64,000 bases of DNA. It comes from Thelonectria olida. Lineage: Eukaryota; Ascomycota; Sordariomycetes; Hypocreales; Nectriaceae. The stretch covers positions 62,001 to 126,000 of the forward strand of contig JAGPYM010000057.1 in the NCBI GenBank assembly GCA_020736575.1, written 5' to 3'. Numbering within the stretch: position 1 is the stretch's first letter; every line of letters begins with the position of its first letter. The notes beneath the pieces are model-generated. The model was not told where the DNA came from, did not search any database, and saw only the letters and a program-made list of their open reading frames with translations. Both the position numbers and the translations under genes were made by a program. Shown here piece after piece: positions 1 to 64,000 of this stretch.

Positions 1-1470
1 TATAATAAATATATAATAAATAAATTAAAAGTGTTAAAAAAAAGGAAACTTTATATATTATTAAATATAAAATAATATTAAATATAATTAAAATAATAAT
101 TTAATTATTTCGTTTTATAAACTTTTATATAAAAAAAATATATATATAAATATTATAATTTTATTTTATAAAAGTAATATAATATTTTAAATTTTTTTTA
201 TTTTAAAAATATATTTTTATTTATTTTAATATTAATAATAAATATCTTATTAAAATAATAAAATTAAATATTTATAAATTATTATATAAATTATATAATT
301 ATTATTAAAAAAGCTAATAATTTAAATATATAAGAAAAACTAATTTAAATTAAATTTAAGCTTTATATTTATTATAATAAGCTTTTTAATAGGTCTTATA
401 ATTAGCTTTAAAATAAAAGTTTCTATTAAATAAATTTTATTTTAAACACTTTATTTTAAATTTTTAATATAAAAGAATCTTTTTATTTAATTTTTATTTA
501 TATAATTTAACTAATAATATAATATATAATAGTTAAAATATTTAACTTTTTATTAATTAAATATAATTTAATTTATTTATATAATAAAAACTATATAATT
601 ACTTATTATATATTAAAATATATAAACTTTTTAAAATATATTAAATTAATAAAAAACTATAATAAATATTTTAAAAAATTATAATTTTTTAATATTTTTA
701 TACTATTTAATATAAATATACTATTTAATACTAATTAAAAAGTTTATTTAATTATTTTAAATTATAAAATTCTAATTTAAAAACTTAATATATATTAATA
801 TTACTATAACTTTTTTAAAAAGAAAGTTAAAAACCTTATATAACTTTATAAAAAAAAATAAAAACACTATTTTAATAATAATAATAATAAGTAATTTATT
901 AAAATAATTTAATTAAATATTAATAAGTTATAACTTTAGGAGCTATTATATATAATAGTAATAATTTAAATAGTTATTTAAAAAGCTTTATAAAAAATTT
1001 AAAAATTAAAAGTAAATTAAATAAATATAAAAGTTAAAAAAGTAGGGGGCTAAAAAGATTAAATAAAAAATAAAAGTTTAAAAAAGGTTAAAATAAGTTT
1101 AAATGCTTTTAAACTAATAGAAATAAAGTTAATATAATAGTTAATATAATATAACTTGCCTATTAATAAACTAGTCCAGTTATAAGGCTAAAAAGATTAA
1201 CTAGTTATTTTATTATATAAGAAAACTATATTATATACTAGCTTATAAAAAGTTATAAGCTTAGCGCGCACTTGCTAAATAGTAAGTTCTTATAATTAAA
1301 TAATTAAATAGTAAAATATATTAAAAAGTTTATAATATAATAAATATTACTAATTATAAAAATAAATTATATAGTAAGCTTATATTTATATATTTAATTT
1401 GTATAATATTTAATAGCTTAAGTTTATATAATTAATATAAAAGTATAAATTATTACTCTCCCACTCCCTT
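1..1470. repeat. AT-only island, probably RIP-degraded repeat
   Basis: Nearly all A and T, with long runs of TTA, TAA and ATA and very few G or C. A short less extreme stretch at about 1140-1290 contains the only GC-containing words. No coding frame survives. In Pezizomycotina this composition is the usual product of repeat-induced point mutation of transposons, and such blocks often lie near chromosome ends. No terminal repeats or TTAGGG telomere repeats are visible, so the element type cannot be named. The change to normal composition at about 1455-1500 is abrupt. Confidence 0.8.
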
Positions 1471-1559
1471 TAAATACTTCTCCCCCTATTATATCACTTG
1501 GGATCTAGGAATACATTCTACTAGCGCATACTGTCAACTTGGACTGCACATCAGGTCCC

Positions 1560-2315
1560 CAGCCCACCAAGACAGACCAACCCAGAGATATCCGCCCATC
1601 GGAGGAGCGACGCTTTCCATCAACGGCTGTTTGCTAAAGGCCTTCGCAGCGAGTGGTTCGAGGTTGCTCGAGGCCATGACCCAGCCGAGGTGGAAGCCGA
1701 GCTGCAGCAAGCCGAGAGCAGTGTGCAAGAGGCTGCTCTCGCCATCCAAGCCAAGGGCAACTCCATTCAGACGAGGGAGGCAGAGCTTCTTCACGAGCAG
1801 GGTGGCTTGGTAGCGACCAGCTCGTGGCTGCGTCGGTTAAAAGCTCCCTCTCACTTAAAAGACTTTAGCGAGAGGAAGGACCATTTACAAGGCTTGATTT
1901 CCCTCAAGCGGCCCGACAATCCGACTGATGCCAGCATGCCTCGGCATACCGCATACGAGATCCCTCTATAATATATTCTTGCGGCTGCGAGGAGAGTCAT
2001 CAAGGACAGCATTGCATTGATAAGACCCAAGGAAGTCTCGTGGAGCTTGCTCTTTTAGGTCAACCGAAAGGAGCTTGATGAGGAACGAATCTCGCCATTC
2101 CACTTCCGCTTCAAATAGCGGACCCGCAAGAAGTACATTAAGATATGCCTTCCGTTCTCTGCACTATATTGCCCGGGCTCTGTTAATGGATAGCCCCGTG
2201 GACAAACCACCGTTCAAGCACACCGGGAAGCAAATGAGCGCCTTTCTGCATATGATGGCTGCCACCAGGGAGCTTGAAGAGGCCGTCAGTGACCATTCGA
2301 AAATGTCAAATCCAT
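1560..2315 (+). pseudogene. unidentified degraded coding sequence
   Basis: Normal-composition DNA next to the AT island. One frame, about 1640-1970, gives a Glu/Gln/Ala-rich, coiled-coil-like stretch that ends at a stop at about 1970. In-frame continuation further on (about 1971-2060 and 2070-2200) reads like protein but is interrupted by TAG codons. I do not recognise the family. The pattern fits a gene remnant truncated by the AT-rich element on its 5' side rather than a working gene. Confidence 0.35.
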
Positions 2316-2327
2316 AACACAGTGGTA

Positions 2328-4557
2328 TTATATTAGTGTTACCTCTCGTTCTGAGTGAAGAGATTGCAACATGTTCTTGACTACATCATCATCGGGTTTC
2401 TCATTTGTCTCGTATCGAAAGGCCCCAACCCGAGTAAAGATATTCTGACGGTCCTTGCAAAGTGACAGAATCAGCCCCAGAGATTTCACTCCGTATTTGG
2501 CGTGGACAAATTTCAGCTCTAGCAAGAAGAGCTCTGATTTCTTTGTGCGAACCCAATCGCCAATCAGCTCCTTGTCGGCCTTGGTATCCGGGAAAACAGT
2601 GAGACTGCATTCTCCAGGGGAAAGACGGTGTCGAGAGGAGTCCATCATAGTCTCGATAACGACAACGGGTACGTTTCGTATAGATTCCAATAACCATACC
2701 GGACCTCTAATCTTGAGAAATCCACTGCTAACCGCGCCATATGGTGCCACAGCGACCACGGGAGTGACACCGTATTCGATAATGTTGAATCTGTGTATGG
2801 CCTTCTCAAAGCCAGGGAAAGAGCTCTCGGAATCCAATCTCGAGTAGCCAGGCTCAGAGGCGATTTCCCCGTCCATACACGCCCACGACCATGAAGGGGC
2901 GGTGTAAACCGGAATACGGCGAGCGGTTGGGTGAACTGTGAGCCAACTCAGAGCCTCGCTCGTAAACTCCACATTGTCGGTGATGATGAGCAGTCCAGCC
3001 AGGTAAATACTGTTTTGCGCCTCGCGGATCCGGGACATGGTGTGTAGAGTCGATGCGGCAGCAGCAACAGCAAGAAGCTTGTCCGTAGCATTGGTGAGTT
3101 TGCGCCTTGTGTAGTTCTGGACAACTTTGTCCCACTGCTTACGAGCAGGGTGTGACTCTGGAACACTCAAGGGGTAGATCTCCGAAACTAGGGACTGAGG
3201 CATGCCCATGTTTCTAGGAGTCATGGTTGCGTCGGGACCTCCACAGCCGGAATTTGCGTCTCGACAACACCACACAAGACGATCAGAGCTAAATATCAAA
3301 AGTCTCCGAGAGAGCAAAGATTCCTGGAGCGTCCAAGCACGAGAAGTGGTTGGCTGGTCGGGCGGCAACGTGTCGTAGATGAGTACAGAGCCCATCCCTT
3401 CAGGCGTCTGCATCGCAATCTCGAAAGGACCCGCGCGAAACTCGGGCCTACATTCCCCAAGAAAGCCCGTTGTACAACCTTGAGCAGATGCCGCACAAAT
3501 CGTCGCCGTATTCCGATTATAATACGATGGCAAGCGAGCAATTTCGAGCCCTTTCTCGTAGTCGTCATCTTGAGTAATGCAGAGAGCATCGATCCAAATG
3601 TACTTCATCCCAAGAATCGAGGTGTAATTTATGGCGTCTTGTAGCGTCTGTGGGAGTGAATTTGTTGCAACACCATTCTTGAGCGTTTGCGCAGTGTCCT
3701 TTACCAACTTGACTGGCTGGTCGCCACCCCAACAATAGGACAAGGTAACGAAACCGTCCCGTGCAATGCGATCTAGATCTTCGCTTGGAAGACTCGCGAG
3801 CTCGATGAGCCGTATTTGACGCGTGGTGGGCTCGGAAATCTCCAGCAAGCGGGTCGGCAGATCCTCCCTCTCAAGAATTTCTGGCTCTGAACAAGGCTGG
3901 CTCGAGTCCAGGCGGCATGTATCATGAGTGGTCATACACTCCCTCAGGCGAGCTGTTGCGAACTCTGCCACGATCTGTGATTGTGGATCGGACTCATGCG
4001 GTCGGGTCCAAACACAGGTAGCGGCAGGATTGTCTATGGAGTGTTAGAAGATCTACGGTGCAAGGGCTGTGACTTCTACAGAAGCTCTCACCCTTTTTTG
4101 CACAGAGAAAGAGTCCTCCCGTATAGTAATATTCGTTCATATAACGACGATTGCTTCCCGGATGTGCGAGGAGCACAGATATGAGCCAAGAGACACTGGG
4201 AGTGGGTGGGAGAGAAGGGATCTCGAACTGTAATTGAGCGTCGAGATATGAGAAGTCAAGTCCGGATTGCGGTCCGAAGCTGGCTGCACAGATGTCAACA
4301 AGCAAACGGAAGAAATGGCAGCCATTTTTGGATGCTTCGATTGCTTCCACAAGAGAAGTGTTCAAGCCGAACAATTCGACGCCAGACTTATAGGCGCAAC
4401 CGTCCAGGACTATCCTCGCGCAGTAAGAGCAACGATGCGGGTCCACGAAAGTGAAAGTCTTCCGATATGACGGATTCTGGTCATAGAGAGACCGGATTTC
4501 GTCTTTGCGATGTCCAAGCAGACGCTCAATCGAGGATTCTGTGAGCGGCTGAGACAT
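2328..4557 (-). CDS. HET (heterokaryon incompatibility) domain protein
   Basis: Model: complement(join(2328..4033,4092..4557)), 723 aa. The 58-nt intron has donor GTGAGA, a CTAAC branch point and acceptor CATAG; splicing keeps the frame and restores the pre-HET stretch ending RLRECMTTHDTC. The HET signature FVTLSYCW starts near residue 249 and is followed by YIWIDALCI and an RAWTLQE-like block, the three conserved HET motifs in order. The N-terminal 150 residues contain a Cys-rich patch. HET proteins trigger programmed cell death when genetically different hyphae fuse; the partner of this one cannot be told from sequence. No frameshift or nonsense codon was found, unlike the NLR genes nearby. 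Initiation at 4557 is the first ATG of the open frame. Confidence 0.88.
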
Positions 4558-5416
4558 TGTTGATCAGGCGAGAATGCGGTGGAGAGTCTTGAGCCATCTC
4601 GGGGTTGGGCGCCGTCGGGCAGCACTTGTTAACGCCGAGGTAACCCGGAAATACACATTTGTGTCCGCCTATCCCGTGATCCATGCTTTTGTGAAGTGCA
4701 TTTTTTTGGAAAACAAGCATGCGGAGCAGGACCAGTGGTGTTTAGCAAGCAATGGCCAACACCAATGCCATCCATCCCCTGCTTCCGATGTGAAAACATC
4801 ATGGGAAGTGCTGGGGCGCACATGACCCCAACGAAATGATCGACGTAGAACTGTTCCACGCTTCATACATGATGCCTGAATAGCTTCTACGCGTGGCCTA
4901 TCGTCTCGAACGCTCCGTGATGTTGGACGCGCGTTGAGCCAATAGTCCACTCGTCAGTCCTCTTGTGCCTATGTGCGATGAGATGGCACTTCAGCCACTG
5001 GCAAGACTGAGTAGTGAAGGGGTTTCTATTCGATGACACGTATCTTTGGATGGTTCGCTCAATACTCGATGACCATGCGCGTTGGGTGGCGAATTCACGG
5101 AAGGGGCAGATTAGTCATTGGACTACCTATATGTTGCTGTGAGCGAGCGGGAGTCGAGGAGCGAGGACGATATGAAGTGCTTATCGGACGCTGTGGATGA
5201 GTGGGAGTTGGAGACTCCAGGTGCTGACTGTTCCTGGACGGAGACGGGAGACGGATGGGATGACTACTACAACGGGTCAACTGGGATACACACCCAGACA
5301 TGCGCGGATAAAGCGAAGGGTGATCCAGCCCTGGCAATAGTGTGGTTGATTGCACTTTATCGTGGTAAAGCCGTTGTCTGGTATAGTATGTAGGTAACCT
5401 GGTATATATTCTTTCA
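4558..5416. other. intergenic, no supported gene
   Basis: Holds the promoter side of the HET gene and the 3' flank of the rhodopsin-like gene. Short ORFs occur on both strands (for example a 91-codon plus-strand frame at 5118-5393) but none has splice support or recognisable similarity. Confidence 0.5.
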
Positions 5417-6829
5417 TTAATGTGGCCGTGAGACCCGCACCATTGTCTCGTTTTTCACTATAATCCCACCGAGATCTGAGCCGAGATCCGCCGCGCGAGC
5501 ACCACGTGCTCCAGTAACTGTTGAGGTATTCCCATGACATCGATCGAGGGCGTGGCTCTCAAAGTCGGATATCGAGCCGCGGCCGCCATATTCGGATTCG
5601 GCAAGCTGGTGCGTTGAGCTGAAGTCGTCGTTGGCACTCGATTTGTGCATCGTTGACAGGCGAATCGACTGTTTGGTCTGACTCCGACTGTAGTTTTGCT
5701 CGTAGCTGTTTGAGCTTGCGCCAGTCCTCGTCGTCGGGTTCACGCAAGTGAAGAGATAGATGCACGCAGGTCGGACGGTTGGAAGACACGCTGCACAGAA
5801 TTGCTGGTTAATAGTAACCACACGGGATCCTTGTGAGCCAGACATACCTGATACGGTGACGAGATTCACCTCTACTGTTGCCCAGATGACGATAGGGCAT
5901 ATGTTCCAAGTCAGGTCCACCGATGTGTCGTCAAATTTCGTAGCCTCCACAATCACGACTATGGCAGCGGCGCAGATGCTTTGTGCTATTAGTAATAGAC
6001 CAGCACACATCTTCAGCGTGACTTACAAGAAACCAAACATAAACATGAGCATGATTCCAAGCTTTTGCAGGGGAGGGAGCTGCAATTTTCCAATTTGCAC
6101 CATCGGTAGGATCAAGATGGCGATATCGATAACAGCATGGACCAAGGTAGTTCCAAAGAAGAACTTCTTATCTTCGATATCGCATCTTCCGCCGGCGGAG
6201 GAATCCCAGAAGGCTTGGACGGGAACACAGTGGAATATACCCATGGATATCTAAGGAAGTTAGTTTCATCTTCTACTTCCGTCGAAGCCATGCAAGAAAC
6301 CTACTCGGAAGATAATCCAGAGGATAGAGCAACCAAATAGAATCTGGATGGGGAGTCTAATGCTGGTGACTCGGAACATGCGCCAGTATAAGCTCAAAAT
6401 AGAGAGTTTGGCAAAAAAGAGAGCGAAAGCGTATACCAGCTCGGCCACGAAGAGCAGGAGCTTGCTTTGGAAGAGTATTTCTGCTATGGGCGGGCTTTCG
6501 ATATCCTGGATGTGATATCCAAGGCCACCGTGAAGCCCTTTCCACCTACGTTAGCATCCTGACCGGTCGGCAATTGAGCAGGAACCTACAATAAGGAATA
6601 ATGACGATCCAGGCAATCGCCATGGCCTAGTTGTTGTGTTAGAAATAGCATCACTAACCATCGGGAAGTAGCAACAGCAACCTACGTAACAGCATAGGGC
6701 AAAGTAGTCATCCCATGACAGGGGAATTCTCTTGAGCCTGCGACTAAGAAGTCGAAGTATCATGACGATTGTCGCTGCTGCATATGTGATGAACAGCACC
6801 GCCCGAATACTGCTCTGCTTGGACTCCAT
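5417..6829 (-). CDS. fungal rhodopsin-domain (PTH11-like) integral membrane protein
   Basis: Model: complement(join(5417..5790,5848..5978,6027..6250,6305..6537,6590..6626,6686..6829)), 380 aa. All junctions are GT-AG and in phase; the 37-nt exon 6590..6626 and the acceptor at 6538 are the least certain. The protein begins with a membrane helix, then RRLKRIPLSWDDYF, the usual first cytoplasmic-loop motif (WDDY) of the family, then further hydrophobic segments, and ends in a hydrophilic tail of about 120 residues. Family members have seven helices and are loosely called PTH11-like GPCRs; some sense surfaces or nutrients, most have no known ligand. No CFEM domain is present. A second member lies at 24793-26184. 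Confidence 0.82.
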
Positions 6830-8089
6830 CTTGGTCGAACTGATCTCGAATCAATGGAATAAGCTGCACCACCTAAGCAAGGCGTGAAACCATCGAGCAG
6901 GCAGCTTCGAAAGACTTGAATAGCCGCATCAACTAGATGCAAAAGATGGTTCAGGAACCAAAGGGGAGACGGAACTGATTATGAATAACCATCCAGCCGG
7001 TTCTTGAGGAACGGACTGCCTTTGTCGTCGGGGGTATCAAGGCCGCTCCCCGAGCAGCACAGAGTCGGCCAGGGAGCACGACGATCCCTATCTTTCTAAC
7101 GGTTTGAGTTCGTACCGTCTGGGGATGATCATCACGGTTGGGCATCGACCGAAACTCGAAGCCGATAAGACCTGGTGCCTCTCTGACGGGGACCCTGGCT
7201 CTCGCTTCCCCGCGCCGTAACAAGTGCCGCCCGTTGTCCCACCATAACACCCACAACCCGGAGTATCGGCCTCTTTGGGAAAGCTTTTTGTCTGACAGGG
7301 GTCCTTTTCAACCGCGGCAGATGTGGTGTGGAGTATGCCGATGCCCAAATGGTAAATCACTCACCGTACAGATCTCCAAGCGAGGCTGGGGTTGTCTCGG
7401 TTGTTGGTAGTACGTTGTAGCAGAAGAGAAAAGCCGGCAACCAAATAGACTACACTACCTCAAATGCCTATCCGTGTTCACCCTCATTTTCCTTTTTCAG
7501 TTTTAGCAGAGTCGTCACCGGGGGAGCTGCGCGTCTTGTGGAACTTTACCGATAGTTGCCAAGTATGTAGAACTCATAACGGATGAACTTCCATAGCTAG
7601 TCTAGTAATCTCCAGGTACAGGCGGTGAGCTGATATCGTCGGGCGAGGCTTCAACCAAAACATCTTGGATGCCAAGAGCTTCCGAAGAAGCCACTGCGCC
7701 AGACGGGGCAGCAGGCACCCAATACGGCCAGCCGCTACCTTTTGTAACAACAGATCAGCAAGCTGGTTACTGCTATTGCACTAATGAGGCGGCATTCACT
7801 TCCAATTTAGTTAGCACGAGGGTCTGGAACGTGCGGAACTACTGTACCTGGTCATAGAATAGGCTTTCGTTTAAGCCTCCCGTTTCATGCTACTCAAAAG
7901 CCAACTTCTCGGAACGGAGAAGAATATGCACCTCTGAAACGATCGGCAAGGGAGAGGAAGCTGGGGAATCGGATGGGTATAAGAGTAGGAATGGGGGAGG
8001 CAATTAATACTACGTAGGTGTATTTGTACCCAACAGGCACGAGTCGTAAAACACCAAATTGGCAAACCTAACTCCTAAATTTCACAACC
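6830..8089. other. intergenic / divergent promoter region
   Basis: Separates the minus-strand rhodopsin-like gene from the plus-strand GMC oxidoreductase, so it contains both promoters. ORFs of 60-100 codons occur on both strands around 6950-7410, but they overlap one another, lack splice sites that extend them and are not recognisable. Confidence 0.5.
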
Positions 8090-10094
8090 ATGGGCCTGCA
8101 CACTAAGCTTGCCGAGGGCATCGATGAGGTCGACATCATCATTGCTGGAGGTTAGTTGCTCATCTTATTCCGAACAGGAGCGAATAACCGGGCCAAACAC
8201 TAACTTATCACGCTCAATAGGTGGTGCCGCCGCGTGTGTCGTAGCAGGACGTCTTGCAGAAGCCGACCCTTCATTGTCGATCCTGCTCATCGAAGGAGGC
8301 CCTGATAATCGTGGCGTCCAGAACATCGAGAATCCTGTCTTCTTCTTAGACCACCTGCTGCCCACTAGCAACACAACTCTCTTCTACAAGAGTAACAAAG
8401 CAGAGCAGCTTGCGGGCCGCGAGTCTATCGTTGCCTGCGGTGGAACTCTTGGAGGTGGCTCCTCGATTAATTTTATGATGTACACGCGTGGCCAGCGTTC
8501 AGATTTTGATTCTTGGACCACGCCCGGGTGGTCTGCCGACGAGCTTGTTCCGTTCTTGAAAAATGTACAGTGCTTCATTCTTCTCATGGGACTACGGACT
8601 TGTATTAACCGACTACAAGATCGAGACGTTCCATGGACGAACCAACCCTGAAGTTCACGGCAGCGACGGACCTGTCCACATTAGCAGCGGCACATTTCGC
8701 TGTACGAACTCGGAAAGTGACTTCATCCAGGCTGCGGAACAGGTCGGTTGGCCCGAACTCGATGACCTGCAGGCCCTGGATGCCAATAATGGTTTTCAGC
8801 GTTGGCACCGCTCTGTTTCGCCCGAGGGCAGGCGACAAGACACCGCGACGGCATATCTTCACGCCAAGCTCAACGGAGATAAGTACCCTAATCTTCATGT
8901 CCTCGTCGAGTCAAAGGTCGTTCGTGTACTCCTTGATGGGAAGCGGGCTGTCGGTGTCGAGTACACCCCCAACCCTGCCTTTCAAGTCGAGACTGGTCCC
9001 ACCCAACACCCAAAGTTGGCTGTTAAGGCTCGCAAGCTTGTGGTTGTTTCTTGCGGCGCTTTGGGTACACCGCTTGTGATGGAGAGGTCAGGTCTCGGTG
9101 ATCCCAAGATTCTCGAGAAGGCGGGTGTCCCTGTCCAGGTTGATCTTCCGGGAGTCGGTCACAGCTATGAAGACCATCAACTCGTGCTCTACCCATACAA
9201 GACCAACCTTCAGCCCCATGAGACCATTGACAGGGTCCTTAGGAACCCGCATAAGCGTCAGGAGTTGATTGACAGCAAGGATCCAGTCTTGGGCTGGAAT
9301 TCTATTGACGTTTCGTCCAAGCTCCGTCCTACAGATTCTGATGTTGCTGCTCTTGGACCTGAATTCCAGCATGCGTGGGACAGAGATTTTAAGCACAGTC
9401 CTAACCGGCCCATTATGCTAATGGGACTTGTGTCATGGTAAGTAACGAGACGTATGAGGTCATACAGAACAGACAACTAATGATATACAGTTTCTTGGGA
9501 GACCCTTCATCGGTCCCGGAGGGTCAATATGTTACTGTTGGCAACTACACTGCCTACCCCTACTCGCGTGGTCATATCCATATTACAGGTTCTGGACTTG
9601 ACGATCCGCTGGACTTCGATGTGGGATTCCTTAATGATGAAAATGATATCGACCTCAAGAAGCAAGTTTGGGCCTATAAGAAGTCGCGCGAGATTATGCG
9701 ACGTACCGCACTATATCGTGGTGAGCTTGCCATTGGCCATCCAAACTGGCCTGTTGGCTCAAAGGCTGTTTCTGTCGACCTTGAGGCGCCCCTCAGCAAG
9801 GTCGAGGGTGTCAAAGTCGAGGATTTGCAATATTCGACTGAAGACGACAAGGCTATCGAGCAGTGGATTCGCGAAAATGTGCAAACGACCTGGCACTCAA
9901 TTGCCACGTGTAAGATGGCTCCTTTGGACGAGAATGGCGTTGTTGACGAACGATTGAATGTCTGGGGAACTACAGGTCTGAAGCTGGCCGACTTGAGTAT
10001 CGCGCCTAAGAATGTTGGAGGAAATACAAACAACACGGCTATGCTCATTGGCGAGAAGGCTGCTAGTATTATTATCAAGGATCTCGATCTATAG
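8090..10094 (+). CDS. GMC oxidoreductase, alcohol oxidase-like
   Basis: Model: join(8090..8150,8221..8564,8620..9437,9491..10094), 608 aa, all introns GT-AG and in phase. ATG at 8090 follows CACAACC. The N-terminus carries the FAD dinucleotide-binding signature (IIIAGGGAAACVVAGRL, split by intron 1, then LLIEGG). The GMC block CGGTLGGGSSINFM follows, and the C-terminal active site contains TWHSIATCKM (catalytic His) and NVGGNTNNTAM (second catalytic residue Asn, as in methanol/alcohol oxidases). The family oxidises alcohols with FAD and O2, making H2O2. The protein is somewhat shorter than peroxisomal methanol oxidases (about 660 aa) and its C-terminus LDL is not a clear PTS1 signal, so location is open. 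No signal peptide is seen. The frame is intact throughout. Confidence 0.9.
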
Positions 10095-10416
10095 TTAGAT
10101 ATTTGGAAATTATCACAAGTCTTGGCGTAGCTTAGACATTCTCGGTATCTACCAAATCATCACTACTCTTCAACGGCTCCGCGACTGGGTCGAAAAGACT
10201 TGTTGGCCTGGGCTCCGCAAAGTTATGCGATGGGCTGTGGAAGCTACCCAGACACACGGGTGATGCACCGAAATGGCCGTTGACTTCGGAGCCTCGCCCC
10301 CTGCACAGGTGGAAGGTATAATCGTTCTGGCTGAGAGAGGGGCGAGATCCAAGATCACTGGGCAGGATCGCATCAGTTTATATGTAGGCACCTTCAACTC
10401 CAGCTCCCCTTTAACA

Positions 10417-12099
10417 TCATAGGTAATTCTTAAGGATCGTGAGCTCGTCGCCAATCACGCCGCCCTCGCCATGAATGAACTCCCATGTGAGTTTCTTGGC
10501 GCTATTAATAGTAAGCTTACTGAAGCCAAAATGAACTTGATCAAGGAGGACGGTGAAGTCGAGCAGGATATGATCACCCAGGGTACTATGGCTCTCAATA
10601 TTTCCTGCAGCGCCATTGATGATATGAGTCATAGACACGCCCGGGTTTGTGATATATGTGTTGTTGTTCATGAATGCCGAGTGATCAATCGTGCCGTTGG
10701 TCTTGAGTGGCAACAATCTCTCGTACCAATGGATGTGACTTGCTCAAGATCAGTATTGGCTCCTCGGTATTGACTTGCGGCCATAGACGAAATCGACTTA
10801 CCCGGCTAGATATACATCAACACCATTCTTCAACATCAAGCCTTCAAAGGCCTCTCGGAGATAGTTTTGGTAAGATGAAACCTGTGAACTATACATAGGG
10901 CGGTGGCCCATGACAATAACCCATGGTGTTTTGCTTCGGTCGACGTTGGCGAGATCCCTTGCAAGCCATTGGTATTGCTCATACGCTTTGGTATCACTGT
11001 AGTTTCCGTTCACCGCGCCAAAGGGACCGCTATCAGTGACATATGTCTCGGAAGGAGTTGGGTGAGACTCGTCTCCTGATAGGTCCCGAGCGAAGGGCCA
11101 TTCGGGACTGTGCGCATAGTCGGTCTCGTGTTAATAGAGACGAAGTGAGCCAGGCCGTAATCGAAAGAGTACCAGAAGTTTCCTACACCACCAGACTCTT
11201 CTCCTGCCATGTGGAAGCGATTTTGATACGCAGTGAAGTTTCTGGCGCTTGATCAGTTCTCTTGTTCAGAATTCCTTGTTGGAGACTAGTCACCTCTGGG
11301 AAGGGGGCAGCTGTAGTAAGTGAGGCCAGACTTCTCAGCGGTGCCATTGACAACATCGTCGTTCAAATATGCGGTCAGAACGTTTTTTGGACCATCAAAT
11401 TCAGCACATGTGGCCTCGTGGTTTCCGGGCAGGACCATATACGGGATCTTGGTCGTGATGATGCCGATCCATTGCTGCCAGAGGTCCCAATTTGATTCGT
11501 ACAGAGTGCTCATGTCTCCACCTTGAGGACCACCTTGGTTGGGGATTTCTCCAGGCGGTAGGGGTTTCTTATACTCATCGGGGATGGGAGCACTGCCAGG
11601 AAGTTCAGTAGATGTGCCATTATAGCACACGGGCCAGCTATCCTCGCAAGGCAAAATGCCGGAATACCAATCATCAGCATAGCTGAGGTCGCCTCCATGC
11701 CAAGCAAAGGCTGCACCCTCTTTGACAACCTTGGTCAGCTGCTCAAAGGTTCCCGCCGCGTTGGTATATCCCATATCATTGAGAATAGCAACAGAGAACT
11801 CTGCTTTGTCTCCAGGTGCACGAGCGGTTTTGAAGCTGAGAACCTCGGATGCGGTAGTGCCATTGGCCGCTGGAGATGACATTGACGTTGTTTGTGGGTT
11901 TGTGAGATGCCGGCTTCACAGCAGGTGGTTCAACCAAGCGAGGGAATCCTTTGCCGTTTCCATTGAGGGTCTGATCAACCCAGTCCCCGATTGGAACTTT
12001 GGGTCCCGTATATTGGTAGACCTCATCGACCGTCGGGGCGCCATCTGTTTGAGCAGCCAGGAGCGCTGCGAGAAGCGTACATGTAACAATGGACTTCAT
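10417..12099 (-). pseudogene. purple acid phosphatase, broken by deletion and frameshifts
   Basis: Starts with a signal peptide (MKSIVTCTLLAALLAAQ). Metallophosphatase motifs survive in order: NDMGYT, WHGGDLSYADDW, LPGNHE, MGHRPMYSS and, after a 63-nt intron (10739-10801), GHIHWYERL. The family is a secreted di-metal phosphatase that scavenges phosphate. Three lesions are readable. Near 11880 the frame jumps from NNVNVIS straight to PAANGTT, so the usual N-terminal fibronectin-like domain is largely missing. Near 11305 a C run is one base short, which puts exon and intron phases out of register (with one more C the exon would end CAGAG before GTGACT). Near 11129 one base is missing between VSINT and ETDYAHSPEW. 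No single open frame can be spliced. Either a pseudogene or, less likely, several sequence errors. Confidence 0.85.
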
Positions 12100-12239
12100 C
12101 TTGGCTTCGGGTGTTGGGTGAGTGAGTCCTTGGCTCTAACAAAGAAGGGAAGACAGGAAATGAGGCCTGTAGGAACAGTTCGACTTGCTCTAGAGAGTTG
12201 CAACGATGACCTCGAAATCCACTGACGATCCAAGGAGGG

Positions 12240-14143
12240 CCATGGTATTTAATAAGTATTTATCGATAAAGGGTCACTGGAATATTCAAAAGCTGCGCCA
12301 TTGAGATATATGGCAATCAAAAGTTCAACTCGAACCCTCGGTCGCGCTTCCGTTTCTTCCCAGATGTTATGCCGAGATCTTTTGTCCCGTCCAATAATCA
12401 GGTACCTGACTACACGTGTAGAGATAACCTTTGCCGCGTTTCCGTGTCCATTTGGGGGTTTGCCCTGTTCACTCCAACATTCCTAGGCCTCACTAGGTCA
12501 TTTATGGGTAAGTGTGTGCTTGCTAAGCATCATCCTTGCTCGATGCTGGTTCATCATGGACTTCTTGGTCAGCGATCGGATGTTCGGCACTCTGCCGGGG
12601 TGATATCTTAAAGAAGGACAATGTGTGGACGGGGCCAAAAGTGCCGCCAGCTTATGGCAGCTAGATTGAGACCTCGATGACTTTTATCTGATCACCCAGA
12701 TAAAGGCAAAGAATAAGAACAGGCCAAAGATTGTCTGTCGCAGGTCCCTGAAGCGCGTGAGGAACTCACGAATGGAATGGTTCACCTATCTTGCTCTACT
12801 TAAGTCTGCATAAACGCAGCGCATAAACTTGTGGATTAACCAGAGGCGCGATGAGTGTGTTAACCACGTTGAGATAACTTGATAAGGGTGGAGTATGCTA
12901 GTTCTATTTCCAAGACTTGCAAGACTCGCTCTGTAAAGGGTGTTCATATCCGCACAGTAGAAGGGAATCGCTCACTATGCTAATGGTGTATTGGCCCTTT
13001 CTTCACTCGACAGTTACTGCTTCTTCGTCTTTGGTACCGCCATTAGCTAAATATTCCTCTATTGTTCCCTTTCCTCGACCATTTCTCCCTAATGTAGACC
13101 TTTAACGCAAATCGGCATCTTACGGGACCGGTTCCTTGAGGCTCGTAGGAGAGGAAGACGACCACATCGAACACAGACTCAGCAACTTAACAACATCTCT
13201 ACGAACTATCAGTCAGTAGCAATAACAGAGATAGCAGTTTATTCTGTCAAGAGGCCTCGACCTGACTGAAGGAGAAGCATCCCCCGATGTTCACATTCAT
13301 TTGCGGCTTGACAAGCGTTGATGACTTCCCGAAAAGTGTCGCCAGATTTACTTTGCTACTGAAAAGTCCAGCCAGACGACAATTTTGATCACCAATACTG
13401 GTTTCTACCTGCTGCAGGAAAAGACAGCCTTGGCCATGCATGCTGGGGACGAAGATATACTTATTTGCTTGAGATGTTCGATAGTGCTGGTTCGTTTGTA
13501 ACCCAGAGGCTCACAAGGTTTTCCAGTTTCTCAATGACTCTTATCTCATACGGATTATTAAGTCCTCTTTATATTCCAATCATTATAACAAGGATACCCA
13601 TTTCATTGTGAACCTTTTAGCTCCATTGGACAGACATATGCTGATTGTGATCGGTCTTAGTCATAAAGCTCCAGCCAAACCGTTATCCATATGTGTCCTC
13701 CACTTTTGACCGCTCCTTATGAGTAGTCAATAGAGAAATTTCCGGTGACTCAGGCGACAAGTGCTGTTGGTATTATGAAGCACCCATGGCCGATAGCGCG
13801 GATCACGGTCGATCTATGCAAGGACCGCCGAGGACCGATGCCACGACATAACCCAGTCGACATGGAAGGTAGATGATACTAAGAATGAGGGAAGCAAACC
13901 CCTATGGCAAGTCAGAAAAGGCCGACATGGTGGTTGATACCAGTCGTGACTCGAGAGAACGCACATTGCACAGGCACTGGCCCTGCTATATTGAGCAGCG
14001 CATGCATCCACAAGAAAGGGCGTGGGCTAATTTATAGCTCTAGACCAGTAGGCCAGGTCGATTTACAATTAGATAATAAAGTAAGCCAGTTTCATTATAA
14101 ACTATCGTTTGCATGTACAAGCCACTTTCTTATCTGGATTCAG
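12240..14143. other. long intergenic stretch without supported genes
   Basis: Moderately AT-rich unique-looking DNA. ORFs are below about 80 codons and unrelated to anything I recognise. No repeats longer than simple short tracts were seen. It includes the upstream region of the phosphatase pseudogene. Confidence 0.45.
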
Positions 14144-14476
14144 TTACCTTAGTAGGACTGAGGAGAACAGTTCCATATAATAAGAGCCATGCATAACGAC
14201 ATTACCTGGCTGTAAGCCCATATAACTAAGAAGATCAAGGTAGTAGAGGTTAGAAGATAGTTTATACTCATTGACGACATCGCCGACCCTCGAGAAGAAG
14301 AGTATCGTTCCCGAGTGGTGCGCTACATGGACTCGGTCTGTCACGACTGCTTGGATGAGGACGCTGGAAAGGCTCTCCGCCAGTAGCGAAAGCCGATCCA
14401 CCTCGTCGAAGAGATGATGAACGACACCGAGGTTCTGTCGGCGGCCTTTGACGCACGTCAGTAATTCAGAGGACAT
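14144..14476 (-). CDS. small hypothetical protein (110 codons)
   Basis: An open frame starting with ATG at 14476. It has a short amphipathic, heptad-like segment (VHHLFDEVDRLSLLAESLSSVL) resembling the N-terminal helices of some fungal regulatory proteins, but nothing diagnostic. It lies just downstream of the SNF2 pseudogene on the same strand and could be an independent relic. It is weakly supported: one exon, no neighbours with related function. Confidence 0.2.
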   Translation of the reverse strand: MSSELLTCVKGRRQNLGVVHHLFDEVDRLSLLAESLSSVLIQAVVTDRVHVAHHSGTILFFSRVGDVVNEYKLSSNLYYLDLLSYMGLQPGNVVMHGSYYMELFSSVLLR

Positions 14477-14865
14477 AGCTGCATGCAGCCAAGACGATCA
14501 GCCGCCAGACCCGGGATGTTTGGCATGTTGAAGTGGCAATAAAATGCACCAGGGCGCATCACGAGAAGCTTTACTAGCGATTGGACATCTCTATTTTGGT
14601 ATCGTTATGCATCATAAAAGGAATATGTTTTTGAGATGTGTGAGATTTGTTGCTATCGATTGATCTAGTTTTGTCCCGTACTATGGGGGTTGATTTTTCA
14701 GAGAATATTAAACCACTCTCACCTCGACACTGCTCCAACCCTACCCCTGTGACCTCGCCCGATATTGACATAACCAGATACTGCACTGCAAGTTGTTGAC
14801 CTCGCCGAGAATTCACCCTCTTGCCGGATTGAGTGGCATTCCTCAGAGCCTGGATGCCTTCGATA

Positions 14866-17800
14866 TCAAAGGGGTGATAAAGTAGCAGTCTTACTCAGAG
14901 TCGTAGTTGCAGACTTCAACGCAGGAGCTGCCTTAGTTGCTACGCTATATGTTAGCGATGGAAGTTCCGAGAGCAATTCAATGTCTACCTGGAGTTTGGC
15001 CATGGCATGACCACCATTGGCGGGCTCGGAACTAAGGAGGCTTAGAAGGTCCTTTTTTCCATCTTGTATATCTAGAACGTACTTTTCGCACTATGTCAGT
15101 CTCCTATCGCATCGGAAAGCTAGATGTCTTACTTGCTCAATGGAGCCGCTTATCACAAAACGGATTGTTGTTACTTCTCGAGTCTGTCCAAGTCGGTGCA
15201 TCCGGGCAAGTGCTTGCTCTTCTTTGGATGGATTCCACTGCGGCTCCAGCAGATATGCCCTTGATGCCGCGGTAAGAGTCAATCGACGCAAAAGTTAGCT
15301 TCATTCTGCGTATTTGACGAGCCACTATAGGTTTACCCAACAGCTCCGCAGCCCAAGGATAAAAGAAGCACTGGCACCGCCTCGTTTTTTGAGAACGCAT
15401 TGATAACCAGGCTTCGCTTTTTGCATTTCACGTGCCATCAATCTGGGCACAGCCAGTCCCGGCGCTCCTAAGTGCCTTGTTCGCGACGTCTAGGATAGAT
15501 TTACGGTACGAAAAGACGACGCTAAAATTCTAAGTCGATTGCAGCAGCTCCATACGGGCACACACGTACCTTTTTGTCTCAACAGGGCAGCTCTGGAGGT
15601 CCTCGATCAGAGCTTGAATCTTCGTTGGCCACTGTCCAGAGGACGCTGGTGATTCGTTTGACAGGTCTCTGGGATATGGACTGAGACCGGTTCTCGGCAT
15701 TGTGAACGGTGGGAGGCATTCTTGAAGACAGGAGTATATGTCGTCGAGGGGGCTTTTATCCGTCTCCAACCCGCAATCGCCATCCTCAATATCGTCTATC
15801 ATCGTACTTGGTGTTGGAGATCCATCCGGTGTTCCGGGCGTCAGAAAGGGGCTGTATGCTACGGAATTGGAGAGAGGTGTATGTAGGCCTAGCTGAGGTG
15901 GACAACCTAGCTCACAGATAACTCTGAGAGCATTGGTTTTCTGAGGCGCATTCCTGTAGCTCTCCTAGGGCTTCCATGAGGCCAGGGCATCTTCGATGCA
16001 TTCGATGGCTTTCTGCTTCGCAATGTCGTAGGCATGTTGTTCCTGGGCACTGAACTTGAGGAATCGCCGATGGTCTTTTCGCCGCGGCAGTATAATAGCG
16101 TTTTTTGACCGTCGTAACATGGTGTACCCCAACAGTTTCACTAACGCTTGGAGCCCCCTTTCTTCCCCGCGAAGCCAGGGATTCGTGATGCCTTCGTCAA
16201 AGCTCCTCTTTTCACAGTACGGATGGAGACGAAGGAAGTGGAACAAGCTGAAGAGCTCGGAAAGCCGATTCTGAATTGGTGTCCCGGTAACGGCCCATCT
16301 GCAGCTAGCCCTGAGAGCGCATACAGCACGAGCTTTGGATGTCGATAGATCTTTGATTTCATGCGCTGAAGGGTGTCAGATTTTATGAAGGTTCCAGTCA
16401 TTCGCACTCTTCGCCTACCTTCGTCTAGAACCACGCGGTGCCAATCATGTGAGAAGACTGGAGATTGCTCCTGGTCTTTCCACTCCTTGGCAAGCGTGGA
16501 GTAGGTCGTGAGGACAATGTCATGAAGGCTCACATGACTGGTGTCCTGAATTCGCTGTCGTCCATGGTGACGCCGCCAAGCAAAGTGCTCTGCAGATAAG
16601 TGTCTACGCCGATTAGCATTCGTTTTTCCACTGTCAAGTGGGACTAGACTGACCTTGAAAGTTCCTCTTCCCAGTTATTCAGCACTCATTAGTTAGCGAT
16701 TTGCTTCCATGTGCTTTGTGAAAAGTGACTCACAAGAAGGGGGCAGAACTAGGAGCGTGCCTCTGCCTGGGATCCTGCCACTTGACTTCACAGGTTTTAA
16801 CTCGTTTCCTAGGACTTTATCATGAGCTATGAGTGATATCATGCTGAGGGCCTTTCCAAGCCCCATGAGGTCCGCAATAATCCCCCTCTAAAACTTGAAG
16901 GCTGCGTGTAGTGCAAGGATGAGTCAATGTTGTTGATGTACCTAGAACCATCAGTTCATTGCCCCTAAGTCTATTGGACATACTTACGTTGTACGATCAA
17001 GATTGTCATTGGATTGAGACCAGACGTCCTGGCCATTGTCGTGCAGTCTCCAGCCTGACTCCCGACGGATCATAAAAGTGAGGCCTTGCTTCTGGTGGCT
17101 GAGTGCTGTTAGCTTCTGTGTTCACGATCATGGACATTATTCTGTCCTCTGACCTCATCAGTTCGGTCAAAAGATATAGCGATCCCGGCGTCTCAGGCAA
17201 AGTAGACTCAGCAGTGAGGCTATCCAATACGTCTGTGACCACCAAATCCTCGTCCTTCACCGTTGATATCTGTTCACGATTTGAAGGGGTCGCCTGGAGA
17301 TCGGAGGTTCGGATGGCTGGCTCATTGAAGAAGCGCTGCGGGTTGAAGTACGCGACGTCTCTTAGCGCGTGCATTGGATTCTGCAAGTACAGTTCAAGAT
17401 TCCGGAAAAGGTTACCGAGGTCCGGGGCAAGGTCTCAAGGTCCATAAAGGGTAGCCCACACCGCAGCTTTCTTCTCAACCTCAGTACCTTTCTGTGGTCG
17501 CGCTGGCATCCACAGGAGTTCAAATTCAATGCCCTCGCGGCTGAACAAGTCCAGCAACTGGGTATCACGAGTCTCCAAGGTACCCCAGGTAGAGTCGAAA
17601 TGCAAAGACTGGAGTGTGCCATTGCTACCCAGCCTCAGCGGCGTTCTAACTGGGCAAGACCGTCCATCGTTGGTTTCAGTGATAGTGACGGCAATTAATA
17701 AAGTCAACTTTTCGTGTCAACCTGACTGTATTGCATAAAATTGCTGGGAGGGATATTTCATACCGTTCCGAAGCAAACAGTTTCATCGCTATTGTTAGGT

Positions 17801-18081
17801 TCGATGGAAGTGCTGATTGCACATGTATCGTCCACCATGACTGGTCCTTGGCAACCCTGTTGTGAAGTATGGCTCTCCAGACTGGACAGGGCTCCATTTG
17901 TTGTCCAATTGTTGTTGTTGTCGGTGTACTCCGGAAAGCTTCGTGAGTTTCCGTCCCATACTTCGAACCTGGGCAAGGACCCGTATTGTGACGTATTCGG
18001 GGTCAGATCGCGCGTGTGAGTGAATGAACTCGAGTCCTCCAGTCGTCTTCTCTTGGCCGAATGATGATCTGGCGCGGCCAT
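14866..18081 (-). pseudogene. SNF2-family (Rad5/HLTF-like) helicase, degraded
   Basis: N-terminus has a basic patch (SAKRRRLEDSS). Helicase motifs are readable on the minus strand: VVLDEAHEIKD (DEAH box, restored by splicing an intron at about 16367-16426), RWAVTGTPIQNRLSEL, LLGYTMLRRSK, VVFSYRKS, LLLSLGCGAVG, then TAASRAYLLEPQWNP and ARMHRLGQTREVTT (motifs V-VI). Such ATPases remodel chromatin or act in post-replication repair. Lesions: TGA at 17435-17437 inside otherwise continuous sequence (LYGP*DLAPDLG); TAG at 15965-15967; a one-base deletion near 15431 (CAQIDGT then KKRSLVINAF in the next frame); and a splice acceptor near 15285 reading TTTTGCG where TTTTGCAG is expected. The order and length are near full, so decay is recent. 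Confidence 0.85.
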
Positions 18082-18271
18082 TGCGGTCGACGCTGGTGGC
18101 AGTTGAGGGTAATGGGCGGTGCCCGAGTATCTGGGAACGGTGGGCAGTTTTGGAGGTTGTGTTTGTGAATCGTTCCATTAAACTAGATGGGTAAGAAGCA
18201 GAATTGCAATGAACAAATTTTGCGATGGGAGGCCACCAACAGCCTTGGGAGATGGAAGTCCTTATGCAATT

Positions 18272-20555
18272 ATCAGCTAATATGAACAGCTTGGAAAATC
18301 TTCTTCTCCTCCGCGTGGGGGCGATTCGAACATCGTTTCGGTGATCTTATCGAAAGCATCACCAGAGTTAGTGCGCTGATCGACAGGGAGGCTGCATCCC
18401 TTGATATCCACCATGCAAACGAATGGAGACGGAAGGCACTGGAAGATTCCACTGTCCGAGAACAACGGTGGGAATCGAAGCAGGCTCAAGCCATCATGAA
18501 GTAGCTTGAGACCGGCGACAACGACCAGGAACTTAAGTTCGAGTGGCCGAAGGAGCATTGCTGTCCTAGGACGGGTCGCTGGATCATTCAGAATGAAAAA
18601 TTCAGGTCATGGCTTCAAAGGGGCCGGGGAAGTCCTGTCATGTGGTTATATGGGAAACCGGGCTCTGGTTGGTGCAAAACCGAATCGTCTTAGGAGTCCA
18701 ATACTCACCGTTAAAGTCAAATCAGTTCTGGCCTCCCAGATCATATCTTTCCTTCGCTCGAAGAGAGACACTCGAGTCTTGTTCTTCTTCTGCGATTACC
18801 TCTCAACCCCCAATGCAAATACGGCTCGCATCTTCAGGGCCTTTGCCGCTCAGCTGATGGGAATCGCCTCGGAGACAATACCCTTTTTCTACGATGAGTA
18901 TCTCGCCAAGGGACGGCAACCTTCGGCATCTGTCCTGAAAGGGGCACTCGCCAAAGTTCTTGCGGAATTCGACGATATTCGTCTGCTGGTGGACGGTATT
19001 GATGAACTTCCGGCAAGTGAACATAAGACCCTAATCAACGAGCTCATACAGCTGGAAAAGGCATCCAACCACTCCTGCAAGCTCTTGATTTCGAGTCAGG
19101 ACCTTCCAAGTATCCGCCCACATCTCTCCCACAAGCTCCCCCAAAAGTGCACACTGTTTCTCGGAGATGAGAAGAGCGCGATAGAGAATGATGTAGAGAT
19201 CATCGTCAAAGATTCGTTAGAAGACCTGAATCAGAACATCGACATCGCCATAGGTCCATCCCTTATTGAGGAATTGCGGAGCAAAATACTGCAGAAATCC
19301 GAAGGTGAGGGAGTCCCCAATGTCGCAATTTCGTGTTGGCCTAACCAGTTGAGCCCCGCGGTCAGGCATGCTCCTCTGGGTTCGCCTGGTTCTGAGTCTG
19401 CTTGAGTCGTCAGCAAACCTAGCAGAGTTGCGCTCAAATGTTGATTCCTTGCCTAAGGATCCGGAAGCAGTGTATGTACCAAATGCCTGGCGAGACGGCT
19501 CTCAGGAATGTTAATTGACTATAGATACAAGAAAATCCTGAACAACATCCAGGACCGATGCTCGCCCAGCAGCCTGGCAAGGGTCAAACGCATTTTTGGG
19601 TGGCTAATCTTTTCAAACGAAGGAAGCGGTATCATGAAGCACGAAGTTCTCATCGGAATGAGCCTTCACGAAGGGTCAGACAGCCTCAATCGAGATAACC
19701 GCCCTTTTTCCAACGCCCTCGAGATCTGCAAACCCTTGATAGAAGACGGGCCAAGGGGTACTGCCGCAATCATACACTCTACAGTAACTGAGTGAGTATT
19801 TCGTTCTAAATTCTACCGCCGCCGATACTGACACGTTATGATAAGGCATTTGTTGAGCATAGTTAGTGGACCGTTTATATCGAGTCTTACCGCCCACCAG
19901 GACATTGCTTTTGCTTGTATTTCGCAGCTGATACAGGTTCTGGACCACGTTCACAGCGATATCCCACGCTCGGACTTGACAACGCGGACTGCCCTCGGTA
20001 TTTTTGGACTCCAAAGCTACGCAAACGAGCATTGGATACAGCATTTTCTCCAGATGTTCGAAGACAGCACGCCGCCATCAACCGTCACTCGGGGTTCAGT
20101 GGTGAGACAAGCATTGCGACTATGTGCAAAACACTCGCAACTTATGCAGTCTTGTGACATGGCATCATCAGCCATTTTCAAGAAGACACGTCTATCGGTT
20201 TGGACCCGCGCCTCGACAGACTAGGTTCCATGCCAGAAATCCAGCAGCTGATCTGCGAGGTGCTTAATTTTCGGAAAACATTGGAGGATCAACAAGCCAA
20301 GAATAGACTAGGTAAGAAGTTCCTTCAACCCGTAAACCTATGAACAATCCTCGCTGACTAGCTCTATTCCCAATACTTCCAGATGTCAACTCCCTTGAAA
20401 TGGACAGAACCCTATTCTCACGAGCTGATGAAAACTACCAGCGAGATGTCCAGCATCTTTCCCAGAATATTGACTCCTACCCAGGACTTAGCCAAGAAGA
20501 GCTGCTTGCCTTCCGCTCTAATTACGGACACACTGCATTCAGATGTCCCATCAGG
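18272..20555 (+). pseudogene. NLR-like DUF7708/NACHT protein, 5'-truncated, with nonsense and frameshift
   Basis: Readable from AWKIFFSSAWGRFEHRF, a DUF7708-type N-terminal domain, through WLYGKPGSG (Walker A), VLFFFCDY, IRLLVDGIDELP (Walker B), KLLISSQD and the downstream winged-helix region to a C-terminal zinc-finger-like stretch (LLAFRSNYGHTAFRC). Introns at about 18668-18716, 19305-19363, 19475-19525 and 19793-19846 are in phase. Breaks: TAG at 18502-18504 where MKWLE is expected (TGG to TAG, a RIP-type G-to-A) and a frameshift between about 20150 and 20185 before QEDTSIGLDPRLDR. Splicing the first intron gives GKPGSVKS, replacing the Walker A Gly before Lys by Val. NLRs of this type act in fungal allorecognition and cell death. 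This copy should be dead. Confidence 0.82.
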
Positions 20556-21330
20556 AGGCCAGGGCGGAATGATTCACAGATTCCCTCGACACCGTATGCT
20601 GCCCTGGCTGGCCAACAAGCACAAAAGATTGCACAGGTCCAACAAGAAACAGCTGCTCCTCAACAGTCGCTGCAGAATTCTCAAGGGGCACAGACTCAAC
20701 AGCAGGCCGAACGGCCAGTGAATATTGAGAACCAGCAGCAACCACAGAGGCCTACGAGCCTCCCGGACTTTACACCTCAAGAACTAGCCAGTCTCACTCC
20801 GGAGCACCGAGCCCAGTACGAAAAGCTTGCCAAGATACGAATGGACGGGCCTATTGCTAGGCCCGGAGACAGCGTGTCTCATCTTCGAGCTTTAAGTCAA
20901 GAGGAGGCGGGCCAATCTCTCATGGAGGTTTTACCAGATATCCCAATGAGCCCTCAAGAGTTCACCGACACCAGTAATAAGCTCCAGCGCTTTGTGGTGG
21001 ATATGAGTAAAATTGGGCGCGGACTTAGCAAGTGGTATTCTATCACTCGAGATGATGCACGCGCTAAGATGTTTTTCCGAACTGCAAGTTACTACAGATT
21101 ATCTTCCCCAAGTTTTTATTTTAACTAATCTAGTATAGCGATTGCGAATAATGAAACAGTTTAAGGATGGTGAGAAGATGAACCAGCTGAAGCCCCTGTT
21201 TAGCCTTCGTGCCTCTGAGATCGACCAGGCTCTAGAAATGCTGGAGAGCATGGCGAAGGATCTCGCTACTAGTGTGTACGGACCGGGAATGATGAAGAAC
21301 AGCCAGCAACAAGCCACTCCTAATAAGTAA
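20400..21330 (+). CDS. chimeric ORF: NLR tail fused to Med15-like fragment
   Basis: Model: join(20400..21083,21139..21330), 291 aa. The first 50 residues are the NLR zinc-finger tail of the preceding pseudogene. From about 20555 the sequence changes to a Gln-rich linker, then SLPDFTPQELASLTPEHRAQYEKL and MSKIGRGLSKWYSITRDDARAKMFFRT, continuing RLRIMKQFKDGEKM and LESMAKDLA after the intron. The latter half resembles the C-terminal region of the fungal Mediator subunit Med15/Gal11; I identify it from memory and only moderately firmly. A complete Med15 is over 1000 residues, so this is at most a partial duplicate. The intron has GC instead of GT at its 5' end (GCAAGT...CTAATCTAGTATAG). Whether it is transcribed is unknown. 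Confidence 0.45.
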
Positions 21331-23458
21331 AAGTTCCTTTGCCGACTGATGGACGAAACAGGTGGCACGGTCGCGAACAGTTAGGAACGATTCGCAAAGC
21401 CCTATGATCTCTGCCAAAGAGTCAATGGCTGGTCCTCGTCGTCGCGAGTTTCTCTTTGACTCTAGATCTCAGGCTCCAAGAATGTGTCCATCAGTCAAGT
21501 AACTTCCTATCTTCTCGTCGTCGAGTAATTATGCAGCGAAAAATAGATCACTGAGGGTCTCGATTCTACATTCTCGTTTCAGTCTCCTCTCTCCGTGCTT
21601 GTTTCTGGTTCCCTGTTTCTCTTCGTCTCGTATACCTGCGATTGGCTCTTTGTTGTTAGTTCCTTATTTCCAGTCTCTCAGTCCCGAGCTTCAGCCCTCA
21701 CTCTCTAGTTTTCGGTCTTTTACTGTGACGACCACCAAAAGCAACGAGACAGACTTTACTACTCCTACAAGCGCTACGAGAGATACGACACAAGTCTCCC
21801 CGCGTCTCTCATGCTCCAAACGCCAAGCCAAGCACTCGCTGTGAGGCTTATCCTGGCCCAGAACGCTCTGCAAGAAAGGAAGGAAGTGATGGGCTGTTTC
21901 TACACCATGCCACACCTGATTGAAGGACACAAAAAACGCATCGAGTTCCTTCAGCGGGAGGTCACTGCCCTCAAGATGATGCTCATGAACCTCAACTACC
22001 ACCTCGCACTGATTCGATCACAACGGCCCCCCCACTACCGTTAGTGCATATGAGCAACCCGCTCATCGTGTAATACTCTCGCTGTTACCCAAGGCAGCGA
22101 GTACCCCCCGGCTATCAATAGACCCTCCTAGCTCGGAAGGGCTGCAGCCTTTTTTTCTTCGCAACATTCCCTGTCGGAGGGCTACGACCCCGGGTATATC
22201 TGGTGGTGGATAGTCAACATGATGATACGGGGGTCAAGACTTGATGTTTTCCTTGAAATGGTGTCGTTCAACCACCGGCTCTCGGGATGTTGTTATGGAA
22301 AGAATCTATGGGCGTCTATCTCTAGGGTGGTACGTCGACGCATTATGATTAACACAACTTGGATACGAAGGTTACAAACGTGGGGGAAAAAGATATTCCA
22401 TGTGTTCATAAGTATTACCCTGCTCTTATAGGCACCCCATATTTAGAATTAGCCTTTGTTTTTTCTATTTTTTGGAGGTATGATGTTTAGAAGAAAGGAC
22501 TTTTGACTTGGGATTGGTATATCGATAAATCAATTGTTATATTTTTATGGCTATTCCAACTCTTAACTCACACGCTGACGATTGATCTACTTTACCGATG
22601 CTTTTATCTGTTATTCTTAGCAGTGCTTTCGTCCCATTTGTCGACACAGCTTATCTCGATAGTAGGCTCGGCTTGGCCAACTTACTACCATATTCCGCGC
22701 TTCTTTAGTCGCAGGAAGGCTCCCAAACTAATGGAGACATGCTCAGATTATAACAATCAATTTTGTTTGTTTGTTTGTTTGTTTATTAACGTCCTGAGAG
22801 CGCAGAGGGGCTCACACTATCCCCAGCGGGGCAAAAGGATGTGCTAGATTATAACAATCAAGAAACAGGGCAAGGAAGACTGCAGGGTAGCAAAGACGTG
22901 GGGACTGATCCCTCTCTTGGCAATGTTTGGCATTGAAGGTCATAGAATCGGTAATGTCAGACCGGATCTCCCTGCGGTCGAGACTGACGGCCTCCTGCTC
23001 ACCAACCTCGTTTCCTGCGTGGCCGGTTTGTTTCTCCATATACTTCTCAGAAGCTCTCTCCAGTGATGAGAAGATTCGCGAATCTTGCCTCCTCACCCTT
23101 AGCTCCTTTGAATTATTGTTCATCTTGTCACTGGACCTCTGTCCCTTGGCAATCACAAAAGATTATTCATACAGTTGTAGTACATGAAAGTAATGAAAAT
23201 GTTAGTTCCTTGGTAGCTCTTCATGCCCCGCTGTTGTATTGCCCGGCGAGGTAGCTTCAAACAAACGTTCAGTGGCATTGATCGTTGCCTATCACGGCAA
23301 TTTGACTCCTCGACTCATCAAGATGATCCATTGGGGGGGGAATTTATTTATTGAGAAGAGTTAGGGAGAGTTCAAAACCAATGGCTACCATCATTCAAGC
23401 CTGCGATTGCCCTTCGACCCAACTTCAGACAGTGGCAGACGTTGCAGCCATCATGTGG
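21331..23458. other. intergenic with small unsupported ORFs and a TTTG microsatellite
   Basis: No recognisable gene. Two plus-strand ORFs (21599-21844 and 21811-22044; the second has a short coiled-coil-like segment) and a 114-codon minus-strand ORF (22812-23156, hydrophilic and charged) are possible small genes without further support. A run of about five TTTG units lies at 22762-22783. The 16-mer AGATTATAACAATCAA occurs twice, about 100 bases apart, near 22746 and 22847. Confidence 0.4.
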
Positions 23459-24236
23459 CTAAGAGTTGGTCCTGGGCCATTTCCAGAATATATTAGCACC
23501 CTCGACATCTGCCAAAGGATTCCCGTCACCCTGTCTGGCGCTGCCGTATTGCTCGTCAAATCCGCATTTAGTGTAGAAACCATCTTTGCCCAAGGCGCTG
23601 ACCACCGACGCGCAAATACCCTCAGCCTCAGCCTGCTCGAGGCCATATTGCACAAGCTTCCGGCCTACATTTCTCCCCTGGAAATCTGGGCGCACTGCTA
23701 ATGCTTCGAGATACCACGATTCAGCGCGCTTGCCGCTCCATATCGTATCGAAGCAAGGATACGCCCGCTCCACGATGTCCTCCTCCTTGGGGTCGCTTGC
23801 ACGACTCGGCCAGGCCCAAGCATGGATTTTCATGGCAACAGAAGACAGAGGCTTGAGCAGATTTCCTGGTTCGATGGCTTAGCTTCGATGAATAGCCTTG
23901 GGGGAAACGAGATGGCAAGATGTACTCACGAGGATCCAAGTACCAGCACTCCAGCTTCTGGCCCCCGTCTCCCAATCTTGCCCATTGCGCAATCCCGGCA
24001 ATAACCTCGCGGCCACTCTCGTCTTTACCCACGGCGACGAGCCATTTCCAGCGGTAGTCCCAAAAGTTGACGCGTGCCCGCCGCAGCCAGTACAAGTCTA
24101 CATCGCCAGGATGCTCGTTGCGATGAGGGTGGATAAGCTGGCCAAACAGGTTATCCTCCCAAAATGCATTTGACATCACGTGGGCAATCTCGGGAAGTTC
24201 AGAGTAGCGCGCACCGCGCAATACAATCTCAGACAT
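23459..24236 (-). CDS. GNAT-family N-acetyltransferase
   Basis: Model: complement(join(23459..23865,23930..24236)), 237 aa, one 64-nt intron (donor GTGAGT, branch GCTAAG, acceptor ACCAG). Starts MSEIVLRGARYSELPEIAHVM, the usual first strand and helix of a GNAT fold. The acetyl-CoA pyrophosphate-binding motif A reads LEALAVRPDFQGRNVGRKLV (Q/R-x-x-G-x-G/A form), followed by ASVVSALGKDGFYTKCGF. GNAT enzymes of this fungal group transfer an acetyl group from acetyl-CoA to an amine; the substrate is unknown. The open frame extends upstream to an ATG at 24341, but the start at 24236 fits the fold better. Convergence with nothing nearby gives no pathway clue. Confidence 0.88.
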
Positions 24237-24792
24237 GTTTTTGCACGAGTAGCAAGTGATGGTGGCAAGATGTATGACTGTATGATCGAATGACGGTGCT
24301 GCTTGGGAAGTGTCTCGTTCTCCAGACATTATATCCTCCACATGCAGGTTTCAGGGGCTTATGTTCTCTCCAACAATTGGCCAGTCATCCGGTGAAAATT
24401 TCATTCCACACCGTATGCTATTGACTTGAAATGGCATAGAGGTGGCGTATGTCACGGCGACTTGTCAGGGTTCCCCTCACACTTTTCTTGGTCCGATTGG
24501 ACCGGGGCATCTCGACCCTGGTTACCCAGCTCAGCTGGGCCTGTCAAGGCCCGAAGCGAGGTTAGGCCAGGTGCAACGTCGGAAGTGTTACGCCAGACTA
24601 ATCCACTTGCACCGACATAGTAGCTTCGATCAGAAACGCTCACGCCACAGCTGAGCCAGAAGCCAAAAGTGTTGGAAGTGGAAATGGAAACCTATGAACC
24701 TATGCTACTTCCGTCCCAATGACACGTCCCATCCCGCCCAGTCCATTGCCCATCGACGAACAATTCTGCCAAACTAGTACTCCGCGATTCAT

Positions 24793-26184
24793 CTATTGGG
24801 TATCCTCATAGGTGACGTTCCACGCCACCTCCTTATTGATGATCATATCTTGACTGCCAGTCCTGGAGCCTCCTGCTTCTTCTGATAGATTCTCCTGGTC
24901 ATTGCCGCCGTGGTAATATGCCGCTGTGGTTTGATTCGAGACCTGGTCCAGCCTCCAGTTGTGCGGTCCGCCACGGGGCTCGCTTTCAGAGTGATTATGG
25001 GCCGAAACGGACGTCGATGCTACTGCAGTTGCCGCTGCTGCAAATGAGGCAGCCTTAGAACGATGGTTCTGAAGTGACTGAAGGGCGTACACATTACTTG
25101 ATCCGTACATGGTGGGGTCGGAGGCGAGTGGAAAGCCCATGCCTATGGAGAATGATTTCAAGAAGTTCCTCAGATTTGGCACAGTGGCAGAAACGAGGGA
25201 CCAAGCAATCATGGCCTGTTGAAAGAGCAGACTGTTTGTGATGGCAAATTGAGGCTCAGTAGAGCCTGGGTATTTGCCGAAATACGCCAGATGAAGGGCT
25301 GAGAGGGCGATGAGCGGTATGCGGAATGAGAAGGCCGTGACAACCTGACACTTGCGGGTGAATGACATACTGACGGTCCAGGACAGTTGTACAACGAGGA
25401 GCCAGGTAAGGAACTCGGTGAAGATGTCAATCGCCGTGATCACGGCCCAACGTGTATCCTAGAATGAATTCTCTGGTTAGGGATCTGATGATGAGGCTCC
25501 AAGAGTTAGACGCGTTTCCTTCGTACCTGGTTGGGGCATTGCGTGACGTTAGTCAGAGCCAATAACGCATCGGCGCGGCAGTTGACTAGTAATGCCACGC
25601 AGGAGCCAACACCCCATGCCGTACTGAGCACCATCAGTCCGATGCAGAATGGTTTACTGTTTCCTGGCCTGGAGCCAATGATGCGTAGGATGAGGGCGAG
25701 GACAGAGCATTTGGCGAGGCTCAGGGCCAGAAGGCAGAGAATAACGGCTGCGAGAGTGGACTGGCAGTAGACTTGTTAGCTGATGACAGTAGTGGCCGCG
25801 CTCGGAGGCTTACTTTTGAAGTTGTCGCCCATTGTTCCGTTGGCGTAATAGAGTTAAACTTGCCGAGGCCATTACTCAAGCCAACAAACATAGCGATCGA
25901 TTGGGCTAAATGTAGGACCTAGGTAATGATTACTTCATCAATTTTGATACCGAATGCCATCCAGGTGAGATCAGCTTCCTTACCATTGCTAAAGCAATCA
26001 GGATGTCATCGAAACCGAACATCTGGTATTTGATGTACGCCCTTGCTGTAGCCACAAGCGAGCTGTAGATCAGCGACAAGATTGTTACAATCCACAACTG
26101 TCCGGCATGGTCGTTGAACGCAACAGGCGAGAACCGAGGCAAATCACCGTTGGAGGTTTCTGGATCCATGGATATGGGAGCCAT
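24793..26184 (-). CDS. fungal rhodopsin-domain (PTH11-like) integral membrane protein
   Basis: Model: complement(join(24793..25458,25527..25760,25814..25918,25984..26184)), 401 aa; every exon is a multiple of three and every intron GT-AG. The N-terminus (MAPISMDPETSNGDLPRFSP) precedes a first helix, then YIKYQMFGFDDILIALAM, where GFDD replaces the usual WDD loop motif. The later helices include KCSVLALILRI and WAVITAIDIFTEFLTWLLVV, and the region FLKSFSIGMGFPL is typical of the family end before a 100-residue hydrophilic tail rich in Ser, His and Asn. Seven helices are predicted. Such proteins are orphan receptors-like membrane proteins; ligand unknown. ATG at 26184 was preferred over 26226, which only adds 14 unlikely residues. 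Confidence 0.85.
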
Positions 26185-27034
26185 GTAAGTCCAGCTCGAG
26201 AGAGGCGAGTGTTGATAGCATTGCACGACTGAAAAAAAAACGCGGAACAGACGTTCTCAAGAGGCAACGAATGGCCATTAATCGCTTTGTTGCACACTTG
26301 CGGCGTAGCTCATCTACGACATCAGCTTGACGTAGTGAAGGGTCTGACGCCCATGGATGGGTGTGTGTTCAGGCTTTAAGATGACGCCATGGCATATTTG
26401 GCTTTCAGTGTCATGTTGCACAAGATCCTGGGGGCACACGAAGGGCTGAGGGAAGTGGTGTTCGGTCAGATGTTGCGGAACAAAAGGATTTTGCCTCTTT
26501 CCAGTGCGTATCATATGCACGATGGTGGCGAAGCCTGGCCAGGTCCGTTGCATTCAGGATCACAAAAGCAAAAAGCATTCACACCTTTTGAAAGGCTCAT
26601 TTCGGAATTTACTCATGACCCGAAAAAGTCCATTCCTGGCCGGAAGCCACATCGTAGGAGGAGTCTGAGCCCCCTGCAGCCTGCGGCACAGCACGGGACA
26701 GAGGTTGCATCAGGACCAACACGCCGCACACCAAGCCACATTGGAGGGGGCTCGAGCTGATGTGTCAGATGTGATTCAATCCCACACCAGGTTGCCGCTA
26801 TCCCTTATCCTGTTGCAATGTTTGGACACAACACGGGTACCTGGGTATTTCTTCTCCTCGTCGTGACTGTCTGGCCATGCATGTCTACCGCACGCATTCC
26901 TGTTCCTGCATTACCCATGCGAAGCCAGCTATAGCTTCATTTTCACATCTCTCTGCCCCTTTTCTTTCTTTCTTTTCTTCCCTTCTTTTCTGGCGGATCC
27001 AGTGCTGCCAGAGGGACTAGGAAACACCGCGAAA
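26185..27034. other. divergent intergenic region
   Basis: Promoters of the minus-strand rhodopsin-like gene and the plus-strand permease. A 124-codon plus-strand ORF at 26389-26760 is open by chance as far as I can see: no splice extension, no similarity. A pyrimidine-rich tract (CTTTTCTTTCTTTCTTTTCTTC) at about 26960-26985 precedes the permease start, as is common in fungal promoters. Confidence 0.45.
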
Positions 27035-28805
27035 ATGCCAATTGACGATAAGGAAATCCCCGGCGTGCACGATGCCGCCATCGGCCACAATGACGATGTC
27101 GCCGATGAGAAGAGAGGAAACGCGGCCGACCGCGCGGATATGTACCGTATGGGCAAGGTCCAGGAAATGAGGGTTTGTGCCAGCAACTGTTGACATTTGG
27201 CCTGTTGAGTTTTGTTAACGCGACATTGCACAGAGGAATTTCCGCTTCCTGTCCATCTTTGGCTTTTCTATGATTCTCATGGCGTCGTGGGAATTCTCAC
27301 TGAGGTAAATTATGCTGACGGAACTCTCTGCGTGCCTTAGCTGTTGGTCAACTAACTAAGCCTGTTGCTCAAAGTGTCGCTACTATCGGACTTATCAATG
27401 GCGGCACCGCCGGTTTGATCTGGATGTTTTTCATCTGCTGGGTGGGCTTCCTTTTGGTGAACTCATCGATGGCCGAGATGGCTTCAATGTGAGTAGTCTC
27501 CAATCTGAAAAACGCCCTCTCTGGACGTGCATCACCAAATCACTAACATCAACATTCTACAGGGCTCCCACAACCGGAGGACAATATCACTGGGTATCCG
27601 AATTCGCGCCGCCACAGTACCAGAAGTTCATCAGCTACCTCATGGGATGGATGTGTGTGCTCGGCTGGCAGACGTCCTGTGCCTCCTCGGCGTTCATTGC
27701 TGGCACGCAGATCCAAGGCCTCGCCGTCCTGAACTACCCCGACTATGTCCCCGAGGCCTGGCATGGCACGCTGCTCACTGTGGCCGTTGCTGCTTTCGCG
27801 GTGCTCTTCAACACCGTCCTGGCCAGAAAGCTGCCGTTGATTGAGGCTCTGGTCCTCATCATTCACATCTTCGGCTTTTTTGGCATCCTTGTCGCTCTCT
27901 GGATTCTCTCGCCGAGAGCCGATGCCAAGGCTGTTTTCACCGAGTTTAGTGATGGCGGAGGTTGGGGCAGCCTGGGAGGCTCAACCCTCGTGGGCATTCT
28001 TGCGGGCATATTGCCACTGCTGGGTGCCGATGCTGCTGTCCACATGTCCGAAGAGCTGCGCGATGCCAGCCGTACTCTGCCCCGTTCCATGATCTTGACA
28101 ACCGTCTTCAATGGCGCTTTCGGATGGATCATGGTTATCACGTTTTGCTTCTGCATAGGCGACCTCGGGGAGGTGATCACGTCACCAACCGGCTATCCCT
28201 TCATGCAGGTCTTCTACAACTCGACACAGTCAGCGAGCGGTGCTACCGCCATGGCCGTGTTCATCGTTGCCATGACAGTCTTCTCCAATCTGACCATGGT
28301 GGCCACGTCGTCGCGCCAGCTCTTCGCATTCGCACGAGACCATGCTGTTCCCTTCAGTCCTTGGTTCTCCAAGGTGCCGGCAGGATGGGATGTGCCCATC
28401 AATGCCATTCTGACGACTTTCCTCATCTCAAGCCTTCTTTCCCTCATTAACATCGGCTCCGCTGTCGCGCTGAACTCGATCACTTCTCTGGCAACAACAT
28501 CGCTTCTCTCCAGCTACATCGTCTCCATTGGCTGCATGATCTGGCGGCGATGGACGAAGAGTCCGCTTCTGAGCTCCAAGTTCAGCCTGGGTCAGTGGGG
28601 TCTTGCCATAAATATCGCCTCCGAGGCCTTCCTCGTCGTGATTTTCGTCCTGGCATTCATGCCTGGTAATCCTAACCCGACGCCATCAGAGATGAATTGG
28701 AATATTCTGATTTACGGCGCCGTTACACTGTTCTCTTTGGCATACTACTTCTTCCGTGGAATTCACCGGTATGAAGGTCCAGTCGCCTATGTCAGAACCC
28801 TTTAG
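27035..28805 (+). CDS. amino acid / choline / GABA-type permease (APC superfamily)
   Basis: Model: join(27035..27172,27234..27304,27375..27488,27563..28805), 521 aa, all junctions GT-AG and in phase. After a charged cytosolic N-terminus, MRRNFRFLSIFGFSMILMASWE and SVATIGLINGGTAGLIWMF form the first helices, typical of the fungal GABA/choline permease group; MASMAPTTGGQYHWVSEFAP is the conserved segment between helices 2 and 3. About 12 membrane helices follow, and HMSEELRDASRTLPRSM is the family loop motif. It should import amino acids or quaternary amines at the plasma membrane; the substrate cannot be fixed from sequence. The frame is intact. The 3' flank passes directly into an AT-rich island about 60 bases after the stop. 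Confidence 0.9.
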
Positions 28806-28859
28806 CTGTAGGAGGAGTATAGCGAGCCGCGTCTTTATAAGATGGCCATCCAAGTTTGA

Positions 28860-29180
28860 AAGTATAACTTAGTTTAAAAAGAATTTAAAATAACAGGCTT
28901 GTATTATAGAAATAGTTCCAAGCGAAATATTAAATATAATACTTTCCTACCTATTAAAACTATTTTAATACTTTATAAGTAAGTAATTTAGTATTTAAAA
29001 GCTTATTTATTAAAAAATGTTTTAAAAATTAAAAAAATTAAAAAATTAAAAGAATTTATAAATTTTTATTAATTAATTTCTTTACATATAAAATTTTAAA
29101 ATTGTTTAATTTTACTAATATATAAAACTTAATATAATTAAATATTAAATAAAACTTATATTAGTTAGATTTTATATTTC
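28860..29180. repeat. short AT-rich island (RIP-like)
   Basis: About 320 bases of almost pure A/T, similar in character to 1-1470, between the permease stop and unidentified sequence. No element ends are visible. Confidence 0.7.
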
Positions 29181-30170
29181 CGTTCTCTTATAGTTGTTAC
29201 AGTGCCTGGGACAAATAGACTAACTGTATCAATCGTCCCGGAGCCTACCGGGAGTCAGCTCAGTTACTCACCCTGACATGGTATCTTTTCGGCGTCAAAG
29301 CCAAGGTTCCGTTAAGCTGTCAACTTGGCATTGGTTGAGTGGATACATGTAGATCTGAGTGCAGAACAAGCTGATCTATCGCCGCAGGCTTGCAAGATTC
29401 GAATTCAGGAACTACGACCCCACTATATGCGAGAGAACATTTCAGAGTACCTGCAGCTGGGAGCAGTTAAGGCATTCTCCAGTTTATCACATCTATACGA
29501 CCTAGTGACTATCCGACCTCCCCTTGGAAAGTGAGATTAGAAGATTCACTTCTATGCCTTCAGAATGGGATAATGAGCCGCTGAATCTTATTACCCTGGA
29601 CGATTATAGCTCGCACCTTAGGTGTTCCTCATCGATTTATTCAATCACCATCAACTATCTGGACTCAGAAGCGAAACTATTCCGGTGGCTGAGTTGGCAA
29701 GCTCAGGAGGCGTCTCCGGTTCAACCTGATGCGTGCGGGGAGGAGCAGTGAAAGATACCAAAGGAGAAGTTGTCAGAGAATATCGTCCAGTGTTAGCCGA
29801 CACCCATCACGAAGCAGTTCAGACGTGGCTAAGGGCGTAGGTCTCTCATTGCGCGTGTATAGTATCAAGAGGGGCCCAGGAAGGGAGCTTGCACAATCAG
29901 CTAAGACATATGGTGTGAACTGGATGAATAGGGTCGCAAAAAAACAATTGGAAAGATGTCTACTTCAGACAGGCAGCGGCTTTAGAGTCCTATCGATGGG
30001 GGTGTCACACCAGAGGGGATGGCCATCTGGGATGGCGTCCACAGCATGCTTTGCGACTCGAATCGCATCTTCGAGGGTGGCCATTTCTCTCACAGCAAGT
30101 CTGTCTTAGAGAGTGAATCTCGCGGCGCTTTGAGATGAAAGGGACTATTCTTCGCTCTTAAGGAAAATGC
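29181..30170. other. unassigned sequence upstream of an NLR fragment
   Basis: Three plus-strand ORFs of 70-126 codons (29325-29534, 29524-29751, 29729-30109) lie in succession in different frames, which suggests a decayed gene, possibly the 5' part of the NLR relic that follows. No motif could be assigned. Confidence 0.35.
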
Positions 30171-30182
30171 CTCGCATCACAG

Positions 30183-30800
30183 CTCGACGAACTTTACTCG
30201 CCCATTCTGCAGAGGGTATCTATCGGCCAATCCTCCGAAATGCTTCCCCAGTTTCGACAAATCCTCAGCGTCATTGTCGTCCTAGAAATTCCGCTGCCAG
30301 TATCCGCCCTAGCACGCCTTCTCGACGTTTCTCGCAACGTGGTCCATGGTCAATTGAACATGCTCCACTCCGTCTTTGATATCCCAACCTCAGGTGTATT
30401 ACCCGTACAAGTCTATCACTCATCTTTTCGACAGTTCTTGCTCGAGCCAAGTAGTGAGTGTCCCGTGGATGTGAAGTCTGCCCATGAGTGGGTAGCGACC
30501 AGCTGCCTGCGCGTCATGAGCGCTTGCCTACGACGCAACATTTGTACTGTATCAGAGCCAGCACGAGATCGTGCGAGTATCAGTCCCAGCTCCGTCAATT
30601 CTTGCATTTCCCAAGAATTACAATATGCCTGCCGTTACTGAGCTATTCATCTGCAACGGGCAGGTGCACTTGAGGATGATGACGGACAGGTTTTCAAGTT
30701 TCTCAACCATCATTTTCTTCACTGGCTAGACACACTAAGTCTTATTGGAGATGCCCCAAAAAGCATCGTTATTATCCAGACCCTACAAGCACTAGTAAAG
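30183..30800 (+). pseudogene. NLR (NACHT-type) fragment, post-NACHT region
   Basis: The frame beginning LDELYSPILQRVSIGQ and continuing QILSVIVVLEIPLPVSALARLL, HSSFRQFLLEP and ISQELQYACRY is the conserved region that follows the NACHT ATPase in fungal NLRs of the NACHT-WD40/HET type. A TGA at about 30639-30641 sits where Trp of the CRYW motif is expected (TGG to TGA), and the frame then continues FLNHHFLHWLDTLSLIG to about 30800, where GTGAGC could start an intron. Neither the NACHT ATPase nor WD40 repeats are visible nearby. It is a second, independent NLR relic in the window. Confidence 0.75.
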
Positions 30801-30819
30801 GTGAGCCATTCCTGAAAGG

Positions 30820-31336
30820 AGCGAAACAAGACAAACTCTATTATAATGATGCTCGGTCAGATTCAACAAGATGGCTTCTAATGCAGATAGACCGCTGTAG
30901 CTCGCTTCCATCCCAAGGTGCCAGCGGTCGAGCGCTAGCTGTCAGATGGGCTGTCCTCGTCTAAGGGCCAAGCGCAACCTGTCAGCCCAGCTATACGAGC
31001 CGCCTTGTGCCCTTTGCAAGCTAGCCCGCTCTGATGCTAGCTATGTGTGACATAACACCACTTCTGGTCCACAGCCCGATTTAGGGCCTTCGTTACCATG
31101 TTAGCACACGAGGCATTATAGTATGTTAGGTTGTAGTTCATAGGGCATTATAGTACATGCTGGCGTAGTATAACGAATGTCATAAAGTAATATACTAGTA
31201 TATCGCATCACATTATGTAGTGTCGTAGCACACAGGATATACTCGTAGACATATCACAGTGTAAACTATATCACATCACACATGTCATGAGCGAACTCCG
31301 AAGACAAGAACAGGCCTATTTCCTCAACATGAAATG
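30820..31336. other. intergenic, no gene seen
   Basis: Contains low-complexity, AT-leaning sequence with imperfectly repeated words such as GCATTATAGTA (near 31113 and 31144). Forms the 3' flank of the MFS transporter gene. Confidence 0.4.
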
Positions 31337-32994
31337 TTATAGCTCCACAGCAAAACGCTCCCTAAGCCACCCTCCGTAACGATAGAAGAAAAATGGCACT
31401 GGAAGAAAAGCCACGCCTATAAAACCTAGGACGCTATTCCCCCACCCAAGTCCTAGGTCTGCATATAAAGACGGCCCTGCCAAAGGAATGAAAGCCGCAA
31501 AAAGAAGTCGGAGAATCACGTTCGCAGCCAACGCAGAGGCAGCAGCCTCAGGGCCAAAAGCATCCACCATGTAGAGCTGAGTTGGCATTATGACCCAGAG
31601 AAAGCCGAATCCAAAGAAGGAGGTGCCGATGATGGGCACGATCCAATGAGTCTGCTTCTCGGCTGCCCAGCCATACCAGAAGATGCCGACGGGCACGGCG
31701 GGCATGACCCACATCATGGGCTTCAGGCGTCCTTCAGGTTTGGGCGAATCTCCAAGTGCCTTTTGCAGCTTGTCGCTCACGGTGGCAAAGGCTCCGAGAG
31801 AGACGGCCATTCCAATTCCAACGCCGAGATATGACAAGCCAGAAACGCCGGCGGAGAATTGGTATTGTTCCTCAAAGACGGTGGGAAACGTGGTGAACAG
31901 CATAAAGAGGAGGCCGAAAACGAACGCGCACAGGAGGGAAAGGAGGAGCACGATTGGCGACAGGATGAGAAGTTTTGTTGGTCGAGTAATAGCGCGGAAG
32001 AATAGCTGGCGGGGGGTCAGGCCTCGATCCATCTTCGAAACCAGAGCAGCATTGCCAGTTTCTTTCCGGAGGCGAGCAGCTTTCCATCCTAGCAGCACGG
32101 CGGCATTGGTTTCGTGGAGGAAGAAGATTGATATGGTAAATGATACTCCTGCCTAGGTCGAACCGTCAGCGACTCGAGAATAGTAGGGATTGTGCTCTAC
32201 TCACTAGGATTATGATGATCCAAAAAGTCCATCGCCAGCCAATTGATTCGGACATAAAGCCACCAATAACTGGGCCCAAGACCTTGAAGGATCGTCAGTG
32301 TCATTACGGTTTGCGTGGGGTAATTCCACCTACTGGTCCCAGAAGTGGTCCTATGAATAACAGAGACATTACCCTCCCACGTTGAGCTGGCGGGACGACG
32401 TCGGCGACGGTTCCTCCGCCAACTGTCAATGGGCCCGAAGAAGCACATCCGGCAAGGAATCGAAAAACGAGAAACATGGCGGTGTTTTTGCCCAGCGCAC
32501 ATCCGATGATGAAGCCAATGTACATGACATTGCAGGTGTGGTAGATCACAAGGCGTCCGTACAGTTCGGATAGCGGTGCAATGAACATTGGCCCAACGGC
32601 GAAGCCGCAAAGGTAAATGGACACGGTGAGACTGACAATGGTGGAACTAGTGATATGGAACTCCTTAGCAAGCGCGGCAGCTCCAGGTGCAAACATTGTC
32701 GCGGCGAGGTTGCTGTGTGTGTATTAGTCAGTACAGGATTTGCTTCGCCAAAGGAGCGCAGGGACTGCCTTACGCAGTGAGCAAGAAAGCGCTGGCGAGG
32801 ACGACTTGGGTCATGCGTTTCCATTCTGGCCAGTTCTGCGGATTTTGGGGATCGTCTGGCCCATCCCAGTCGACGACATTGTCCTTTGTCTCTTGTTCAA
32901 TTGCGGTTTGGTCAGGCTCGCTAGATTGCTGGTCATGGTGGCCGTCTTCCGATATGGCCGGCTTCTCATGGGCGGATTCCAAGTCGGCTGCCAT
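31337..32994 (-). CDS. MFS transporter, drug:H+ antiporter (DHA1) type
   Basis: Model: complement(join(31337..32152,32205..32282,32334..32712,32774..32994)), 497 aa, four exons, all in phase. The hydrophilic N-terminus ends in VVDWDGPDDPQNPQNWPEWKR, the hallmark preceding helix 1 in fungal DHA1 exporters. SELYGRLVIYHTC is the loop 2-3 motif A region, and GPLLGPVLGPVIGGFMSE is antiporter motif C. Twelve helices are expected. Such proteins export toxicants or secondary metabolites, or take up small organic molecules, at the plasma membrane. It shares a 517-base divergent promoter with a Zn2Cys6 regulator (33512-35791), the usual arrangement of a transporter and its own activator, so co-regulation is likely. 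Confidence 0.9.
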
Positions 32995-33240
32995 GATATG
33001 CTGTCGAGGGTGGTGTGACTCTGGGATATTGGCGCGTGTTTGTTCACTGGTGCCAGGCTTTGCTTGCTATATATACCTATGAAGGTCGAGTAGGCGGCCG
33101 GACAACGCCCGGATGAAGAAGGCCGCGTGGAGGAGTCATAGCTGTAGTTCTTTGGGCAAGGGCTAATTACGCCAGCTACTAAATCCGCAAAATGGCCCGT
33201 AAATACGGAGCCAAACTGGACATTTGCTCAATAGAAGGGG

Positions 33241-33345
33241 AGCTTGGAGAGCGAGCGGACGCGGAGGGTCGGAGGAGCAGGCATCGTGGGCGGCGCACGG
33301 ACCCTCAACGCGGAGGGTCGGACGGTCGGATGGTCGGACGGTCGT
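33241..33345. promoter_or_regulatory. CGG-repeat array in the MFS/Zn2Cys6 divergent promoter
   Basis: Direct repeat CGCGGAGGGTCGGA at 33260-33273 and 33309-33322. A perfect 7-bp inverted repeat GACCCTC/GAGGGTC with a 6-base spacer lies at 33300-33319. A tandem GGTCGGAC-like array with 8-base period runs to 33344. Zn2Cys6 proteins bind CGG triplets in direct or inverted order, so this is a candidate operator for the adjacent regulator. That assignment is inference from position and motif. Confidence 0.5.
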
Positions 33346-33511
33346 TGCTTTCTCCATTGCCTCTCGGTTTGCGCCGCCAGACATCTTCTTTCTCTTCTTG
33401 AAGTGGCCGCGAACCTGTTTGAGAGCGGACCAGGGGACAGTTCCGCTTTGGGTATACCCAGATTGCCGTGTACGAGGTTGAGCTCCGCGAGCGCCCCAAT
33501 CCAGTCACACC

Positions 33512-35791
33512 ATGGCCGACAATGCTCAACGTCCGCGTCCGCCGCCAAATCGACGCAGAGACAAAGTCCAGCTTTCCTGCGACCCTTGCAGACACCGAAA
33601 GTACGTGCTCGATAGCCATCACAGAGTCGTCCACGCTTAACTTTGCCAGGCTGAGGTGCGACCGACAGCACCCATGCGGAGCTTGCTCAAGGCGTGGCCT
33701 CACCAGCTCCTGCAATTATGCGACGACATCTTCTTCTACGCCCGATGCTCAGCGGTCCGTTGCTCCGCGACAGTCCGCCAGCCTCCATGGCAGAATCTCT
33801 GAGCTGGAGAGCCTTGTCGTGACGCTCATGAAAGGCCAATCACTCCCAAGTCCGCCCGCACCGAAATCGCCGGGACGAAGCTCGCTATCATCCGCAGATG
33901 TGTTCCCTGAGATCCGAAGACCAAAGAAATCCCAAGATGAAGCTGCATCTCCGGCAGACCCTGGCACCCTAGAGGTGCGTGAGTCTGGAACCAGTTATGT
34001 CCAGAGTGTCCATTGGGAGGCCATTCTTACCAAAATCAGAGGACTGAAGGAGGACTTGGTCACTGATAACGAGGCTCCGCCCGGCTCACACTTGTTCTAT
34101 GGCCCGAACCGTCACGCAACTCGAGACGAAATACTGGCTGCTGTTCCTCCTCGCCCAGTTGTTGACCGCCTCATGGCCCTTCACTTCGATTCCTACATTA
34201 TCACTCCGTGTCAGTACATCTAACACTTTCTTTCCGCTCTCAGAGGCATTGACTGTGTGCTGTAGATCTCATTCATGGCAAGAAGTTTCTCCGAGAGGTG
34301 GGTTCTTTCTAACCTGGCTGATTACAAGCAGTCTGACATTTGACCAGTACGAAACCTTCTGGGAAGATCCGTCTGCAACTTCTATCGCTTGGATCGGTCT
34401 CATGTTCTCCATGTTATATATTGCTGCGCAGTTGCAGACCTTCACCATTGACTTCCCCGACGGACGAGCCGAATCGCTCAACGCGGAATATCTTACCATG
34501 AAGGATACCTTCCGGGAGAAGGCCGTTCAGTGTCTTATTCTCGCCAGGTATACGACGGGAGGACCATATATCCTGGAAACCCTCATAACGGTCCTTACTG
34601 GAGAGTACATACTCTTGAAAGATGGCGCTACCGATGGCTGGCTTTTGATCAGTATGATACTTCATCTTGCAATGCGCATGGGCTATCACCGGGACCCAGA
34701 TCACTTTCCCGGAATATCTCTATTCGAGGGTGAGATGCGTAGACGCATCTGGACTACAATCCTTCAATTAGATCTCGGTCTCTCCTTGGAGATGGGCCTT
34801 CCTCGAAGTGCCACAGATACCCACATCGATACAAAACAGCCCCGTAATCTGCGCGACTGCGATTTTGAAGAGGACACGACCGAGATGCCTCCGCCGAGGC
34901 CAGAAACAGAATGGACGCCGGTGCTCCCTCTCATTGCAAGGGGGCGACTGATAACAGCTCTCGGCTTGATTTGCGACGTCAACACCGATATTAACCCCCC
35001 TTCCTACGACGATGTCATCAAGGTCGACGCACTTCTTGAAGACGTGCACACTCGTGCTATTCCGCCCGTGCTGCGCTGGGACACTATGCCACACCCCATC
35101 ACGGATAGTCCAAACCTTGTGGTACAGCGGGTGAGTGTAGAAACGACCTACTACAAAGCACGCATCCTCCTGTACCGGAGAGCTTTGATCAGCTACCCAG
35201 TTCGACAGTCTCAAGAGCGGGGCAGGGAGTCGGTGCGAATTTGTTTAGATTCCGCACTCAAGATTCTATCGTTTCAACAGATGCTTCACGAAGAGTCTCA
35301 GCCATTTGGTCGTTTGTGTCAGCTTAGATGGAAGGTCACCCATATTTTCAACCAGGATGTTCTCCTCGCAACGAGCGTGCTCTGTCTCTACCTTCAAGAC
35401 GTCGATAAATTCGAACTGCCTGAGACTGCAGGACAGACAACGTGGTCGCCTAGGGCCGAAGAGATTCGACAACAACTAACGATCTCGCATAAGATTTGGC
35501 TTCAAATGAGTACGGCATCTGCGGAAGCTGGAAAAGTAGCGAAAGCTCTGAGCATCGTCCTTGGAAACACAGAAGCGTCTGCTGAGGACGGTAGCGGGCC
35601 CGCTTCTTACGACTTTCTGCCGGATTTTGATGCCATACCTCTGAATGATGGCGCAACGTTCAACAATCAATGTGAGAAGCACACTCGGTCATGCCGATTG
35701 CAACTAACAAAAAGACTTATCAGATTTTCCTTCTAGCTTCTACTCTCCTCTTTCTTTCTTTGATAATATACTGGAAACTCGGGGGACATAA
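33512..35791 (+). CDS. Zn2Cys6 transcription factor with fungal-specific TF domain
   Basis: Model: join(33512..33600,33650..34209,34266..34297,34348..35671,35715..35791), 693 aa; five exons, one only 32 nt, all in phase. The zinc cluster spans intron 1: CDPCRHRKLRC then DRQHPCGACSRRGLTSSC, spacing CX2CX6CX5CX2CX8C. A short coiled-coil-like segment (HGRISELESLVVTLM) follows. The middle homology region begins near YLIHGKKFLREYETFWEDP and contains AMRMGYHRDP and GEMRRRIWTTILQLD, conserved in PF04082-type domains. It is nuclear and most likely controls the adjacent MFS exporter gene, with which it shares a promoter. The last exon is inferred from a good donor (GTGAGA), a CTAAC branch and in-phase acceptor; without it the frame ends at 35736. 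Confidence 0.9.
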
Positions 35792-38700
35792 ACGTATGAT
35801 TGTTTTGCTGTCACTATGGTCGTTACAGATAACATTCCACGAGCGCGCGACAATCAGAAACACACCTCCCCGCAGCACTCTTCACTGCAGCGCATTTCAT
35901 AGTAGTACCACTCACTGTCGCATCCTCCTCTGAGTACACACTGCCCTTTTCATTCTGGCGCATTTCATCGTAGCGCACTTGGCTAGCAGCAGAGTCCGTT
36001 GTATGGTCGTAGCACCTTTCGCTGTAGCACTGGCCCCCGTACTGCGCTCAGCGTCGATTTCATCTAGATAGGTGAAGCAGCGAAGAAGGATAGTCGGGGG
36101 TGTGAAGCGACAAATAAACTGGTAAAGAACAAAGAATGTTGAGTGACTAGTTGATAGCCTTCAGCGCTGGGTGACCCTGGCGAGTTGGTGCGTGATAAGA
36201 ACTTTGAGGGTGATCTTGAGATCGAATGTCGTAGCCCAATCTCAGATCATTGCAGATTCCGCCATAACCTCGCGACCATAAAGATAATAGCGGCTATAGC
36301 TATAAGCATTATGACGCCCCAAATGGTCCGCACGAATCGGTGACCTGCATCGGCTATATGGAGGGTCTCAGTCGGAGACGGGAGGGAGGCAATTGTTGAT
36401 GTAGGAGGATAAAAATATCCCTGGATGAGAGCCGGATCGTCAATTGAATCTCAAGTCCGGGCCAGCGGCCACCATCGTCGCCCTCAAGTAGATGCAGCGA
36501 ATGTGATAGACCCGTACAAGGCACTATTTGCGGTGAATCTGTTGCAAGAATGAGACATAATTCCCGTTAGCACCGTTCAGCCACTCAACGAAGCAAAAAA
36601 CGACGAAGCAGGGAGATAAAAGTAGGCAAGGACAGCCAGAAGAAGAGCGGGGATTCCTTCTATGAATCGTCACCTACAGGACAAAGAATGGCTCGAGATT
36701 GGTTCCAGTCTTCACCCTGCAATCTGCCCAACCCGCCGTATCAAGATGGTATAACCATGCAGAGGAGTCTGATGCCAAGCCCGCAGCGGAGACCAAGTCC
36801 GAGAGCAAGGAGGCCGGACCGAGGCCCCAGATCCTCGTGTATTCCCGCATTGGACCAAAGGATTCCCTCTCCCGGCTCTTGGCTGCGTTTTATCCTTCTG
36901 TAGCCACCGAGCAACAGGAGATATGCAGGTCAAAAAGCAAAGGCCGGGCCATTTGGTCGGTGGAAGTGTGACGAAAAGTATTCGGGAGGAACTCCTGCGT
37001 TCGGTTTCCCCGAGGTCTCGTAAAGCCCACAGACCGTGTGAAGGTAAATGGTTTGTATGGCGTGGCACCTCAGCTGAAGGCTACCAAGCACATCATTTGT
37101 CCACATACGTAATACCACTATCAGTCACGCCCATGACAGAGGGAGAGAGTAATATCAAGGGTCGAAACGATGTGAGTCTAGGCGTCGTCTCGTGGGAAAG
37201 ATGGCATAAAAGTGGGCGAGACATTCATCGTTACTCGCCCGCATAGGCTCTGCGAGAGGCGGCTGAACACCTGGACGCGGGCAACTCGAAGAATAGAGAC
37301 AATCCACAGCAAACTATTGGCGCAACCCGGGAGTTGAAGTCGGAAGAGGCACAGACACGAATGGCGACTTCTCCAACGGTTCGCAACGGCATTCGTTGCT
37401 TGACGGTAGAGATATGGTCGAGGAAGCTGGGTTAGGTATTTGTAGAGGGCCTCGTGGGCCTGTTTAAAGACGTGCAAAGGGGTCGTCTTTAAGATATGGT
37501 ACGTTGACTGAGAAGGGGCGGCGTTGGTTTCGTCGGTTTCCTTGAGACATCCGGGCCTCGTGGAAAAGATTCTTCCCAGTCGTGCCGCCGCCAATATCCT
37601 TATTCTAGAGGAAGTGGCCTTTGTTGTTTTAGCCCATGAGAACAAAATTAATACAGCCGCTATTCTGCACGAAATTGCACCTCTCAATTGACCGATAGTA
37701 TAGAAAATGTCTGCCTACTGATATGAATTCCATTCTATACTAGTTGCAATCTTGAAATGTAATCCTTCAAGGACCCTGCCATATCATTGTCCACAGTGTC
37801 TTCGGTTTGTCTCAATACCAACACCTCGCCCTCATCCCCATTATTTACTATTTTCAAACATCGATCCCAGTCATTCTTACAAAACGGTGAGATTTTAATA
37901 AGCTTTAGCACCTTGACTAGAATGATAAGTCGGCAACATACATATGGAAAAACTTGCAAGATGACCGGCGTTGGTTCTCATGTAATCTTTCTGGCGCCTG
38001 ATCACATCAGAACTGCAATCGAGCCGTGGTCAACCAACTGTAGGGTGAGCGCCCATCAGATTTGAGGCTTCACCTTGCGGAACCTCGCGAGCTTATCCTA
38101 ATACGCCTGAATGGGGCATCGACTCATAGCGTTACCGATAGTCTATCCTTGGCATAGGTTCTAGCGCGTCGTCAGCCAGCCACTCCCGCACCAAGTCCGT
38201 GTCGTGCCGTGCCGTGCCGTACGCTAGAAGGCATGGCGAACGAGCAAATTTGGATTGCCTCTGCTAATAATGTTCTCATTCAGGGGGTCAGGCAGATCGC
38301 AGCTTTCACTTACCATACACGAGGTCTGCCGCTCAATCTAGGTCGCATCTACTCGCGACTGGATCTGATGGTTGAATGTACTAAATGTAAGACATTGCGC
38401 ACCTTTAGCCGCCTCATCCTGTCGAACTCGCCATACTATTCCAATAGTCTGGCAATAGTCTCGAAATCTCCGTTCTTCTCCACGAACAAGGGATCTGCGA
38501 TCATTTGCCGATTGTACAGTACAGGTCTAGAGGTGAACTGGAACTAGTAAAGCTGCATTAGACGACCCAACTGAGACACCCCGCATCCAGTGATGGGCGT
38601 GGCTAGCAACCGTCACGGAGCGTAGTGTGGCATGGCAATGGGTGCCTTTTTGCTTTTAGGGCGCTTAGAAGCATTGAAATAATCCTATCATACCGGCCCC

Positions 38701-39204
38701 GAACTGCACAATAGTCTCTGTGTATGTACTCGAGAGCACCACGCTTCACATCGTTTGTCTTTCATTAAAGTCGGTTTAAGTCGAGCAGATGGACTACAAT
38801 ATGAAGAGCATGCATGAGCCGTGCTCCCGTCTTTCAAGCTACCCTGTCGCAGTTCGTGATCCTCACCCCCTCGCTAGCCAGCCTTCTGAAGGATCAGCTC
38901 AAGGAATAAGCCTTTCAAGATGAGGCACCCTGCCATCGTCCCGACAATGCGTGAGTCAACCAGGCCAAGCACCGATGCATCTGATAAAAGCCCGTCGTAG
39001 GTTTCACAGTCAGCGAGTTCGCCTCAGAAAGACTTCTTCAAGCCTCGTGGTAAAAGTCTTTGTTTATACATTTCATCAACTACCCGGCATACCCTGAAAT
39101 TATCTTAGGACATCGGCAGACAGGATTCGAGCCGCCCACTACACGCCATGTATCGTTTCTCAAGATCACACTCGTAATGTTTTAATGTCACATCAAAACC
39201 TTCT
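35792..39204. other. 3.4-kb intergenic region, no supported gene
   Basis: No recognisable product. The word GCGCATTTCAT(A/C)GTAG occurs at 35890-35905 and 35958-35973. Three GTGCC(GTGCC)GT units lie near 38202-38220. ORFs at 36699-36971 (plus, 90 codons), 37178-37687 (minus, 169 codons) and 38209-38547 (plus, 112 codons) are the longest but lack motifs and plausible splicing; I regard them as chance or relic frames. Confidence 0.4.
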
Positions 39205-40539
39205 CTACTTACGCCAATACTGCTTAGCCTTCCTCGAACGACCAATTCCCAGAGCCAAACGGGCTTCAACAGACTCATGCTTCGCAAGGCGGTCCCATAG
39301 CGCCAGCACGCTTGTCTTGATCTCGGCAACATTGTCTTCGGAAACTTTCGGGGGATTCTCAGGGTCAAGAAAGCCCGCGTTTCGGAGTTGCTCGTCGTGG
39401 CCCCCAGGCGACGCCCGACCAAGAGTGTTGGGGTCGCAGGCATATGCCAGGATGTGGCATAAATCCGACACCTGCTCTGTCTCCGATTTGTTCTTGAACT
39501 TCTCGTTGAGGGACTGGAGAAACAACGGCGACGAGAGGGAGTCATCACTTTGTTTCCCCGTCTCAAATAGATAGCCCACAATTGAGTGCACAATAGGATA
39601 CTTGGTCAAGTTTGTCTGATCAGACTTCCAACCGTCGAGAGCTGCACCCAAGGCACGCGAGTTATCGATCTTGAGCTGCTGTAGTACGTACAGCAACCAC
39701 GAGAGAGATCCCACACGGTAGTTCTCATTTGCAGAATCATGGGGCGCGTACTGCTGCACAAATGTGCCAACCTCGAATTGGCTGGCAAAGGGGCGTGTCT
39801 GATTGGCGATACGGGTTTCCATGGATGCCTTGAGCTGGCCAAGCATGACCTCGCCAGTTCGCATAAGGCCATTGATGCCATCTAGCATGCGGACCTCTTC
39901 GATTGAGAGTGCACCATTCAGGGTCTTGTAGGCAAGATCATGGTTGACCTCTGACCAAGCATGCATGAGGAGGGACGCAACCTGGATCTCAATCTTGGAA
40001 GTAGCGTACTGTTGTTGATCCTCTGACAGGCGGTCTGCTCCGAGTTCAAGGCGAAGATGAGTTGCTCTGTACCCAGCAAACTCATTACGGTATTGCCCTT
40101 CCTCCTCCGTCAGGGTGGATTCACATGTATGGCCGGCCAACCTCTTGATGTTGGCGTTGGCAAAGACCTGATCCAGCAGCAGCTCGACTTCGCGTCGCTG
40201 GCTTGGAAAGTACAAAGCAATGCGGACGCCAGAAAGGTCTACAAGATCTTTCTTGATGTCGTCCACGGTTTGGTAGTTCTTCTCCTTGTGGCGGTTCTTG
40301 AGCTTTTCGAGAAGCCGGTCGGGCCGCTTTGCCCGGGAGGTGATGATGGCCGGGATGCCGCTCTCGCTGAGAACCTTGCGGCAGCGCTCTTCGGCGAGGG
40401 TGGCCACTTGGGTGTAGAAGGCCAAGTCGTAATTATCGACAAAGTCGGAAAGTAAAGTAAGAGACATTTTGGGATGAAGGATACCAGGAAGATGGCGATT
40501 GGGTTCTGGAGGTTGGAAGATTGAATGAGGATGGGCCAT
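39205..40539 (-). CDS. RelA/SpoT-type (p)ppGpp synthetase-like protein
   Basis: Single exon, 444 aa from the first ATG at 40539 (a second ATG at 40467 gives 420 aa and removes a tail with no visible role). The RelA/SpoT nucleotidyltransferase domain covers about residues 40-210: SRAKRPDRLLEKLKNR (68-83), corresponding to the ATP-binding basic segment; DLSGVRI (101-107); EFAGYRATHLRLEL (153-166); and EIQVASLLMHAWSEVNHDLAYK region (184-205) with the catalytic-type Glu. The usual EIQIRT Arg is replaced (EIQVAS). No HD hydrolase, TGS or ACT domain is present, so it resembles small alarmone synthetases with a helical C-terminal extension. Bacterial relatives transfer pyrophosphate from ATP to GDP/GTP. 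Fungal members are known from genomes, but I know of no settled role. No signal peptide or membrane helix. The frame is intact. Confidence 0.85.
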   Translation of the reverse strand: MAHPHSIFQPPEPNRHLPGILHPKMSLTLLSDFVDNYDLAFYTQVATLAEERCRKVLSESGIPAIITSRAKRPDRLLEKLKNRHKEKNYQTVDDIKKDLVDLSGVRIALYFPSQRREVELLLDQVFANANIKRLAGHTCESTLTEEEGQYRNEFAGYRATHLRLELGADRLSEDQQQYATSKIEIQVASLLMHAWSEVNHDLAYKTLNGALSIEEVRMLDGINGLMRTGEVMLGQLKASMETRIANQTRPFASQFEVGTFVQQYAPHDSANENYRVGSLSWLLYVLQQLKIDNSRALGAALDGWKSDQTNLTKYPIVHSIVGYLFETGKQSDDSLSSPLFLQSLNEKFKNKSETEQVSDLCHILAYACDPNTLGRASPGGHDEQLRNAGFLDPENPPKVSEDNVAEIKTSVLALWDRLAKHESVEARLALGIGRSRKAKQYWRK

Positions 40540-40551
40540 TCTAACAGTCAA

Positions 40552-42775
40552 GGGACAGACTGCCTGCTTTTATACGCATTCATTGTTCATAACCAACTCC
40601 ACTTTCTCTTCGAAAATATCAGTTCCCAATGTCTTTCAGGCTTTAGATTCCCCGCCGCTCCATCAGGCCAAAAGTTACCTTGATTAGATCCGAGTGCGTT
40701 GATAGTCCCGAACCATCGTTACAGCGGTGCAGGCTCAGCTAGCCACTTTATTTGAACGGCACGCGCTCTGATACCCAATACGGTATGGCAACAGCTGTTC
40801 GAGACCCTGCGGGGAAAGGAGCGATGTGGGCGTTTGGCCCCTGTCAAGACGACTATCGGCAAAAAACATCATCCCCACATGCACGACTGGAAGACAATGA
40901 CGCGAACTATTGACGCGAACTAGTGCCATAATGTGATACACTCTCAGCTGAAGATCGTCTAGGATCCAGGGTCCCGAACGGGGTAGTCTATTGGCAATAG
41001 ACCAACACATGGGTAGCTGAGCATTTCAACCCGGTATATGGCTGCACCTGGTCAGTCATATCAGTCCTTGACGACCGAGCACTGGCATTAATTAAGACTA
41101 CAACTGGATCAATACCAACCATTTCTACACTCCAACGATGGCCCACACCTGGTTGTTGACATATCCATCGCTGTGCTCCCTGCAGCGAATGGGTGATCTA
41201 TGTCGTACAATTAGCAATGACGTGAGCACGTGAGTAGTCTCGGGCCTCGACTTCGCCACTCTTAATGTCAGCAGCTGATCATCTCATAAACCGGGGTGCC
41301 GTCTTGTCAAAGATGTCTCAAGCCTGGGCACATCTGCCGGGGATATGACATGCCGTTGCGGATGATCAACACTGGTCTCGTTCACGGAGCCCAAGCATCC
41401 TCACTGGCACTTATTCAAGATGTGCCCGATTCTTCCCATCCGTTGCGGGCTCATCGCACATGGTCCGCCCTGTTTCCAGCCGTTGCCCCTTTCAGTGCAA
41501 AAGCGCCATGAAAACAGTGTCGTACAGAGCCCCAAACATTCTACACGTCAGGTTCCCGGAGGCCTACCAGGGGGAAACCTTTTAGAAATTTTATCCCAGT
41601 TTTCTGATTCCTCAGTGATTGTGTTTCAGAGTGCCCGAGCCTGGTTCTCCTCAAAGTAATTACAATAGCTCTCACCTACACACGATCAAAGACTAAATTA
41701 GGGATTGCTCGCACGGAGAACATGACTCCAACACTATGATTGAGGTAGACTCCCCAAAAAGCAGCTCTTAAACGATGAAAGAATTTCAGACGAGCTGTAT
41801 CAATCTACCTCAACATACATCCGGTGGAATGTGTAATCGAGGACATGAGCGTGGGCAATGACGGGCAGCAGATCGTTGTTTCTACGACTGGAGAGCCTGT
41901 CAGAGTAAAAAGAATAACTGACGGTAGCAGGGTAACGCAATTTGTTGGATCAGCTTCGGACGAATCTTTCCAGCTCTACCTCAACACACAAGCGAAATGA
42001 TAGCCCCAGAAACGACAGGCAATAAAGATAGCTTGGTATACCTTCGCAAGTGCTATTCAAGAAAAAAAAAGCTCACATGAATAATACCGGAAGAATTGGC
42101 AAGCAGAGGCGAGCGCAAAATGGTAACAACTGGTCATGGTTACATTGATCGGAATCTGCGCCAGCTGGTCTTATCCATTCAATTCTATATTTCTCAGGTT
42201 AAGTGGCAGGGAATTTTGGATTCTTCATGACGTCTCGGCTCAGTCTATAATCAGCATTGGGCACCTGGAAGGGGGAGACTGGCATTAAAGCAGGTTAAAT
42301 CATGAGTGCGGGGGGTGTCAGACAATTGGCTTCCAAGGGGATCATTGATGGCACCAGTCAATTGATGAGTTTTACCTAAGGAGCAGGAACTCAATGACAA
42401 GATGCACTGAGTTGTGCGGCTCTTTATACATAAATGAAAGAATCGCCTGTTTAGGCAGTAGCAGCTGCATGCGTGGGGTATGGTATGGCTGATATACGAC
42501 ACTATGGTAGTACAGGAGGCACCGATCAGAGTGGCTCAGGAGAACTCAAAACATGACACTATGGAAAAGAATCTATAAAGAATGATGCCGGTTGATCAAT
42601 GTGCACGGGTCTTCTTCCCGGGGCTGACAGGCAAAGACAAAGCCATGGACAACAACACGTTATGAAAGCAGGATGGTGGGCTCAGTATCCTTTCTCCATC
42701 CGGAAGCTTATGCTATTTTTTGAGATGCCTGAAGAGCAAATACAGGCATATTTTGACCTATCTAATACGACAATC
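40552..42775. other. 2.2-kb intergenic region with a transcription-factor relic
   Basis: Apart from the Zn2Cys6 fragment at 41290-41660, no gene is supported. A short open stretch at about 41830-42000 (encoding DMSVGNDGQQIVVSTTGEPV and ending in TGA) reads like protein but has no start and is unidentified. It lies between the RelA/SpoT-like gene and the 3' end of the large-protein cluster. Confidence 0.4.
41290..41660 (+). pseudogene. Zn2Cys6 transcription factor fragment
   Basis: VPSCQRCLKPGHICRGYD matches the second half of a fungal Zn2Cys6 cluster (CX2CX6C), but the first three cysteines are absent and a TAA precedes it. The frame shifts near 41500: the first frame ends SAKAP*, and the next frame continues KRHENSVVQSPKHSTRQV to a stop at about 41659. 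The rest of the regulator is missing. A relic. Confidence 0.5.
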
Positions 42776-45700
42776 TCACGAATCCGTGCTGCCTAGCGGT
42801 TTCGTCAAGAGCAGAAATCCCTCTATCGACGTGTATGGCGCCGGATCCAGCCGTAGCTTACCATCTATGTTTGGAGTATAAATCAGCACATCAATCATGA
42901 CACGAGGTACATATCCCGTGTAGAACGGAAAAGTGTGCAAGAAGGGGACCGAAAAACACAGCTTGGATCTCAAAATAGAGCCAAAAAAAAGAAAAAGAAG
43001 TCCCTTACCGTCCTCGCCCACATCCAACGCATTATACCTCCTCGCCTTCTCTCCGTCTTCCCCGTCGACAGGATACGGCTGCAGCCACGACCACACAGCC
43101 TTACTTCCGGCGGCCCGGATCGGTAGCCGCAGGGCTGCCGTGTCCGGCTGCGTGTGGATGTTCTTCTGCGTTTCCACCCATGTGTCTGCTTCAAGTGGAT
43201 GCGCTTCGTCATACGTTGATCGGACGTCACGAGACACCAGAATAGGTCCAAGGTGGAAGAAAGCGCCTAATCGAGGAAGCTTTTTAGCGATTCCCAGGGA
43301 AAAGAAAGAGAATGTTGTATGTCGAAGCGAATTCAAGAGATAGAAAAACACCTACTCATCTTTTGGAGAGCACGTTGAACAGCCCAGGCTGGCATACGAA
43401 GAGATTTTATCGGGAGGATCGGGCTGTATATGTGGGTTGAACTGTATGGGTCGATGAGCATGGTCTTGACTAGGTATTTCGTAGCATGAGAGGCTCCAAA
43501 ACTTCCGTTGTTCAGCGGGCTGACGGGGTCTACATAATAAGGGCTTATGCTCGGGAAGTTTTCAGGTAATATAGGAGCTCGCGGATCACCGGACGGGGTG
43601 GCTCCCGACGCCGGGAAGTACGTGTAGAAGGTGTCCCATGTTGTGGCGCCGGATGTGTCATTTTCAGTATCAAAGTAGCCTACCATTCCATCGAACGGCC
43701 TCTCTTTGTCACCAATTTTTATTGGAAATTTATAGGAGAATAGAATGTCAGCAGCGGAAGGTGTTGTTGGGACACGACTAGGTGGCCGTGCGGATTGAGA
43801 CTCCAGCGGTGGGAGGGCCAATTCGAGGCTGACCCCGACGTTCACAAGGGCCAGCGGCTTTCCGACAATAGATGTGGAATAGGCGGCGTAGTCGGCTGGA
43901 GCATATGGCATGGTCTCCACTGCGTCGACAACCACCTCATACAAGGCCTGTAGATACGCAGGGCCGGTGACCGGTTCGGTCATTTTCCCGATGAGCTCCA
44001 CTAGCTGAGGGGATACTGGAAAGGAGTTGTTCTTGGGAGGATCAAAAGGTAACCATTTGGGTCTTGCAATGCTTCCCATTGGACCCTAATCACCCACATC
44101 CATACATTCAGCGGGAGAAACGAGACAGCATGGTCAGGATACTTACCCCAAGGGACAGCTCAATGTAGAAGGTGCCATCGGAAGTAAAGAATTGCAGGCC
44201 ATAGTCTGCGTAGTTTATGATGATCCTACCAATTGTCGTCAGATCCTCGAACTTCATGACAATGACAACCGGAATAGACGTAACTCACCATCCCCATGCC
44301 GGCTGGTCCCAATCTTCGGCTGCCTTCCATCCGGAAAATGCCTCGTCACTCCCCGTCGGAGAAAGGAAGTCGAGATTTATTCTCGTAGCCTGGTTTATTG
44401 CCGGGGTGAGCTGCACAAAGGGACATAGCGGATATCCGCTTGGGAAGTGCGGGTCCGCCTCCGTCAGAGGCGCAACCGTGTTCAGGTGATTTGTGCCTTC
44501 GAGAAGTCCAGGACAGACCTGGTCGCCAAGACAAGGGTACATTGTTTTGGGTAACTGGGTAGGCTTGAAGAGTGGAGGGTCTGGGTCGATGCCGCTGATG
44601 ACCTGGCCGAATTTGTCGACGATATTCATCTTGGTGAAGTACAACTGCCCGTGTGTGACGCCCTTGAATGGCTGGTTAGCGGCCTGGGAGAAGTCCACCA
44701 GATTTCCATATGGAGTCTGAGCGGTCTCTCCCGCTATCCTCCGCATATCCGCTGGTCTCATTCCGATGGGGGTCACAGCTGTCACTCCCGGTCGCAAGGG
44801 GATTCCATTCGCTTCACCGGGGACGCGCAAGTTGGGCTGAACGTGTGAGCCCTCAAAGAGCGTCAGTAGATTGCTAGTCAAGCCGCTAATGTCTGAAGAC
44901 GCAAACTTGAGTTTGCCGACATTATCCAGAAGCTCTTGCTTTTGCTCTGGAGTGAGCGCGACTCCCGGGGTATCGATTATCTGTTCAACCAGTGCTTTCA
45001 AGTTGACTGAAGGCTGAGGGAGAAGAATGATCCGGCCAGCCACAACACGCTGATCATCGAGATTGGAAGGATCATCCGCAAGTGGCTCCTTGACTCCGTA
45101 GCGCACCTGGGCGTGATTGTTACCGACAGGAGAGTTCAGGATCTGGAGAGACCATTTCTCAAAGGCTATATCAAAGTAGATTGCCTCCCATTCGATGAAC
45201 AACGGGACCCAAGGCTGGCCGGACCATTTCTTAAAGCCGATTTCAGCGCTGTGATCGCCGGCAGAGAGGGCTTGATGAAGTAGAAAGGAAATTCCCTCGG
45301 CGATTCTGACATCGCCAATCTTCTCGGCATTGACGCTTGGTTGGTATCTTCTGTCGGTGATAAACCGGGCAGGAATGGTTTCGAGATATCTTGGATCCCA
45401 TCCCGAGTCCATTCCAGCGATGCAGAGAGTCGGGTCTGACTTCTGGAAAAATGTAGGCTGCGGTATACGTCGAGCCTGGACGAGTGGCGGTAACGTTGTG
45501 CCTTCGTCTTTCCGGACAATCACCTCGATCTGATCCTGGAGACCGGTGGTGGGATTTGAAATCAGGTCTACCAGCTCAATCAGCTGCTTTCGAAGGACTT
45601 CTACTTGCGTCTGGTAAGACTGTTGAAGGGCGGCGCTTGCATTATTTGGCTCCGATACAAACTTCCACCAAACCGCAAACAAGGCCCAGCGGGTGTGCCG

Positions 45701-47242
45701 CAGCTTTCGGGTGGCAGCGTCAAGATGGAACTGCAAACCATTTACGGCGATGAGATAGTCCACTTCGGTTTTCCCGTTGGCGTCCTTGTCCACCGCGTTC
45801 GGCTGAGCAGGGGCGCCGCCGGGAGGAGCTTTGCCATCATACTGCCAGGAATTTCCTGCCGCCGTGGGTTGGAAGTTGTGTGCGTAGATTAGATCCGCCG
45901 CCTTGACACGGGAGTCGTAGCTGTCTTCGCTGGCATACAGCAGCTCGCTGAGGTTGAGAATCTCCCTGGCCACCGAATCTGCACCGTCTTTATGGGCTTC
46001 CAGAAAGCTGAGAATCGCATCCAGCCCCGTGGTCCCGACAGAAACAGGCTCCATGTTCACGCTCGAAGTAAACAAATCTGCAAGTTTCTCTGCGGGAATG
46101 TCGGGCTTCTTGGATCGGTCGAACCGAACGTCGTATATCGTGCCGAAGCTCAACAGCCTGGTGGCATCCCGGGAGGCCAAGTAATCGGCAGGCGTCTTTT
46201 CGTCAAGCTCGCAGAACAGAGCGAGCAGACGGTCAACCATGGTGGCCTTGTCGGGATTCACGCCGAGCGGATCTGACTCCTGGGCCGAGTGCCAGCCAAT
46301 GACGATGTACTGGCAATTTGCCTGTCTCAGGAGAAACTTTTTGCCCTCCGCCGTCTCCGCCTCGAGGTTATCAATCATGGAGAAGACGTTGGCGTTGTGC
46401 ATGGTGTTGTCGGCGAAGGAGAAGTTGGAGGAATTCATCGCAGTCAGCGGGACGCGCGGGACAGCGGTGCCTCTCTCGGTCCACGTTTCGACGGGAATCT
46501 TCTCGCCAATGTACACGGCGGCCTGCTTATTGAGGACATTTGGAGATCTTTCGTCGCCGGACGTGTAATTCACGTACGGGGACACATCCGTCTCTAGGTC
46601 GACATCCGGGCCCAGCTCGTCGACATCCCACAGCCTGTCGCTTTCCACCACCCAGCCCGTAACCTGCTTGTCTTTGGGCACGACGGGCGTGGAAGACTTG
46701 ATGGAGCGGGCCACGAGCCAGCGGTTGGGCACTGGACGGAACGTCGGGTTGGGAGAGGCATTTTGGTTCGTCCTGGGCGGTTTGGTGCCATCTGCTGCCG
46801 CCGTTGCAGCGCGGTATAGACGCGGGAGGCTCCAGTGCAGATGCACGCCCAGGCGGTTGATGCGGAGCGGCGGCGTGACAACCTTCTCTGGCTGCGAGGG
46901 ATCCAGGACCGAGAAGTCGGTCGTTTCGGTGGCAGAAATCCGTGCGTTCAGCGAAGCCGGCTGGGCGCGGTGAACATCCACGGGGGGCAGAATATCAGCC
47001 CGTATTTCAGCGTTGTCCGGACGGAGGCCGTGATAGTCGGGCTGTGTGACGGGGGCAATGCGAACTGGACCCGTGTCACACACCTTGTCGTTCAAGATGA
47101 AGGCGTCGAGATCCATGGGAATGTAGACGGCCGGCAAGAAGCTTTCGCGCACGAGTGGCTCCATTTTGGATTTGATATTGTTTGTTCTGGTGGTGCTGCA
47201 GTTGCTGGGGACTGGGCGCAGGGCGATTTCCAGCAGCGCCAA
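42776..47242 (-). CDS. P1: giant uncharacterised protein of the large-protein cluster
   Basis: Model: complement(join(42776..42864,43009..43266,43356..44085,44147..44225,44289..47242)), 1369 aa; all four introns are GT-AG and in phase. The first in-frame ATG giving a natural N-terminus is at 47164 (MEPLVRESFLPAVYIP), the open frame reaching 47242. Landmarks: ILPPVDVHRAQPASLNARI, RLGVHLHWSLPRLYR, VPNRWLVAR, GWVVESDRLWDVDELGPDVD; near the end INYADYGLQFFTSDGTFYIE, then RPKWLPFDPP and LDPAPYTSIEGFLLL. No signal peptide, membrane helix or enzyme motif. I recall closely similar wording (LHW-LP, PNRWLV, NYADxGLQFFxPDGTFY) from large uncharacterised bacterial proteins, so a bacterial origin is suspected. 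Head-to-head with P2. Its introns all lie in the last third, as if gained or added after transfer. Function unknown. Confidence 0.85.
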
Positions 47243-47858
47243 CGCCGAAATGCAAACTGTAGCCCGCGACGTGAGAGGCGGAGATGGAGAGAGAGTTGTG
47301 GGCAGCCCAGTGGAAAGCAGCGTAACTAATGGTAGTTAGGCATAATTATCATTAACATTTCTTTGGCGGATGCAGCTGTAACTGGCTACTGCGCGGCTGA
47401 AGGCAACTGTTCTGGATGGTGCATCGGGGTTCAGCTGCCAGCCACGGCCGCCCCCCAAGCACCAGGGGGGGGCAGAGCTCCCACCAATCAATCTGTCGAT
47501 TGATTGATTGTTGTCAGCTCTGTCGGGAGGGCCGCATCACTAGCTGAACGCCGTTGATGCTGCCTCCCAGCCACGCCGGCCATCGGGCCACGTAAGACGG
47601 GAGAATAGGGCTGCTAATGCGACGCGGAAGTCTGACGCTGTTGATTTCATCCGCTGAGGGGCTTTGCTCTGGTACTGGACCCACCCGCCAACATTCAGCC
47701 CTGCCGGCCGCTGCTTGGTTTGTTTGCACGGTTCTTTGATCATCTGCCGACGACCTGACTGACTGCCTTTCTTTCACCTACGGTCGTCTTTCGGGTCTCT
47801 GGGGCTTCTGTGGGCGATGCTGCTTTGACGGTTCTTCTTGCTAATCCAAATCATAGCC
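47243..47858. promoter_or_regulatory. bidirectional promoter of P1 and P2
   Basis: 616 bases between two divergent starts. A perfect 9-bp inverted repeat, CAATCAATC-TGTC-GATTGATTG (47485-47506), and a nearby G8 run (47464-47472) stand out. A single shared regulator for both genes is plausible from the geometry; no known binding motif is claimed. Confidence 0.4.
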
Positions 47859-50800
47859 ATGGCGAGATCTTTGGCGGATCACATAGTGAAAAGAGCCATC
47901 GCTACCGCCATCGGAGAGCCGCCAGCAGATGGCAGCGACTTGCCCTTGGGCCACCAGAAACTCTTTACCTTTTGCAGGCCTTCGCTAGATCCAGGCGTAT
48001 ATGGCATCGAGGCAATCCAGGAGATCCACGCTCCAAACGGCGAGACACTCTCGGTCTTCAACTATGACAGCACCGCGAGCTCCCCCCAGCCTGTGTCGTT
48101 GCAAACCTTCACCGTCATCGCTCCGCAGTTCCAGCTCGATCCAAAGGATATCAATTCCTATTACCCCCCGGACGGTCACGTTGACGAAGGCCGAATCCTG
48201 CCTCACATCGTTTTCAATGATCCCCATGTGCCCTGGCAGAGGCCGGCCTTCTCGGCCAACTATGCAAGACGGCTTCCCTATCAAGTGCCTTGGCTGGCCC
48301 TGATTACATTCGACCCCGAAGAACTTGCCGTCACCGCCGAGGAAGCCCTTGGATTGGGAATCCCTGATTTTGATCTCAAACAGCCGCCCAGCTCGGGAGC
48401 GTATCCCATGAGCGTGGGTCAATTCCTCACCAAAGTCAAATCCAGAGCCAACTACGAGGTCATCCAGCGCCAGCAAAACGGCAAATCCATCTGGAAAAAC
48501 CTGAAGAGCTCGCCTGATCCGACCTCGGTCATATTCCCTCCCATATCCGTCATCGAACCGCTGTTCCCAAAGGACTCTGTACTGGGCGTGTTGCTGTCTC
48601 ATGTGCGGGAGGCCAATGTGACTGGACTTCCAGATGCCACGCATGGGAAGAGCGGTCTCTATTCCATCATCATCAGCCAGCGGAGCGGTCCGATGGATCT
48701 CACCGCCCCAAAGAGCCAGGTTGTGCACCTTGTCAGCGTCGAGCACATGGCTAGCACGAATTTTGACGATATTCGATCCTATGGCCGCATAGGGATGGTG
48801 TCGCTATTCAGCTGGCGATATCTCTGCGTGCCTCCAAACCCCACCAGCGTCATCAGCATAATGAAAAGGCTCGGCGATCAGAAGCAGATGCTGCGGCCAC
48901 CGCAGCAGCTGATCTCGTCCATTCGCAGCCAGCCTGGAAACCAAACTGACACAGACACAGACCCTCAGAACGGCCCAAGGCTCCTCGCAGAACGCCTGTC
49001 GCTGGGCTATTCGATCTCACGATGGCGCGTCGCAACAGGAGAGGAAACAATTTCGTTCATACGCGGCCCTCTGGTTCCGACTTTGACGCCCCGGGAGCCT
49101 TCGAACGGCGCAGACTGGCCCGACTCGTCGAACTCGGGAAAGGACTATCAGATTCTGGACCGAGACCTGGGTGTCATGGACAACACATACTCGTCTGCCT
49201 TTCAAATCGGCAAACTCATGGCGGTGTCGGATCCAGTGTTCGCCTCCGCTCTGTTTCGCTTCCGTTCGCTGGTGCAGAATCGGGCGGCCAGCAGCGCGAG
49301 AATGACGGTCAATGGCGTTGTCCCAGCGAGCACCGTCATCAACGACGCTTTCAAGGCCGTGGCTGAGATTCGCAGAACCACCAAGGGAAACTGTGTGCCC
49401 GCCCGCATTGTCCTTCCGAGCTCCAGCGCGGTGGCTCCGCCATTGCGAGATCCCAGCATTCTCCCCACGTTCCAACGTGCGATCAAGTCTGCGGTGGCCC
49501 TGCAGACTTCGGCAGGGGAGGCCATCTACAGCGACTACAATCTGGGGAAGTCGAACAACTCGGACTGGGAGATCATCCACAAATGGATCAGTGACAAGCT
49601 GTTCCTCGCAGGCATCCCAGCGCACTACTTGATCACCGACCCCAGCCATCTGTCCGGCCTGCCTGTCGATTACGACGAGGGACAGCCCATAGCCTTGACC
49701 TCCGAAGCCCTCCGCTTCTTCTACATCGATGACGCCTGGATGGATTGCTTCATCGATGGCGCCCTCTCCGTTGCGAACCATCTCGATCCCGGAGACGATT
49801 TTGTGCGGAGGGAGATCAAGGAGGTCTACAATGTCTACTTGAGGAACACGATCGATCCTGCGCCTGTGAAGCCTCCCATCCCACGGTACGGATTCATCAT
49901 TCGCTCTCTAGTCATCAAGGCTATTCCTGACCTCCGGGTGACGGTCCGATGCCGCAAGGCTACGGGGCCCGGAGTCTACGACATTGACGATTCAAGAGCT
50001 CCGTTGATTCGTCTCACCAAGATTGATGACTTTACTCTCCTCGCGCTGCTTGATTGTTTCCCCGAGCACATACACGACATCACCCTGTCCCAGCCGCCAC
50101 ATCAACAGCGATTCACCGCACCCACCTCGCCGACGGAAGGCCTGGCCTTTCCGGTGAAGCAGCTGTTTACCAGCGGCGCACCGGATGGACCATGGCCGAT
50201 TTGGCCAGACAGCCGGTTTCCAAACAAAGCCCAGTGGTTTACGCCCGCCACCCGCATGCTCAATCTATTGCCCATGGCGCAAGACTTGAACAGCGGCATG
50301 AGATTCTCAGAGCCCACTCGGGCCTTTGCCGCCAACATCGATCCGGCCATCTTCAGCGTTATCCTGAACGACGACAACTTCCAGCTCACCATTCTCCCTC
50401 CTCTACTCAGCGCACCAGAACCTTACCCTCCGCCGGACCGCCAGCTATGGGCGAACCCGCCTCCTGCCACACCAATCTCTCCTGCCGCCGCAGCCCAACG
50501 CCAATCGCACATTGCGTCCCCCGACGACCTCAACTCCGTCACTCCCTCTGTCCATCCCCTCTCCATGCTGCAGCCAATCCTCTCCCACCCACCCTCTCTC
50601 AACCCATCCGCCACCCCCATCACCATCGCCTCGTCCGCCGCTCTCCCCACCGCCGCCATCTCCAGCGAATACATCATGTCCATCCACCCAGACTACCGTG
50701 GTCCCGCCCCGCGGCCCTTCACGCCCGTCTTCCCACCTCAAAAGATCTACTCGGCGCGCGACTACCTCCCGACCACACCCATCCACCGCCCAGACCTCAT

Positions 50801-51287
50801 CTTCTCCATCCACAAGAACCCGTCCGCTCCCGCCCGCGACGCGCTGCTCGTCTCTCTGGAAGTCATCATCCCCACCAACACCACCGCCGGCAGCGACGAG
50901 CCACTCCTCCAGACGCCATACGTCGGCGCCGGCGCCAGGATGATCCACAACCACCGCCTCATCACGCTGATGAGCGCGCCCGCAGGCGGCCAGGATCTCC
51001 GCGTCAAGATCGCGCCCCGCAGCGCCGCGCTGGGCCAGATGGTCGGCCTGTCCAATCTGGCGCTAGAGGACGCGAGCTTCAAGCTGGCGGCTTGCGCCGT
51101 GGCGCCCACCCGTACGCCCAGGGCGGTGCAGGTGCATGGTCTCGGGCATGTCATGAGGGGCGTGTGCAAGGTGCTGCTAGTGGAGAGGTGGGCTTTTGCG
51201 AGCGGGGCCGAGGAGGAGGCGGTCGGAGAGGTGGATGTGTTGAAGAGGGAGGGTGGCGATGTCGATGGGTTGGGGAACGAGGTGTGA
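47859..51287 (+). CDS. P2: giant uncharacterised protein of the large-protein cluster
   Basis: Single exon, 1142 aa, from the first ATG at 47859 in context AGCCATGG. No introns, unusual for this neighbourhood. Landmarks: RILPHIVFNDPHVPWQRP and VPWLALITFDPEEL near residues 125-170, SVLGVLLSHVREAN, LSLGYSISRWRVATGEETISFIRGPLVP near 400, ISDKLFLAGIPAHYLITDPSHL and SLVIKAIPDLRVTV. The last third is rich in Pro and Ser with little complexity (about 50400-50950), where the opposite strand and other frames are also open. No signal peptide, membrane helix or catalytic motif seen. I associate the LPHxVxxDPHxPW / PWLAL signature with large hypothetical bacterial proteins but can name no Pfam family. 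Convergent with P3 (275 bases between stops). Confidence 0.85.
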   Translation: MARSLADHIVKRAIATAIGEPPADGSDLPLGHQKLFTFCRPSLDPGVYGIEAIQEIHAPNGETLSVFNYDSTASSPQPVSLQTFTVIAPQFQLDPKDINSYYPPDGHVDEGRILPHIVFNDPHVPWQRPAFSANYARRLPYQVPWLALITFDPEELAVTAEEALGLGIPDFDLKQPPSSGAYPMSVGQFLTKVKSRANYEVIQRQQNGKSIWKNLKSSPDPTSVIFPPISVIEPLFPKDSVLGVLLSHVREANVTGLPDATHGKSGLYSIIISQRSGPMDLTAPKSQVVHLVSVEHMASTNFDDIRSYGRIGMVSLFSWRYLCVPPNPTSVISIMKRLGDQKQMLRPPQQLISSIRSQPGNQTDTDTDPQNGPRLLAERLSLGYSISRWRVATGEETISFIRGPLVPTLTPREPSNGADWPDSSNSGKDYQILDRDLGVMDNTYSSAFQIGKLMAVSDPVFASALFRFRSLVQNRAASSARMTVNGVVPASTVINDAFKAVAEIRRTTKGNCVPARIVLPSSSAVAPPLRDPSILPTFQRAIKSAVALQTSAGEAIYSDYNLGKSNNSDWEIIHKWISDKLFLAGIPAHYLITDPSHLSGLPVDYDEGQPIALTSEALRFFYIDDAWMDCFIDGALSVANHLDPGDDFVRREIKEVYNVYLRNTIDPAPVKPPIPRYGFIIRSLVIKAIPDLRVTVRCRKATGPGVYDIDDSRAPLIRLTKIDDFTLLALLDCFPEHIHDITLSQPPHQQRFTAPTSPTEGLAFPVKQLFTSGAPDGPWPIWPDSRFPNKAQWFTPATRMLNLLPMAQDLNSGMRFSEPTRAFAANIDPAIFSVILNDDNFQLTILPPLLSAPEPYPPPDRQLWANPPPATPISPAAAAQRQSHIASPDDLNSVTPSVHPLSMLQPILSHPPSLNPSATPITIASSAALPTAAISSEYIMSIHPDYRGPAPRPFTPVFPPQKIYSARDYLPTTPIHRPDLIFSIHKNPSAPARDALLVSLEVIIPTNTTAGSDEPLLQTPYVGAGARMIHNHRLITLMSAPAGGQDLRVKIAPRSAALGQMVGLSNLALEDASFKLAACAVAPTRTPRAVQVHGLGHVMRGVCKVLLVERWAFASGAEEEAVGEVDVLKREGGDVDGLGNEV

Positions 51288-51563
51288 ATTTTTTTTGGGC
51301 GTCTTTTTTTCTTTTTATTTTGGACTGTTTGGGAGAAAGGCTTTGGGAAGTAGGTTGGTCGGTCAAGATGGAGAGGAAGGCACGTTATGGGAAAGACTCC
51401 ATAGATCTATTCCTCTCTCTCTCTCCCAATGGAAACGGACGGAACTTGGCACTTGAAGTTTTAATCTTTAATTTTCCATTCAAGGATAAAACTGTGTTGA
51501 TCCTCTCGAATCAACGTGATATTGCGGTGTCATCATTCCATTTTCTTAAGCAAACAAACTATT

Positions 51564-53882
51564 TTACATTGCCGAGCCCTTCAAAAAGCAGCACCAGGCC
51601 ACGGCAAAGGGTGTGAATCCTGTTCCAGAGACCAAACGTATGGCGATACTGTATTTGTGCCCAGGGAGAGCCGGGAAATCAATCACCTCGTAATTGTTGT
51701 CGAAACTGGTTGACGACGCGATCTCCTTGCCGGCTTCGTCCAACAAAATGAGGTCAAGGTTGAGCGACAACACGGAAGATTCTGCATTGGCCAGGTTGCG
51801 CGGCATGCCTCTGAATTCAAAGGTACTGATCCACGCAAGGGTTGCACGCAGATTGAGTTCCTTGAGGATTTTATCGTCGGGGGGCGTGCTGGGGTCGGCC
51901 GAGAGAGCCGGGACCTGGATGAACCAGCGCTTCTTGGACAATTTCCTGTCGCCCTCGAAGTCCGCGGGCTCCAGCCCAGAGCGGTCCCAGCCGAGGGCGC
52001 TAGGAGGCGAGGGTGCCCGCTTGAGATTCTGCGTGATTCTCACCGCGGCCAGGGCGTCGAGGGCGCCCGCGCCGTCCTTGCCGTCCACGCGCTGCGGCTC
52101 GGGCAATTTCTGGGTGCTGAGGTCCGCCCACCACCGGTTGCCAAAGGCGTTGCGGCCCGCGCCGGCGAGCATAATGGCACGGCAGGCTTCGGGCCGGATG
52201 ATCAGGTCTTTGTTGGTGCTCTGCAGGATGGCGACGGTGCCGGCCACGGCAGGTGCGGCAAAGCTGGTTCCCGTGTGCGAGCTGCCCATATAGTAAACTT
52301 TGATGCCCGGCGCAACTATGTCCGGCAGCTCCCGGTCGTGGTGCGGGCTGGATGGGTTCCGGTAGTTGACCCATTGCGGAATGTTTTTGCTTGGGTCTTT
52401 GGTAGACAGGTAGGTAATGTGCGCTCCGACGGTCATGATGTTGAAGGCCTTGTGGACCACGTAGTCGGTGCTGGGTGGAAGGTTGTCGTACGTTTCGGGA
52501 GGGTCGGCATCCTCGTTGATCCTTGGTTGGCCCCCGGCTGTGACGAAGGTTGGGAATGGGTGAGTCGCAGAGAGAAAGTCCATCTGGACGTCTCGTGCCG
52601 ACATGGTCGACGTTGTGGCCTCGGGACGTTCGTGCGAGCTGACACAGACGACGGAGCATTGATTTGTTATTACCCATTCCAAGGACTCGGTTTTGCCCCG
52701 GTCGGTTTTCACTCGGTTGGCTAGATATAGCGTACATCCAGGTGCGTAGCCGTTGACAACATTGGTGCCTGGCGGCTGTTTGTTCTTGATGATACCGCAG
52801 ACGGCTCTTGCGTGCTCATTTTCGGACCTGGTAACCCCCGAAGTGTCGGTTTCCAAGCGACCGGCCAGCTCCAGATGGGTCACGTCCGTCGGGCCTCTTT
52901 CCCAGAGAACGGCCACCTTGATGTTTTCGCCGTTATGGCCTTGTTCCAGCGCCTTGGTGCCCCTGGCTAGGCCGATGGATTTGGGAATAACCTTGTCCCC
53001 GTCGTCATCGCCATCGCGGTCCACGCCGGCCGTCTGCAAACATGGGTATATCTTCCCTACATGCTCTGATTTCGCCAATACCCTAATCTGCGAGACCGTG
53101 AGACGGGTCGAGAAGGACGGTAGCAGAGAGTGATCCGCCACGTCGGCGCCGAAGCCGGTTACCAGACCGATCAGCTCCTCCTTGGGAGTTCGATACGCAT
53201 CCCTGACAGAGCGGCCGTCGCCCTCCTTTCTCACCAGGAGAGGGTCGAACTGCAACAGCGGCCAGACGGTGACTTCAAACGCGTCTGATTCCTCGGCAGC
53301 CTCGAGCTCATGCCACAGCGTCTCATGGATGTGGCCGAACTTGGCGAGGCGTCGCTCGTTGACCGCCCGCAGGATGGCCTCGCCATCCACGTCGTTCCCT
53401 TGGCCATCATAGGAAAGGCAGCAGGGGACCAAAGTGTCGTGATGGACCGCTTTGACGCGCGAAAGGTACTGCGTGCCGGAGGGTGCCTTCTCTCCTGGCT
53501 TGAGCCGTTGCGTCTCCAGCTCGCCGACCGCGAGGTGGATGGCATGCTCCACGCGCAGATGCTTGGGGATGGAGCTGGGGAATCTGCGAATGCATACCAG
53601 CCGGGATGCAGGATGCGAGGTGACTGCGTTTCCCGCGCCATCGACGAGTGCGTCGACGATGATCCTGTACAGGTCCGAGGCCAATGCATGCGTGGACAGT
53701 TCCGCCGCGGTGGCATTGGCATCTGCATCGACTCGGATGGGCACGGCGATGCGGTGGCTCCCAGCCTCAACGTGGATCGCTTTCCTGGTCGCTACGGAAT
53801 CGACTCTGCGCGGTAAGGTGATACGGATTGGGGCTCCGGGGGCGAGCACCTCTTTGGAGAAGAACGAGAACTCGACGGCCAT
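51564..53882 (-). CDS. P3: subtilisin-fold (S8) protein with altered catalytic site
   Basis: Single exon, 772 aa, ATG at 53882 (GGAGCCATGG context; the frame is open further upstream only through a low-complexity GCA/CCA repeat with no ATG). Residues 1-290 have no identified domain. The S8 domain runs about 318-590: IKVAVLWERGPTDVTHLELAGR, where D-x-G of the catalytic Asp is E-R-G (Glu328); ENEHARAVCGII with His357; FVTAGGQPRI, where the oxyanion-hole Asn is Gly451; and SSHTGTSFAAPAVAG with Ser540. So His and Ser are kept while Asp and Asn are not, and activity is doubtful or unusual. The C-terminal 150 residues look like a beta-rich accessory domain. No signal peptide, hence probably intracellular, unlike most fungal subtilases. 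Head-to-head with P4. Confidence 0.85.
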   Translation of the reverse strand: MAVEFSFFSKEVLAPGAPIRITLPRRVDSVATRKAIHVEAGSHRIAVPIRVDADANATAAELSTHALASDLYRIIVDALVDGAGNAVTSHPASRLVCIRRFPSSIPKHLRVEHAIHLAVGELETQRLKPGEKAPSGTQYLSRVKAVHHDTLVPCCLSYDGQGNDVDGEAILRAVNERRLAKFGHIHETLWHELEAAEESDAFEVTVWPLLQFDPLLVRKEGDGRSVRDAYRTPKEELIGLVTGFGADVADHSLLPSFSTRLTVSQIRVLAKSEHVGKIYPCLQTAGVDRDGDDDGDKVIPKSIGLARGTKALEQGHNGENIKVAVLWERGPTDVTHLELAGRLETDTSGVTRSENEHARAVCGIIKNKQPPGTNVVNGYAPGCTLYLANRVKTDRGKTESLEWVITNQCSVVCVSSHERPEATTSTMSARDVQMDFLSATHPFPTFVTAGGQPRINEDADPPETYDNLPPSTDYVVHKAFNIMTVGAHITYLSTKDPSKNIPQWVNYRNPSSPHHDRELPDIVAPGIKVYYMGSSHTGTSFAAPAVAGTVAILQSTNKDLIIRPEACRAIMLAGAGRNAFGNRWWADLSTQKLPEPQRVDGKDGAGALDALAAVRITQNLKRAPSPPSALGWDRSGLEPADFEGDRKLSKKRWFIQVPALSADPSTPPDDKILKELNLRATLAWISTFEFRGMPRNLANAESSVLSLNLDLILLDEAGKEIASSTSFDNNYEVIDFPALPGHKYSIAIRLVSGTGFTPFAVAWCCFLKGSAM

Positions 53883-54482
53883 GGCTCCTGTCTGTGGTCG
53901 TCGTGGCGGTGGTGGCCGTAGGAGGGAGAGGCTCCGTACCTTACACCCGCTGCTGCTGCTGCTATGTGGTGGTGGTGGTGGTGCTGCTGCTGGTGGCTCT
54001 CTGCCCACCAGACCAGCAAATGCTATCTAACCTCCCAATGCTTTGGAATGCCCATGCTGTCTTCTTCCGCCCCCGTATCGGCTTCCACACCAGGCTGTTG
54101 GGGAAATGGATGCCTCAGCTGACCGAGGGGTTCCGCAGCAGCAGGGCCAATCACGGCAAGTGATGCGAGGTGTTGCTTGCCCGGAACTCTCAGCCGCACC
54201 GCTTAGGAGGCCCGCATTATAGGGTTTCCGGGTGAATCCGCTGATAACGGGGGCAGGAACAATCGCGATTGGGTACTCTGCAGCTTTCGGCCAGGCTGAG
54301 AATGGCGCAACGTCACACAGTGACTTGGGGGGAGACAGATGGGGGGGAATCATGTGCGTTTTCATCGGCCGGTTCAACAACAACCACATCCACGGCGAGT
54401 GCATCTCCGCTCATGGACTGTTTGATACACGGGCCTGGCCTCGCCCGTTCAAACGGCCGCATATCCGTCTGGAAGAAAAACC
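53883..54482. promoter_or_regulatory. bidirectional promoter of P3 and P4 with trinucleotide repeats
   Basis: 600 bases between divergent starts. A GCT/GTG trinucleotide cluster, (CTG)n followed by (GTG)n and (CTG)n, occupies about 53948-53998, close to the P3 start and probably in its 5' leader. No other motif was recognised. Confidence 0.35.
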
Positions 54483-57400
54483 ATGGCCTTGGTGCCCCCG
54501 CTGGATGGCTCGACCGGAGCGCTCAGCACCTATTGGACCCAGCGGATCCTCAATGAGCCCCTGCAGGTCGATGTGCAACCGCCTCCGGCACCCCAGGCGA
54601 TTGCAGTAAAGAGCCGCTTTCTGTGGGATCTCGTCTTCACCAGCCAAAGCAATACGGTCAAGTTTGGTCCATCATCGCCGGGCACCGCCGCCGTGTCACC
54701 CACGTCGCAGGATGCCGTCCTAGGGCTGGATCCAGCGTCGTTCCCGCTGTCGCTGACGTTTGCATCTGTCGCCTCCAAATTCATCGGCACCACCGCTGCA
54801 TCGACCGAACTGGCTGCGTTTGTCACTGCCGTCGACAGCCCTCCAGGCAGCCTGATTCTCTCCCTGGACACCGCGGTGGCCAGCAGAAGCGCCCTGTGGG
54901 CCATCGCCTCCGATGAGTATCGCACAATCGTCACGCTCCCCTTCGAAGCACCTGGCGCGGCCACCGACGCCATCCAAAGATTCACCAACGACTCCTTTGG
55001 CACCACAGTCCAGCTGGTGAACCCAAAGGTGCGGCTCTCCTTCACCCTAGCTACCATCTACGTTCCCGATCCTGGCACGCCAACCGTCCTTACCGCCTCC
55101 TCGTCCTGGCAGCTGGACGTCTCGCTTGCCGCTGACACTTTTGAAGTCGTCCTCCGCTTGTCTCCCTACGGCGCCAATCTCCTCATCTCCAATCCCCAGG
55201 GCATTCCTACCCCGCCTGGCTCGATTTTGGACCGCCTGAGCAATGCCATCACAGGCTCCAACCCCTCGTCTAGGGCTCCGAAAGCTGGCGATCTTCCCTC
55301 TCCAGGCCAGGGCAGCGGTGCCTTCAATGCCTTTTTCTCTGGCATCAGTCTGTGGTATATCTGCCTCCAGCGCTCCAGCGAAAAAACAACCCTTCCGGAC
55401 GGCACCGTTGGAGAGACGCCTGGGCCTGTGTACTGGCGAGTCAATTTGATAGCCGATTGGACCACCAGGTCCGACGTCCTCCTCGGACTCGAGTTCGACT
55501 CCAATCTAGACTCGCTGTACGGCAAACTTCTCTTCAGCAATGATGCTCCCCCCTTGTATGCCAATCGTCGATTCGACTATGACTGGCAACTGGACGTTTC
55601 CACTGCCGTTCGAACTCCCCTGCCGCTGTATTTGGACATCTGGCAGCTCTTCAGCCCGAACGCGAAACCACCGCCCCAGATACCCTCCAAGATCATACAT
55701 GGCAGTGTAGGCTTCCGCAAAACCGCCGGAACCGACTCCGCCTTCAATTTGTCTGCAACCATTGTCTCGGAGGCTTCCTTTTCTCCTCCGCCAAAGAATG
55801 CCAGGTCCGCCCCCGATGGTTTTTCATGGGACGTGGTCTCCGTAGACGCCATGATCCAAAGCGGCGCTTCTGGCCCGCTGGTGACTCTTGGGCTTTTCAC
55901 CGAGTTTACTCTGACCCCACCCTCCGGGAGCAGCTTCTCTCCCGCTACTTTTGGCATCGACATCCAATGGAACTCGGCTGGATCCTGGGTTTTGCACGGC
56001 TCTGTTGGAGATTTGTCTTTGGGCATGCTGGCTGATTTCTTCGACGGCGGTGTTAGGGATGTCGTGGCTGCCCTGGTTGGACCTCTTGCCCTGGAACAGC
56101 TCGATGTGGTGTACACCTATGATGCCGACGGGGAAGCCTCGTCCTTCTTCATCCGCGGCGTCATCCTTCTTGGAACGCTGGAGCTGGATCTCTCCTACGA
56201 ATACGCATCCGGGCTGTTGGAAGCTGGTGTGGACTCTGCATCAACCATAGTTCGAAAGCAGAACGGAACTGAAGCATCCAATCCTCCTCCGCTGCTCGGG
56301 CCAGTCGTCGGAGGCGTCCGCCAATCCGTGTGGACATTCACCGCTACCCTCGGCGCCTCTTCTCCAAGCTCCACGATTGGCTCCATGCTGCAGTCTATAA
56401 CCGGAAACGCTGCCAATCTCCCGGATTTTGTGGCATCAATCCCAGTCGGCGAAGCTTCTGGCCCGCAATCCGCGGTGAAACTCGTTCTTCGCGGAACGGA
56501 CGCCTATACGGCTCTATCCATCGCAATAACCATCGGTGACTTCACCCTCACTTTTATATCTCTTAGCACCCCGAGCTCTACGCATGCTAAACGCATCCTC
56601 CGCGTACAGGTCGACCAGATCCCGCTGGTGAAAGACATCCCACTTATCAAAGAACTCCCACAGCCTTTCGACAAGCTCGTTTACTTATGGCTGGACGATG
56701 ACAGCGGGAAAGGCATGTTAACAACCGAGCTGGCCCATATCAATGACGAGCTCGACCTTCTCTCCATTCCGAGAGTTGTTGCCAAGGACACCAATAACGC
56801 CGACCCTATCTTGCCTGTCCTCCGACCTGGCCACCATTTCATGGTGTTGAACAAGGGCGGTGTAGTCCTTGATCATGTCTTTGGCGACAGTGCTGCCAAT
56901 TCTGGTAGCAACGATGCTCAAGCCACTGCCACAACTCCGAGCGAAGGCCCCACGAAAGGTGGGCTTCAAGTGCAGCTACCATTCCTCACCATATCCGGAA
57001 TAGCGCTGGATTTCAGAGGAGGCTCTATCGTGCTGGACTTTGACGCTGCAGTCAAGCTTGGTCCACTCTTCTTCACGTTGGTCGGTTTCTACATTGGAAT
57101 CCCTCTGTCAAGCATCAAACTAAACGATCTCTCTCACATCCATGTCGATTTTGGCCTACATGGCCTAGAAGTGGCCCTGGATCAGCCTCCAGTCACACTA
57201 GCAGGAGTGTTTATCCATGATGGGATCATAAATCTAGGCGGCATGCATCTGGACAGCTACCGAGGCGGCATCAGCCTGGGATTCCAGGCTTGGAAGTTCA
57301 TCGCCATCGGACAATACGGCAAGGACACCGACACCGACTTCAAGACAGTCTTTGTCTACGCCAACCTTGATGGGCCTCTCGTGACCCTAGCCTTTGCATC

Positions 57401-59640
57401 CATCACAGGAGTGCGAGTGGGCCTGGGCTTCAACAGCATGATACGATCTCCCGCGATCAAGGAACTTCCCGATTTCCCATTGCTGGACAACTCGGCAGCC
57501 TCTAGCTCGGGTCAAAGTCCCCTCGCTCTCCTAAACAAGTTCCTGGCTCCTTCGACGGGAATCCCGTGGGTGGTGCCCAAGGAGGATGCGTATTGGGTCG
57601 CTGCCGGCCTGACCTTGACGGCATTTGGCATCCTATCCGTCACAGCAGTCCTGGTGTTCGGCGTTCGGGACGGCGGCTTCGTGATATCCGTCTTCGCAAA
57701 CGGCATCGCGCGAATGCCCCCTACGGCGCCGCCCGAAGCAACCCTCTTCTACGTGGAAATCGGAATGCTTGCGGAAATCAACACCGTGGACGGCTACTTT
57801 ACCGTTCAAGCCGCCCTGGCGCCCTCGTCCCATGTCCTGGTTCCTTCATGCCGACTCACCGGTGGGTTTGCTCTTGTGAACTGGTTCAGTCCCAGTCCTC
57901 ACTCTGGAGACTTTGTATTCACAGTTGGAGGGGTATGTGTTTTTTCTTTCTCACACGCCTTGGTTCGCCTGAACAGTGTTACTGACTGGTGCAGTTTCAC
58001 CGTGCCTATTCTCCCCCACCCTGGTATCCCGTTCCGGATCGTTTAGGCATCTCCTTCACCCTTGGGAGCATGATTAACGTCACAGGGAACGTCTATTTCG
58101 CCATTACTCCAAAGTGCGTCATGGGAGGAGGCGGTCTGCATCTGGGTCTTGATGTCGGGCCCGTCAGTGCCTGGCTGGATGTCGCGCTGGATGTCTTCGT
58201 CCAGTTCAAGCCGTTCCATTACATGGCGGATCTCAAAGTCTCCGTCGGTTGTGCAATATCGATTGACGTATGGTTTGTGCATATCCGGGTGACCGCGAGT
58301 GTAGGAGCAAACCTTCACATTGAGGGCCCTGATCCTTTTGGTGGAGTAAGTAACCCCAGGCTCGATATACTCTTTGGACTTCATGATGAGCTGACCCCCC
58401 TGCGCAGACGGCCACCGTGGACTTCTATTTGTTCTCATTTACCATCAACTTCGGCGAGAGGCCGCCGCCGGCCCCGCCTATTTCGCTCGTCGAATTTTTC
58501 AACATGGTCAACGTACCTGGGCCGGCTCCAGCTCCTTCCACGTCACCAGACCCCGTCGATGCCATGCTGGGAAGAATACGGTTTGTTGTCTCCACGGGCC
58601 TGTATCCCAAGCTACTCCCACCCTCATCAGGGGGTCCTCCGAGCGGACCCTTCCCCAGCACCGGGGTCGGCACACCTTGGGATATCAAGGTTGGGGCGTT
58701 CAGCTTTGTAATCGGTGTTGACTTTGCACTTTCATCAGCGACAGTTACGAACTCGTCGTCCTCTGCGTCTCCAACCACGCCCATTTTAACGCCAGTCACA
58801 AACACCGACCCGGACCATTTCTACTCCAAACCCATGCACATCAACACCCCCTTCACATCCTCTCTCAGCATCACCGTCTACAATATCGACGATCCAGGCA
58901 ATCCCCTCATAAAGGACAACTTCACGGGCGAAATGGTCCTCAAAGACGTTCCCGCTGCCCTCTGGGGCCCGTACTCCACCGACGAAGACCCCACCGTATC
59001 GCGGAACCCTCAAAAGCTCAAAGATGGCAACAACCCAAGCATGAAGCTGTGCATGGGCGTGACGATATTCTCTCCACCATCCACCTTCGGCCCCTGCCCC
59101 GTTCAATCCTTCAACCCCACCATCGCATTCACCACCAAAATCAAATCCAGCACGGACTCCGACTTCTACCTCCCGGACATCGAGGGTCCGCAGGACACCT
59201 TCCTCGCCGGCAGTCCCATCAAACCGGACGACCCCCCCGCGGATCGCTGGTCTGACTTCAAAGACGAATGGAGCAAGGCGGCGGAGTCTGGGAAGACCGC
59301 GCTGGGGAACCCGGCTGTGGACGGATCTCAGCCGGATGGGATCCTCAAGCTAACTATTGTTTATTGCCGAGTGTATGATTGTTTCCCACATAGTGAATGT
59401 CACTTGCTTCTAAACTGTCTCCATTATCGCATACTGCAGAGGGCGGACACAGGGCTGCAGTTAAAGTCCTTTTGGCCCGAAGCGACATGGAACCCGACAC
59501 AGAGGATAACAACGGTCGGACGCCACTTAGCTATGCCGCCGAAGGGGGGCACAAGGCTGTCATCAGGATGCTTCTTAGCCGGAGCGCTGATATCAAGTCG
59601 AACTATAGCCTGGGCCAAACCTGCTTTACTGGGCCGCTAG
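54483..59640 (+). CDS. P4: DUF6603-domain giant protein with chimeric 3' end
   Basis: Model: join(54483..57932,57995..58345,58408..59640), 1677 aa; two in-phase GT-AG introns, both inside the DUF6603 region. The N-terminal 700 residues are beta-rich and Ser/Thr/Pro-rich without known motifs. The DUF6603 domain covers about 830-1350: LTISGIALDFRGGSIVLDF, GFYIGIPLSSIKLND, GLEVALDQPPVTLAG, GYRGG-like DSYRGGISLGFQAWKF, then VGGFHRAYSPPPWYP, YFAITPKCVMGGG, FVQFKPFHY, NLHIEGPDPFGG. DUF6603 occurs in bacteria and fungi and is of unknown function. From about 59360 the frame no longer looks native and runs out of frame through an ankyrin relic to a TAG at 59638-59640, so the original C-terminus may be lost. 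Head-to-head with P3. Confidence 0.82.
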
Positions 59641-59887
59641 GGAAGGGCACCTGGCAGTCGTGGAGCTACTACTTGAGAATGGCGCCAATGCCGAGACGAA
59701 AAGCACCTCTGGACTGACGCCGCTCAGCTTTGCTGAACGGCGTCGGCATAGGGCCGTTGCGAATCTGTTGAAGAAGTACTGCGCTGATGTTGAGTCGAGG
59801 GTCAACTCCAGCGATACACTAGGTAGCCCAAGCAACGTCTGGCAGCCACAACCAGCGACATTACAACGTCGTTTCAGTACTAATTAG
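59415..59887 (+). pseudogene. ankyrin-repeat gene fragment
   Basis: Three ankyrin repeats are readable: HTAEGGHRAAVKVLLAR, GRTPLSYAAEGGHKAVIRML and, one frame over after about 59620, AAREGHLAVVELLLENGANAE then GLTPLSFAERRRHRAVANLL, ending at a stop at 59885-59887. A one-base frameshift separates repeats 2 and 3, and there is no start. It overlaps the out-of-frame tail of P4. Ankyrin arrays of this kind are common at the C-terminus of fungal NLRs. Confidence 0.8.
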
Positions 59888-60334
59888 TAATAACTCTTGT
59901 GTGTTTCCATCTTTGAGGATATATCAATTTACACCTTTCATAATTTCCTGGTATCTTCTGCGTATTCACATAGTTGCCTCATTTTGTATTTGGGTTGAAG
60001 GTGCAGACGCCTGCTACGACATTGTGGCCGTGGATCGGTCCGTGGAAGATGCCGAGTTTCGGAAAAGCTGGCCTGGTCTGAAACCCTGCAGAAATCTTGA
60101 TTTAGCCTCGTGACGGCAGGAAGTCACGCCACCATGAAGTAGGGGAATGTTGGGGCTTTGTTGCATCGGCTCTAGCTGTCACCAAGCTTCGACCACGGCA
60201 TCTTCTGATTGGCATTGAATGATGAAGCCACGGCAGATGGAGAACCTCAACATGGTTTGACATGTGCGCTGCCCTAAGGAAATGATGTGAACGATTGCGT
60301 AGACTGCAGTCTTCCCGTTGTTTCCGCTGGGACT
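59888..60334. other. intergenic, no gene seen
   Basis: Ordinary-composition sequence between the ankyrin relic and the isomerase pseudogene; only short ORFs. Confidence 0.45.
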
Positions 60335-61200
60335 TTATTTCCTCAGTAGCTCGACGTCCTTTTTGCTATGCGTCTGGAAAGTCATGGCGTGGCAAAACAG
60401 ATCAATGCCGCTCATATCGACACGAGGACTACAGAGTCCTGAGACAATCATATTATCCCTTCGTGCCATACATTCCAAGATTTCCCCACCGACATATACC
60501 TGACTCCCATCGGCTGGGATGAAGAGCGCTTCGCCTGGTTGAAGGATCATGTAGTTCATATACAGCAGCGCCACCAAATATCCGGGGTCGCGAGTCGTGA
60601 CTACCGTGCTGTTCTCGCAACATGGGGAGTAAGTTGATCATATCAGCGCAGTTGCCAAGCTCTTCCCTAGGCGACTTTGCCAGTGCATCGTGTACATGCT
60701 GGATTTTGCGTCGTCAGCATGGAGGATCACGCGAACGACGCCGCGTACCGTCTTGTCCGTCCATAATGAGATGTCCTCTGGGACGAAACCAACGAGGGCG
60801 GGACTTTTGAATATCTTCTCGATATCCAGAAGCGGCTTCCAGGCAACAAAAGCTTTGAACTCTGCAAGAGCTATGGCGATTTCTGGCTTGTGGTTTGGGT
60901 CACTGAATTGAGCTGGGTCCTGTTGGTAAAGAAGTTTGGCCAATTCTTTGTTGGGGTGAAATTGAAGCGGAAGGAAACTTCTCACAGAACCGATCTGGAC
61001 GTTTTATTTTTGTTAGTCAAGGGTGGAAGGGAAGGCAGAGGAGAGCTCACCTTGGGCAAAAATGGCAGATGACCATGAAAATCTCGAATAACTCTCTCCC
61101 CCAGCAGGCGCCGGAGTGTTTTTGATACGCAGCGGCCTGCACCACCACAGAAGAAACTCGGAGCGCTTATAGGGGAGATGAAAAAGACATCGACGGCTGT
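60335..61200 (-). pseudogene. mannose-6-phosphate isomerase (type I), truncated and frameshifted
   Basis: An exon encoding LLGERVIRDFHGHLPFLPK splices over an intron (GTGAGC, CTAAC, ACGTCCAG) to LQFHPNKELAKLLYQQDP and FSDPNHKPEIAIALAEF, the metal-binding region of type I phosphomannose isomerases (QxHPxK). After a frame break near 60640-60560 the other zinc-site block appears: YMNYMILQPGEALFIPADG, then ECMARRDNMIVSGL. The N-terminal third and the C-terminus are missing, and the frame ends in ATALI* between the two blocks. The intact enzyme links fructose-6-P to mannose-6-P for glycosylation and is essential, so a functional copy should exist elsewhere. This is a degraded extra copy. Confidence 0.8.
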
Positions 61201-61417
61201 CTAACTAACGGAATCAAACCTGGATGAAACAGATAGTGAGAAAAACCCCATCGCAGCTGACGAATAGGACCCTATCCAAGGAAGGATAAACAGACCAGCT
61301 TCGGTCACTCATTTGGTAATCAAGAGCTTTAATATAGTTAAAATCCGCTGTTAAATGTAACACACTGAAAATATGGGACACAGAGAGTTCATTAACATTA
61401 ACACAAAGCTATAACTC

Positions 61418-61845
61418 TCATCTAGGTAGTAGTTTGATTCCGTTGGTGATGGGCATGTAGAGCCCGTCGCTGATTGCCGGCAACGCGCCGCCGTTCCACA
61501 ACTCTCCGTACTTCAGGAAGCTATTATTCAGATACATCAGCATGGGACCATTCTAAGAGGAATAAACCCCATTATGGGGCGGGAAAAGAATGTAGAAACG
61601 AGGATTAGGACTGCCTACTGATCGACCGCTGTTTCAAACCCGGGCCTCACAGCTGTCACCGCTCGACAGTAGCCCGCTTTGAGGAAGTCTTTAAACGATG
61701 GGTCAGAATCAAAGAAGGCGATGCGGCTGGGCCACTCTTTCTTTCGGCCCCAAAAGTACGGATATGTCAGCCACGTCATCTCCTCCCACTCGAACGCCTG
61801 CCCGCAGAAGCGCACGTACGCGCCCTCGGCTTCGTTCTGGTAGGG
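61418..61845 (-). pseudogene. fragment of a fifth large-cluster-type gene
   Basis: Two readable pieces: AYVRFCGQAFEWEEMTWLTYPYFWGRKKEW continuing DPSFKDFLKAGYCRAVTAVRPGFETAV, then, after about 75 non-coding bases with intron-like ends, MLMYLNNSFLKYGELWNGGALPAISDGLYMPI and a stop at 61418-61420. The two cannot be joined in frame with the visible GT/AG sites. The 5' side ends in the AT-rich island at 61850. I associate the FxQAFEWExMTxxxYPYFWGRK wording with C-terminal ends of large uncharacterised bacterial proteins of the same kind as P1 and P2; this is memory, not a search. It probably marks a further cluster member cut by a RIP-degraded insertion. Confidence 0.5.
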
Positions 61846-61849
61846 TTAA

Positions 61850-62050
61850 ATAGAGAGGTACTTTTATATTAGAGGCCCGGAATAAGGTTCTTTTAGTATG
61901 GTTTATTTAGTGGGGATTTTCACCTTAAAACTAACTGCAAGCCCTATTAAGAAGCTTATTATAATAGATGTAAGGCTAGGGTTTGGCTTATATCGACCTC
62001 TATTATGTGCCTAGATTATCGGCTCTTTTAATACAAATAAATATCGCCGA
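61850..62050. repeat. AT-rich, RIP-like remnant
   Basis: TA-rich stretch with pieces such as TTATTATAATAGATG and many TTA/TAA words between normal-composition genes. It truncates the 5' side of the fragment at 61418-61845. Less extreme than 1-1470. Confidence 0.55.
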
Positions 62051-62159
62051 GGGTTAGCTGTTCATCATTTGGTATATTCGGCATGTGAGCTATCTGCTAC
62101 TAGCTGTTCTGCTGCCCGATTACTGCAGATGCCCTAGTGAAGATCGAAAGACGGCTGTC

Positions 62160-63790
62160 TCACCATCTGAGAGGGCGAATGGTAGGCCCAACGATGTGGC
62201 TAGCGCCGTGCTCGTGAGCTTGGTCATGTTTGAAGTGCGCCCCGTACCAGATCACCACGTCCTTATCCTTGACTAGCTCTCCCGTCAAGAACATGTCTAT
62301 ATTCGCCTTCGTTTCCGACGCTGAACCACCAACGAGACTTACACCGTCGTCTAGCTCATTTCCGTGATACCTGACCACCCAAATATCTCCGACGCCGTAC
62401 GAATCACTCGTCCCGTCGTTCGTGCCTGGAATCAACGAGTATGCATTGCCGGTTCTCGTATTCGAAATTTCCCAATGCCTTTGGTGGGACGCGTCCTTTG
62501 GCCTGCGAATCTCATACGTCTTGTCGTGGTAATTCGAAGAGCCAAAAAGCGGCGGCTTATTGAACTCACGGACGAGATTATTGCCTGGAGTGCCGATGTC
62601 GAAGTCGAGCCTCCAATAAACGTGATGGTGATGCACCTGACAGACACAGAACGGGGGCTGATAGACTGCCCCGAATCCAAATCTAGGCCTAAGTGTACCG
62701 TCAACGTGAAATCTCCATTCGGACACATATCTGTACCACCCAGCCCTCAGCTGAGACTTGAGGACGACCTCTTGTCCCTCGACATAGACAGCGACTCCTC
62801 CGAAATCACCACCATCCCTGTTTGGAGGATCCAGAATTGTCTTCGCTGGGGAATCGCACATCCTAAAGCCGGGGGCGACGTTTCTTCCAGTGCACTGGAG
62901 GGGATATTCCTCATTCTGCCAGTCCCTGTAATAGGGGCCGCAGCCGGCAGCCAACGGCGGCTTGTACTCCACGTTCAGAATGGGCACATGGGCGCGGTAA
63001 AGGACAGTCTTGCCCTTGTATTTGACATGTCTCAACTCGATTCCAGAGCCCTTATGTCCGGACGACGCTGCAGGTCGGACAGCTTGGAGAGTCCAAAGTT
63101 CTGTCCCCCCTGCGTTATCCTGATCTTGGCTGTGCCAGGGGTTGATGTGATCGACTGTTGACCTGAAGGAGGCGCGGCCGTACATGCCAAGAGTTCCTCG
63201 GAGGGACACTGGGAAAAGTCCACCGTTCCATTATTCATGTTCACGTGAGCCAATCTGCTTGAACTTTTGCCGATGATGGCGATGTTCAAAATTCTGTGCG
63301 AGGTGCCATTCGGGAAGTCATATGTTATGAATGGAGGCATTCCTCCAGTCACAATCTCGTCGGAGCGTGCTCCCGCCATCCTACCAGCCTCGGCGAGTTC
63401 CTCTGAGATGACAGGTGGCTGAATGTTCGCTTCAATAATAGAGGCTGTCGTCGGGTCGAAGGGGACGCCACTCAGGAGAATGGATCTACCCCCAGTGTAG
63501 TCATATATCGCCGCCTCGAACATGTCGTCTGTAGTCTTGGCATGACCATGCGGTTCGGATTGAAAGCCTGAAAGCAGGACTCTGTGCCTGCTGCTGTTCA
63601 AAAGCGAATGAACTTGGCAGAGATTCAGCGCCTGGGCAACCGTTGCGTTAAGATCATCATAGCTGCGGCCCTCCCCTTCAATTGACACACTTGGGGTTGT
63701 CGGAGCATCTAGGGCGATCTGCTGACAGTCGACTGCCAAGGGAACTAGGGATGCGAGGAGCGGGTAGAGCAGCGGGAAACGGAAGTACAT
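62160..63790 (-). pseudogene. secreted copper amine oxidase-like protein with one frameshift
   Basis: ATG at 63790 starts a signal peptide (MYFRFPLLYPLLASLVPLAVDC). The first frame runs to ITQGG and the second continues TELWTLQAVRPAASSG to the stop at 62160; the two join if the G6 run at about 63096-63101 (minus-strand CAGGGGGGACAG) had one more G. Otherwise about 543 aa and complete. The catalytic-core region reads AGWYRYVSEWRFHVDG, then HHHVYWRLDFDI, and near the end DVVIWYGAHFKHDQAHEHG. These align with the TPQ-bearing segment, the HxH copper ligands and the distal His of copper amine oxidases, but the TPQ consensus N-Y-D/E is W-Y-R. Family enzymes oxidise primary amines to aldehydes with H2O2. 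It may be a real pseudogene or a homopolymer sequence error. Confidence 0.7.
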
Positions 63791-64000
63791 CTCGCTAACA
63801 GGGTGCACCCGTTTCTCCTATGTAGTTAAATTTGAAAATACCTTGACCAGGTCTGAGGTTTGATCGCAATGCTCCGAATGTTTCTGATGTTTGAACAATA
63901 GTTGAACTTTGATCTCAGATATCGATTTGACTGCAAAGATACTATGTATATCAGGCTGTCGTACGCTCTAGAGACTTGGCGGGAACACCCTGCCTTTAAC
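63791..64000. other. upstream region of the copper amine oxidase-like gene
   Basis: AT-leaning, about 210 bases to the window end; presumably promoter. No further feature seen. Confidence 0.4.

Follow-up and report, generated by a model that had tools for sequence, protein, structure and literature searches.

Three giant proteins, encoded within a few kilobases of each other in the ascomycete Thelonectria olida, almost certainly belong to one conserved gene module that is also present in bacteria. These proteins are called P4, P2 and P1, and their genes are accompanied in the fungus by that of P3, a protein matching the peptidase S8 profile. All lie in the window, i.e., the whole 64,000-nucleotide stretch of contig JAGPYM010000057.1 that was analysed. 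The original prediction described a cluster of four genes, likely of bacterial origin; P1, P2 and P4 are indeed linked and have bacterial counterparts side by side, and P3 stands outside the conserved core.

Organization of the fungal gene cluster

ORF and splice models of the window recover four adjacent genes with intact frames, arranged as predicted in two divergent pairs (P1<- ->P2 and P3<- ->P4). The block also has the GC-rich composition described earlier (57.0%, against 49.9% in the remainder of the window taken without its first kilobase). P2 and P3 are intronless, P1 has four introns and P4 has two.

P1, a giant core protein of the module, is encoded on the minus strand (47164..42776) by five exons, giving 1343 aa counted from the first ATG; the 1369 aa of the earlier description fit a TTG start at 47242. 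Exon 1 (44289..47164, 958 aa) is identified by the ORF and splice model, homologues and bacterial counterparts, and exon 2 (44147..44225) by its GT-AG introns and a profile match. Exons 3 (43356..44085), 4 (43009..43266) and 5 (42776..42864, including the stop codon) are identified by the splice model and a profile match. All four introns are of the GT-AG type and measure 61–144 bp. The gene models leave a divergent intergenic region (47165..47858) between P1 and P2. The latter (47859..51287, plus strand, 1142 aa) is defined by its ORF and homologues. P3, a 772-aa protein of the S8 fold (51564..53882, minus strand), is defined by its ORF, Pfam and alignment, and a second divergent region (53883..54482, from the gene models) separates it from P4.

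P4 (54483–59640, plus strand, 1677 aa) consists of three exons. The first (54483..57932; Pfam, splice model and profile) encodes a long N-terminal part and the first half of the DUF6603 domain, and the second (57995..58345) encodes the second part of this domain. The third (58408..59640), like the second, is based on the splice model and profile. Its true end is uncertain past ~59350, because ankyrin-repeat remnants with a frame break, read by eye, lie in the DNA behind it.

The splice sites of P1 and P4 were set by eye and the exons were checked against profiles made from bacterial and window sequences. The P1 exons are colinear with positions 2–1190 of 1193 and the P4 exons match positions 10–715 of 739, in profiles to which the window itself contributes rows. 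Bacterial contamination is unlikely, given the introns in P1 and P4. These introns and the nearest relatives mark the locus as fungal, and all four genes are real and intact.

Family assignments

P4 is a member of DUF6603 (PF20248), with 242.3 bits against a curated cut-off of 27 in the Pfam profile search. This is a Pfam family of no assigned function, whose entry covers one domain only. In the window proteins, DUF6603 is the only Pfam family of P4, and P1 and P2 match zero families at E ≤ 1. The scans made against Pfam, NCBIfam, PHROG, PADLOC and PDB gave no match for P1 or P2, and none of their listed relatives has a precomputed Pfam domain. They are thus two of three core proteins without a family in any library used. 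PHROG was likewise not matched by P1, P2 or P4 of locus L013. Approximately the first 850 residues of P2 align with bacterial P2 proteins, and the remainder is an extension absent from the bacterial rows.

The module as such is unnamed in any library used or in the openly accessible literature searched. Two of its three core proteins are outside all libraries used, and none of the system models used covers it.

A conserved module in bacteria

A tblastn search with P2 in 72,556 plasmid records matched eight, three of them representing one Streptomyces clavuligerus plasmid. P1 matched the identical eight records and P4 all of them except a Paenibacillus sonchi plasmid (L010), i.e., seven. One genome from each of 84,980 species was next scanned with an alignment of six P2 proteins from bacteria, yielding 60 loci. 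In 56 of these, P4, P2 and P1 follow in that order on a single strand. Of the four exceptions, L060 and L074 lie on short contigs truncated at an end, and L030 and L034 have P2 alone inside the fetched DNA. The loci belong to eight phyla: Actinomycetota, Bacillota, Bacteroidota, Pseudomonadota, Acidobacteriota, Myxococcota, Chlorobiota and SAR324, several of the rarer ones through metagenome-assembled genomes alone. Adjacent genes of the module touch or overlap, e.g., in the Streptomyces locus L035, where P4 ends at 9982, P2 occupies 9989–12226 and P1 starts at 12226. Another order (P1, other gene, P4, P2) was found in the second copy of Hyalangium (L089). The plasmid loci and the window supplied the sequences for the P1, P2 and P4 profiles and so match them by construction, which is not the case for the 60 loci.

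Since those loci had been selected through P2, genomes were also sampled by kinship, each sample including its centre genome. The first sample comprised 200 genomes from the family of G002 (Streptomyces, L035), among them G007, found earlier via P2. DUF6603 was present in 46 genomes (55 loci), P2 in 31 (38 loci) and P1 in 30 (38 loci). P2 and P4 lie within 15 kb of P1 at 37 of 38 P1 loci, the lone exception being a piece in G013 beside P4 and without P2. Conversely, P1 and P4 accompany P2 at 37 of 38 P2 loci, the remaining one being a 34-residue fragment. As 16 of the 46 genomes have DUF6603 but no P1, the family extends beyond the module. In the second sample (104 genomes, family of G003; Paenibacillus, L049), DUF6603 was found in six genomes, and the same six contain P1 a few kb away. 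The distribution of the module is patchy in both families.

Variable genes flanking the bacterial module

The bacterial operon often carries an interchangeable enzyme gene before P4. This preceding gene varies in kind and was scanned in 28 of 68 loci, chosen where an ORF could be assigned (28 ORFs). Many Streptomyces loci with a short P4 had no assignable gene at this slot because of overlapping long ORFs in GC-rich DNA, and were left out of the scan. Thirteen of the 28 have a Pfam match above the cut-off: EEP nuclease/phosphatase (L049, L055), metallo-beta-lactamase (MBL; L067, L071, L073), the DUF4135 domain of LanM enzymes (L068, L075), hemopexin/propeller (L027, L028, L036), Lipase_3 (L087), M16 (L052) and M1 (L066). 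Another eleven are assigned more weakly, by sub-threshold matches, motifs or kinship only, as MBL (L011, L058, L069), EEP-like (L057, L062), LCAT-like (L064), M91-like with a HELTH motif (L042) or TAGT-like (L041, L046 and L047, and by BLAST L054). The remaining four (L014, L025, L077, L089) showed no clear family in the scans. Five slot ORFs (L025, L028, L052, L066, L077) do not abut P4 and may thus lie outside the operon. In the P2 tree, the Paenibacillus loci L055 and L059, both with an EEP enzyme, have as their sister L071 (support 93), which encodes an MBL; the slot gene thus appears to have been exchanged.

On the other side of the module, a gene is found 3' of P1 in 49 of 66 loci, always on the same strand. 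Judged by eye, its product has Ig-like parts, a repetitive stretch and a shared C-terminal part; one copy has an F5/8 type C domain. The gene is multiplied to 2–4 copies in seven loci. No library used names the whole protein, and “fibre-like” is a descriptive label. No such gene was detected in the window or in the fungal loci examined.

The module in fungi and its origin

Besides its own entry, P2 has 58 relatives in the protein database, fungal wherever named, including the lichen fungi Squamulea, Pyrenodesmia, Caloplaca and Trapelia, as well as Cadophora, Exophiala, Baudoinia and Penicillium. P1 has 157 relatives. Among the 120 listed, the strong end is fungal and the weak end includes named bacteria (Bradyrhizobium, Pseudomonas and others). 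In either search, scores were computed just for the candidates with most words in common. For each protein the database lists the longest contig and not the gene context. Twenty-one P2 proteins are encoded on contigs longer than 100 kb, or 20 without the window's own. At least ten of these 20 contigs are equal in size, to the base, to the contig of a listed P1 relative; only three unequal P2/P1 contig pairs come within 1% in size. Six of the ten matched contigs are shorter than 350 kb and four measure 1.1–2.7 Mb, a length at which a shared contig does not imply neighbours. Closeness is visible in Squamulea (Q9209_004484/004486) and Exophiala (LTS15_005213/005215), where the P1 and P2 locus tags are two apart.

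Further copies are present in the genome of T. olida itself (52.5 Mb in 165 contigs). DUF6603 matches eight places, two of them parts of P4. Contig C111 contains a DUF6603 ORF (510065–512776, minus strand) and a P2-like ORF (517319–520765, plus strand) with ~4.5 kb between them. Adjoining P4 and P1 pieces occur on C84, where two of four matched P1 stretches contain stops, and a P2 piece on C80; on C164 and C77, DUF6603 is found alone or in pieces. The original prediction would have been refuted by homologues that never occur together; those of P1, P2 and P4 clearly do co-occur, in bacterial and fungal loci alike. The co-directional P4-P2-P1 order is absent in the window, where the genes are rearranged into divergent pairs, which makes the fungal cluster a relative of the bacterial operon and not the operon itself.

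A tree of 82 P2 rows, unrooted and made with a quick method, has one branch that parts 22 fungal from 60 bacterial rows (SH-aLRT 100). The window's P2 groups with Squamulea and Pyrenodesmia, and the C111 copy with Penicillium and Poronia. Its branches are long, with program warnings about false joins and composition bias. A single ancient transfer into fungi is the simplest reading, its direction being taken from phyletic breadth only. The bacterial origin proposed earlier is plausible in terms of that breadth; the unrooted tree itself gives neither direction nor time of transfer.

P3, the S8-like neighbour

P3 matches Pfam Peptidase_S8 with 59.3 bits against a cut-off of 21.8 (ORF with the longer start). 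The position of the catalytic Asp reads VAVLWERG, compared to VAVLDTG in subtilisin; the His is aligned and the GTSFAAP motif is present. The Asp-His-Ser triad is incomplete, with the Asp replaced, and P3 may be inactive or employ another residue. A subtilisin-fold partner had been predicted as a processing or sensor component; the processing role is weakened by the loss of the Asp.

In the protein database, P3 has one relative (P0061), 34–38% identical and likewise without the catalytic Asp. The contigs of P0061 and of a P1 homologue (P0063) are both 130435 bases long. P3 is single-copy in the host genome, and a tblastn search of the 66 bacterial loci plus four additional ones found no match to it. 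From these comparisons, P3 falls outside the core and is a rare partner, travelling with the module in at least one further case.

Predicted structure of P4 and N-terminal signals

In the predicted structure, the core of P4 forms a long, antiparallel and amphipathic beta meander. Overall confidence in this model is low (pLDDT 69.6, pTM 0.52), with only residues ~222–610 predicted well, and no Foldseek match reached E 0.001. The predicted meander would be shared with porins and apolipoprotein B, at an rmsd of 9–12 Å and with no sequence match to PDB chains; this rmsd means that a strand meander is in common and does not imply barrel closure. As a further difference from both, its hosts include fungi and bacteria without an outer membrane. 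A stretch exceeding 1.6 on the hydropathy scale was found in 26 of 60 P4 rows, and none exceeds 2.0.

Using a crude rule, signal-like N-termini were detected in 0/56 P2 proteins, 0/61 products of downstream genes, 2/63 P4 proteins, 2/28 slot proteins (27 bacterial ORFs and P3) and 11/59 P1 proteins. By this rule, the core proteins are apparently made without signal peptides. The signal-like P1 N-termini resemble a hydrophobic first strand.

Proposed function and alternatives

Our preferred reading, held tentatively and at slightly less than an even chance, is that P1, P2 and P4 constitute a membrane-active assembly, which carries or positions the interchangeable enzyme. The three proteins would make up the invariant core of a hitherto undescribed assembly, in which P4 provides a long amphipathic beta sheet touching lipid, either as an inserting pore or as a lipid-clasping belt, and P1 and P2 form a body around it. 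The swappable enzyme encoded beside P4 would be the cargo or output, and the bacterial fibre-like product would bind the target. The fungus would have kept the core, and P3, which is encoded beside P4, may occupy the enzyme slot. The multi-protein assembly suggested in the original prediction fits the invariant gene order. The three-gene module, its linkage in bacteria and fungi, the varying enzyme neighbour and the amphipathic strand pattern of the predicted P4 core are supported directly by the data; physical assembly, membrane contact, a cargo role and delivery to a rival or host cell are proposed. Speaking against this reading are the weak P4 model, the signal-like N-termini of some P1 and slot proteins, the hydropathic stretches of P4, the genomes with DUF6603 alone, the four slot ORFs of no clear family, the replaced Asp of P3 and the failure to find the fibre-like gene in the fungal loci examined; nor was a recurrent immunity gene noticed. 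A more specific form is possible but doubtful: a cytosol-built effector-delivery particle of a new class, made of three giants with a membrane-inserting beta structure and exchangeable cargo, present in at least eight bacterial phyla, retained by many ascomycetes for their own use, and unrelated to phage tails or Tc toxins.

Extracellular contractile injection systems (eCIS) have a swappable enzyme, a fibre-like protein and few signal-like N-termini, and occur in environmental bacteria. The module resembles them in these working features only; a sheath or tube family is not among the 25 of 68 families listed in 12 chosen loci, where 53 of the 66 neighbour ORFs were covered. One locus (L012) has a baseplate V gene ~9 kb upstream of the module. 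Tc (ABC) toxin complexes combine three giant proteins with a variable enzyme, as the module does. Identity with them was rejected, no Tc, SpvB or Rhs family being matched by P1, P2 or P4 of the window. Identity with Avs1, Lamassu or DRT was rejected as well, as P1, P2 (L044) and P4 (L070) match 0 PADLOC models at E ≤ 0.01.

Rather unlikely is an intracellular conflict or immunity system, in which P1, P2 and P4 would sense an invader and trigger a suicide or attack enzyme (MBL, nuclease or protease) encoded alongside. The scarcity of signal-like N-termini suits such a system, and the L071 MBL is related to those of MBL-bearing defence systems, resembling the Lamassu, DRT, Avs1 and 6A-MBL models (below NCBIfam cut-offs). 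P3 matches a PADLOC subtilase model (E 1e-11), CHAT- and CATRA-annotated genes lie ~5–9 kb from the module in L013, and in T. olida a CHAT-like ORF (E 0.0053, below the cut-off) adjoins a lone DUF6603 gene. However, the core proteins have no counterpart in PADLOC, and the NTPase families among those 25 listed families, ABC_tran (4 ORFs), AAA_21 (2) and RsgA (2), provide no common sensor. The fibre-like gene with its tandem copies is better suited to outward binding.

An improbable alternative is a lipid carrier or particle, in which P4 would act as a lipid belt or groove like that of ApoB, together with lipase- and acyltransferase-like partners. For most nameable slot enzymes (nuclease-like, MBL, DUF4135, propeller) a role in lipid handling is not evident, and P1 and P2 have no lipid-protein relatives in the searches made. 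That four unrelated fungal orphan genes are merely adjacent is hardly credible and, for P1, P2 and P4, already contradicted: P3 is nearly unique and DUF6603 is also found alone, but the bacterial gene order and the linkage in other fungi, including the neighbouring locus tags, speak against it.

Biological significance

The module encodes ~2,700 to 4,200 residues in total and retains one order across eight bacterial phyla, with its genes still linked in fungi. Through it, the function of DUF6603 becomes directly testable. The module may also extend the range of known weapons or defences between organisms by a machine common to bacteria and fungi.

Organization of the module in the fungal genome

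The 3′ end of P4, the giant protein carrying DUF6603 (PF20248), is not sharply delimited. Immediately 3′ of the gene on the plus strand, ankyrin repeats and a frame break were read by eye at positions 59400–59890. The true end of P4 is uncertain, because its last exon extends into this ankyrin-like DNA. At the beginning of the window, positions 1–1000 form an extremely AT-rich stretch, with a GC content of only 6.2%.

Related sequences also occur elsewhere in the same fungal genome. At G000:C84:565838–570536 (loci L019 and L081), a second site of P4 and P1 pieces is arranged in the bacterial order, and some of the matched stretches are interrupted by stop codons. At G000:C164:7414–11990 (L017), the ORF next to a lone DUF6603 gene resembles CHAT weakly, at a score below the cut-off (E 0.0053).

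Bacterial neighborhoods and divergent copies

On a Paenibacillus plasmid (L012, 1–4295), DUF4280, baseplate V and GH-E nuclease genes are annotated ~8–12 kb upstream of the module. DUF6603 is also found without P1 or P2, in 16 of the 200 genomes sampled by kinship from the family of the Streptomyces genome G002.

The second Hyalangium copy (L089, 2726–13555) departs from the usual P4-P2-P1 order, with P1, an unknown gene, P4 and P2 all on one strand. In Chitinophaga (L087, 2405–12031), P4 forms part of a 3208-aa ORF, of which the first 2048 aa matched no Pfam family; a Lipase_3 gene lies immediately upstream. The same Chitinophaga genome contains a third, very divergent copy (L088, 8333–20000), in which P1 is not recognizable and P2 only barely so (E 4e-6). 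This copy suggests a larger superfamily.
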